NCBI GenBank assembly: GCA_903813345.2
Contig: CAIIXF020000007.1
Span: 19,517,564 to 19,581,563 of the forward strand
Source: Owenia fusiformis
Lineage: Eukaryota; Annelida; Polychaeta; Sabellida; Oweniidae
Direction of reading: 5' to 3'
DNA: 64,000 bases
Numbering within the stretch: the first letter of the stretch is position 1; every line of letters begins with the position of its first letter. Positions 1 through 64,000 of the stretch are shown piece after piece. Under the pieces are notes generated by a model. It was not told where the DNA came from. It was given only the letters and a program-made list of their open reading frames with translations, and did not search any database. Position numbers and translations under genes: made by a program.

Positions 1-490
1 ATCAGATCATTAATTTTTGATATGATTGACGACCCCATAAAATGGTATCATAAAAATGATGTGGTTTAAGATTTATCCCATACTGAATTGTTAACCAGCG
101 CGGTTATGTACATGTTCAATACTTTCAGGAATATCACTCGCTGCTATACATATATTTCAATAATCGTGGGAAAAATGAAAATATCTTAGATATACATGTA
201 GTATAGACAGATATCAAAATAAAGTCAGAAGGAACTAGTCGATAGCAAACAGCATTGATATGAATTTAGTCTCAAATTGGACAGTCAGTTGGGTGTGAGT
301 ATCTTTATTTCACATAAATGATAGTTTGCTAATGGACTGCATTATTCCATAGATTTTCTGATTTCATTACTACCATAACTGTTCCTATCTACAAACTGAG
401 TTGAACAAATTATACAGTTTTACTAAAATGCATCATAGTGACAAAGTTCTAATTATAATGTATAGATTTACATATATTATTGATACTCAC
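1..490. other. Left flank, intron of the PKD-repeat gene
   Basis: This stretch lies directly 3' (minus strand) of the last exon I can place, which ends in a GAG|GTGAGT donor at 491. It is therefore intronic sequence of the PKD-repeat gene. It is AT-rich, and I see no exon with a good acceptor and open frame and no recognisable repeat. The next exon must lie beyond the window. Confidence 0.6.
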
Positions 491-3400
491 CTCTAAAGGA
501 ACTGATAGCTCAAGTATCATTATGCCTGATGGAAATCCAACGGGATCAGTCGTACGGATGTTCAAATCAGTCACGTTATTCATCACCACGATAGGCACTT
601 CGAGGGTGGCGTGAGTATAACCAACGCTATTGACAGCATACATACTAACCGTGAAGTTACCATGTTTATTAAATATGTGAGTGAATTGAAACGGTGTAGT
701 GCTATTCAACTGATCAGGATGTTCGAAATGCTCATATTCATTATCTTGGTTTGATCCCGTATTGGCAATATAGTAAATATCAAACTTCACATGTGTACCA
801 CGTCCCAGTACCAGAGTGAACTGCACACCGCCTGTTGTATGGGTAACATTAACATCGGACGCGATTGTTACGTTTTCAATTATTTGAACGACTGTAAAAT
901 CCACTGTTTTAACAACATGTGAAATGTAATTTGAACAATTGATCGAAGTACTAACATCGCCTATGATTTCAGGACCGTGGAGGTAGGTATGCAGAAATGG
1001 TTGGTTATCCATTAAAGCCCCTGCATATACAGTTTCCACTGTACCATCAGCATGCGTAAACTTACAGAATGGATCGGTTGGATATCCAGTGGCAGTTATA
1101 GTGTAGATGGTTTCTCCTATTGGGTATGCAACTGTATTGCCGTTATATTGTCCTACATTCACACTCACTTGAAAATCAACTACAGGACGCTGAACGACAA
1201 TAGGATTTGGCAATGAGGCCAACTTTTCTGAAACTCGGTTGAATGATCTAGTCGTAGGGGTAAAGTTTCCAGCTTCACTGTAGATGTGGTTAGCCCCAAG
1301 TATAACATCTGAGGAAAATGCAAGCAATGAAAAATGTGTACCAACATCACTTTTGCCATCACCATAGGAAAGTTCCGTTTGAACCATACTACCATTTGCC
1401 ACATGTGCCGTTATTAGAGCTCCTTCTCCAACGGGCAGGTACATCTTGTCGGAAGTGACATCCACATTGTCCACGATCCATTCAATAGTAACATCATTGA
1501 AGGTATGGGTTTGATAGTTAATATAGTTTGAACAGTTGACCAATATTGTACTGATTATACCAATATGTTCATAAGAGTAGGTATGTGTATGTGTCCAAGG
1601 TAAGTCCAACCCATCTGTCTTCATATCATTTGCAAAATGAGACGCAGAAGAGCCATCGCCATAAACAAATCGGCAAAATACGTCAGTTGGTGGCTGCACT
1701 CCCCAAGCAAGTCCTTTAACACATACAATCGCATGTACAAGAGTACAAAGATACGAGGGAAGATCCAAAAGTTTCCGGCCTAACATAGTTCCCGATGTCT
1801 GAGAGCAACCATTCTTCACAGTTCAAATGTTGCTTATGTATGAACATAATTTATGCATATGATTAAACTCTAGGGGTCACAGCCTCATTTTGAGAATATT
1901 CATAATGAGGTCAGGTCACAGTGGCTGCACAATGGAGAAAACTGAATATAGAGCTGTGATAAAGTTTCTATATCAAGAAGAAAATGGAGGGCAGGAAATC
2001 TACGATAGACTTAAGGATGTGTATGGGGAAGGTGCTCCCTCCTATTCTACTATAAAATTTTGGGTGGCTGAATTTAAACGTGGACGGGAATCAATTGATG
2101 ATGCACCACGTTCTGGAAGACCTAAAGATGTCACTACAGATAGAAATGTTGATCTTGTACATCGAACAATATTGGAAGATAGGCGGAAATGTATACGTGA
2201 ACTTGTAGAAGAAACTGGATTATCATATGGTACCGTTTGTAGAATAATTCATGAAGATTTACACATGCAAAAGTTAAGCTCAAGATGGGTGCCCCGTATG
2301 CTCACAGAGGACATGAAAACAAAACGAGTTGCTGTTGCAAGAGAGCTTTTGGACATGTATAACACTGATCCACAAGGTTTTATGGAGAGAATAGTCACTT
2401 GTGATGAAACATGGGTGCGTCATTTTGAGCCTTCAACCAAACATGAGTCAATGCAATGGAAACATATGGGGTCTCCACCCCCAAAGTTTCGCACCACCCC
2501 ATCCAACAAAAAAATGATGGCCACTATTTTCTGGGACTGTGAAGGTCCTATCTTAGTAGACTACCTTCCAAGAGGTACTACAATGAACGGAGTATATTAT
2601 GCTGCTTTGTTGCGTACTTTAAAAGCTAGACTTGATGAAACCAGGCCACACAAAGTCCGTCTTGGAGTTTTGCATCAACAGGACAATGCACCTGTTCACA
2701 CAAGCCAAGTTGCTCGTGATGCAGCGGAAGAATGCCATCTGGAATTATTACCGCACGCACCCTATCCTCCAGATCAAGCACCCAGTGACTATTACCTATT
2801 TGGGAAACTCAAAAAATCTCTACGAGGGCAACGCTATGATGATGATGATGATGAGGTCAAGATAGCTGTTAACCAGTGGTTGGAGGGTCATGCTCCTGAT
2901 TTCTTCAGAACTGGACTTGAGATGCTGCCAAGAAGATGGGCCAAGTGCATCGAAGTACAGGGAGACTACATTGAAAAATGACACTATCATTTTGAAAATC
3001 CATCTATTGAACTATGTTAGGCCGGAAACTTTTGGATCTTCCCTCGTACCATAGAGTTTTAGTATCATTCTACGTTGGACCAGTAATATTGCTACAAAAT
3101 GATCTAAAAAGCTAGCTGTCTATTGGATTTAAATTAATGAACATTTTGGTTGTGTATGCTAAAGCATTCAAATTATTGATGTTTTTGGATGCATATGAGA
3201 CGATAGATAATATTACTCACCGATTATGTAAGTCATAATTCCTGGCGGATAAATAACAGGATCAGTCACCTCCCATGTCAACGCGGGTACAACATACTGG
3301 ACAACAATCATAGAACATCTAGAATGTAGAAATTCAATTAATTATCACACCAAGTTATATAACTACTATATAAACAGGTTGTAAAAAACAATAGCACTTC

Positions 3401-6400
3401 TCCTTTTTTTATTTATCCAATAAAATTTCCAATTTATTCATGTTTCTTACTTCTTGAAAGGTAATTTCATCTGTAAAATTTCTTCAAAATCCATTTTATG
3501 AAAATACGAGTACATAATTCCCTTTTCCAATATATTACTATAAGTTTCTACCCATATCTATTCTATCAACCTTGTAGTAAGCTTGTATTCGCGAATGCAA
3601 TTTTCGACTGTCGGCTGGCGGATTAACCTATTATTTATGACCAACTCCTTTAATGAATGGAATAGTGACAGATACTATAAATATTTAAATGAGTTGCCCA
3701 TATGAGTAGCCGTTATTTGTATTCGCGAATACAAGGTACATGTAAGTATAGCCAAAACTCATATTAGGTCCTTATTCTCCAGACGTTTATAACGGTATAT
3801 TGAAACCCAGTTGCAATTTGAGTATATACCCTGACTTTTGAACTTCCGAATTCATAAATTTCATAGCTTACGTTTGCGTCATTGAGCTTATGTCATTGGA
3901 AACTGTGACTGTCGGAGTATAGTTCCCTACAGCATAGTAGTGTGTCCAAACTACAGGTGTTATTCCAACTACAGTTCTTGGTATTTCTAACTTGTAAAGA
4001 GTATCGTCAATAATACCATCTCCGTACGAGAATGCGAAATTAAGATGGCTTCCTAAAATTATGTAAAGGCAACAAATAAGATGGAAAGGAATTTTTGGCA
4101 ACGTTCACATATATAATATTCATAATATAATTAATTTATACAAAACTGTAAACAATAAATATTTCTCGGATGTACTATAACTGCAAAGGACTGTCTTATG
4201 GACTTACAGGCGATTACTGAATGTATTATAATCATAACTCGAGTTGCCTTTTATAACGCATCAAAATCACAGAAGATTGCCCAATGAATTTATGTATCAC
4301 AATCGCGGAAGAATCTCTTTGATAATATGTATGTGCTTTTTAATGTATTATAATCATGCGAGATTCGCCAATACATTTCAATTACGATTATAACAATCAG
4401 TTGTCATTGTACCGCGAGTTGATTCTAAACTAACCTGACTCTAAAGATGTTGAAATAGCAGCGTAGTCTGTAGTGGCTAGGTAGTATTCTGCAGCTTCAC
4501 ATGCAAGTTGTGTGATGGGTTCCTACATTAAACATACGGAATAGAACTAGATTTTATCAAATCAATTGTCCAAAAAAGTTGGACCAATTCCTATAACTAG
4601 TATATATAAGTTAATAAAAATTACATTTTTATGGTAAGGTGGTGGCAACACTAGATAAAATACAAAATATTGTTTGGTTATAAGAAGTGTCTATTTGTAA
4701 GAATCTCTTGTAATCAGCAAAAATACTACAGAGACGATACTCGCTGCATATATGGAATACTCTGTATATTCAGGTATTGCTCCTCTTTATTTGTAGAACA
4801 GCACAAATAACCACTGATTATACGTGGAGTTAAGAATATTCAAACATATTCAAACCCAATACTCTGTTAGTGTGCAATATATTAAAACATTATAATTGCT
4901 TCTTTTTGACAATATTAAGCCATTTTATAACTGAGTATACAAATAAAAAACGGACTATTTTTCTATTAAGCATGATGGAACAATACAACTTAAGAATGTA
5001 AGTACCGTAGTTCTTAATGAATATGACTTTACCTGTGTATAATAAGCAACTAGATGAATTTCGAAATAATATATTTTTACTATAATTATATGATTTTCGA
5101 CACCTTTACAGTCGCCCCGGAAAAGAGATAACTTCCTTGTAGTTCTCAATAAGTTGCTGTTAAAGAATAGCTTGTGCAAACCCATATTTTTATGGAGATG
5201 CCCCCCCCCGACATGTTACAAACGTTCGTATTAAATCTTGGATTATGCATAGAAATTCAATCGTTTACTTTTTCTATTCGTTTACTATTTCTTTCAAGCA
5301 TCAACATAAAATTTTAACCAGATCCTCCAATTGGTATTCGACTAGTCGTTAGACTCCTTGATGGAAAATAAATATGAACCTAGAAATTGATAAGACAAGT
5401 AGCCTTACATACCTGCAGAATTACGACTGTTGTAAGATAAAATGATGAAACCAAGTTTGAGCATGTGACAGTTGTGACCGAAGTATCTAAACGCATGGTA
5501 CTCGGATACGTGTAGCTATGAGGTCCCTGTATTGTCTCTCCTGTAGTAAACTCGAACGTTTGTGTTCCCAATCCATCATCGTGATCAAATACACAAGTGG
5601 TATCGGAAGGAGGTGGGTGAGGGGAAGCCGGATCGACTTCAATTGTAAATATCACTGTTCCTAAGGTTCCAGTACTATCATGCGAGACGGGAGAATCGTT
5701 TTGAATAATAAGATCAAGGATTTCATTTTCGATATTGACCTCAACTGTTTCTGTAAGTTCCGGTCCGAAGTGATTGTTTGCAGTTACAGTGATTGTCCTA
5801 TCACCAGGAGTACTGTATGTATGTGTAATCGTTTGCGTATCACCGAGGTGCCATGTATTGGTGGCTCTTGATGATGTACCAGAAGCACCATCGCCCCAGT
5901 TAATAACATAACTAATCAAAATAAAATTAAAATTAGAAAGCAGCAACTCCAGTTTAGTATGTTACAATAAAAATGATGATTCCCCATATAAATAAAGTTA
6001 ACCGTTTTGGATTTTTTGAGGCAGAAATCAAAAATAATATATTGACAAGAGAGAATTTAGCTATTTTAGGACGAGTGAATAATATAGGCTATGGGAGAAA
6101 CATATTTGTAAAACAAGATATAATCGGGAGGGAGAAATGCCATTGGTTTATAAACATCAAAACCACATTTAGGTAAATTGATGAAGCCTAGATTTATTTG
6201 AGGATGTTCTTTCGGAGCTCGCTCTTTATTCCTATAATAAATGCATACTCTTTGTACATACGTGATATCGGATCCCGCATCTACATTAATCACGAGTTCG
6301 ACATCCTCAACCAAAGTCTTCACATCTGGTGTAAGAACAGATATAGCAAAGTTGTCAATCAGCACCCCTACCATCAGTGTTCTACTAAGCGTCTTGGTGG

Positions 6401-9400
6401 AAACGTTGTTGCTGATCTCTGCAGACACGTCATAGTAGCCCCAATCACTATAATAGTGCTATGAAAACAATAACAAACAAGGTATTTACATCGTTTTGAT
6501 TTTGAGCCACAAAATCGCAAAAGCATAATAGCATCAAAGTCCACTGACCTTAGTGCTTATAATTAAATGTATTTCAAGTAAACTGATATTGAAGGAACGC
6601 AAAAGTTTAAAAATAATCTGTAAGGTTTGATCTGTTCTTGTGTTCCTGCCGTTTGACACGAATTTATTCAACATTCAAACATGACCGTGCTCTATTCGAA
6701 TTTCTCAACCAATCAGAATGCAGCATAGCCAATATAGAACGTTCTCTAATTCTCCATAGATGCACGACCATGCTCTATTCAATCTGCAATTTGCATTGTT
6801 TTGAGTGACGTCACATCTCAGCTGCACATCTGGGGCTCTGTCCGGGGATAGCTGTTCTTTTTTACTCCCTCCGTAACTACTGTAACTATTTAACTATGGC
6901 TGACTTCAAGTTTATACACCGTATAAAATCTAAAACGGGGAGTAAAATAGAACAGCCCAAACAAATTCTAAAATTTTTCCGGCCGACTTCAGAATCTTGA
7001 CAGCATGCGTATTCTTCCTTCATGCCCGTTCCACAGACACGGCTTTTACTAATTTTTATGTTTGAATCGGAATAAATAATGATAGGCCATTCAATATGGT
7101 GAAATTCAGCACTCGTTGGACAGAATGTTAGTACAAATGCACTCACCTTCGGTTCGTGCTTTGTACAACATTCTGTCCAACTCGTGCTGAATTTCACCAC
7201 ATTGAATGGCCTATCATTATTTATTCCTTAAATAAGATACATGTCAGTTTTATAAAATGTGAGTATATTAATACCTGTATATTCGTTTGTAAAAAGGAAG
7301 GCTCAACTGGGATTATCAGAGGGGCGGAACCATCATCGAAGTTCCATTGAACAATAGCATTACTTGCGATATCACAGCCTGTCTGGTCAAGGTTGAAAAC
7401 TGCATTGCCAATGTCAGTTATATTTGAAATGACCATGACTGTTCCATCGGGAACACGTGATTCAACTCCCACAAATATGGTAGCAGTTTCTGAACCATGT
7501 TGATTTGAAATAGTTACTTCCACATTGTGGTAGTCCGACAAACCATTTCCTAAAGGGGTAAATGAACATTTTAGTCTATTTTGAACATTTAGTCACAAAT
7601 AACATGTAATAGCAAGCAAGATTCGCTATATTTGTGAAACGCTCGGGACTATATATTCCTCATTATTGTTAAATGTGGTTTTGCTTTTTTAAAAGCCACG
7701 TAGCAAAAATATATAGGTAAATGTTTTTATTGTTGACACATCAAATGATATGTTTGCTTATAATTACCTTACAGATACTATTAGCAACGTCTAAATAAAT
7801 TGTTTGAAAACTGTAAAGATAGGAGACCTAGTGTCATAACCCTGTGTACCATGTACAAGTAGTTTACCTTGTTGGACGTAAGAATGGGAAACATCGAAAA
7901 GTGACATCGGGCCAGTTGCAGAATTCAAGTCACTTATCACTGTGTCAGCCGTTGAATCACCCCAAACAATGGTGCCCGAAACACGCGAACCTTAGTAAAA
8001 ATATAAATAACATAAAATCGTTAGGAATAGAAAATGTAAAATCTTAAGAGGCAATTTTGGTAAAACATACAACTGTTTCCCAATGTAACTTTTATTTAAA
8101 GAATTATTCTGAAACATTTCAAACATCATTTTCTATCATGTCAGGCAATATGATTTGAGCAATATCATATCTTTCAATTAAATAACTTAAATGTTACAAC
8201 TGTCACTTGATCCCGGACACAAATAGTATACAAACCCTCCGTTACATCAGCAGTAACTACAATATCAGTTCCATAGGGCACATATTCGCTCGCAACAGCC
8301 AATAAAAGCCCTAAAAAAGATTAAAGAATATTACTGAACATGAAAGAAGAATAAAACATAATTATTTTACTTAAACACATGAATTGATAAGTCAGAATAG
8401 AAAATAATTCTATAATACGTATTCCAAACAGAGGTTTAACGTAAAGAATAGATATTTAATTTTACTCCAAACGAAAGGGCCAGTACATATCACAGTATAA
8501 CATAACACAGCAAGAAGACTGACATAGAAAAATACTCTCACAATATCCTAAAATATAAACTTACGCACAAAACACCGTCTAACACCCCTTTCCCCAATAA
8601 TGGGAATCAATATCATAATTGATTAAAAGCGAGAAAAGGACAATCATTCGTTAAAGCCATTGCAAAACATGTTGAGAATTGAAAACCATCCCGCTGTTTT
8701 TATTACACAACTTACAATGATAGAGTTATATTGTTTAAAATAAAATATCATATCATGTTATTTGGCAAAACAATTTATCTATTTTGGTGTTTGTAGTTCT
8801 AGTATACTTGAGCATTCAGTTTCAACAAATGGTGGGAAAATAAGACAAAATAGAAAATAAAAACTGTCTATCTACCCCGCCCCCCCCCCCCCCTAAAACA
8901 GAATCGGTTTGCAGAAAAATATTCCGGTTATAGTTTAATACAACAATAAGATTCCAATTCCATTAGAATTGATGACACAATATTTTATCAATGTGAGACA
9001 TGAACCTAAACTTCATATTTTTGATGAATATACTTACCAGATATTTCAGTGTCTAATGTAAACTCCCCACTTATATTTTCACTAGACACATCATTATCAA
9101 GGTTAATATCCACGATATACTCTCCTGGGGAGAGATCCGCTGTAGGTATGGTTAATGTTGCAACCGATTCACCCGGGGTGTCAGCTGCATATTCTTCTGG
9201 TTGCTGTTGATCTTCTATAAGGTAATTTTTATTCATAGAATTCGATATTATATGTAAAACAAACATTTGTAAAGGCTTTGTAATATGAGCGTTATTCGTA
9301 ACTTCAAAATAATAAAATAGACTTACCCGTTCTTGCCAGTCCTACGAAAACGTCGTAAAATGGGCTCAATCTGGCTGTGGTCGGGAAATATGTCTAAAAT

Positions 9401-12400
9401 AATTGGCTACTTCGTTCATAAACAGTCTTCAATACGTCCATCTCATTCGCAGTTCGTTCAGGTCGCACCACGTCGGTGTGCAACGTCGTATAACGCGTCC
9501 CTTAGTCTAGAAGGTCATCATGACCTGATTACAGAACGGTATGGTCGCCATTGAATTTTGAATCGATTCAAAACTCTAAATCACATTCCCCGTCCGGGAA
9601 AGTCCATGAAGTTCGTAAACAGACCGTAGAACGTTGAAGCTACGTTCATTCCGTTCGCACACAGTTTAAAAGCAGTTTTGAAGAACGCAGTGGCAACTTG
9701 TTTGGTGTGATAGCTATATTTTTAATAACTCGTTCATAAGCAGTCTTAAATACGTTCTTAATCAGTTTAAATCCGTTTGCAATTAGTTCTACCTCGTTCT
9801 GAATACGTCCTCGGACAGTGCAACTCGTTGTTAAAACGTCTCAGTAGGATTGAAGTACGACGGTTCCGTTCGTAGTACGTCCAGGTCGTCGTTAGTACGT
9901 TGTCACTCGTTCTAGATCTAATTGTAGAACGTATCGACCACGAGAACATTTTGAGCATGTGCTAAGTTCTAGAGGACCTACCCGTTCGAGTACGTTCGAT
10001 GAAGTTTGTAAATAGACCCCAAATGGTTCTAAGTACGTCCAGTCCGTTCGTACACAGTTGAAGCCCGTTTTCGAGAACGTAGTGAAAACTAGTTTGGTGT
10101 GATAGTAGGGTAAAGTAGATATTTGTAGAGTGTACATACAATTTTTATATATTCGAATATATTGTGACAATGATACATCACACAGATGTTTTGAATTATG
10201 TCATGCTGTATTTGCATTTTACAATGCATCACTCTGTATAATACTTGTATTTTACATCTACTTTGTATTATTGTATTCAGAAGTTAGTTTAGTCTTAGTT
10301 CAATTTTCTATATTGTAGTTTTTTAGTGACTAATATGTCATTGTAATAACATCACAGAGTCAATAAAAGATATATAGTACTATGTATACATGTGCTATTT
10401 CTCCAAAATACAAAAATACATATGAATCATATCAAAAACACAGCACAAACTAAACCATACCATATGGATTGGTATAAACTGAGACAAACCTGGCCGTTGA
10501 TATTTTATATATCCAAGATGGCAGACAGATTATCTGATTCAGTTTATGTGTATTTTCTATTGTATTATTACGTAACATCTATTAATTAAAGTTTGATGTA
10601 ACTTCTATTGCAGTTTATTGTTTTAGTTTAGTTACCCTACTATCACACCGAACCTTTTCTCACTACATTCTCGAAAACGGGCTTCAACTGTGTACGAACG
10701 GATTGGACGTATTTAGAACCATTTGGGGTATATTTACAAACTTCATCAAACGTACTCGAACGGGTAGGTCCCCCAGAACTTATTAGAACATGCTCAAAAT
10801 GTGTTCTTGGTCGTCACGTTGTACAATTAGAGCGAGTGACAACCTACTAACGACGAGCTGGACGTACTACGAATTAAACAGTTGTACTTCAATCCTACTA
10901 GGGACGTTTTTACAACGAGTTGAACTGTCTGAGGACGTATTGAGAAGGAGGTAGAACTAATTGCAAACGGGTTAAAAACTGATTAAGAACGTATTCATCA
11001 ACGAGTTGGCAAAAATATAGCTATCACACCAAGCAAGTTGCCACTGCGTTCTTCAAAACTGGTTTTAAACTGTGGTCGAGCGGTATCAACGTAGCCACAA
11101 CGTTCTACGGTCTGTTCACGAACTTCATGGACTTTCCCGGACGGGGAATGTGATTTAGAATTTTGAATCGATTCAAAATTCGATGGCGACCATACCGTTC
11201 TGTAATCAGGCCATGATGACCTTCTAGACTAAGGGACGCGTTATACGACGTTGCACACCGACGTGGTGCGACCTGAATGAACTGTGAATGATCGAGATGG
11301 ACGTATTGAAGACTGTTTATGAACGAAGTAGCTAATCATTTTAGACATATTTCCCGACCACAGCCAGATTGAGCCCGTTTTACGAGGATTTCGTAGGACT
11401 GGCAAGAACGGGTAAGAACTAGTTTGGTGTGATAGGGGGGTTAGGTACGATAAACTATTTGATCAACTACAAGTAGTTCCTAGCGTCTATTTTCTTATTT
11501 GGCATTGTTGGGAATTTAAGTATATGTAAGCTGCAGAAGGTAATTGATAAGGATCAGAGGAATGAGCGGAAGAACTGTAAATGGTAAAAGAAGACTTACC
11601 ATTCAGATATTCATTTATTGGTGATCCATTTAACAAACACGTATATCGTATTCGTGTACCCTGATGTACTGTTATAGATATCACAATATCATTACCGATC
11701 ACATGGCCAACTGCACCAACATCAAAGGCCGGGGTCGTTTCGAAGCCCGACGACAATATTGGATAGTTCACCTGGAAAATGATAAAATATAATGCAGTTC
11801 TATCCATTTTGGGGTTAAATGCTCTCACATGATGCCTGGATACATTTAATTTGTTCTTCAACGTATAAATTCTTTCTTCAGTACGAATGAATATGTGGCA
11901 TTGTTCATATACTATTTTGGTTTTTTGACGGTTATAATGGTTCCTTAATATTGGAGGATGTTTTAGACACTATTTAAAACTACACTGTGTTTAACGTTAG
12001 ATCCTTGTGCTTTATTTTCTTGTCAAGGATTTTACTTTTCAAATGTTTCTTTTTCTATTCGATATTCTCGTTCATTTTGACAATTGTTTACATCTATTTT
12101 TCAATATACATTGTATACATATCACTTATCCCAAATAAGCGTTTTTATTAACATAGCGTCTATTATCACAGTCATTATCATATTAAGTAGAGACACACAC
12201 AGCAGAACACTTCAAATATATTTACTGTTTAGATACAAGTTTATGAACTACTATTATTAATACTATACTAGTAATCACTCTTCATCAGTTTATATTGCTG
12301 TATTTGGAAAGAGATATTGTTACATTTGGACACTTGGGATAACAGTTGTATCTAGGATTTGGATTTCGTCTACCGTCATTCGGTAAGTGAAGAGCATTCT

Positions 12401-15400
12401 GCTGAATCGATTTAAAAACTTTGATTACGTTTTGATATTTTGGCACTCATTAATACACTGCCTTTACATTTATCAAATGAAATGTAAAAACAATCTGGGA
12501 CTATTGAGCCAATTTGACTTGACTTTTCGTGGTATTAGATCAGAGGTCCAACGTTTGAGTGATCTCCAAAATTACGATCCAGATTTCAGAAGAAAAGTTT
12601 AGTCGCCTTCTATATGTAACGAGCAAGTACATAACAGCAATTTCAGCGACTGTATCATAAATGTATTTGTAGCAAAAAACTGCCAGATTACTGTAAAATA
12701 GATATTATAGGAATATATTATGGTTTTGAAAAAATATCATTTATAACCATGAGTGGATATTGATATCTTTACGAGTGAGCGCAGCGAATGAGTGAAGATA
12801 TTGATATCCATGAGTGGATATAATTGATATTTTTGAAAAACCATAGGATTTTCCGTTTATCCCATGGGAAATCTCAACCCAGCGAAAAAAACGTTTAAAA
12901 AAAGTTTTAAAAAGATTTCGAAAACATTTTTGAAAAAATCTAAAAAATTTTTTTTAGAAAATCTTGAAAAAGATTTTTAGAAAAAAATTTGACAAAAATT
13001 ATTGAAAAATCTAAACCACTTTTTGAGAAGTGATATTCGATGGTTTGAGAAGTGATATTCGATGGTTTGGGGATTTTTGCTAAAATATGATATCTTGATC
13101 CACATATCAAATATATCTTCACCTTATATTCGATCTACATGTATATCCTTGTAACCATGGGATAATAGGGGATATCCATCAAAAATTTGCAGTGATGAAA
13201 TATCCATTTCAAGTAAACAGTAGATTAATTCAAAGAATATTTCATTAACCTTTAAACCAGAAGAACCTCCATGTATGGGTGTTTCAAAAAGTGTTCGAAT
13301 TCATTACATGTACATACACTTTTAAAGCTTATCTGATTAATAATCTCTTTTCGTAAACGACGAATGGTCTGATGATTTTGACACTACGCCTAATGTTAAG
13401 CTTGCTTACCACAATAGTAGTGGAAATTGGTTGAGGCGAAGAGACAGCATTCTTGCAGGTTGTCGTCTGCAAATGGTCTCCTGATACCGGATAAACATAG
13501 GTAAAATTTTCACTCATCGGCGTTGTCTTTGAAATTGCCAAATAGCCAAAACCATCGCCGTAGTCAACCCTACATTCAACATTCGTCCCAGCGGCCAATC
13601 CAATAGTTACTACAAAAAAGTGTCTGTTTTAAATGGTATATATAGTTTATATAGATAGAATAATTGTTGGTTAAATAAAATTCACGGATTCAAAATATCC
13701 ACCCACATCTGTATATTGTAATTTTCTCTCCAAAACTAGTACCACATCCAGGGTTTTTATTCAAAGTAGACATTTTGTAAAAAAAATATTCCTTATACTT
13801 AACTGCAACTGTCATGAACATGAACATTCGTCAAATTACTGTGTGCGAAAAATATACATTTTTTTAGAATAATAGTAGTAAGTATACAAAATAGGATGCA
13901 AATTTGATATTGATGTATAATGATAGTCCATTTGGGTTGTGGTAATTTTATTAAAAACAATAATGGTAAAAATTGGACATTTATGACCTTAAAATGCGTT
14001 TTCGATTAAAAAGCAACTGTTGTCAAGGACATTATTCCTATTTTATATATTTAATGTTTTTTAATTATATAAATAAAAAGTTTATCCTTGTGTGAGCCCT
14101 ACGATTATTTACTTTGCCAAAAACTTATATAATGGTTATTAGGATACATATTCAGATCGAAACAATAAAATAAACACATTATTTTTATTTTGTTTCATTT
14201 AACAAATAAAATTGTGTTTTACTTTGTAATTTTCAAAACTTCACCAAATATGAAAAGGTTGCAAATTAAGTTGATCCTTGTGTGAGCCCTATACTTATTT
14301 ACTTTGCCGAAAATGAATATAATGGTAATTAAGGTATTCTGAAAATACTGAATAGATAAAATACGAATATCATCATGTATAATTCTTCACCATTATTGTT
14401 TTTTATAAAAATGGCCACACGCAAATGGTTTATCATATTTATCAATATCAAAGGATTGTATTAATATGGTGTACTTTTTGATCACACGCTTCTCTTAAAC
14501 CACACTGGGAGCCAGAACTGTAGATTTAGTTGTAGTGATACAGATAACCACTGGTGGTGCTAGTGGAGATCCCATTAACATTAAACTGCCACAGACAACT
14601 TATGCTTAATAGCCATGAATGCAACTGGTATTAGGTTACACTGGTCAGTTCACTTATGCACTTTAAATGGCCAACATACATTTCCCAAAAATTTCTTGCA
14701 TTATCTGGAGTAGTAATATAATGTGATATATTGTTACTTTATGATTTAATTATTTAGTCATTATTTTATAACATGCACTTTTCTTGACTTCAAATTAATC
14801 AGTATGCATTTAATATTGATGGTGTTACCTTAGGTTGTTTTTGAGAGAAATGATAAATGTAAATGAATGCTGTTTCAGTGCAAAATCATTTAGCCCTGAC
14901 TATGTCTTTTATGAATGTGAAAAGTCTTAACATACATATTACAGGTTCTTGGAGAAAGTATGTTTTTAAGAAGTTTATCACTTACATCTCAGGTTGACAC
15001 GCCAAATAATATTTCATCAGAGTTATTATTCCATTACATAATTTTGACTTTCACTTAATTTTGATTTATATTCTCCTTTATTTCAGCAAATTTGTTTCCA
15101 CAGGTCTAAAAATGTTTGCAATCATTTTTTCAGTATATCAGCAAGATTTGTTACATTCAGTTTGTGTTAGGGAAATGAATTTTTGGTTTCAAGTATGGAT
15201 TATGTGAGAGTGATAGTCCAGTGATAGTATGATTTGAAACACATTTTTCTCAAAATCTGATTCTGGCACCGCTTGGAAATCTTTTGACCTGCATAGGAGA
15301 CACTTTGAACAACACTAATGAAGATGTTTGAGAGTAGTGCCAGAATCAGATTTTTCATTATAATAGATTAATGTTAATGGTCATTAAGAGAGTTTCAAAT

Positions 15401-18400
15401 CTTCAAAGAGAGTGGCTGAGAGTAAGACCACAGAAATCCCTAGAGATCATCAATGATACATCTCTATCTCTACTAAAGTGATGTTTAGATATTACCCTTG
15501 CAACATATTTAATTTCAATCTGAATTTATCAATCTGGTGGTATATGATAGACTGTTAAAGAATGTCTAAAAACATTACAAGATAGGCCATTTTGAAGCAG
15601 AAGGTATCACTACGCAACAACTCAGAATGAGGCTCTCTGCTGTATCAGCCTTGGCTATCAGGTTTCACAAGGCTGCTTAACTAAGTCTTGTGAAGTTTAC
15701 TATACTGGCTCCCAGTGACCAATCAACGAAAAATTTTGAAAATTTTACACATTGTCAATTCAAAAGTCATCTTATGAATGGTAACAATATAATTTGAAGT
15801 AAATATATAAATACTTTTCTCTATATTGTTTTAGAAAACACATCAGACACTTCTTTTCTTCTTGGTATCATGTGTTCGGAATGAAATGAAAAATCTTTCC
15901 GAACCTCATTGGAACAAAACGATACAAACACAACGTGATTAGGTCTCTCAATATTGTAATTGTACAATGGAAAGTTTGGGTTGATTTTTAAAAAGTATCT
16001 TGTTAATGAAATAAAAGGTTTATCTTAATTCTTATCTATTTTGTGTGGTTTTGTTTTAAGTTTTGCATACTTATTGTTAAATCAACCAAAATTTCCTTTG
16101 TATAACTGTATAATATTTAGAGTTCTAAGGAAATGTTGTATATGCTATTTTGTTTCAACAAGGTTATTTTTTATCAAACTCATCTTTTTGATGGTTGTAC
16201 CTTGTTGCAAGCCATTTAGCCCTTTCGTGTCACCTTTTTTGCAGACAAGTAAAAATGAATAGTTGATGGACCAATCTATATAATGATGATGGGTCACTTC
16301 ACTTTAAGCTATCCCAACATAGGTTTTTGTGATTTTCTGGAGTTTTGGCACACACTAAATATGTTGGCTAACATAAACACGCATAAACAATTTTGTCTGC
16401 TGCACAGTTTTACAGAATTTGCCAATTTTGGTCAATTTGATGATCTTATTAATTTTGACGTCAAAATCGTGTAAAAAGTCATATTGGTGTTTTGGTATAC
16501 TCTGAATACAAATCAATCAATTGTCTTCAATTTTTTGTTGTTAATACCCCTCATATTATCAGTGGAAAACTTTAAGTTTCCCAGCCATTCAAGTTATTTG
16601 AACTTTTCCTTAATTAGGAAAAGACTTACTTTACAGAGGATACATTTCAATCGTTATATTCAAACATCCGGGTATACAACCACCTTAATTGCATCTAAAA
16701 TGCTACTGATCTCACTGATGCATTTTGGTGATTCCTAGAATACTACGATTTGTACGAGTCAATAATTAAACGTTTTTAGTGCCGCGACAGATCAAATCAA
16801 ATTAATATGTCGTCTTTAGCTTCTTTAACGTTTCAATAATCACTCTCACAGCTGGATGACTCTAACTGCAGTTAGGATCCTTCAAGACGGTGGCCAAAAT
16901 TCTTTTTTTGATAAACGAACGATATCAGCTAAGCTAAGTTGAATCTGGATTCCGAATATTTCGCCATGAAAACTAATAAAACAAGTGTAAACAGCCAGGA
17001 AAAGATGCTCAAACACTCGCAATAATAGATAATTTAAAAGAAAACAGCTTCGCTTAGTAGACCTCTAACTGAAGTTGATGAAGCTTCGCTTAGTATGACT
17101 TTAACTGAAGTTGATGGTACAAAACTCAATCATGATATTCACCATTGATGGCACTAACTCAGATGACCCTGCATATATTCATCCAATAGAGTTAGTGTCA
17201 TCAACCGTTTCAGTAAGTGTCATTCCTACGTCATTATTAAATTCAGTTAGAGTCATTCTAAGTGAGGCCGAAATATTTGGAATTCAGATTCAACTTAGTT
17301 TAGCTAAAATCGTCGGTTTATCGAAAAGGAGAGAATTTTGGCCACCATCTTGAATGATACTAACTGCAGTTAGAGTCATTCAGCTGTGGAAATTGAATAT
17401 TACTGTAATGTCAAAATATCTATATATCAATATTAATTTATCATGATGTTTCTTTTGAATGTGACAATAGCCCTACCTGTGCTCGTTTCATTGAGTTCAC
17501 AAAGGTCACTAACAACAGATGTGATTGCTGTGATCGCTGTTTCCACAACTGCTACAATTTCAAAATGTTTGGTCGTATACGAGGTCGAGAGAAATGCATG
17601 CACGTCGTAGTGCCCAATCGATTCATATGTGTGTGATATCGTTGTGAGGTCTGTGGTTGTCTGGGCAAAGATCTGTTTCATGTTTCCATCACCAAAACTA
17701 AAACAAACAAAAACGTATTTAAAATCTAACAAGTTCAACCAAGACTTTTTTACCAAACTGCATCAAGGAAACATTGCGTTAAAATAAAAGTCTACCCTGA
17801 ATTTGACAATTGACCTCTAAATACCATACAAAGGGATTTAAAATTGATCCTTTTTAAAAAAATTAGATTTTTTAAATGATCAAAAGATCAAGTTAAACCG
17901 GAAGTTTCAATAAACGTGAATTCTATTATCATTTTAAAATGTGTCTCTCTTTATGTTCAAGATGGATTAGATTTTTAAGAAAATTGTAAATGTAGTGCCA
18001 GAATTTCCAAATTAGGTCGTGTGCAGTGTGACTCCAGAAACACAACTCTGGGTATTTTAAAATATCGTTGTAAATAAAGATCCTTTTGAATACCTTTTGT
18101 ACAGTAACATTTTAGATGTTTGGAAATACTTTGAATCTAAAAAATAAGCAATTAAAGGACCATATTTAAACAGAATATGTAAAAATAGAAACATTTATAC
18201 ATGTCCTAACTTTTGTATATTCAGTTTGTTTTGTAGTTTAGCTATCAGATCTGCGGTGTCTTATATTTTGATGCTTCTCTGCCATGTTATTTTCGAAAAA
18301 ATTAACATGGCTGAAACTACCTAAATTACAAGAGACCATAGCTTTGCTGCACATTAGCCATAACTATCTGACATATACAACAGTTAGGGCTTGTACATAT

Positions 18401-21400
18401 GTTTTCTTTTTTCATATACAATTACAACATAGTCATCTGATTGCTTATTTTTTAGATTCAAAGTAGTTCCAAACATTTCAAATTTTACTGTCGATAAAAC
18501 ATTTTCAATTTCAAAAAGGTGATGCACTCATAATAGTGTTAGGAAGTGTACATAGGTGGTCTAGCTACCATAAAAAATAAACACAAGGCATAAACATGAC
18601 AAAATATCACTACCTAGTTGCTCACAATACAATGAGTTCAATCTTAAGTCTCAAAGATAATTTTGAAAAAATTGGTCAATTTGAAGCAAGATGAAAAAAG
18701 ACCTTTTTGACCTTGAGAAAGTCATTGAAGGTCAAATCTTTTTTACCTTGAGTATGACATTGAATGCCTAAATTTATAGTCAGATTTGAACTTCTGATTA
18801 TAACTTGTAGATGATTTTGAAGAAAAAGATTTGTCAATTTGAATCAAGTTGAAAAAGACCTTTTTGACCTTGAAAAGGTCATTGAAGTCAAAGCTTTTTT
18901 GACCTTGAGTATGACATTGAATGTCAAATATATAGTCAGATTTGAACTTCTGATAACTTGTAGATGATTTTGAAAAAAAATTGGTCAATTGAAGCAAGTT
19001 GAAAAACGACCTTTTTGACCTTTTTTTACCTTGAGAAGGTCATTGTAGGTTAAGTCTCAAACCAAAAGTCAGGTTTTAACTTCTGATAACTTGTAGATGA
19101 TTTTGAAAAAAAGATCAGTCAATTTGAAGCAAGTTGGAAAAATATTCCTTTTTGACCTTGAAAAGGTCATTGAAGGTCGAATCTTTTTTGACCTTGAGAA
19201 TATCATTGAATGTCAAAATTATAGTCAGATTTGAACTTTTGAGAACTTATAAATGATTTTGAAAAAGAATTGGTCAATTTGAAGCAAGTTGAAAACGACC
19301 TTTTTGACATATTTTTACCTTGAGAAGGTCATTGGAGGTCAAATCTCAAACCAAAAGTCAGGTTTTAACTTCTGATAACTTGCAGATGGTTTTGAAAAAA
19401 AGATTAGTCAATTAGAAGCAAGTTGAAAAAAAATCCTTTTTGACCTTGAAAAGTTCATTAAAGGTCGAATCTTTTTTGACCTTGAGAATATTATTGAATG
19501 TCAAAACTATAGTCAGATTTGAACTTTTGATAACCAATAGATGATTTTGAAAAAATGGTCAGTTTGAAGCAAGTTGAAAAACGACCTTTTTGACATATTT
19601 TTACCTTGAGAAGGTCATTGAAGGTCAAATCTCAAATCTAAAGGCAGGTTTGAATTTCTTATAACTTGTAGATGATTTTGAAAAAATGGTCAGTTTGAAG
19701 CAAGTTGAAAAACGACCTTTTTGACATATTTTTACCTTGAGAAGGTCATTGAAGGTCAAATCTCAAATCTAAAGGCAGATTTGAACTTCTTATAACTTGT
19801 AGTATAGATGATTTTGAAAAAAAGATTGGTCAATTTGGTGCGAGTTGAAAAGATACCTGTTTGACCTTTTTGACGTTGAAAAGGTCATTGAAGGTCAAAT
19901 CTTAAATGTAAAGTCAGATTTGAACTTCTGAAAACTTGAAGAAGCTTTTGAAAACAATTGAAGTCAGTCTAAACAGAATTTGTTAAGTTATTAGAAGTTG
20001 TAAGAATTTGTTACAGACGCCAACCGCCAACCACCAACCGCCAACCGCCGTCAAAAAAGACCACCACCCCCACCAGTCACCACTTTTTGGTGGTGACATA
20101 ATAACCGATAACTGTCATTGCGGCGCATTACGACACTCAACTAACACCGACTATCGAGGTGTTCGGCATTGTAAATAGCGGAAGTACATCTGGTGCATGC
20201 ACATAGACACAAAACACATCTAACTGTGACTGGGTTAATTCCACAGACAAATGCTCCTATACAATCCAATGGGGAAACATTGAAATCTTCGGACTAATTA
20301 TAAAAAACAAGGATGTTTGGTACATAATCCAATATTCGGCTCCATGTGTCCCCTTTAAAACTGAAAATGTTTTTGAACAGAAAGGCCGTTGAAATAAAAA
20401 GATATGACCGCTTTTTCCGACATCTATCCGAATTTTGAACGATTTTCAATAGATTTCAAACTCAAGATCACCAATTAATAAAAAAAAAATCTTATGGATT
20501 GGGCAACAATATTATAGAGTTTTTGTCCTCTTAACTAACATATAGAAAATTAAAAGTAAAGATCACGATACTTATTCAGACATTTCATTTAATGCTAAAT
20601 CTGGTACAAATATTCCCCAAAATCTTCAATATCTAGGCAGAATGAGACAGCTGAAGCAACTTATCAAAAAAATTAATCAGATATCAATGAAATGGTTAAT
20701 TGGTCCGTGAAATGGAAACTCAAATTTAAAGCATCCAAGAGTGAAGAGGTTATCTTTCAATCCAAACACAATCACAATTAAGGTCCCACTGAAGGCATCT
20801 ACTAAACCTAGAACGTTTACAGCTTTATCTAGTATCAATTATGGGAAAAAGTACCTGATGAATTGAAACAAGCACACTCGCACAACTCATACAAGTACCA
20901 AATAAGAACATTTTCGAATGGAAAAAAGAAAGAGTTTACAACATCAAGATTAAACCTGTCCAGAGAAAAAGAAATTATCTTGGGTCTTGGGCTTAAATCC
21001 TTTAAAGGGTGACGCATATCGTTTAGCAAATCGAACGCTCGTTTCTGGTGTTGCTCACCGTTTAGTATAAAAGGCCCGATCCCGGAATAATACTCAAGGG
21101 TTCACAGGTCCGAGGCCGTTGTGTCAACACCTCTAACTGTTATATAGCATAAGTATATTATAGATCGTCACACATTTATAAAAGGGTGATTTTTATTTTG
21201 ACAAATCAATTCGACATTTATGGGTGAAGTTTCAGGATCTTCTGTTTGTGTGTAATAAGGAAAAATTGGCATCTAAATTTCCCCATAACGTAATAGCACA
21301 CAGCTTGGCATATGAAATATCCTACAAATGAAACAAAGCAAGACAAACCTGTTTCTAATACAAGGATTTATATTGGCTGTTGTACATATATTCTTTGAAC

Positions 21401-24400
21401 GCAATCACTCTTTGGATAACGTTTTCAAAATCATTATAAACGGATTACTTTATCTCAAAGACAATTTCAATAAACTGGATTTTACAGAACTCCCCTTATT
21501 TCTTAAAAATGGACTGATCCAGTTGATTCGCCTGGAGCCGCCATATTGTTTTTATACGGGATGCTAATCGTCACCCTTTAATCAAACGCTTTATATGTAA
21601 AAAAAATAAATTCTTTAAATATGCTTTTTATGAAACACAAATGTCATCACTATGCTGTCCTAAAGACGCTCCGTTCAAAATATAAATGTAAAGATACAAT
21701 GAAGTAGGAGCAGGTCTTACTTGATAAGGCCATTTATCCCCGTTCCAGTCGTGGCAGATACGGTGAATTCAGATGGGGCAGACAGAACAACTGGACCTAC
21801 TACCGACACTTGAGCAGCTGTCAGTGGGTCTCCAAAGATTGCCATTGTATAGCGAGTCTCTGAACTCCTCTTATTGTATGCATGAACAGCAACGTTGTAG
21901 TTCCCGGTTCCAATGCTTCCAAAATCATGTTGGACTGTCGTCCCTATAATGTACAGAAGAAGCGTGTTTGGTTATTGTAGAGATATCATTTAGATTAGGT
22001 AATGATAATTATTTTGAATGGAATCCTTCTATTTGGCTAAGGAAGCACTCAGAGATAACAGAGAGCTCTTCTGAAGATCTACTAAAAAGCTTTCGGGAAC
22101 AGCTACTTTGACAAAACGGGGCGCTTGAGATGGTTCTAGGGGAGCAATCATTTTAATGGCTTGGGCTTACTATTTACAGACATGGAATAAAATAAATGAA
22201 GCATCAGTAGTAGACTCACCAGGTACGAAACTATGCAGCCTGATGACTTCTATCTTTCCATCTCCGTAGTTTATGAATATATCACCAAGATTGCCAGATT
22301 TAAATACTATATCTAAGTCTGACGTGGTGCCTGAAGATACCAGGTCTATAGACACATCCATGCCTTGTATAGCTGATACTATAGAGTAAAACAAGTTTTT
22401 TTTACTATAAATCAAAACATACGTGGTATAGGGTGATACAATTTGAAAGTGCTAGGGCGTGAATACAAATTAACAGTTATAGGATACTATTTGATGGAAA
22501 CATTTCACAATGATGATATTACTGATGCCTTAAATATTAATTCAAGATCAACGTCTTTAAAGGTATGTCAGAGAGATGCATATAAGAACGTTGTTCACAA
22601 TATTCTGAAACTGTTTCCAATTGTTAAAAGAGGACTAACACATACTATGTACCTGATTCACAGAGTATTGGGTTTGTATCTGATGTTGCATCTACGGAAG
22701 TGATTTCCCCATTGCTAAGATCAACTACGTAATGAGGGCCTGTGGAAGCTCCCACAATGCTGTCTGTGACCCATGCTTCAGCGGTTTCACCATTGTCCCA
22801 TACAAGATTTGTTCCATCGTATGTTAGCCCAATTAGATGTTTAGACGATTGGGTATCTACAAAAAAACAGTTTCATCTCCATAGTAATCTGTTTTTCTGA
22901 CCGTTTCTTCTTACACTCGATCGGCCTTGATAATTCTTTATTTCGATATAATTTTTTTAAATAGATTTTTAATAAAATGTTGACATTGTATGCAGGAATC
23001 AATTTCACAACTGTTCCTCAAATGGTTTTTATGCGACATAAAATGTTTTGTAGGACGACCGTATCGTTGGTTGCTTGATTTTATTTGAGGTGATTATCAA
23101 ACTTTATTTGTATTACTATCATTATACTATAGGCTAGTATACTACTTGGATTGGATTGTACACCTACATGTACTTATTTACATGAATTAATTGCATATTG
23201 GATACTCTAATATTAAAAAATCATATGAATCATAAAATCTCGTTTTCATTCCTTAAGTATAATAAGTCTTGTACTAATAAGTATTGCTAATTTTGCCATA
23301 ACTTTTGTTTTCTTACTTTTGTCGTTGTGAAGCTTTTACAACAACATACGTAACGTACATCCCACCATATCCCATTAAAATTTCATGACAATCCACTCAG
23401 TTTTGACAAAGTTATGGTTACTATGGTAACCATTGTCATGCATTGGGGGCAAATTCCCAAGGAAAAAAATCCAAAACGTTCACAGAGTGTGAAAAGCAAC
23501 ATCAAAGAGTTTTTTTTTACCATTCTGGGCGTTTTCAATTGATTTGGGCCAAAGTTGTGTACTGTGAACCTCCCTGTAATTTTTTGAAAAGTGACCCCCT
23601 TCCCTCCTCGACAAAAATGGCTACGGGACTGACTTCATGAGGTGCTCAAAATAGGCACCTTTAGCATCAATATGCTATTGCTCCTTAGGGATGGGCACAA
23701 AAACTTTCGAACCCCTCACTCTCTTCGGTCGTTTGGGGTACAGAAAATGTTTGTGCCAAGCCCTTCGGGTGTATTCAAAAATAGTAGCCCTGCTCTTCGG
23801 TCTATACTTTTTAAATATTGCATGAAAGATAATCGATACTTACGGATCATATTGACTAAAATGTCCAGTTCTGCTTGAGATTCAATAATCGCTAGCTCCC
23901 CATTTGCCACACGACACGCATCCTTCCCCTGGCTATAGCTGTGATGTCCCTGCACTACTGAAGATGCAGTGGCGTCTGTTGCAAAATAACAACCAGAGCC
24001 AATTGCATCGAACCCAGGTGTACATGATTCTGTAGAATTAAAAGCAAAATAAATCTTTTGATTGAGGGTAGGTAGAAGTATGAAAATTCAGTAAAAGGCA
24101 TTTGGGAATTTTAACAAATGCTTGGATTGATTAGTCTGTTTTAACAAATGCTTGGATTGATTAATCTGTTTATCTTTTTATAAATGCTGACAACATTTTT
24201 TCGAGAATCATGTGCAGTATTACCGAGTCTTGCATAGACCAGGGCTGAACCACTAGTAAACTGAGTATCTTTCAATATACATAGGGCGTGCTTGCATGTA
24301 AAACCACTGTGATCAAATATGTTGGACCCGACGGCACTGGCCACGGCAGCGCAGTCGTCTACAGTGGCGGTAGAAATTGATTCCACATCTCCGAGGCAAT

Positions 24401-27400
24401 TAACCGCTCCAGTTTTTACATATTCAAATGGATTGTCCTCTGAAATAGAATAAAATAAATTCATATTTACGCAGTGCATTCATCTGTTGTATTTTAGCTT
24501 AATTTGATGTTTAAGAGGAGCTATTTAAACAGGGTTGACCAGCATCAAAAGAAGCAAGAAATGAAACCACGCATCATGTATCTTCAAATGTAATGTCACA
24601 AATGTTACAACTTTGTTCTCATAAGTTTTCATGACATATACAGTTATTTTAACTAAAATGTGAGTGTTCCATTTTATTGGCGCACCCTGCCTGTATATGT
24701 ACGAAGAACAAAGGATACACTCTCCCCTCCGCAAGCTATCAACCCGACGTCCCCCTTTGATCAATTATCAAAGCCAGCTTATGGTAAAAAATCATAAAAG
24801 TCATACTTTTGATATGCTTTCCTATGAATTGATTTCTGGTATCAGTTTCAAACTGTCAACTGCAAGAATAAAACTCACCTTCACACAAGTCAGTGTAAAT
24901 TTCCCATCGTAACATAATTTTTGAGTTAGTTGCACCAGAATGTCCCTGTGGATACATAGAAACATACCGGGCCACGAAAGGGGTCGGGAAGTTATACATA
25001 ACTACCGAATGTGTATCGGTATTGCCAGTTATCGTCTAAAAAGGAAAAAATATTTATTTAATGGCCCAATTTTCCTAGTCAATATTGTTTAATACAACTT
25101 TAATTTCCTAATCATTCTACTGGGAAAAATCAATATCAGTGGATCACGCTAAGATTATCAAAAATTGAGTGATATCATTTTATTTAATTGGCCATGGGCA
25201 AAGACCCGGATCGTTCCAGATCCTCGGGCATATATTATGACATACGTTTTAAAATATCGATCTTCAATAGTGATGCTTGGTCATAGCCTGGTGAAGCTAT
25301 TTATTCAAATAACTTCCATTTAATAGTAAACACAGAATTTTACTGAAAACCAAACCGATCATGATTCTGTTTAGAGTTGAAGAATACCACCATTCATTAA
25401 ATATATTATCAACGGTGCCCATGTCAAGCTGCGCGCCTACTTAGGCGCGCAGTTTGTTTAGATCACAAACTGCGTGCCTAACAACATTGCATCATTCAAG
25501 TTGGAGTCTGTATTTTGAAATGTAATTTAAAGACATTTATCCTGCATGTTTTCTTGTTTAATGCATTCATTCTGTGGCGAATATATGAGTCTTGCAAATA
25601 CTAGCAAAAACTATGTGCAAATGAATCTAAGTTTTAAAACATAAGCAGATTAATGGCATTTTTGTCACTGATTTAACGGGAATTTATACGTAAATCGATC
25701 TAGCACTTTAAACATAAATGACAAATAATTCAGACTCGTTTTATATTTAATTCCTTGCGCATTTATCATGTATAATTCAAAATATTTCGAGATAAAACTG
25801 ATATTTAGGAGATTAAAAAGAACGTTTTGGAGAGTTTGGAAATATCAGGCACGCAGTTTGGGAAATACGTGTGAACATAGGCGCGCAGTTTGACAAGAAA
25901 AATGTTTAAATCACGTTTATGGCGTATTATCGTTTTGAACACAAACTATGCTGCTTTAATCAGATAGAGTGATCCTATATATTCTAGCATGCATAGACAC
26001 AATGGCTGAATAAACGGCATATGACGATAAAAAGACATAGATATAACTTTACACTGTAAATTTTGAAAACAGATGTTACTTAAGACCCTTATATGCACAT
26101 TGATCGTAGAGAATGTCTAGCAATGATATAATAAAACAAATACTTATTTCTATGTTCGGGCAATACCTGCTGCACTTTCAATGATTTTGCCCTTCGGGCT
26201 GTGGGCAATGAACAAGTTGCAAAAATCATTGAAAGATGAACAGAAGATGAAAGATGAAATATTTGCTTAATCTTTCAATGGCTTTTGTAGTATGTGATGC
26301 CCGCAACCAATAGGGCGAGGGAAATACATGCTGTAAAATTATTGAAAGTGCATCAGGTATTGTCCGAACATAGAATGAAATATTTGTTTTATTATATCAT
26401 TGCTAGACATTTTCTACGATCATTTTGCATTTCAAAGAAAGATATAATTTTTGTTCTCACCTCAATGAATATATCATAAACCCATAAGTTAACATAATTA
26501 CGTACAAGTATCATTGTATAGTGCACCGGGCGGGCAATAGGCCGCGCCGGGCAATACATCTTTTATAATCAGAAAATTAAGAGAGCTAAGAAATACGATA
26601 TGCTATTATATCATTGCTAGAAATCGTGGCATTTGATTGGCTGACTCAGTACCATGTGATCGAAAATACCATAGAGTATTTCACAGCTCCCTCAATTTGT
26701 GGATTATAAAAGACGTATTGCCCGGCGTATTGCCCGCCCAGGAATTCTGACAACTGCACTGGACGAAAATATAAGTGTACTACACAACGATGCTTGTACG
26801 TAATTATGTTAACGTGTAGGTTTACGTATGATATACTTATTAATTATAATAAATGTTCACAGGTCAAAACATTGGAATTACCTAGAAAAAAACTCGAGCA
26901 CTACTCGAGAATCTGTTAACGTAATTAAAAAGTTAAAAGTCTTGCCAAAAGCATGCACAAGAAATTATGCATGAAAATCTTTATCATATTCCTCAAATAT
27001 AACAATTTTTCCTTCAAATCATTAATATATGACTACGTACATCAAAAATGTACACCCATATATTTTGTCACTTTACGCTGTCGATGGTTAGGCGTGAATC
27101 TTACCTCCGTATTTACTGTAGTTTCGCCGTCTTTGTTATACTTAAGATAATATGAAGTAACCCATCCCTCTACCCCCGTTTCAATACCACCTTGGGTTGC
27201 AACAGCTACGATTGTTTTATCTTCACCTAAATCAATCTTAAAACATAAGATAGCAAGTGATTAATTATATATGTACAATATTTGTTCTTAATTCGTTTTT
27301 TGTTTTAAAAAATTTCAACCACTGTGTTAATATTGAGGTAATATATACAGTATAATAGAATGTTACACATGATAATTAATCAGATAAAATATACAATATA

Positions 27401-30400
27401 ATAGGATATCACAAATGATAATAATGAGATATACAATATAATAGAATGTTACAAATAATAATAATGCTGGCGACTGGGAATGATGAGTCATCCAAATACT
27501 TGTAAGCTGAGTCATTCAAAATAAGCTGAGTCAGCTAGAATATAGACATTTAGACAACTCTTAAGAATGTTATCTTCGACTCCATTGGCTTAACATGGGG
27601 ATATCATCATATCGACTTTTCGAGACTTCAAACCGCTATAACTATCTAATCAGATCGAAATTTGGTTTAAAGATTCTGATTCCTGAGAAAATTCTACCCT
27701 TAATTCATAACTCATACGTTAAATTTGGAGAACTTTTTATTTTGACCTACTTTTCGGACACCATATCTCAAAAGTGGGTCAAAATACTTTCTGACGGCAG
27801 AAAGCTAACACTATAAGCACACTCTTTGCTACCTGTATACAAAATTTTGAAGTAAATTATTAAAGTGTAGTGTCAGAATCGCAAAAATAAGGAAAAACTA
27901 TGAATTTGACCTAGATTTTGACCTAGGCATTTTGGTGTCCAAATTTTAAAGCTAGATAGCCTTCGAGGTCCCCTTCTTTTATAGGCTTTCAGAATGTTAA
28001 GCTGTACTCAGTTTATACCTGGTATTTTACACTTCAAAAAAATCTTTTTTCTCATTGACATAACATGGGGCACCAAATTTAGCGATTTTTGAGCTTTCAA
28101 AACGCCATAACTTCCGAACCGAAAGTCGGATTGAAATTTGGTTTGCCGATTCGGATTCCTGGGAAAATTCTACCCTTAATTCATAGCTCATATGTTAAAT
28201 TTGGAGAACTTTTTATTTTGACCTACTTTTCGGACACCATATCTCAAAAGTGGGTCAAAATACTTTCTGACGGCAAAAGGCTAACACTATTAGCACACTA
28301 TTTGCTACCTGTATACAAAATTTTGAAGTAAATTATTAAAGTGTAGTGTCAGAATCGTAAAAATAAGAAAAAACTATGAATTTGACCTAGATTTTGACCT
28401 AGGCATTTTGGTGTCCAAATTTTGAAGCAATGTAGCTTTTGAGGTCCCCTTCTTTTATAAGCATTCATTATGTTTAGCTGTACTCAGTCTATATCTTGTA
28501 TTTTACACTTCGAAAAAGTCTTTTTCCCCATTGACTTAACATAGGCACCAAATTTAGCGATTTTTGAGCTTTTAAAACGCCATAACTTCCGAACTGAAAG
28601 TCTGATCCAAATTTGATTTGCAGATTCAGATTCCTGAGATCATTCTACACTTATTTCATAACTCACATGTTGAATTTGGAGAACTTTTTGCTCTGACCTA
28701 CTTTCCGGACGCCATATCTCAAAATCGGTAAAAGTAATCAAAAATCTAATGTCATATCTTTGCTTCGGCTATTTCTTAACTACACAATGAGAACAAGATG
28801 AAGGAGTTCCGATAATTATAGAAGAAGATAATTGAAAGAATGTTGAAAATGTAAGATTTGACCTAGTTCTTGACGTTTGACCTAGATAAAAATTTGACCT
28901 AATTTCCCAGAAAGCCAGAAACATTCCTTAGTTAACCATGTAAGTTGGTTTAAGTAAGATGTTATAGTTGGTGAGAAAATCTGTATGGAGGAAGATGGAA
29001 AGAATAATAAAAACTAGACTTTGGAAATTGAACGAAGTTCAATTTCAGACTCCAGATCTAGACTTTTTTTAAGCCCAGTCATCTAAAATAAGCCGAGTCA
29101 TCCAGAATAAGCTGAGTCATCCAGAATAAGATGGATGGATAAAATAAGAAGGTAGGATAGGATAGAATGGGAAGGAACGATAGGATAGAATAAGAAAGAA
29201 GGATAGGATAGAACAGAATAGGAAGAAAGGATATGATAGGAGAGGATAGGAAGGAAAGGATACGAAGGAAGGATAGATAGGAAGGATAGGAAAGGATCAG
29301 ATAGGAAGGATGGATGAATTTTTCAATATTTTCTTCTCTACTCTTGACTTTCTATCAGGATACCATCAGATCGATTTTCCGAAATTTTAAAACGCCATAA
29401 CTTCCGAACCGGAAGTCAGATCTAAATTTAATTTAAAGATTCAGATTCCTGACAAAATTCTACCCCTAATTCATAACTCATACGTTAAATTTGGCGAATT
29501 TTTATTTTGACCTACTTTTTGGACACGCCATAACTTCTGAACCGGAAGTCGGATCGAAATTTGGTTTGCAGATTCGGATTTCTGAGAAAATTCTATTCTT
29601 AATTCATAACTCAAACGTTAAATTTGGAGAACTTTTTATTTTGACCTACTTTTCGGACACCATATCTCAAAAGTGGGTCAAAATACTTTCTGACGGCAAA
29701 AGGCTAACGCTATTAGCACACTCTTGGCTACATGTATACACAATTTCGAAGAATATAATTAAAGTGTAGTGTCAGAATCGCAAAAATAAGAAAAAACTTT
29801 GAATTTGACCTAGATTTTGACCTAGGCATTTTGGTGTCCAAATTTTGAAGCTATGTGGCTTTTGAGGTCCCCTTCTTTTAAAGGCTTTGATTATATGAAG
29901 CTGAACTCAGTCTATATTTCGTATTTTTCACTTCAAAAAAATCTTTTTTCCCATTGACTTAACATGGGCACCAAATTTAGCGATTTTTGAGCTTTCAAAA
30001 CGCCATAACTTCCGAACCGGAAGTCTGATTCGAATTTAGTTTTCAGATTCGGAATCCTGAGAAAATTTCCTATAAGACTAATATCCTCGACATTTGATTC
30101 GGAGAACTTTTTTTGGACCTCGTTTTCGGACACTGATATCTCGAAATCGGTTTGAGATATCAAAAAACTAAATCGATCCTAGGTTTCCTACTTTTTTATA
30201 AGGAACACAATGAAAAAAACCCGGATCAAAAATATTGAAGGACGACCGAGAAAATCGAAAAAAGTGACAAAGTACTGGATTTGACCTAGTTCTTGACCTT
30301 TGACCTAGATAAAAATTTGACCCAATTTCCCACCAACTAAATACTGAACCTAAATAAACTGTATTATGATCTTTACTGGATACCTTATAGTTATTGAAAA

Positions 30401-33400
30401 AACTCTTAAAGAAAAATAATAATAACTAGACTTGTAAATTGAACAAAGTTCAATTTAAGACTCCAGATTGATTTACTTGAGTAAAGAGCTGACTAAGTAA
30501 CTGAGTAGGAAGCTGAGTAAGTAGATGATTAAGTAATTGAGTACGTAGCTGAGTAGGTAGCTGAGTAAGCAGCTGAGCAGGTAGCTGAGTAAGTAGCTGA
30601 GTAGGTAGCTGAGTAAGTAGCTGAGTAGGTAGCTGAGTAGGTAGCTAAGTAGGTAGCCGAGTAGGTAAGTAGGTAGGTAAGTAGGAATTTTTGACCGGAA
30701 GTCGGATTGAAATTTGGTTTGCAGATTTGGATTCCTAAGAAAATTCTACCCTTAATTCATAACTCATTTTATTTTGACCTACTTTACGGACACCATATCT
30801 CAAAAGTGGGTCAAAATACTCTCTGACGGCAAAAAACTAACACTATTAGCACACTCTTTGCTACCTGTATACAAAATTTTGAAGCAAATCCTAAAAGTGT
30901 AGTGCCAGAATCGCAAAAATAAGGAAAAACTATGAATTTGACCTAGATTTTGACCTAGGCATTTTGGTGTCCAAATATTGAAACTAGGTAGCTTTTGAGG
31001 TCCCCTTCTTTTATAGGAATTCATTATCTTAAACTGTACTCAATCTATATCTCGTATTTTACACTTCAAAAAAATCTTTTTTCCTTGACTTTCTATCAGG
31101 ATAACATCAGATCGATTTTTCTCGAAATTTCAAAACGCCATAACTTTCAAACCGGAAGTCGGATTTGATTTAAAGATTCGGATTCCTGACAAAATTCTAC
31201 CCCTTATTCATAACTCATACGTTAAATTTGGCGAATTTTTATTTTGACCTACTTTTCGGACACGCCATAACTTTGGAAATGGAAGTCGGATCAAAATTTG
31301 GTTTGCAGATTCGGATTCCTGAGAAAATTCTACTCTTAATTCATAACTCATATGTAAAATTTGGAGAATTTTTTATTTTGACCTACTTTTCGGACACCAT
31401 ATCTCAAAAGTGGGTCAAAATACTCTCTGACGGCAAAAGGCTTACACTATTAGCCCACTCTTTGCTATCTGTATACAAAATTTTGAAGCAAATCCTAAAA
31501 GTGTAGTGCCAGAATCGCAAAAATAAGGAAAAACTATATATTTGACCTAGATTTTGACCTAGGGATTTTGGTGTCCAAATTTTAAAGCTAGATAGCCTTC
31601 GAGGTCCCCTTCTTTTAAAGACTTTCAGAATCTTAAGCTGTACTCAGTCTTTATCTGGTATTTTGCACTTCAAAAAAATCTTTTTTCTCATTGACATAAC
31701 ATGGGGCACCAAAATTAGCGATTTTTGAGCTTTCAAAACAACATAACTTCCCAACGAAAAGTCGGATCGAAATTTGGTTTGCAGATTCGGATTCCTGAGA
31801 AAATTCTACCCTTAATTCATAACTCATAAGTTAAATTATGAGAAATTTTTATTTTGACCTACTTTACGGACACCATATCTCAAAAGTGGGTCAAAATACT
31901 TTCTGACGGCAAAAGGCTCTCACTATTAGCACACTCTTTGCTACCTGTATACAAAATTTTGAAGCAAATCCTAAAAGTGTAGTGCCAGAATCGCAAAAAT
32001 AAGGAAAAACTATGAATTTGACCTAGATTTTGACCTAGGCATTTTGGTGTCCAAATTTCGAAGCTATGTAGCTTTTGAGGTCCCCTTCCTTTATAGGCAT
32101 TCAATATGTTAAGCTGAACTCAGTCTATATCTTGTATTTTACACTTCGAAAAAGCCTTTTTTCCCATTGAATTAACATGGGCACCAAATTTAGCGAATTT
32201 TGAGATTTCAAAACACCATAACTTCCAAACCGGAAGTCGGATCGAAATTTTGTTTTCAGATTCGGATTCCTGAGATAATTTTACACTTATTTCATAATTC
32301 ACACGTTGAATTTGGAGAACTTTTTATGTTCTGACCTACTTTTCGGACACCATATCTCAAAATCGGTAAGAGTAATCAAAAAACGGTTTACCATTCGTAA
32401 TGAGCTTTTTCTAAGGAACATGATGAAAAAAACCAGGAGTGAAAATACCGAAGGACGACTGAGAAAACTTGTAAAATAGTGAAAAACCACGATTTGACCT
32501 AGTTCTTGACCTTTGACCTAGATAAAAAGTTGACCTAATTTCCCAGAAACTAGGCCTCATTACCTAGTTGACTGTGTTAGCAGATTTAAGTAAGTCCTTC
32601 TAGTTACCGAGAAAACGTGACAAGAGAGAAAGAATAATAATAATAAGAAAACTGGCAAAAGCAATAGACTCCAGATTTTCAATCTGGAGTCTAATAATAA
32701 TAATAATAATAATAAGAAGAAGAAGAATACTGGCAAAAACAATAGACTCCAGATTGACATCTGGAGTCTAATAAAAAAAATAATAATAAGAAAACAGGCA
32801 AAAGCAATAGACTCCAGATCTCAATCTGGAGTCTAATAATAGGATATTACAAATGATAATAATGAGATAACGTATACAATAAATTTTAATACTATAGTTA
32901 TACAAACGATGATAATGAGATAATATATACAACATAATAGGATGTTACAAATGATAATAATGTGATAATATATACAATATAATAAGATGTTACAAATAAA
33001 AATAATGAGATAATATACATAATATAATAGGATATTACAAATGATAATAATGAGATAACGTATACAATGTAATATGATGTTACAAATTAAGATGATGAGA
33101 TCATACACATGATATAAAAGGATTTTTGTGAGTGATTGTTAAATTGATAAATATGATTGTAGTTGCAAATTAACTGATTGATTAATTTCAAAACCATGTG
33201 CAGTAAGAGGTTCATATCCTTCTGTCGCATACTTTCTAATGCCAGTGAATCAAATAATTTTACGATTTTCATAATCATAATTATCATATTAAAAACCAAT
33301 TTGTGTTACCTCATAAAATGGAAACAAAACATCTTCCATTTCAATTTCCATTACCTCTGTATTTCTCGATATAATCGAATAGGTATAATTCGAGAGCTTT

Positions 33401-36400
33401 TATTAATAATAAAACTCTTAATATAGATACTAGATGAATGAACTGAATTTGTTCGATTTATTCTGCCCAAAACAAAAGTGCACCATATTAGGTAAATGTT
33501 CAAATAATGTGAGTTTTGAAGAAGTATGAGTAGTTCCAAGAGGGGTCATAATACCAGGATAAATATTCTGACAAACGAAGGTGGTAAGCAAGAGATGTGT
33601 CTGTCATCTCTACAGCTCTGGGGGTTTTCCTCCTCTTAGTAGTTCCACGCCAAATTGGATAATACAAATCAGCATTTGTATTCTGCTTTATTCTGTATTC
33701 TACAGTAGCCATTTTAGTAAAATCTAATTATGTCAACACGATTCGGACAACAAAATGTTTCTTGCACAATAAAGCAACAGTTTAGCAACTTGTAGATAAA
33801 AGATATGAAATATACCATTCATCATTAAACCGTCACATTAAAATGTAGTATTCAGATGATAGAAAGAAAAAATGGATTTACTTACAATACGAAATGGAAT
33901 GCGCAGAAGAGGCAATATAAGGTCAACTATGGACTTTGACTTATCACCTCCTCTTCATTTTGTAATATGACCTTTACCTTTACATCCCTTTGCCTTTGAT
34001 GAGAAAAAGTTGTTTTAAAATGGAACTGATTGGTTATTATGCTGGCGACTGGGAATGATGTTCATCCAGAATTTGTAAAATTCTATTTTCTGAATTATAC
34101 ATACGTTTATAAATGGGTTTGTAGTAGCTGAGGAAATGGCCCATGGTGTATCTGAATGTAACCGTCCAGTTATATAAGATCCGTCGAAATATTTTTGGTA
34201 TTTTACAAGCAGAGGACTTTTGCAGTTAGTATATTCTAAAAAAAGAGTATCATAAACGATTTACAGATATCCTGTAACTTACAGTCCATCAGACGGTTTA
34301 TTTTTATAAAGTGTCACTTGGGTATTTTAGGTTAAAAACAGATCCTGCATCATTCAAACCCCACCACACACTAGAATGAACAAAAACAAAAAAAACGTGA
34401 GTAGTTGAATAGTCAAAACAAAAGAAATCAAACTTTACATTTGAATAGTACAGTGTAAATGGATCATGTACCATTTACCTTTCATGCGGCCTTCTGCCAT
34501 TATCTCACCTAATACCCAGTAGACATATGGTTTATAAATAACATAATTCATCAAAACTACTCATTGTTAATTCCAGTTACAATTTCTTCTAATACTTCTT
34601 TGAAAGTAAAATAAATGTTATTTTTTCTATCCCCGGGAACCAAGGGTGAATTGATGATATCAAGTCTAGGGTTAATTAATGTGACATCATGAACATGACC
34701 AGCTGAGGTGCAATAATATCATTATGTTTCATGCCTTTAACATTTACTTGCACTGTCATTGTACATATATATTTTTGTATATAACTACACTCCCCTTCAT
34801 AAGTTTGGCAACCTTTTTTCCCATAGACGTACCTATCAATATAAACCATCTCTATGTTTGAATTTTTATAACCTGAAGAGAAAAAAACTAATAATGCAGA
34901 AAGATATGCAACTTGACTATATATTTCCTATACCTCCAAATTTCCTAATTTTTTCACAATCTTCGGGTTTAAAAATGTTATAGGTCTTCAAAGTCAAAAT
35001 ATTTTTTCAAGAAATCTCTAACATTGAAATGACACAGGAGGTTAACAATCATTTCCAAAATTTACTTTGAAGCTCTGTAAGTTTAATGTTCACAAAGTAA
35101 ACTAAACACCATGCAAAAAAGTTAAACTCGTATATAAAAATAATTTTTGGTTAATAGATAACCTGGAATCTGATTTGCCCCAAACCCACAATTTCTCTTT
35201 AATTTACATTGGAATGTGGATTTTCAATTTTAAAATTTGGATGTATGGTAAATAAAGTCTAATTACTTGTACATCGCCGCCTTCATTATCAGTTTTGTCG
35301 TTGCAGGGTGTGAAAATGAAAATACAAAAATAACCTTTTTCGAAGTTTATCTTTTAACCAGAAACTTTCTGGCTTTTCTGTAAAACTGAATTAGGCATGT
35401 TTTACCGAAAGAATTGTGACTTTACCCCCCCCCCCCCTCTAACTGTTGTTTAAGGGTTAACACGTAAGTTTATGAGGGGAAAGTTGGCAAACTTATGGAG
35501 GGGAGTGTACCACGATTGGGACTGCATTTTTCATGTCATTATACCAACTCTGCAAATATAGCATGACAACGTGTTTCTTTATTCAAAAATGTGATTTTAT
35601 TTAAAAGAATAACTTAGTTGTTATACGCATATGCTTACAACATGATACATTCTGATCCTCAAATAATTTTAGATGAAATGCAAACAATACTTTTAAACTT
35701 TAAATGGGGCCTTTAATTGAATCATTCATTGACATCATTTGTGCGTATATGGTATAGCTGATAGATCTGCTACGTCCCTGAAATAAACACCTAGATTTAG
35801 TTGATAGAGTATTCACTTACTGATTTTAGATCCAGATGTTGACACATCGCTCATCATTGTTCCAAGCACATCCATCTTGAGGTGGAGCGTAAAAGTAGTT
35901 GAAGTTGCGATTGCATTGATTGCAATGGATCTTGCTTTTACGGGAGTCGATAATTTGTAGCGGTAATTTGCATATGGTGGACCACCTGCTATAATAGCCC
36001 CATCTTTGTCGTATAGTTTATCATCCAAGAATAACTTAAGCCCCGCATAAGTTTCTGTTTGTCCATCATCCTGTAATAGAATTTATTAACTTGATAAACG
36101 TTGTGAAAAAATAACAATTATAGTGTTTCACGAAGATGTGAATATCCTTATTATATGACCAGGGACAATATTACACTTATATTGCAGTTTAATAATGATG
36201 ATATACTTACGTCTAAAAGCAGAGATGTAATGTATGCCGTAAAACCAAGGTCAACTCTCAGCCTTGCATATTCACCAGAATTTAGCGGTAAGGCCCAGCC
36301 ACTTCCCGCGAAGCTCAAATCTTAATAAAAACAAAAATTATGACATGCGTGGGGAGAACTATTGCATATCGTGTCTTTACCAGATTGTTTTTGTCGTCTT

Positions 36401-38523
36401 CGAATCTCATTAATAGTTCCCCATATATCTTTTAGATTTCCAGCTAATTTTTTAAAATGTATTTCAAAAATTAGCTGGAACTCTTAAAGATGTATGCCAT
36501 TGTAAAGTCAACTCGATCTAAGAAAGATGTTATTCGCTATTTTCATAAAACCGTTTCGGTAACCAGCGTTATCGAGCGGATCACCCGTGCGTAATGAGTA
36601 TATTAAATGTGTGTCTTCTATTGGTTTGAATTTATCTAGGCCTTTTAATCATTGAAAAAATCAGTGTCCATTAAATCTTCGTATTCTATACTTTTAATAT
36701 TATTTACCTTTCAATGGCAAGCGTTGAAGCTTCTCTGGATCAGTTATAGGCAAAAAATAATATGCTCCGCTATCTGGTATACGGCCACTTCCTATGCCCA
36801 AAGATGTCTCTGAAAATATATTAAGCTTCATCAATGTTTTTATCGGACTACCCTCCACGGCTTCAATAAGGTTGGCAAGTTCATGAGTCAATGTGAGGTT
36901 AAGTTAGCATTGATTAAATGTTGGTTATCCTTGTATTGCTTTTTCTTTCGTGGCCTTCACTTGCCCGTTGAGAATAAGTGAATGAAGGAGAACTATTATA
37001 AAGAGGTTCCTGGATGATCATCTTGATCGATATCTGATGTAATTTCTTAATTTTCAAAGGAGTCTACATATAGTTCGTTGCGGTTTTATCTTTATATCGT
37101 AATTTCAATCACCGCCATCATTTTTCAAACGTTACCTTGAAATATCACAACGTCGTGCTATCCTAATACTTATAGAACTTAATCTTAATTTGTTTCATGG
37201 GTGACAAAATGTTTCTTCTTTCAAGGTGAATGTCGAGTCTCGCATCTTACGAATGTAATTTTAGGTGATCTGTCTGCATGGGATGTATTAGTTATGGTAG
37301 TTCAACAGTACTTAAAAATATATTTTGTAACATCACGTAATATCACCAAACGTAATCATTATTGTTTGTTTGTTTTCTCAACGTAATAGACCTTCCTAAT
37401 GACTTGATAAATCCTCACGACAAATCGAATATCCTAATTAAACTTCCATTATAGTTTCTTGAAAATCAAAAATTTGAACTGACCTTCTCTACATTCATTC
37501 AGTTGAGGGATATTGGTATGACCGGGTGGGCATCGACATATACCATCAACACACATTTCATCTCTGCCGAGCTGCGCATTACAGTCAGCATCATTTCCAC
37601 ACGATGTTTCTGCTGCGGATGATTCCCCTATAAAAATAACAAGGCATTAACGTGACAACATGTCACTACCTAGTTGCTCACAATACTATGGGTTTAATAT
37701 ACCTTTATGACCTTTTTAAGAAGGTCAATGAAGGTCAAGTCTTAAATTTAAATATCAGATTTGATTTTTTGAGATCTTGTAGATGATTTTGAAAAATGGT
37801 CGGTTGAAGTCAGTGTAAACAGTTTTTGTTAAGTTATTGGAAGTTTTTAGAATTTGTTTCAGACGTCAGACACAGGACGCCAACCACCAACCGCCAACCG
37901 CCGCCCGTCGTCACAAAAATTGAAGACCATAATGGTGGTAACAATATGTCACCACTTTTGGTGGCGACAAATCAATAAGCATGGGTGTCAAATGTAAACC
38001 ATATATGATTCACCCAAATAATAAAACGTATCGATGTCAACTGTAACCATAGAATTCCGCAAAACATAGCAAGAAGGAAAAGGTGTCAAATAACACAACT
38101 AGTCATGGGGAAAACAAACTCATTTTGATTCAAATAAGTAATGACTAGAGGAATACTGGTTTAGCAGTTTGTGACGCAAAGAAATCAAGAAATGGTGCAC
38201 AAGAGAACCAGAGGGACAATCGTATATTTACTCTTGAATGTAATTGTAATGGTAAATCCAGTGGACCTGATAAAATCCCGCTTGTGGTTCCTTAAATATT
38301 TAGTACGCAATACCATGCACAGAAGAATAATACAATAATAAAAAATACATATATCTAGTACGCAATACCTGATATGTTATGTTATGTTATGAATAGTGTT
38401 TATGTAATCTAATAAATGAAATAAAATAAAACGTATGGAATCATTTACTACTATAAAGTACTTACATAAGATGACTAGCAGTGCGATCGTCAGAAAACAT
38501 GAGGGACTATTTCCCCATGTCAT
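491..38523 (-). CDS. Polycystin-1-like modular protein, N-terminal part (26 exons; 3' end outside window)
   Basis: I assembled 26 minus-strand coding exons, all with GT donors and AG acceptors and agreeing phases: 38466-38523, 37484-37627, 36708-36860, 36211-36320, 35821-36070, 34105-34235, 27105-27236, 24879-25035, 24224-24439, 23844-24029, 22653-22856, 22220-22372, 21721-21943, 17477-17697, 13410-13609, 11600-11771, 9038-9214, 8236-8310, 7868-7990, 7275-7549, 6262-6458, 5413-5911, 4435-4522, 3872-4052, 3221-3318 and 491-1713. They sum to 5646 bases (1882 codons) without a stop. Domain order: signal peptide (1-20), Cys-rich EGF-like segment (about 29-67), two discoidin domains (about 85-378), PAN/Apple-like segment (about 379-450), C-type lectin domain (about 451-580), then at least ten PKD repeats with YGDG or WGDG turns and HTY-type motifs. 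Lectin plus PKD content is typical of polycystin-1-like proteins. Function is unknown; a large ectodomain for ligand binding or adhesion is inferred. The weakest junction is the exon 3 acceptor (36860). Confidence 0.85.
1754..3046 (+). mobile_element. Mariner transposon, apparently intact
   Basis: The element is 1293 bp and bounded by 38-bp terminal inverted repeats (1754-1791 and 3009-3046) that are identical in every base. They begin CGAGGGAAGATCC. It is flanked by TA at 1752-1753 and 3047-3048, the mariner target duplication. The interior holds one uninterrupted transposase. Perfect TIRs and an open reading frame suggest recent insertion. It lies in the intron before exon 491-1713 of the PKD gene, in the opposite orientation to that gene. 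Confidence 0.93.
1932..2981 (+). CDS. Mariner-family transposase
   Basis: This protein of about 349 residues, starting MEKTEYRAVIKFL, matches the usual 340-350 residue mariner transposase. An in-frame ATG 14 codons earlier (1890) is possible, but homology favours 1932. The N-terminal part has two helix-turn-helix units, separated by a GRP-type linker (RSGRPKD), for TIR binding. A WVPRML motif (consensus WVPHEL) follows. The catalytic D,D34D triad is present: TCDETWVRHFEP, QQDNAPVHTS and APSDYYLF, with exactly 34 residues between the last two aspartates. A run of five Asp codons (GAT repeat) occurs in RYDDDDDEVK. I see no frameshift or stop. It cuts and pastes the element at TA sites in the nucleus. 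Confidence 0.93.
   Translation: MEKTEYRAVIKFLYQEENGGQEIYDRLKDVYGEGAPSYSTIKFWVAEFKRGRESIDDAPRSGRPKDVTTDRNVDLVHRTILEDRRKCIRELVEETGLSYGTVCRIIHEDLHMQKLSSRWVPRMLTEDMKTKRVAVARELLDMYNTDPQGFMERIVTCDETWVRHFEPSTKHESMQWKHMGSPPPKFRTTPSNKKMMATIFWDCEGPILVDYLPRGTTMNGVYYAALLRTLKARLDETRPHKVRLGVLHQQDNAPVHTSQVARDAAEECHLELLPHAPYPPDQAPSDYYLFGKLKKSLRGQRYDDDDDEVKIAVNQWLEGHAPDFFRTGLEMLPRRWAKCIEVQGDYIEK
3319..3871. other. Intron with repeated 18-bp palindrome
   Basis: Intron between exons 24 and 25 of the PKD gene. It contains the perfect 18-bp palindrome TTGTATTCGCGAATACAA at 3717-3734 and a one-mismatch copy at 3583-3600. They may be the ends of a small 150-bp element. Nothing else is recognised. Confidence 0.5.
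4523..5412. other. Intron, no recognised content
   Basis: Intron between exons 22 and 23 of the PKD gene. The sequence is AT-rich with a short C run near 5201. I see no exon, repeat family or RNA gene. Confidence 0.5.
7069..7228. repeat. Long near-perfect hairpin (fold-back MITE)
   Basis: The segment beginning GGAATAAATAATGATAGG at 7069 recurs inverted, ending at 7228. The arms of about 68 bases differ at only a few positions and enclose a loop of about 22 bases. It sits in the intron between exons 20 and 21 of the PKD gene (6459-7274). The rest of that intron shows no recognised feature. Confidence 0.8.
8311..9037. other. Intron, no recognised content
   Basis: Intron between exons 17 and 18 of the PKD gene. 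Its only feature is a C homopolymer tract at about 8879-8893. No repeat family or coding exon was found. Confidence 0.5.
9323..11434. repeat. Large inverted-repeat element with two-module arms
   Basis: The left arm (about 9323-10112) and right arm (about 10629-11434) are near-complete reverse complements of roughly 790 bases. They are separated by an unrelated AT-rich spacer of about 516 bases. Each arm is two modules of about 390 bases, each ending in TTTGGTGTGATAG (near 9700-9713 and 10095-10107, with mirrored copies at about 10637 and 11021). The modules are dense in CGTTC, CGTCC and GTACG at 10-11 base or 20-22 base spacing. It lies in the intron between exons 16 and 17 of the PKD gene. 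No transposase is visible, so it is non-autonomous or a satellite-derived duplication. Confidence 0.85.
12720..13200. repeat. Palindromic AT-rich repeat segment
   Basis: GTGGATATTGATATCTTTAC and its inverse flank a centre reading GAGTGAGCGCAGCGAATGAG. Then follow poly-A-rich slippage-like sequence (12890-13010) and a 22-base direct duplication (GAGAAGTGATATTCGATGG, two copies at about 13025-13068). The interval lies in the intron between exons 15 and 16 of the PKD gene. The remaining parts, 11772-12719 and 13201-13409, show nothing recognised. Confidence 0.55.
13610..16846. other. Intron part with minor repeats only
   Basis: This is most of the intron between exons 14 and 15 of the PKD gene. 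A direct repeat with CCTTGTGTGAGCCCTA occurs near 14090 and again near 14277. CACTGGGAGCCAG near 14503 has an inverted partner near 15707, which may mark the ends of a 1.2-kb element. I found no coding exon. Confidence 0.45.
16847..17388. repeat. Fold-back element, about 540 bp
   Basis: The arm 16847-16968 (ACAGCTGGATGACTCTAACT onward) is inverted at about 17267-17388 with roughly 85-90 percent identity by eye. The interior contains further short copies of the TAACTGAAGTTGATG motif. It lies in the intron between exons 14 and 15 of the PKD gene. No coding capacity is seen; it is a typical non-autonomous fold-back element. Confidence 0.75.
18605..20098. repeat. TIR element with internal tandem array (long copy)
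   Basis: The ends read TATCACTACC and GGTGGTGACA, short imperfect inverted repeats. Between them lie about nine tandem units anchored on GATGATTTTGAAAA, at roughly 18655, 18809, 18962, 19096, 19249, 19385, 19541, 19669 and 19806. Spacings are 128-156 bases in two size classes. Each unit carries several GACCTT and AGGTCA motifs. The tail (about 19960-20098) contains CGCCAACCGCCAACC repeats. A one-unit copy is at 37661-37969. It lies in the intron between exons 13 and 14 of the PKD gene. Confidence 0.8.
21006..21577. mobile_element. TTAA-flanked MITE (piggyBac-type target)
   Basis: The ends AGGGTGACG (21006) and CGTCACCCT (to 21577) are perfect 9-bp inverted repeats, both flanked by TTAA (21002-21005 and 21578-21581). 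TTAA duplication is the hallmark of piggyBac-family insertion. The 572-bp interior has a 79-codon open frame that resembles nothing I know, so it is a non-autonomous element. It lies in the intron between exons 13 and 14 of the PKD gene. Confidence 0.6.
22653..24029 (-). other. Exons 10-11: C-type lectin domain
   Basis: Exons 23844-24029 and 22653-22856 (both phase 1-1) make a C-type lectin-like domain. The first has SCTPGFDAIGSGCYF followed by ACRVANGELAIIESQAELD, the usual first half. The second has LIGLTYDGTNLVWDNGE and ends PILCES. I do not see a clear EPN or QPD plus WND calcium and sugar site, although VWDNGE lies near it. Carbohydrate binding is therefore uncertain. Polycystin-1 also has a C-type lectin domain before most of its PKD repeats. 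Confidence 0.8.
22857..23843. other. Intron with fragment of a G/C-tract MITE
   Basis: Intron between exons 10 and 11 of the PKD gene. Around 23543-23636, on the minus strand, the sequence reads CAGTCCCGTAGCCATTTTTG followed by a purine-rich tract. This is the same terminal type as the element at 39530-39788. The rest is unremarkable. Confidence 0.4.
24224..24439 (-). other. Exon 9: PAN/Apple-like Cys-rich segment
   Basis: One phase 1-1 exon of 216 bases encodes about 72 residues with four cysteines: VNCLGDVES, VDDCAAVASAVG, then FTCKHALCIL and a hydrophobic end. The spacing is reminiscent of PAN/Apple or related lectin-like modules. It sits between the second discoidin domain and the C-type lectin domain. 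The family call is tentative; WSC is the other possibility, since polycystin-1 carries a WSC domain near its N-terminus. Confidence 0.5.
25423..25894. mobile_element. MITE with GCGCGCAGTTTG termini
   Basis: The left end (GTCAAGCTGCGCGCCTAC) and right end (GGCGCGCAGTTTGAC) are inverted repeats of about 50 bases. Each contains two copies of the GCGCGCAGTTTG or GCACGCAGTTTG motif in opposite orientation. The 472-bp interior is AT-rich and non-coding. It lies in the intron between exons 7 and 8 of the PKD gene. Target duplications are not obvious. Confidence 0.7.
26094..26430. repeat. Fold-back element 1 of a pair
   Basis: The arm 26094-26195 (TGATCGTAGAGAATGTCTAG, then TATGTTCGGGCAATACCTG) is inverted at about 26333-26430 with about 90 percent identity by eye. 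The 140-base centre has its own short inverted repeats (GGGCAATG, AATCATTGAAAG). No coding capacity. It is followed after 40 bases by a second fold-back element. Confidence 0.75.
26470..26835. repeat. Fold-back element 2 of a pair
   Basis: GTTAACATAATTACGTACAA near 26489 and its inverse near 26800 lie in arms of about 100-135 bases that include GGGCGGGCAATA and CTTTTATAATC. The centre contains ATATCATTGCTAGA, also present in the neighbouring element, which suggests common origin. It lies in the intron between exons 7 and 8 of the PKD gene. Confidence 0.7.
27340..27475. repeat. AT-rich minisatellite, left block
   Basis: Tandem units of about 45-60 bases are built on ACAATATAATAGGAT, GTTACAAATGATAATAATGA and similar. 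The same family recurs at 32830-33115, so the two blocks bracket the 476-bp satellite within one intron of the PKD gene. Confidence 0.7.
27595..32570. repeat. 476-bp satellite array with microsatellite interruptions
   Basis: The marker CGGACACCATATCTCAAAA recurs at about 27755, 28231, 28707 (variant), 29656, 30789, 31395, 31869 and 32346. Adjacent full units are 474-477 bases apart. Other shared blocks are GCCATAACTTCCGAACCGGA, TGACCTAGATTTTGACCTAG and GAGGTCCCCTTCTTTTA. The array is interrupted by a GATAGGAAG microsatellite (about 29119-29310) and a GTAGCTGAGTAG repeat (about 30478-30690). Open frames of 60-92 codons here recur with the unit and are not genes. It fills most of the 6.9-kb intron between exons 6 and 7 of the PKD gene. 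Confidence 0.85.
32640..32840. repeat. Three small hairpins in an ATA microsatellite
   Basis: TAGACTCCAGAT, a 4-5 base loop and ATCTGGAGTCTA form hairpins at 32665-32693, 32743-32770 and 32808-32835. They are separated by AAT/AAG microsatellite and a shared ACTGGCAAAAGCAATAGA lead. Arms are identical between copies while the loops differ. Confidence 0.8.
32830..33115. repeat. AT-rich minisatellite, right block
   Basis: Five or so units of about 55 bases are built on ACAATATAATAGGATGTTAC and AAATGATAATAATGAGATAA. It is the same family as 27340-27475 on the other side of the satellite. A 91-residue low-complexity open frame on the minus strand is a by-product of the repeat. Confidence 0.75.
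33116..34104. other. Intron remainder, no recognised content
   Basis: This is the right part of the intron between exons 6 and 7 of the PKD gene. GCTGGCGACTGGGAATGATG at about 34039 repeats the flank at about 27470 on the far side of the satellite. Otherwise it is AT-rich without recognised elements. Confidence 0.45.
34788..35507. mobile_element. Mariner/Tc1-type MITE, CACTCCCC termini (long copy)
   Basis: Terminal inverted repeats of 25 bases begin CACTCCCCTTCATAAGTTTG on the left and CACTCCCCTCCATAAGTTTG on the inverted right, with two mismatches. TA flanks both ends (34786-34787 and 35508-35509). The interior is non-coding and shares blocks such as GGTCTTCAAAGTCAAAAT with 55340-56500. A second copy is at 53953-54274. 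It lies in the intron between exons 5 and 6 of the PKD gene. Confidence 0.8.
36861..37483. other. Intron, no recognised content
   Basis: Intron between exons 2 and 3 of the PKD gene. I see no repeat or exon. The neighbouring intron (36321-36707) has only a short inverted repeat (TCCAGCTAATTTTT near 36439, inverse near 36465). Confidence 0.45.
37484..37627 (-). other. Exon 2: EGF-like Cys-rich segment
   Basis: This phase 1-1 exon of 144 bases has the cysteine pattern SCGNDADC, then EMCVDGICRCPPGHT, then NECRE. That is EGF-like or part of one, with a hydroxyl-rich linker before it. It is the first folded unit after the signal peptide. A single symmetrical phase-1 exon is typical for shuffled extracellular modules. 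Confidence 0.7.
37661..37969. repeat. TIR element, short copy with one internal unit
   Basis: It starts TGTCACTACC and ends GGTGGCGACA, with the same head (CTAGTTGCTCACAATAC) and tail (CGCCAACCACCAACCGCC) as 18605-20098. It has a single internal unit instead of about nine. The unit carries AGGTCA-ATGA-AGGTCA at 37722-37737. It lies in the intron between exons 1 and 2 of the PKD gene. Confidence 0.75.
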
Positions 38524-38554
38524 TTCGAATTTCTAACTCTCTTGTATTACGATC
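38466..38554 (-). other. First coding exon with signal peptide and short 5' UTR
   Basis: On the minus strand an ATG at 38523-38521 opens a 19-codon stretch: MTWGNSPSC, then the hydrophobic core FLTIALLVIL. This is a good signal peptide, ending in a TTAT|GTAAG donor (phase 1). Just upstream, TTCTCTATTGCAG at about 38567-38555 is a strong 3' splice site. So 38524-38554 is probably 5' UTR and a non-coding exon should lie further right. A candidate donor, TTGAAG|GTAAGG, ends at 39176, but its start cannot be fixed from sequence alone. Confidence 0.75.
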
Positions 38555-39529
38555 CTGCAATAGAGAATAATATTAATTAGTAATTAATTAGTACTATCTA
38601 AACATGAAGGTTAATTGTCAAAACAAAGCTTTGATTGTATCAAACAATATAAATATAATTACTTCGTTGTTGGTCAATATAGTTTATTGTACCTACTATT
38701 GTAACCTATTGTATCTACTCTTAAACAATAAACTACATGAGAAGTTACGTAGTATCACATTTGCATTAATTGCATACAATTGTAATGCATCTAAAAAGTA
38801 GTTACGTAATAGCATAAGTACCTAAGTGGAATTCTTGCTTTAAAAGTTTACCCAATGTTCATTGAGGCAGAAAGCGCTAATTAATATCATTTATCTTATG
38901 CTGATATCACGAGATTTCAACTGTCTTTTTAATAGATTGCCCACTATGATACGTAGACAAGCATATGCATAAGATTACAAAACAAGGTATATTTTTATCT
39001 GATGAAAAAAATCCAAAAGGTGCATATTATTTTATGATCTATATATTATAGAAAAATAGGTTTGTTTGCAACTTTAAAAATAATAGAAACAATTTAATAT
39101 TCCTAAAAGTTATTACAAGATATTTAAATTTAGTAAAGTGTAAAAAATAGGAGCTATGGAAGAAATATACCTTACCTTCAATCTCAAATCTGCATCTCTT
39201 TAGAAACAAATCAACACTGATACAAAAACATCAATATACAGGGTGTTCCAATAGGACAATGATGAAATATTTTTCCGTTGTATTTTTTTCTTTTTAGAAA
39301 AAAAGAATAACACCACAGTTAGTAGCAGCGCATTGATTGGATTAAAAAGTATATTAAAAATATAAGTCATTGTTATTAAATACCTGATGTAAAGAAACAT
39401 AAGTGGAAAAAGAGGAATGAAATGTCATTTTACACGTTCATGTATTCTTCTTCATTGTTCAAAATTAACAAGTCTATTTAAAAACACTGCTGAACATTCA
39501 AGTTTGATTTAAGGGATTCTTATATTTCT

Positions 39530-39788
39530 CAGGGCCGTAGTCAGTGAAAGAATTTTTGGCCAGGGGGGTGGGGGGTTCGCCCGGTCGAATCCTGCGAACC
39601 CCCCACCCCCCTGGCCAAAAATTCTTTCAAAAGCATGCAGTTTTTCACCATTTTGAGCACTTCTCTAGTGATTTTAGCCATATTTAGCCCAATTTTGTAA
39701 TATGTGAACCCCCCTGGAAATTTTTGGAAACTGAACCCTGACCCCCCCCCCCCCCCTCCCCCTTTGGCAAATACTGGCCACGGGCCTG
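39530..39788. mobile_element. MITE with CAGGGCCGTAG termini and internal perfect hairpin
   Basis: The ends read CAGGGCCGTAGTCAG and, inverted, CAGGCCCGTGGCCAG. Inside, 39546-39580 is a perfect 35-base inverted copy of 39594-39628 (TTGGCCAGGGGGGTGGGG core) with a 13-base loop. It also contains a C homopolymer (about 39741-39757). A 121-codon minus-strand frame across it is glycine-rich low-complexity translation of the repeat. Confidence 0.7.
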
Positions 39789-41728
39789 TTTCTAATATGC
39801 TGTTACTGTTACTGCATATGGCGTATTGGAACAAATATATTATCTCAATTTGAGAGGCTGGTAAGATTTGTGAAATTTGAAATAAATCAGTCATTGGCTT
39901 TTCCACAATTCTGCCTTCTCTTTGTTACAATCACAAATGTTCATATTTTCTGCACTTTTGAAACACGATGTAGTCATTAAGTCATTGCAACATTGCAATA
40001 TTTATTGTCACTATGTTTATTCCAACGTGCTTTTCTCACGCAGATCTGTATTTTTGACAGTTTGGACTCTTGGATCCTTCAAGCATATAATATGTCATAT
40101 TAGACTATATATCATACGATGGTATGAAATAGTTTAGTAAATGATTACAAAGTTAATTTTAAATTCTGTTGAACATTTTCAGCGCATCCAAGTATTCACG
40201 TTTACCTTAAAATAATGATTGACCTAAATCGCCACATACGAAGATAAAGGAAATATGTGATATATCATACAAAAAATATAAAAATGAAAAAATATTGCAG
40301 ATACTAGAACGAAATCACATACCAGTACGTGAAATAACTTGGTAACAAATGTTTTTCTCAAATAATTGATTATCTGCCTCTTGTCTTCGATCAATTAAAT
40401 GCTTATAAAAAATTTAAATCTCACAAAACATATGGAACAAATTGTCAAATAGATGTTTTCAAAACACCTGAATTATTTATATTTAATGGCTGGGACATTG
40501 TCGACAATTTTGTTTGCATAACAACCAATTAGTTGTTGTCACTGGTTTCTATGTTGTACGTCAATAACATCAATAACTGTTGTCAAAAAATGCTATCTGG
40601 CAGCTCGTAGTATAGAAATTTTATTTTATTTTTTGGAACTGCTTTTGATAAAGCGGCACAATTTCAAATACAATGTATAAGGTGCTTTCGGACAATTCTA
40701 CAAGTTGTATTTTGGTTGACAAATCCATTTATCTACACTTGATAAATGATTAAAATAGCAGCACTGTTTTGAGATCTATATAGATTTCTTTGATAAAGTC
40801 AAACATATTCATGTACAATATATCTCAGTTTGTATCACTCGGGTTATGACTAAGGACTGTACAGTGCAAACCTAAATTGGCAGATTATTATCATTAGAAG
40901 AAAAATCTCTCAAAATTGACTCAATTTAAATCTTAACCAATCAAGGGTTCACATATTGATTCTAAGTGTCCCTTTCTGAGGTAAATATTGGTGTACTAAT
41001 ATGCATCCTGAATGTCAATCCCCTCAGAATGGTTCATTTCATTGTTTGGTGAAGAGTGAAACATTTCGGATATAAGGGATATTAAGCTACAAGCTAGATA
41101 ACTGAAGAATCATGGTCCTCAGGGCGGATCAGTTTTCCCCTTTCTAGTATTTACGTTTATTTTTGTCTCAATGGGTTTAAAGGTATGAGAGAAAAGGATG
41201 TAGTTAGGTCCGTGGAAAAAAACGATTGAAAGGGACAGTAATAAAATTTCACTTTTCGGGTACAAGTTCTCTTAAAAATGTAGCTCAACCTCCATACACT
41301 GCTGCTCACGAATCAAATTATTAGATCCATTTTGGGTGTGAACGACGAATACAGCACTTCTTTATGACATGTTGATATCTGGACTAAAAATCATCATCAG
41401 AATAGAAACAAAAGCTGGTTTAAATATTTATGAGCTCAATATAGAGTGCTAATTGAATGTATATAAACAGCTTCGCACTTGCTTGATATGTTAGAGTAAA
41501 GACAATAGAAACAAAGAAACAATTGCTCTTATAATTTATTCATTACAATCTAGTGGATGAAAATGATAACTAAAATGATTTCGATTTCACTCTTTTTGTC
41601 ACACATCCAACTCCCGGCCCAAACATAATTCAGTACTGGTTACACCTGACTGGGATGACTATGAAACGCATCCATCGCGGTTTTATCAAAATCACAAAAC
41701 GTATCATTCTATGACCAACTTTGACCTT

Positions 41729-41934
41729 ATTAGGGGAGGCATCAAAAGATCAATGTCTGATAGAAAACTAAATAAATCTAGTTTGGGGGAGGGGGTCAAA
41801 GCTATTTCAGTTTGCTATCCGACAAGTTTCAACATTTAAATTTTTCGTTTTGAGGGGGAGGGGGGGGGTCCACCTCAAAACTAGATTTATTTAGTTTCCT
41901 ATCAGACATTGAACTTTTGATGCCTCCCCTTAAC
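41729..41934. repeat. Inverted repeat with G-rich centre
   Basis: Arms 41729-41785 and 41877-41934 (GGGGAGGCATCAAAAG, GTCTGATAG, ACTAAATAAATCTAGTTT) match inverted with few differences. They enclose about 90 bases with two G-rich tracts. It is a non-coding fold-back element in intergenic DNA. Confidence 0.75.
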
Positions 41935-43897
41935 TGCTTCATTACTTGTGATGACGCATTTGCTTTTCAATCATAAAAACCTTTGAAAGTAGTTGCATCT
42001 AACATTGCTTCGTTATGCTGATAATCACACAGTTTAGAATTTTGCGTTTTATGTTAGAATTCTTTTGGCATCTAATCACATCAGTTAAGTCTAGTTACCA
42101 TAATTTCTCATCTTTCTTCTCTGCCTATTGAATATTTGTTTTTATATGATTATAAGATAAACATGTTACATAGCAGTGATAGACAGTCCAGGTGTATGGC
42201 TTATTATTTAACTGCAAAAGGAAACGAAGGAATATCGTTAAATATGATGGAACATTATTTCGATTTGCAAAATTAAAGATTTCATTTTATTGTACATTGA
42301 AATTGTTTAATTTTTCAAATTGTATCGAAATAAATACTAATATTAAAAAAGATGCAGCTAAAGCGTCTGTCAGTCCAATCATTTAATTCATTCGTATTAT
42401 AAAAGTTGCTGTTTTGAGTCACTATATGGACAAAGCAAACAAATGGAAACAGAAGTTAATTTCATTCATTATTCATGTATCAAGTATCAAACTGGATCGA
42501 GTATAGGAATTTTTATGAATTACAAGAACTCACATCGGATTTAGATGGTTCGATTGAACAACAAGATACACTGTTGTTTTTCTTCTTGTATTGCGCATAA
42601 CCATGCAATTAAGATTTTGAAAATGGCACTATAGATCTGATTATTTTCATAATTGTGTAAAATTTTGGCCGTAATTTAGATTTTGAAAAGCAATTATAAT
42701 TTCAGAAAAAAACGAAAAAATGAAAATGTTCAGTGAAAAAATATATACATACGAATTTAGGAATTTGAATTGATTTTAAAGATTATTTTACCATTTATAA
42801 ATGTTTTTATTAACGTACATCAAAATATATTGTCTTTGGTACAAAAGTAACATTTCGGATTACCTCAGAAATCGTTGCCAAACCGTCGGCTTAGTTGTAT
42901 GCTCGTTACTTATACATGTACAATTTACTCGATTGTCAATGTTGCGTGTATATGTATCACGAATATCCAGTAAGTTGGACATGTTAAGAATTGTATGTGA
43001 AGTGGCTTAGATCACGTATTCAAAAGTGTAGTGAGACATAAAGGACGTGTCTTCGGGCAGGATATGATTAATGTATTAAAACGGAACCCATTCTTACAAA
43101 GATATATAAACTATATATTATTCTAATATTAAAGTCTCTTGAATATATAAAGAACATATAAATATAGTAAATCATAAATATGTCACATTCATTATCATTT
43201 TATATTAGTTTGAGTATTAGGCTAATTCCCATTTTCCTGATTACGCCCAAGCTAAGTTCAATACGTTTTATACTGTATATAAACAATAAATATAATCATA
43301 TTTACAAACTCATAGAATAATTTATAGAATTCACAAAAAACAGATCTGATGGATCATCAAAATTTTTCAATGTCTACACAAAGTCATACTACCCCCAGTG
43401 GTACTCAAAAAGCAAGTTTGGGAAATAATTTAATATTTTGGGAAATCACTAACTACCAGATGCTCAATGCAAAATTAAATAGTAACACCATCCAATGATA
43501 ATAAATACAATTGTATATAAATTATACATTATTTGATATAAAATAATACAAACAAGATGTGATTATTATTCATAATATGTACATTGTTGATGATACACAT
43601 GCACTCAGTAGTCTACATAATATAACTAAATGAAAAAATATTTTCTTATCTACATGTATTTTGCAAGAATTGCTTCCTCATCAGATCAATGGTGCCTTTA
43701 TTCCCGGGGAATGTATATTTATTGTATGATCAGTAAAATGAAGCCTTCTGATTGGTCAGTTCTTGTGCTGTACCAATCTGTATTGCTACTGAGATTGTCG
43801 CCGTTGATCATCTCCGTCGCAATACAGAAAATATTGGTACGGAGGGGACAATCTAAGTACTGTAGCAATACAGAGGATCACACGATAAAAACGTTAA

Positions 43898-44027
43898 TTG
43901 AATGATTTGAAGTGCAATACAGGATATATTCTGTCTCGATATTCTGTATTGGCACTCGACTTCGTCTCGTTCCAATACGGAATTTCTCGAGCAGAATATA
44001 TCCTGTATTGCACTTCAAATCATTCAA
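43898..44027. repeat. Hairpin element
   Basis: TTGAATGATTTGAAGTGCAA at 43898 is inverted to end at 44027. Pairing is perfect for 36 bases, then imperfect to the centre. Further copies of the GCAATACAG motif lie just to the left (43790-43875), so a larger fold-back family may be involved. Confidence 0.75.
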
Positions 44028-44481
44028 TAACTTATAGTATTGAACAAAAACGCATCTGTTGATCAGCTTTCTTCTTGACAATATTATAAATTGAAAAAGT
44101 AATACACTTCTCTACTCACCGATACACAACAGCTAACTACTACATACTATTCTAGTAACAAATTACTATACAAAATCAATATATAAAATTAAATATATAA
44201 AACAATTTAGTAAATACTTTTGAATGTGTATGATGATTTATAAATCAAAAACGTTCATTTCTGGATTACACAATATGCGTTACGAAGTGCCGTATTCATT
44301 ACATTGCAGATGCAGTGTAGATCAACACTGATAATTTTAAGTATTAATTATCAGTAAACATTTTAATCATATTTATGTTTTACATTTCCTAGATTGTGAT
44401 GTATACACGCCGCATAACATTCGGGGCGTTCCTGCCTATGGTAGCACTAAACTAATTGTTTTAAAAGATTTAGAACGATGT

Positions 44482-47400
44482 CTATCCAGACAGTCCAACT
44501 TTCCCCTCCATCGCTTTGTCCAATAACAGGGCAGTTGAGATACCACCTAGTACGTCCAGTTGTGAGAGATTTAGACCAATCTCCTTGTTAATCCATTGCA
44601 CCATTTCTACAGCCATGAGAGAGTCTATACCATAGTCTGTCATGGCCCTGTTAATGTCTATTTGCTCTGTAGGAGTACATAGTGTCTCGGCTAGTTTGGT
44701 GACCACCTTCTGTTGTAGTTCCTCCCTACTGCTCTCACACTTAACTGAAATCACATCACACGTAATTATTAAAGCTCCTGGTCATAAGTTCTTATTTTTT
44801 AATAATTGTTTTATTTTGTATAAAATAAAGGAGAGAACAATTTGTACAATGTACTTAGGAGTGAACAAAGCGATTTTGATAATTCATGGAGTTAAATCAA
44901 CATATGTATGAAGTTCTTGTTTTTTAACATTTGAACCTGACTCACACATTAGAATTACAAGCGATCGTAAAAAATAATTATTTGCAATATAACTCATTAC
45001 ATTTAGCATATTACTAGTACAGTGAAACCTGTCTAAGTGGACACCTCTCGAGATATCGAACACCTGTCTCTACTAGACACCCTTCCCCCATACATACTCT
45101 ACTGACTTCTGTATAGATTACCCTCTCTGTAATGAGCACCTAACAACATTGAAATTTTTTCTTGGCAAGAAGATGTTCATAGGTTTTACTGTATATCCCA
45201 AAACATAAATATGAGACGAATAGTTTTAATTGAACGACAATCCGCATACCTTTTCCAGAGAGAGACTGCGTAATAAGATGTCTGAATACCATGTGCTGCG
45301 AGTGACACACTCTAAGAGTGTCGTCCCACTTCTGAAATATCAAGGAAATACAATATAAAAAGTACTCATTAACAATGTAAAGTTAGTAATACTAACAACA
45401 GCCTTTGTACTTTACTCACCCTGTCATATATTTCTGTCACGAATGCTACCCTTGAAGATTCAAGATATCAAAATACAGAATACAAAGAAATAAAACTTAC
45501 ATGACTTATGTCTGAATATTCGTGATAATTTTGTGCCGTTGGATAATATATGCTACATAATATAATTACGATGCTTTAGATTTTGAAATATGTATGTATT
45601 TTTCAATTCTGCCCATTATGCCTCTGATCTTTAAAATGATATATTAATGGCTCACCATGTTTGCAAAGGCAACCACTGGGTTAACTGGTGGCGTCTGTAA
45701 TGCTTTGCCAAGAAACTCTAGACACTCATTAATGTGGAGTGTTTTCAAGCCTTTGGAGTCTGTGATCTGGAGCGCCGTCCGATTTCTCTCTAGAAAGCCT
45801 GCACCGCGAATGGCTCCAAATTGTATCGACAATGCTGGTAGGCCTTGCTCGTGCCTTGTTGTAGCTAGGGCGTCGAGGAAGGCGTTCGCCGCACAGTATG
45901 CACTCTGTTCCAGATTACCATACATGGTGGTAATAGAGGAAAACATGACGAAGTAGTCCAGGTTCTTGTCGATTGTAATCTTGTGGAGATTATCAGCTCC
46001 TTTTGCTTTGGCGTTGAGAGTTCTTGTAAGTTGTTCCTCTGTAAGTTTGTTGATGCTAGCGTCATCGATAACAGCTGCTAGATGAAATACACCCTTTAAC
46101 GGTCTTCCTGATTTTTGGCAGAGACTGGTTGTTGCATTTGAGATCTTTTCTAAATCACTGGCATCTGCTTGGAGTTGATAAACAATACAACCACTTCTTT
46201 GAATGCTTTGTATCGCACATTTTTGTCTGAATGTTTTGCATCCACTTCTAGACACAAGTCCAATGTGCTTTGCCCCCCTTTCTGACATCCAACGGGCGAG
46301 TGCCAACCCTGCGCCTCCCATTCCCCCAGTGATGAGAAAACACCCGTCATCAGAAAATATCTGCTTTGATGGCATAATGACATTAGGCACGAAATCATCC
46401 CCAATAGTAAATACCACTTTGCCAACATGTTGTCCCGTCATCATCCATCGTAGGGTTTCTTTGTAAAGTGAAATGTCACGTCTTGTTATCGTTATTGGTT
46501 TAAGCGTCCCATCACCAAGAAGACACATGACCTTAGATAGTAACTGGTTAATCCTATCTGGTCTTTTCTTCATTAAGACATCGATCTGAACGGAAAGCAG
46601 CGAAACATTATCCAAAAATGGCTGCATATCAAGAGCTGAATTATCAAGTATGTCTCGTTTCCCAATTTCACAGAATCGCCCACCATGAGAAAGTACCTCC
46701 ATTCCACGTGTTATGAAATCACCACTTAGTGAGTTAAGTATAACATCTACACCCATCCCGGACGTCCACTTCATGACATCATCGCCAAATCCTAGCGATC
46801 GGGAGTCAGTTACATACTGGATACCATGGTGTTCTTTGAGGAAGGTTCTTTTTTCCTCTGTGCCTGCCGAGCAAATTATGTTTGCACCAATCATTTTAGC
46901 AATCTGTATGGCAGCTTGGCCAACTCCACCGCACGCTGAATGAATAAGGACTGTTTCATTTGGTTGGAGATTTGCCCTCTCGATAAGAGCATGATACACT
47001 GTCATAAATATGATTCCCATACCAGATGCTTCTTCTAGAGATACATTATCAGGTACCCTTGTTGTGAGAAGGCTGTTGCAGATCACTTCCGATGCGAAAC
47101 ATTGATCAGCAAATGCGATTACTCTATCACCGACTCTAAATCCAGCTACGTCATTGAATACCTCCGTCACGATTCCAGCGCATTCCAGACCAAACTGTGT
47201 TGCTATGTTAAGATCTTTCAGATTACCTGTAGCCATCATCACATCTTTGAAGTTGACGCCAGACGCGACTACCTTTACTCGTATTTGACCATGTTCCAGA
47301 TTATGTGAAATCATCTCTCTAAAGGTTATGTTATCAATGGAGTGACTTCCTTCAAAATCTAGACACCAGTTAGGATTTTCTTTTGTAGAGGTTCCACTGG

Positions 47401-50400
47401 GCAAGTGAGTTCTAACCATCCTGGGAACCATAAGACTATCTTCGTTAAGTACAGCCTCTCTTGGTAGAATATTTCCTGCTTCTATCTGTTGGATAACATG
47501 GTCCATACTTGTTCTGGTAATATCAGTCTTAAATGAATAAATAGGGAATTCTGATATTTCATTTGTTGCCACTCTGTTAAAACCAGTCGCTAGGTCATTG
47601 TATGGTTTGTTAACATCATCTTGAATGACTACACATAGGCTGTTTATTCTCGCAGCTTCTCTGATGTTGTTGACAAAACGTAGATAATCAGATAAGCACT
47701 CAGTAGAAGACCAGGTGAATATGACATTGACTGGAATCTTTGAGTCTTGGATAACCTCTTCTAGCTGAGCATATTCTGTGATCGTTCGACGGAGAGAAGT
47801 TACTGGCTTGGATCGGAGATTCGGGTCGTATATGACAGTCGTGGTTTCATTTTTATGATCAACATTGCTCGATTTATTTCCGACAATGATGGAGTGAAAG
47901 AACTCTGATGGAGTTGAGAATCCTGTAACATTGTCAAATCCCCCCGTAGACATCAGATTCACCCACCCTTTTTGGTCGAGCCAACAGCGTCCTTGTCTGA
48001 AATCGTCAAATACCCAGCACAGCTCAAGAGAACCAAATATGATTTCAGCGATGTTTTCAATGTTGCTACCTTCATAAAGTAGCAGCCATCCTTCTGGGGC
48101 CAACAAGTCACGCATGTTTTTCAGACCATTGTTCAGATCTACTGCAGAATGGAGTGTATCCATAGAAACAATGATGTCAAAGGTGCTAGGTACAAATCCT
48201 TGACTTGCAACATTTTTCTCTATATCCAGTTCACGATACTTGATGTTGTCATACCCTTCTAGTGTCTGTTGGGCATGTGGGAAGAACGTTGAGTAAAGAT
48301 CTGTGAATACGTATTCAACCTTTCCTTGTTCTACCAATTCTTTCAAGGGCTTCAGCATGTATTGCGCCATACCACCCATCCGCCCGCCTACTTCAAGGAC
48401 TCTAACAACTTGTTTTGATTTCAGACTGCTTAAGACCCCACGATGAAGGATCTCCGCTCCAGCCTTGTAGTAAATTCGGGTTGATAGGGAATCAATAAAG
48501 TAGAGGGGCAGACAATCTTTTCCAAAGAGGATTTGGACACATTTACTTGGTTCCACCAAAGCTTCAGGAAGAGCTTCGCCCATTTTTCTAATCATGTTTA
48601 TCTCCGTATTGAATTGGGGAACTTTATTTTCAACATCTAGCAAGAGCGTTTTTATTTCTTCCTCTGGTAGCTTTACAGTGTCACGTGCGACAATGTGCTT
48701 TAACCTCTCTACGAATCTGCCATTTCTGCTGTGGTATTTGGACTCGGGTACTTTCTCAAGGGCGACCCTGGCGTATGCTGCACAAGCAGCTTGAAGTTTC
48801 GGAACAAAGGGGGAAACTGCTTCAATTTCAGACATCTCATCTGGGTACATGGTCTTTAATGTGTGTTCTTCAAATATCTCTGCACACGATGAGACCGGTG
48901 GGAGACATGCCTCGGATGGTTGCCACTTAGTTTCATACATACATGAATCTACATCAACATTCTGCGTATTTGTGTCCATATTTTGAGCGACGAAGCCTTT
49001 AATATCAACCAGAAGTTCATCGTCGTCTGAAAACAACTGTATGTCTGCTTTTATTACGCTTGGGTTCACGTCAGTTATTTTCACAACTGCAGACAATGGC
49101 TCCTCAGTCGGAATATGATCAACTGCCATTGTGAGCCACTCGATCTCAACTGGAATGTATGCTGATGTACTCTGGCATGTCAGAATTGCAAGCTGGAAGC
49201 AACTGTCCAGAATGTTACAACATATTCTTTCTTTCTGATTTCGTTTTCCTACCAATCGTCCCTTTGATGTACCATCATTTATCGATACTTCTTGCAGAAC
49301 TTGAAACTCGTGACCGTAATCGAGTCCAATACCTTCGAAATACTTGTAGATTTTCTCTTTGGTGAGACAAAGACTGGTAGAAGCAGGGTTGAGATCTTCC
49401 ACAAAAGAAATCTCTTGTATCGGCTTTTTTGTAGTATCTAACAGTGCCTCCATGTGTGTTGTAGATCCGGTAATAAGGCTAACCTTTTTCCCTTTTTTAA
49501 CCAATTCTAGATGAACAGATTTCTCCTTTTCCTCCTCACTGAGAAGTAGGACATTCTTAAACCTAATGTCCTTCATTGTAGGTGGAGGTTGAGTCTCTTC
49601 TGTGCAACGTTGGATGATACTCTCAATGTAGCCTGCTCCCGGGAATGTCACCTTACCAAGAACTTTATGGTCCTCTAGAAACGGAAAATCTTTAATCGAT
49701 ATCTTTCCATCTGTAGACTTGAACGTTGTTTCGACTAAACCTAAACGTCTTTGACGAACAAATTCTGCTTCAGACCAATGGCTCTGATGTTGCCAAGGAT
49801 ACCTGGGTAAGGGTGCCCAGACAGGGCAATTCTCCGAGATATTCGACCAATCTACAGACACCCCAGCTATGTAGAGTTGTGCGGCTGCAGATAAGAGTGT
49901 TGTGCTGTCATCTTTCTCCCTCTGACCTGATGTGAAGCCTAAGGGGGAAGGAAGCGAAAGATCTTTTGCAGTGTGGTTGACAGATCGTAGAAGGGTTGCA
50001 GATGCTCCACATTCTATGAATAAATCAGCTCCTGTCTCAAGAATCTTTCGAACCGCTGGTTCAAATAAGACTGGTTTTCTGATTGTTTCCCACCAGTACT
50101 GTGTATCAAAGTGACCTGTTTTGATATCCCCAGTCACAGTTGAATACATCGGAATTCTTGGTCTCACCTTATTCTTGATACATTTTGAGAGCTTTTTCAT
50201 GAAACCTTCCTGGATGGGATCCATGTATGCAGTGTGGTAAGCAGAATTAACTCTCAGTTGTTTTACATTTGAAGGGTTGGCCTTTGCCAGCGCTTCAACT
50301 GTCTCTAGTTTCCCAGCAACAGTAACAGATACAGGTGAGTTGACACAGGCCAAATGTAAATCATCATAATTTTTACATAGTTCCAATGCTTCGTCAGCAG

Positions 50401-53400
50401 ACATCCTTATGGCTGCCATTCCTCCGTTTCCAAACATCTTTGCTTGTTCCTGACTTCTGTACAGAGCAACTGCGATTGCCTCGTCCCACGTTATACCTCC
50501 GCAGGCAAATGCAGCGGCGACTTCTCCCAAGCTGTGACCGACAACAGCAGCAGGGGTGATACCCCATGATGCCCATAACTTTGTCAGTGCTATTTGGTGG
50601 AACACGATAGCGGGAGGTGAAACTTCAGTTTCGTTGATAATATCATGAAGATGTCTTCCCTGTTTTGGTTGATCAGCAAAAACACCATATCTCTCTAACA
50701 ACGACCACCCACTGAGCTTCTTGAAGATGGTGTCGGACCTGTTGATAGCATCGTGGTATACTTTATAAGACCTATACAGCGATGAGCCCATTTTGCCCCA
50801 CTGTTGGCCCTGACCTGGATAAACGAAACATATTTTCCTCTGTTCTTCTGATTGTGTTGAAAGCGACCCTGCGTATGTTTGTATCGGTCTGTCATCTATA
50901 AATCTTTGAAGTTTCTCCCTGAAGTCTACCCCTGAGTTAGCAATAACTACCAATCGTGACTCGTAGTGTTTGCGTTTAATTGCAAGCCATGACACGATAC
51001 CCTGTGCGTCTACATCAGACGTGAAATTCATCCAGGCTTTTGCAGCATCCTTTAAAGCTGGTTCACTTTTAGCGGTTATAGGGATCATCAGTTGTTTGCC
51101 CTCTTTGTCTGAATCACCAAAAGTCCACCCGGCAGAACCTTTGAAACGAGGAATATCTTCTGGAATGTATTCTTCTATAATAGCATGAGCAAGAGCTCCT
51201 CCGAATCCAAAACTATTAACACCAAAAATGTGTTTCTTGTTACTCGGCAACTCTTTAACAGTCTGTTGAATCTCGATTCCTAAGTTCTCCAAATCTATGG
51301 CTGGATTTGGTTTAGTGTAGTTGATGGATGGGCATAATTTCCTTTCGTGAGCCATGAGTGCAACCTTGATTGTGCTAACCGCCCCTGATGAACATTCCAT
51401 ATGCCCAAAGTTGCTTTTAGATGAGCCAATAGGGAGTGCTTCTGTTGTATGGTTCCTATGGGGTTTGAAGGCTTCACCAATCGCTTCCGCCTCAATGGGG
51501 TCCCCGACGGGTGTTCCTGTCCCATGGGCCTCTACATAGGACACATCTCCCATTGGAACACCGAATCGTTCGTATGTTGTTTTTATGACTTTTTGTTGAC
51601 CCTTGGTTGATGGCATTGTGATACTCTGGTTATGACCATTATCAGCGATGGCAGTTCCCAATATGGTACAATAGATATGGTCACCATCTGCAATTGCTGT
51701 CTCGAGAGGTTTAAGAATCATCGCACCAAAGCCCTCGCTCCTAACATAACCCTTGGCGTTGGCGTCAAATGGGCAGCTCTTTCCCTCTGGTGAAAGAACT
51801 CCAAGAGCACTGAAGCCAACAGTTATCTCGGGAAGTAAAAGAACGTTACTTCCAGCAACCACAGCAGTCTCACATTCATTGTTCCATAGAGATGTACAAG
51901 CGAGGTGAAGAGCGGTCATTGATGCTGCACAAGCAGTGTCCACTGCAAAGCTCGGTCCTTTGAGATCAAAAGCATATGAAAGACGATTAGCAGCCACGCT
52001 ATGTGCCACTCCTGTATGTGTGTAGGAATTCATTAGCGTCTTGTCAAACACGACCCCCATTGGGTAGTCCATCATACCTATACCAACAAATACGCCACAT
52101 GTTTCACCGACATCTTCTGGTTTAATTCCCGCATCATCAAACGCTTCCTGTGTGACCTCGAGGCTATGTCTCTGTTGGGGATCCATCATGGCTGCTTCAC
52201 GAGGGGAAATCTTGAAAAATGTGTGGTCAAACTTATCAATGTCTTTTATGAAACCACATCGTTTTGTCACGTGTGTTCCTGGTTTGGATTGATCTGCGTT
52301 ATAATAGGCTTCTGTGGACCAACGGTCTGCTGGGATATCTGTTATCGTGTCTTTACCATTTGAAATGACATCCCAGAAGTCAGAAGTACTGTTTACATCA
52401 CCAGGCATTCGACAACCTATCAAAGAATCATGTTAATACATAGGCAAGGGAATGAATGTGCATTGTTCATTGAAATGATTATTTTGATACGTCAAATTAA
52501 AATGTTTCCAGTAATTTTTCGGGTATTACGAGTAGTAACAGGCAAGGCTACAACAACTGCATGAAAATTTACATTGAGCATGTCACATTGTTCTCAAAGT
52601 CGTAGTAGTTGCTTTGACGTAACGTCAAAATAATAAAATTGAGGAATTGCCTGTGTTCGAGTTTGGTGAGCTTTTACGTTTTCTCAATTTAAACCAACTT
52701 AAAAGTCAAGTTTCATATTATAATTTGACTGAAAGGACCAGGTATAGTTTGGCAAATGATTTTAGACACTCGTATATTTTACCTTTGAGTACTTTCCCAA
52801 TTCAAATATGACATTTCTTATTAACACAATATGTTATCTTTCATGTAAATTCTCAAGGATGATAAAAATATCAATCGAACACGAAAAATTATGAATAGGG
52901 AACCCATGTCAACATTTTTTTCAAAATGTTGAACCTATTTACTTCAAAAGTCGTTTTTCTGATTTTTATTGCATGAAAAGATTATTCAACAAGGGATCTA
53001 AACTTCTTCAAAAGTGAAATGGTATTGAAAGTCTTTCCATGGCGAAAATTATGCTGAAAACAATTGATAACATGAATTTACCCTATGGGAAAATAACATC
53101 TGATATGTGGGTTTTAACTTTATTGCATTTCAATACACTTCACCTGAAAGAAATCATATTGTTTTAATAAAAAACACGGTATTTATGGCCAGAAAGTACT
53201 CATGGAGAAATGATTGCCCAAAATCATTTACTGTACCATACTATACCTGGTCCTTCAGAGAAAATACTCTGGTTTCAGAATAATTATATGTATTTGGTTT
53301 CCAAATGAGGCCGCCGCAATTCATACATTTAGTGCCTCCTTTTAGTTACATAGACGGAAATCCTCGTCAAAGTAACATGGGTAATATTCTTCAATATAAC

Positions 53401-56400
53401 AAAAGCGGGGGACTAAAAATATAAATTGCGATTTCTTTTAAAACCAAACTCAAACTGATGCAGTTCCTCTATAGTGTTACTTTGACGTTGGAGAATAGAA
53501 ATGTCAGATAAATTCAAAAAAATCACTACGAAGAAAGCGAAATGCCATTATTTATTAAGAATTCCCATTTATGGAAAGTAAGGCATGTTTACTTACCTAT
53601 GCCGACAATAGCAATTTTCTTATAACCCATTGGTAACCTCGATTTGGTTTGTGTTGGCGTAAATGGTTGTGAATTGGTTGGGATATCATCTACGTCAGAT
53701 GTCTGTAAACATGAATAATAATTACGTCAAAATGTTTGGATTAAAAAACATTGTAAGCATTTCTTCAATCATCATCAATCAATCATCAATCAACTTTGCG
53801 GACTAATAAACATGCATAATGTAAAGACAAGTATAAGATAACGTATACCGGTATACGAGACTCCCTCAAAATTATTATAGATTTATGGATTTCCCACCCA
53901 AAAGTTGATTGTTCCCGAGGCCTGCAGGAATATGTAGTCAGGAAATCATGTACACTCCCCTCCACAAGTTTGGCAACCCTTACTCCCTCATTGGACCACG
54001 TGTTAAATCCTCTTCATGTTAGAATTTTTATTTACATAACCCCAGTTCCAATAGGTTTAACCTGGGATTGTCGATTTTCAAAACTTCATCAGATTTGTCA
54101 TCAATATCCGACCTATTCTTATTGTTTAATAAAGGTATTCGAAATGATGTCAATTTATATTTCAAGTCCTTAAAGGTAGTCTTTTCTTTACAGACTATGC
54201 AAATAAATATTTAAACATAAATATCCCGTTATCCAATGAACGAGTCAGAGTTGCCAAACTCACGAAGGGGAGTGTATCATGGCAATGGTGATGAACTGAT
54301 TTTGCTTTCAAACTACGCCCCTTTCTCTCTTCCATCATCATCCTATCATCAGCTCTTTGTCTAGGTTTCAGAGAATTCCTTTCATTAGAACAAGGATGTC
54401 TCGTTGTCTATACAACTAGTTGTTTTGTATTATTTTACTTCCTCATTCCTTATGCTCGATCCCATTGATTGATTACAATCTGGATTTAGTTTAAAGAAGT
54501 TGGAAATAGATTTGGTTCTTTTAAATGTGATTCGAGTGATATCAGGCATGAAAAATAAAATAATTGAATCAGAATAAAATGCCCTATCAAAAGTCCTTTT
54601 ATTATTCAAATGAAGAATCGACATTGTTTACCGAGTTACACGTATCTAATTTTTACAACAACTCTAGTTCATTTACTTAAGAGAATAATGATTTATTTCC
54701 GACGTTTCGCGAGTTATCCTATCAGCTTTTTAAAGTAATCTTAAAAAAGCTGGTAGGATAATTGGCGAAATGTCGAAAATAAATCAATATTCTCTGAGTT
54801 ATTGTTTACATTGTTACATGAATGTTTGCTTGTACAGCCATTCACTAAATCATTATTAAAGTGTTTGTGTTCGTATGATCTATGTCATTTTGAAAACAAG
54901 ATAAACAGGTCATTTACATGACAAATGTCACCACCTTGTAAGTTATTGCAAATTGCTACACATGCCGAACTCCGGATGCCGAACACCGTCCACAAAAAGT
55001 TGGAAACTATAATTAACAGTATGTCACGAATTTTGATGAAAAATAGATGGCGGTGTGTTTTCGACAGCATGGAGAGGATAAGAATACGTCAGAGAATCCA
55101 TAAATTCACCACACGCTGCAAATCAGGTTGATAAAATCAAATCTTGTATTCTTTAGCCTTTTCAAAAACGTGCATGGTAGTATCAGATTATTTTATTGAA
55201 CACATAGAGTGCCAAAGACGCTGGGTTTAAAATTCCATTTTTTATTTTCTATTTGATTTTCAAATCAGATGTCATATCTTTCCTCAACTCGTGGTAATGA
55301 ATATCAATACTCGTTCACTACAACAACTAGTGCAAATGATATACCCCCCCCCCCATTGAACTACGTGTTTATGTTTGATTTTTTTCACTTACATAGCCTA
55401 TAAAGAAAAATCTACTTTTAGGGCTGGAAATATGAATTGACATTATTTCAAATACCTCCAATTTTTCTAAAAAAAATCAACGATTACAATAGATCGGAGA
55501 TTGATGACAAATCTGATGAATTCTTGAAAATCTACATTTCCATGTAAACCAACGGGAAATGGTAGGTTTGCCGCAAGTCATATGACAGAATATCCGTCTA
55601 TCTGTGAGTTCTCGCAAAAATACAAATTAGGTAGTTAATTTAATTTGCTATCTTTATTTAACAAAAAATGATACGTTTCTTCGGGCTCAACAAAGTTACA
55701 GGTCTTCAAAGTCAAAATTATTTTTCAAAAACCTCTCCCATTGAAATAACACAGGAGGTGAAAAATGATTTTCAAAAATGACTTTGAAGCTCTGTAATAT
55801 TCATACAGTAAGCTAAACACTTAGCATACAAAGATTTTTAATTCTCTATATCAAAATATTTTTTGGTGAATCTTTTACTGAATAGATATCCTGAAATCAG
55901 ATTTGCCCCGAACCCATCATTTCCCATTGGTTTACATGGGAATGACGTTTTTCTAAAATTCATCAAAGGACGATTCTCGGTTTGGAGAACAGCCTCCTGG
56001 GCTAAAAAAAATTTCATGAAAAATATAGAAATATTACCCAAATTAAACTATGAATATTCAAAAGAGGACAATTAAATCTACAAGATGTAAAAATAACAAA
56101 TTGGTCTGAAGCAGGGATAATGCTCAAATAGACCGATTCAATAAAATACAAGTCTCGATTTGGGGAAAGAAGTTCATCAGTGTACTGCGCTGATATTTTT
56201 TTGCGAAAAATCTAGAAATATTACCCAAATTAAATTATGACTATGCAAAAGAAGACATTCAAATCTATATTATGTAAAAAAATCAAATTTGTCCGAAGCA
56301 GGGATAATGCTCATTTAGATTGATGAACTTCGTTCTCCAAACCGAGAATCGTCCTTTATCATCCATTTTCGACCTATTGCTATTGAGGAAAAATTGGGAA

Positions 56401-56650
56401 AATTTGGAGGTATTGGAAATAAAGTCAAGTTACATTTCCATCAATTTCATAAGTACTTTCTCCGCAGGTTATGTAAATAAAAATTCAGATATGAATTTAA
56501 GTATTGCAATGGGCTACCTACCTCGCTCATACTGCTCAAAGGTCCTGTAAAGCCAGCTTCAGAGGGATCGGAATTGATGTCATGTGCGATGTCTGAGACA
56601 GCGTTGTCGGTTGGATCGTTCCCTCTCTGGTCACCATCACGAGGTGCCAT
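44482..56650 (-). CDS. Animal type I polyketide synthase, KS-AT-DH-MT-ER-KR-ACP
   Basis: Five exons: 56522-56650, 53597-53702, 45656-52416, 45250-45331 and 44482-44744, all with GT-AG junctions and matching phases, give 2446 residues. KS: DTACAAS (Cys about 241), VEAHGTGTPVGDP and NFGHMEC (His about 376 and 417). AT: GHSLGE (Ser about 707) with SAYH (His about 806). DH: DHKVLGKVTFP (His about 995) and LDSCFQ (Asp about 1149). Methyltransferase: LEVGGRMGG (about 1419). ER: SACGGVGQA (about 1907). KR: GGMGGAG (about 2109) with Ser and Tyr in SSITT and SAYCAAN. ACP: YGIDSL (Ser about 2401). No thioesterase follows. The cytosolic enzyme should build a reduced, possibly methylated chain from malonyl-type units. 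The N-terminal 70 residues are acidic and unstructured. An ATTAAA at 44367-44362 could be the polyadenylation signal. Confidence 0.93.
44745..45249. other. PKS intron 4 with a pogo-type MITE
   Basis: This 505-base intron separates the KR-ACP linker exon from the ACP exon. It contains a 172-bp element, 45020-45191, with ends CAGTGAAACCTGTC and (inverted) CAGTAAAACC, flanked by TA on both sides. That matches the pogo/Tigger-type terminus. Confidence 0.7.
45020..45191. mobile_element. Pogo/Tigger-type MITE
   Basis: The ends CAGTGAAACC and (inverted) CAGTAAAACC are flanked by TA (45018-45019 and 45192-45193). The interior of 172 bp is non-coding. CAGT-starting termini with TA duplications are typical of pogo/Tigger relatives. 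It is inserted in the last intron of the PKS gene. Confidence 0.65.
52417..53596. other. PKS intron 2 with a TIR element
   Basis: This intron splits the KS start (IAIVGIG, CRMPG) and is phase 1. It contains the TIR element 52729-53258. The remainder is AT-rich, with GTAACGTCAAA-type short inverted pieces and nothing coding. Confidence 0.6.
52729..53258. mobile_element. TIR element, family shared with 61286-61996
   Basis: The left end CTGAAAGGACCAGGTATAG and right end (inverted) CTGAAGGACCAGGTATAG belong to arms of about 80 bases. The interior shares long blocks with 61286-61996, for example TTATTGCATGAAAAGATTAT and TGGCCAGAAAGTACTCATGG. It has no coding capacity. Confidence 0.7.
53953..54274. 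mobile_element. Mariner/Tc1-type MITE, CACTCCCC termini (short copy)
   Basis: The ends CACTCCCCTCCACAAGTTTG and (inverted) CACTCCCCTTCGTGAGTTTG are flanked by TA at 53951-53952 and 54275-54276. It is the same family as 34788-35507 with a shorter interior (322 bp). It sits in PKS intron 1. Confidence 0.75.
54680..54796. repeat. Hairpin repeat
   Basis: GAGAATAATGATTTATTTCC, CGTTTCGC and ATCCTATCAGCTTTTTAA on the left pair with their inverted counterparts ending GAAAATAAATCAATATTCTC on the right. Arms are about 56 bases with a very short loop. It lies in PKS intron 1. Confidence 0.75.
55340..56500. repeat. Rearranged copy of the CACTCCCC MITE interior
   Basis: Blocks such as GGTCTTCAAAGTCAAAAT, AACACAGGAGGT, GACTTTGAAGCTCTGTAA and CAGATTTGCCCCGAACCCA match 34960-35200. 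Internal duplications are also present (ACCCAAATTAAA twice, GAAGCAGGGATAATGCTCA twice). Neat TIR ends are not visible, so it is a fragmentary or composite copy. Confidence 0.6.
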
Positions 56651-57091
56651 AATTATAGACCTTCACTGTCTTTATATCTTTTTCTGGAATGCATTTGTAT
56701 GATTATTGATCATTATCCGATTATCCTTGATTATTGGGCTTTTTTAATCAGATGACATCTTCGATCACTCGTTCCCTCTCTGAAAGAATGCAATGAAGAC
56801 CGAGCAATGCGAAGATGTACGAAGGTATGGTTATAGTAACTAAGTTGTTATATTTTATAGGCATGAGCAGAAACAACGGAGTTGTATATACATCATTTTA
56901 GTGAAAACTCAATTGTCAATGATTTGACATATTATTCATTAAAAATGTATCAGTAAAACTAAAAATACGATCAAGTTTTGTGACATGAAAGACATTTCTT
57001 CAGAACTAAATTCTATTCTGACCTATAATTGCTTAGATTGCTTTATTGCATCACCCTTCATATAAGTACAAGTTGCTTTTGGGGTAAGGCC

Positions 57092-57366
57092 AAATCAAAG
57101 CACAATCGACTCTAAAAATGTATGTAAAATGTTTTAAAGAAATCTTAATTGACTTTTTGTTAATCAAATCAGAATCGACTCTAAAAATGTATGTAAAATG
57201 TTTTAAAGAAATCTTAATTTACTTTTTTGTTAATAAAATCACAATCGACTCTAAAAATGTATGTAAAATGTTTCAAAGAAATCTTAATTGACTTTTTTGT
57301 TAATCAAATCAATCAACTCTAAAAATGTATGTAAAATGTTTTAAAGAAATTTTCATTGACTTTTTT
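57092..57366. repeat. 70-bp tandem repeat, about four copies
   Basis: AATCGACTCTAAAAATGTAT recurs at 57104, 57173, 57243 and (variant) 57311, with period 68-70. Units are highly similar, including TAAAGAAATCTTAATTGACT. It is non-coding and sits about 450 bases upstream of the PKS start codon. Confidence 0.85.
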
Positions 57367-59470
57367 AATTAAGTAGATGTCATTTTAATTAAGCATTTTT
57401 TCGATTTGCCTGAAAAAGAAACTTGAGTTAAAATATTGAAAAATCAGATTAAGCTGTTATAAAATCACTTGATCGAGTTATTTTATAATATTGTCCATTT
57501 AAATTCAAGAAGTAAACGATAAACAATGGTTTTGCAAGTTGAATCAACAATTTAGCAGACAAAAAAATTAGTTTTCCAAACTTACAATGTATTTGCAAAC
57601 GTTGGATCCCTTTGCTTCAATTCTTCCGTAAGATGTTTTTATATCTGTTGTAAAATAAAATTGTTTCTTGTCGGCAGTGTTTTGGTTGTAATTAAAATCA
57701 AGCTGGATTCAGCATCTCTATTTATAGTGACAGCCAAAGCGAATCAGGAAGTTATTTTAACCTTTTGAGTAACCAACAACAGGATGTCTTGACCAATCAT
57801 CGTTAGATTTTATTGTCGGAATTTTTGGAACCAGAATGTTTACGAGTGAAAATGCTTTTGTAAAGAACAGTATTATAAATAAGGTGATTAATTGCTTGTC
57901 AAGAACTCTTGACCAACTTTATATGGTTATCAGTCTGCAAATACAGGTGATACGTCTTCCTCGAAAACACTTATGACGTCCCTTTTCCAGTTTTTCAGAT
58001 TTTGAGTTGTTGTGAAAACTGTTTTGAAATATTGGCTAAAACACTTTAACTACATTGTTTTGCAAAATCAATAATTTGTTAAATAGTAAAGGTTTACTAT
58101 TTCACTGGCGGATCCAGAAGTGTACAAGGTGGGTACATTTCAAGTCAGAAAGTAACATTTCCGTGCAAGGATCCACCGGCCATGCAGTGATTACTCATAC
58201 TGGTTAGGCCGAATAAATACAATACAGGATTCTAGAAAATGGTTTTGAAATATTTCTAAGATTTGAATCGATATCAAGGGTAATGACACTATTGCTATCT
58301 GTTATACCTTAACCCCAAGAAGGAAGGTCGTGAGCATTGATTAAAAGTTCTTGGAAGGCGACACCATCCCATTCCGATTTATCAGAGTCTTTATTTATCT
58401 AAAGCTAGTGAGCGTCTATTCCCAGGGATGGTACTGGCTGTGGATCCAATAATGACATCATCAGGGTACTGACTGATTGGAATATGAACCACTAAACCTA
58501 GACTGCATTTTTTTCTTTTTTATACCTCTTAATTAAAATGAGCTGCACTACTTCGAATGCATGCTGCTAGGAGTTGATTCAATTTAACTAGATCATTGAT
58601 AAAATGATCATTATTCGAGCAAGTATTTTAATTTGCCTCGGATCCCTTGATATTTGGTTCATTTTCTATTAATATTTCTGTTATACTAAATAATATTGCT
58701 TGGTTAATAAGACATTCTATGCTGCACATTCTGTGAAAACAAAATATATGTTGAAAAATAAAGAAATAAGAGAGATATTATGAGAACTAATATGTAAATA
58801 TGTTATTTAAAACATTTTTAAACAGATGTTTACAAGAGTAGGTTGAAGTGAAGGGGTATAGTTAATGATAATATTCAGAAAACATTACAATAAAACTAAA
58901 TTGAATAACTTTATACTGTCATTTGTACTTTCAATTTTTATGACTGTTTATAAAGTCATAGTAACAGTCACATTTCGAAAGATCTCCCTGTAATTTTTAT
59001 TATCAAACTTATATAATGACACTATTCGTGGCAAAGGTTCGATATTACTTTCCATCAAACTGCCGGACTTAAAGAGGGGGTGAATATCTGTTTTAATGAA
59101 TTTTATATCAAATAAATCTAATATCAAAATACAATGGCACATTATTAGAAATATTTTTTATTTTCTTTACCTAGGTAATCTAGGTAACTTGTTTACTTGC
59201 CATGTTTATGAGGGTTCTGCTTAAAATGCTCTAGAGAGTTCATTGACTTCCTGGTCGCTGTAAGTAGTGCATATTAAGAGTATTGTTTACATTCTGTGTA
59301 CTTTTAAGTCAGTTTAACGTGATTGATATCCCAAGGGACATGTGCCTCACGTTTCGCCGATTAAAAATATTGACAAAGACATCCGAATTCAATTGAATAC
59401 ATCCAAAAAATAGTATGGATCTCTGCTAACTTCTGGTGTTTATTCACAACGGTGATCGATTTACAACATA

Positions 59471-60493
59471 CGAGGGTATATCATAAAGTTCTCATAATAT
59501 CTCTCTAATTTTTTTTATTTTTCAATATATTCTGATGAATTTTTCACAGAATGTGTAGTATACAATGCTGCAGTAATCTATCAAAACATATTTGGTATAA
59601 CAGAAATATTATTTAAGAAATGGTTGCCATAGTAACCGGAAATCAAGGCACCCGGGGCAAATAGAAAATCGTGCAAGAATAGCCCCAACTAACCATGTTA
59701 AAATGCATAATAAGTTATCAAATAAGCTATGAAACACATCAAATTGTTAAACACCATGCATTCTTGACTGTTTTGAACTATTATAATGGTCATATGAATT
59801 TCGTGATCTCATAATGGATGATTGTAATGCTTCATTAGAAGTGATGTTGGACACTACAACTGTTTTGTCAAATATTCCAAGGAAAGTCGATTTTCCACTT
59901 TAGTTCATCTTAAATAAATAATAGACCACACATAGGGTGTAATTTTGTTGATATCTTTGCAACATATTTGTTTTAGATCATCTTTAGTATGAGCAAAGAT
60001 TTTTCGAACTAAACTAAACTTTTTATCAGTATGAATATTATTTTTCTGATGATCCCTGCATCTATGCATTATCTAACTCAGTCATTTCTGATAATTAAGC
60101 TTTGATTCTCAGAGTCTGGTATCACATCTAATGAAGCATGTAAGCATCCTCTATGACATCACACAATTCACATGGTCAATTTATTTTATAGTAAAAGCAT
60201 TAAACAACATATTCAAGATAACATTTTAATGTGTTTGATAATTTATGAGAGTTTATTATGTATGTATACAAGGTTAACAAAGGTCATTATATCTCAATTT
60301 TTTTTTGCCCCGGGTGCCTTGATTTCCTGTTACTATGGCAACCCTTACTTATCTAATATTTCTGTTATACCAAATATTTCTTGATAGATTAATACAGTAT
60401 TCTATACTGCAGATTCTATGAAAATTTCATGAGAATATGTTGAAAAATAAAAAAATTAGAGAGATATTATGAGAACTTTATGATATACCCTCG
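59471..60493. mobile_element. Mariner-type MITE with about 200-bp TIRs
   Basis: The left end CGAGGGTATATCATAAAGTT and the inverted right end match over about 200 bases, including TGCCATAGTAAC and GGCACCCGGGGCAAA. TA flanks both ends (59469-59470 and 60494-60495). The 1023-bp interior has no transposase. The first six bases (CGAGGG) equal those of the intact mariner at 1754. Confidence 0.75.
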
Positions 60494-61285
60494 TATATAC
60501 ATGTAAAGAATAAAATTGTCACCCCATTTACTTGAAAACAAAGCCGGGTGATATTGTGAAACTCTTGAATTCATTAGATATCATGAGAACATTGAAAATA
60601 ATCAGATGTATTGAATTATCAATAGGATAGTAAAACCATGTGTTATTTTTAAGTTTTCGAAACTTCAATTATCGTATATATGGCCCAGTAAATGTGCGTC
60701 TGGTAAGGGACTCAAGATTATTGTATTCTACTGACCAATTTGATATTAAAGTGACATCAGTAATAGTCAAAGAGATTCCATGTTTTGATAGGTAAACTTT
60801 TTTCGTAGATAGAATTATGTCATACCGACAGTTTACCATATTTTTAGTCGTTTAAGCTTATTGTTAAGTTCAAGGTGGAATCAGATCTAGCAAAAAGAAA
60901 CAGTAGTTTTTAGTGACAATGATTGTCTCAATTCTAATATATTGGGCTCCGATATCATTGTTATGTCTATTTTCTAAAAATAACCATTGTATGTATTTGA
61001 GGAAAACTAAAGATTTTTACAATATTGCATTCACTTAATTCTATTTCATGATTACCAGTTGAACAACTTTTGAACACCTGAATGAAAAAATGATTAGCTT
61101 ACACCTATCTAGGACACTTCCTAATTAATGATCTCAACCTCTCTATACTCACAAAATGCAGCTTAAAAGATCGTGGTGGGTTTTAACAAACAATATGTAA
61201 CCTTTTGTCGAAAATCTTTCTTTTAAAAGTGGGCACATTTTTTTTAATTGACCATAACAAGAAGAATTTTGAAAGTTAAGTAACA

Positions 61286-61996
61286 AAAGACCACGTGCAG
61301 TATGACAAGTGATTTTAGACGGTCATATCTTTCACCAATCACCATGAGTTCCATCTGGGCATAAATACAGTGGTTTTTATTAAAACAATATGTTTTCTTG
61401 CAAGTGAAGTACCCATGATGATAAAAATATTAACCGAACAATTTAAAAATTATGAATAGGGAGCCCATGTCAACATTTTTTTCAAAATATTGAACCTATT
61501 TACTCAAAAGATGATCTCCCTTTTCTGATTTTATTGCATGAAAAGATTATTAAAACAACTTCAAAAATATAATTGTATTGAAAGTCTAGTTTTGAAGATA
61601 TCAATTTTCGATGACCAAAATGATGCTGAAAACAATGGATAGCACGAGTATTCCCTATGGGAAAATAGCATGGGATATGTGTTTTTTAACTTTAACGCAT
61701 TTCAATACGCATCACCTTTTCAGAAATTGTTCATATAGTGTAGAAGAAACTTTTGATATGTATAAATTGAGAAAAGCAAGATCCTCTTTTTAGAAAATAA
61801 TTTAAAAAGTGCCAGGGTGGGGCCCTAATCCATACGTTTTTAGAGAGTTGGATTGATATTTTACTATCATGGGGACTTCACTTGAAAGAAAACATATTGT
61901 TTTAATAAAAACCATTGTTTTTATGGCCAGAAAGTACTCATGGTGAAAGATATGACCGTCTAAAATCACTTGCAATACTGCACATGGGCCTTTGGT
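61286..61996. mobile_element. TIR element, second copy
   Basis: Arms of about 95 bases (GACCACGTGCAGTATGACAA, GTGATTTTAGACGGTCATA, TTTCACCA) are inverted at about 61900-61996. Internal blocks match 52729-53258, although the outermost sequence differs, so the two are subfamilies. No coding capacity. Confidence 0.7.
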
Positions 61997-62359
61997 CCCA
62001 CATTGGCATCCATAAATTGCAGTTTCTGCACAAAAAGAAATTATTTCTGTTTTTTGGGTCACCGTGAACCTCCGGCTTCTGAAGTGATCCATTCTTTCAG
62101 TCGTCCTGAGAAGTTTAAAGTGACCCTGAAGTACACAGCAGAGGTCAAATTCATACACGCGGGTAGATTGAAAACACGTAAACATTTTGGGCAATTCACC
62201 ATAGTTATTGCAATCAGTGACATTTCGATGGAACCGCACCAGCGACTAACCAGCACAAGTACATTTGAATAGGTTGACACCGTTGTAAAAACGCAATATC
62301 AGCACAGATGGGTTTTTGGACATGACTTGTATAACGGTAGGGTTTATCGTGGTAACCTC

Positions 62360-64000
62360 CTATCACACCAAACTAGTTCTTACCCGTACTTGCCAGTTCT
62401 ACGAAAACGTCGTAAAACGGGCTCAATCTGGCCGTGGTCGGGAAATATGTCTAAAATGATTATGGCTACTTCTTTCATAAACAGTCTTCAATACGTCCAT
62501 CTCATTTGCAGTTCGTTCAGGTCGCACCACGTCGGTGTGCAACGTCGTATAACGAGTCCCTTAGTCTAGAAGGTCATCATGACCTGATTACAAAACGGTA
62601 AGGTCGCCATCGAATTTTGAATCGATTCAAAATTCTAAATCACATTCCCCAGTGGCGGATCCAGGAACCAACAAGGGCGGGGGGGCCAAATTTCCAGTCA
62701 GAGAAAAAAACTTCCAAAAAACTTCTTACCCCCCTATCACACCAAACTCGTTCTTACCCGTTCTTGCCAGTCCTACGAAAACGTCGTAAAACGGGCTCAA
62801 ACTGGCTGTGGTCGGGAAATATGTCTGAAATAATTAGCTTCTTCGTTCTTTAACAGTCTCCAATACGTCCATCTCGTTCGCAGTTCGTTCAGGTCGCACC
62901 ACGTCGGTGTACAACGCCGTAGAGCGCGTCCCTTAGTCTAGAAGGTCATCATGACCTGATAACAGAACGGTATGGTCGCAATCGAATTTTGAATCGATTC
63001 AAAATTCTAAAATCACATTCCCGTCTGAGAACGTTCATAAAGTTCAAAAATAGACCTTAGAAAGTTGCAGCTACGTTCATTCCGTTCGCACACAGTTTAG
63101 AACCAGTTTTGAAGAACGCAGTGGCAACTTGTTTGGTGTGATAGCTATATTTTTGCTAACTCGTTCATAAGCAGTGTTAAATACGTTCTTAATCAGTTTA
63201 AACCCGTTTGCAATGAGTTCTACCTCGTTCTCAACACGTCCTCAGACAGTTCCACTCGTTGTTAAAACGTCCCTAGTAGGATTGAAGTACGACGGTTCCG
63301 TTCGTAGTACGTCCAGCTCGTCGTTAGTACGTTGTCACTCGTTCTAATTGTAGAACGTGACGACCACGAAAACATTTTGAGCATTGTCTAAGTTCTAGAG
63401 GACCTACCCGTTCGAGTTCGTTCGTTGAAGTTTGTAAATAGACCCCAAACGGTTCTAAGTAAGTCCAGTCCGTTCGTACACAGTTGAAGCTCGTTTTCGA
63501 GAACGAAGTGAAAACTAGTTTGGTGTGATAGTAGGGCAATATGCCCCAATGACCAATAAACCGTGGTGTCGTTCCAAGTACTTTCGATGAAGTTTGTAAA
63601 TAGATCCCAAACGGTTCTTAGTTCGTCCAGTCCGTTCGTATACAGTTGAAGCCCGTTTTCGAGAACGTAGTGAGAACTAGTTTGGTGTGATAGTAGGGTT
63701 AGGGACCCAAAAAAATTTTGGGCCCCTAAAACCGAAAAGTGAGCACAAATTTTGAAATTTTTGAAGCCCATTTTCTTCAAAATTTGGCCTAAAATAAGGC
63801 CTTAGAAGGCCTTTTTTCGGGGCCCAACTTAGGGGGAGGGGGCGGGTCCCACGCCCCCCCCCCCCTCCGGATCTGAACCAGTTTTGAAGAACGCAGTGGC
63901 AACTTGTTTGGTGTGATAGCTATATTTTTGCTAACTCGTTCATAAGCAGTCTTAAAAACCTTCTTTATCTAAACCCGTTTGCAATTAGTTTTACCTCGTT
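62360..64000. repeat. CGTTC-periodic modules, several truncated copies
   Basis: Modules begin CTATCACACCAAACTAGTTC (62360; 62738 in a nested copy) and end TTTGGTGTGATAG (near 63142, 63531, 63695 and 63920). They match the arms of 9323-11434. The 62360 copy is cut off at about 62650 by a GTGGCGGATCCAGG end; purine and C-rich sequence at about 63700-63880 with CTCCGGATCTG seems to be the other side. The array runs off the window. Confidence 0.75.

Follow-up and report, generated by a model that had tools for sequence, protein, structure and literature searches.

The question raised by this locus of the annelid Owenia fusiformis is whether a gene on the minus strand of a stretch of 64,000 nucleotides (the window, that is, the whole stretch of DNA that was analysed) encodes an intact polyketide synthase (PKS) and, if so, to which of the known multidomain synthases the enzyme is related; the matter is of some weight, as the animal PKSs with known products are few. 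The explanation that accounts best for the observations is that the gene quite probably encodes an intact iterative type I animal PKS, of the 'true' animal PKS type, having an SpPks1-like architecture and no thioesterase (TE).

According to the exon model built on the window sequence, the gene runs from 56650 to 44482 and is composed of five exons, whose phases agree, separated by four introns of 2819, 1180, 324 and 505 nt, all of the GT-AG type. Exon 1 (56522..56650, 129 nt) carries the start codon (ATG at 56650, with in-frame stops upstream), an N-terminal extension and the donor GTAGGT; exon 2 (53597..53702, 106 nt), with AG/GT borders and the phase kept, encodes the end of the extension and the first strand of the KS (KKIAIVGI); exon 3 (45656..52416, 6761 nt) encodes the remaining KS, the AT, the DH, the putative pseudo-methyltransferase (pseudo-MT), the ER and the KR, while the linker between KR and ACP is found in exon 4 (45250..45331, 82 nt) and the ACP, together with the stop codon, in exon 5 (44482..44744, 263 nt). 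The coding sequence thus assembled measures 7341 nt, corresponding to 2446 residues, and is free of internal stops; 6761 of its bases (92.1%) belong to exon 3, and the coding sequence from residue 79 to where the KR ends is free of introns, two of the four introns being N-terminal and the other two near the ACP. A chance origin of the open frame is excluded, since from stop to stop it is 2262 residues long, to be compared with a maximum of 185 (mean 129) for the longest open frame of each of 50 single-base shuffles of the window; the GC content of the exons (0.40-0.53) also differs from that of the introns (0.29-0.33). Retention of intron 3 would yield a protein lacking the ACP, because translation would meet a stop as the fourth codon beyond the donor of exon 3 (VSH, stop; 45644-45655, minus strand).

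Along the protein, Pfam recovers the domains in the order KS (with its C-terminal extension)-AT-DH-MT-ER-KR-ACP, the best family for each domain having E values from 4e-82 (KS) to 1e-10 (ACP); in the NCBIfam search, the best 25 of 67 families all score below their cut-offs. The KS (51317..53621, residues 71-445, with intron 2 inside; PF00109 4e-82, PF02801 1e-36) shows the active-site Cys241 (51931-51929) and, in the same motif set, EAHGTG and NFGH; the AT (49859..50827; PF00698 9e-61) has Ser707 in GHSLGE; the DH (48983..49711; PF21089, PF14765), aligned with that of pig FAS, has His995 in HKVLGKVTFP and Asp1149 in LDSCFQ; the ER (46412..47293; PF08240, PF00107, PF13602) has the GGVGQAA cofactor loop; the KR (45806..46345; PF08659 6e-56) has GGMGGAG, the Ser of FSS, Tyr2252 and the Asn of AYCAAN, and the ACP (44545..44739; PF23297, PF00550) has Ser2401 in GIDSL, the Pfam match being followed by a tail of 20 residues. 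Catalytic or attachment residues are therefore kept in KS, AT, DH, KR and ACP, the ER being judged by its cofactor loop and by its overall similarity to FAS only (the ER-KR half scores 258 bits with pig FAS). The original prediction had placed at exactly 44482-56650 five phase-consistent exons, with about 92 percent of the coding sequence in one exon of 6.76 kb, and all of this is borne out, as is its layout of domains; the intact reducing loop stands for the DH and KR residues and, within the terms in which the ER was judged, for the ER as well, while of the functional enzyme making a reduced polyketide there remains, as far as can be read from the sequence, an animal PKS that looks complete and has its reducing loop intact, an active MT being unsupported.

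As to the extender unit, at the position which we take to be a second specificity site of the AT the window enzyme has AYH, where pig FAS carries AFH, Dictyostelium PKS16 SFH and mycocerosic acid synthase, an enzyme which uses methylmalonyl, ASH; the residue ahead of the His is aromatic as in pig FAS, unlike in mycocerosic acid synthase. At the other site, the extracts of PMC7280274 associate GHSMGE with methylmalonyl and GHSLGE with malonyl. The occurrence of both GHSLGE and AYH in the window AT makes malonyl-CoA the likelier extender unit.

No thioesterase was recognized by Pfam in the protein, nor was a thioesterase or any other plausible domain found when the minus strand between 44.48 and 38.0 kb was scanned in its three frames, a downstream thioesterase exon being what the original prediction had regarded as contrary to its reading; a MadL match in the 3' flank (12.4 bits, E 0.16, with a cut-off of 25) is read as noise. 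In the 5' flank, from 56.65 to 64 kb, the three frames of each strand contain no Pfam domain.

The alternative explanations considered below overlap in part with the preferred one, and the probabilities given to them do not sum to one. The first, rather unlikely, is that of an SpPks1-like pigment synthase releasing an unreduced aromatic product. It is favoured by the shared architecture (in the excerpted text of PMC11414698, both SpPks1 and CrPKS are KS-AT-DH-pseudoMT-ER-KR-ACP enzymes without TE) and by a motif of the KS: GMMD, found in the window at residues 192-195 (52067..52078, minus strand), its first Met lying 48 residues before Cys241, is reported in the same text near the KS active site of every sea urchin, sea star, sea cucumber and brittle star examined, GLMD being present in 17 of 18 crinoid genomes. 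GMMD is absent from all 81 microbial KSs compared, one of which has a gap at the site, and a text search of the PKS-related literature, as far as the text of these sources extends, found it only in PMC11414698. What speaks against a pigment synthase is the KR, in which Tyr2252 is present along with the Ser and the Asn, whereas SpPks1 and CrPKS are described as missing the KR tyrosine; an intact KR could nonetheless idle. Since this tyrosine is present, unlike in SpPks1, the window enzyme is, to judge from its sequence, most likely a reducing relative.

The second alternative, to which we give a low probability, is a PKS that methylates by means of an active C-methyltransferase, like those of mollusc mo-clade 5, a possibility that may coincide with the preferred explanation in the other domains. 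The domain in question (47927..48421, minus strand; PF08242) is by sequence a PKS C-methyltransferase, matching CurJ at 96 bits and having eight matches in the PDB with E values of at most 0.001; its recognition by Pfam, as well as the conservation of the His and the Glu at the LHA (LHS in the window) and LYE positions, would agree with activity. The SAM motif I, however, reads LEVGGRMGG in the window, in place of LEIGAGTGG (four) or LEVGAGTGG (one) in the best five of the eight PDB relatives, and among 15 bacterial relatives, coming from four of the eight genomes searched, the GAGTG core is found in 13 and the glycine that in the window is replaced by Arg is kept in all 15. An AlphaFold model of the domain (mean pLDDT 77), whose first Foldseek match is the CurJ C-MT (5thy), might also be quoted in favour of methylation; the predicted C-MT fold is, however, the expected one, the more so as the underlying alignment was built from bacterial C-MTs and is biased toward this fold, and it does not decide on activity. 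The domain is thus probably, if with some doubt, a pseudo-MT, given GGRMGG and the Arg at a position where all 15 bacterial relatives have the glycine, although the conserved His and Glu leave room for some activity; pseudo-MTs are carried also by SpPks1 and CrPKS (PMC11414698, in extract) and described for FAS (PMC10764717, in extract).

Improbable, and somewhat more so than methylation, is the third alternative, that of an animal FAS-like PKS (AFPK) or of an animal FAS which, after duplication, was left without its thioesterase. The domain order, which is that of FAS minus the TE, and the similarity of the ER-KR half to pig FAS speak for it; the KS argues for a different kinship. Against the PDB, the window KS scores 371 bits with CurL, 366 with PikAI, 349 with Pks13, 341 with Dictyostelium PKS16, 308 with MAS and 292 with LovB, and 245-259 with animal FAS (the top row, 7zma, reaches 603 bits as the sum over two KS copies), and EcPKS1 and EcPKS2 are absent from the best 60 of the 69 matches. 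When the KS of pig FAS is the query, in contrast, EcPKS1 and EcPKS2 score 371 and 357 bits, the other PKSs not exceeding 275 with the exception of the two-KS 7zma (404). As the AFPKs lie near FAS with the FAS query and the window KS is closer to the PKSs, the latter is by score neither an animal FAS nor an AFPK. The gene structure points the same way: in the extracts of PMC10764717, AFPK and FAS genes are intron-dense, except for large exons in the pseudo-MT, whereas the window gene has four introns.

The trees are less informative. The KS alignment search returned at least 593 bacterial stretches and, among 39 candidates, one viral locus; the latter and the 80 best of the bacterial stretches make up the 81 loci used; the 91-row tree comprises these, the window KS and nine PDB rows (including the second and not the first KS copy of 7zma, and truncated sequences for pig FAS, LovB and psoA), and the 35-row tree the window KS, the same nine PDB rows and 25 of the 81 loci. 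In the larger tree the window KS joins Dictyostelium PKS16, pig FAS, LovB and psoA (90/82, unstarred), the last three being nearer one another (98/81); in the smaller one, whose bootstrap is not settled, this grouping dissolves and gives way to one (68/82) in which the window KS, pig FAS and five bacterial rows come together, a weak placement which, with an AU p of 0.37 for window plus pig FAS, would suit a FAS origin. None of the five clades tried on the 35-row tree is rejected by the AU test (p 0.14-0.39, the lowest for window plus locus L001), and several branches are long; both trees containing a single FAS and neither an animal PKS nor an AFPK, they leave the position of the window KS unfixed.

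Bacterial homologues are, on sequence comparison, distant yet general: the protein of exon 3 finds matches in all ten bacterial genomes searched (best 637 bits, 34% identity, residues 5-1176), in one of which the KS-AT-DH part and the ER-KR part both find their match, at 38%, in a single frame of 2578 codons, while peptide patterns drawn from the same protein matched one stretch in genome contigs, none being confirmed, and none in viral contigs. That the gene was acquired recently from bacteria, or belongs to a symbiont, is nevertheless very improbable, because the single exon of 6.76 kb, the bacterial frame just mentioned, the five bacterial rows of the weak 35-row group and the best KS identity (47%, with a bacterial locus among the best 80 of at least 593 stretches, in a comparison set without animal PKSs, so that the closest relatives could not appear) are opposed by four spliceosomal-type introns, by animal-type neighbours, by whole-protein patterns that confirmed no relative in genome contigs and by the grouping with eukaryote rows in the 91-row tree.

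The window itself is, judging from its content, animal-like, since exons for PKD repeats and an EB module and a mariner gene lie in it together with the PKS gene. Taken by themselves as signs of phylum, GMMD would suggest echinoderms or allied animals and the small number of introns molluscs, both only weakly. Among ten other frames, Pfam recognizes PKD repeats in four (two above the cut-off and two below), an EB module in one (above), a C-type lectin in one (below) and a mariner transposase in one, and nothing in three. The scattered exon-like frames between 449 and 37646 (minus strand), with PKD repeats, an EB module and the weak C-type lectin match, probably belong to one long polycystin-1-like gene downstream of the PKS gene; a weak F5/8-C match occurs in the read-through of 14-28 kb. 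The mariner-type frame (1863-2981, plus strand; 372 codons between stops, with PF01359 and PF17906) is uninterrupted, which suggests that the copy may be young. A tandem repeat of 476 nt forms two arrays, of about 2.3-2.6 copies each and 82-90% match, at 27653-32512, and there are related interspersed repeats, in both orientations and 66-96% alike, at 9322-11444 and 62381-63716; Rfam at gathering thresholds yields no match in the window.

An intact iterative type I animal PKS of this kind, whose gene is presumably expressed, would work as follows: the AT would load malonyl units onto the ACP, the KS would lengthen the chain over successive rounds on one and the same set of domains and KR, DH and ER would reduce it to varying degrees, giving a partly reduced product of medium length; the MT-like domain would serve as a scaffold only, and the product would leave without a dedicated domain, by lactone or pyrone closure, by hydrolysis or through a separate enzyme. 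Much more tentatively, and with a low probability, it may be proposed that an enzyme of SpPks1 architecture with a live KR makes short chains limited by the KS (about C12) which are partly reduced and not folded into naphthalenes; if this is true, the live-KR enzyme would represent the functional condition that preceded the loss of the KR in the aromatic pigment enzymes. A reducing enzyme that is intact, has a pseudo-MT and is encoded mostly by one exon is in any case a practical target for expression, S. cerevisiae BJ5464-npgA being the host reported for EcPKS1 and CrPKS; and kinship to SpPks1, which is suggested by the architecture and by one four-residue motif compared by published description, would, if confirmed, offer a means to test how a pigment synthase arose from a reducing enzyme through the loss of the KR.

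Among the known systems, animal FAS, EcPKS1 and EcPKS2 share the domain order of the window enzyme, whose ER-KR part is akin to that of pig FAS; the KS scores of FAS and AFPKs, however, are far from the window KS, FAS has a TE where the window enzyme has none, and the window gene is intron-poor, so that the animal FAS-like PKS named by the original prediction as a possible relative is disfavoured, while the sea urchin PKS it also named agrees in architecture and KS motif. Medaka OlPKS, involved in otolith formation, is likewise a type I animal PKS, its exons numbering six (five in the window), but PMC4604110, in the part available, lists it as KS-AT-DH-KR-ACP, without MT and ER. The canonical PKS genes of molluscs, some of them with a condensation domain, have few introns, as in the window; theirs are clustered at the N-terminus (Lin et al. 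2024, PMC10764717, in extract), whereas two of the four in the window are near the ACP end. The closest counterparts by layout are those in Table 2 of PMC4604110, compared by description, where KS-AT-DH-MT-ADH-KR-ACP is given for S. purpuratus Pks1, where a mark on the KR denotes a missing active-site residue, and, with the KR unmarked and no function stated, for the lancelet proteins XP_002605916, XP_002610100 and XP_002605913, two more having an extra element; the architecture of the lancelet proteins equals that of the window enzyme. As PMC4604110, PMC11414698 and PMC10764717 already report similar cases in the parts available, the architecture and the large exon, though real, are not new and are less surprising than the original prediction implied, the former being tabulated for lancelets and the latter having its parallel in the few-intron genes of molluscs: the window provides a new example of a layout known from sea urchins and lancelets. 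SpPks1 and CrPKS, finally, resemble the window enzyme in domain order, in the missing TE and, probably, in the pseudo-MT, and SpPks1 also in GMMD, for which CrPKS has GLMD; the distance of the motif from the start is greater by about 60 residues in the window (M193) than in SpPks1 (M133) or CrPKS (L130), the products of the two are aromatic, with 12 and 14 carbons, and both lack the KR tyrosine that the window enzyme retains as Tyr2252, a live KR beside a GMMD KS being the one feature worth following.
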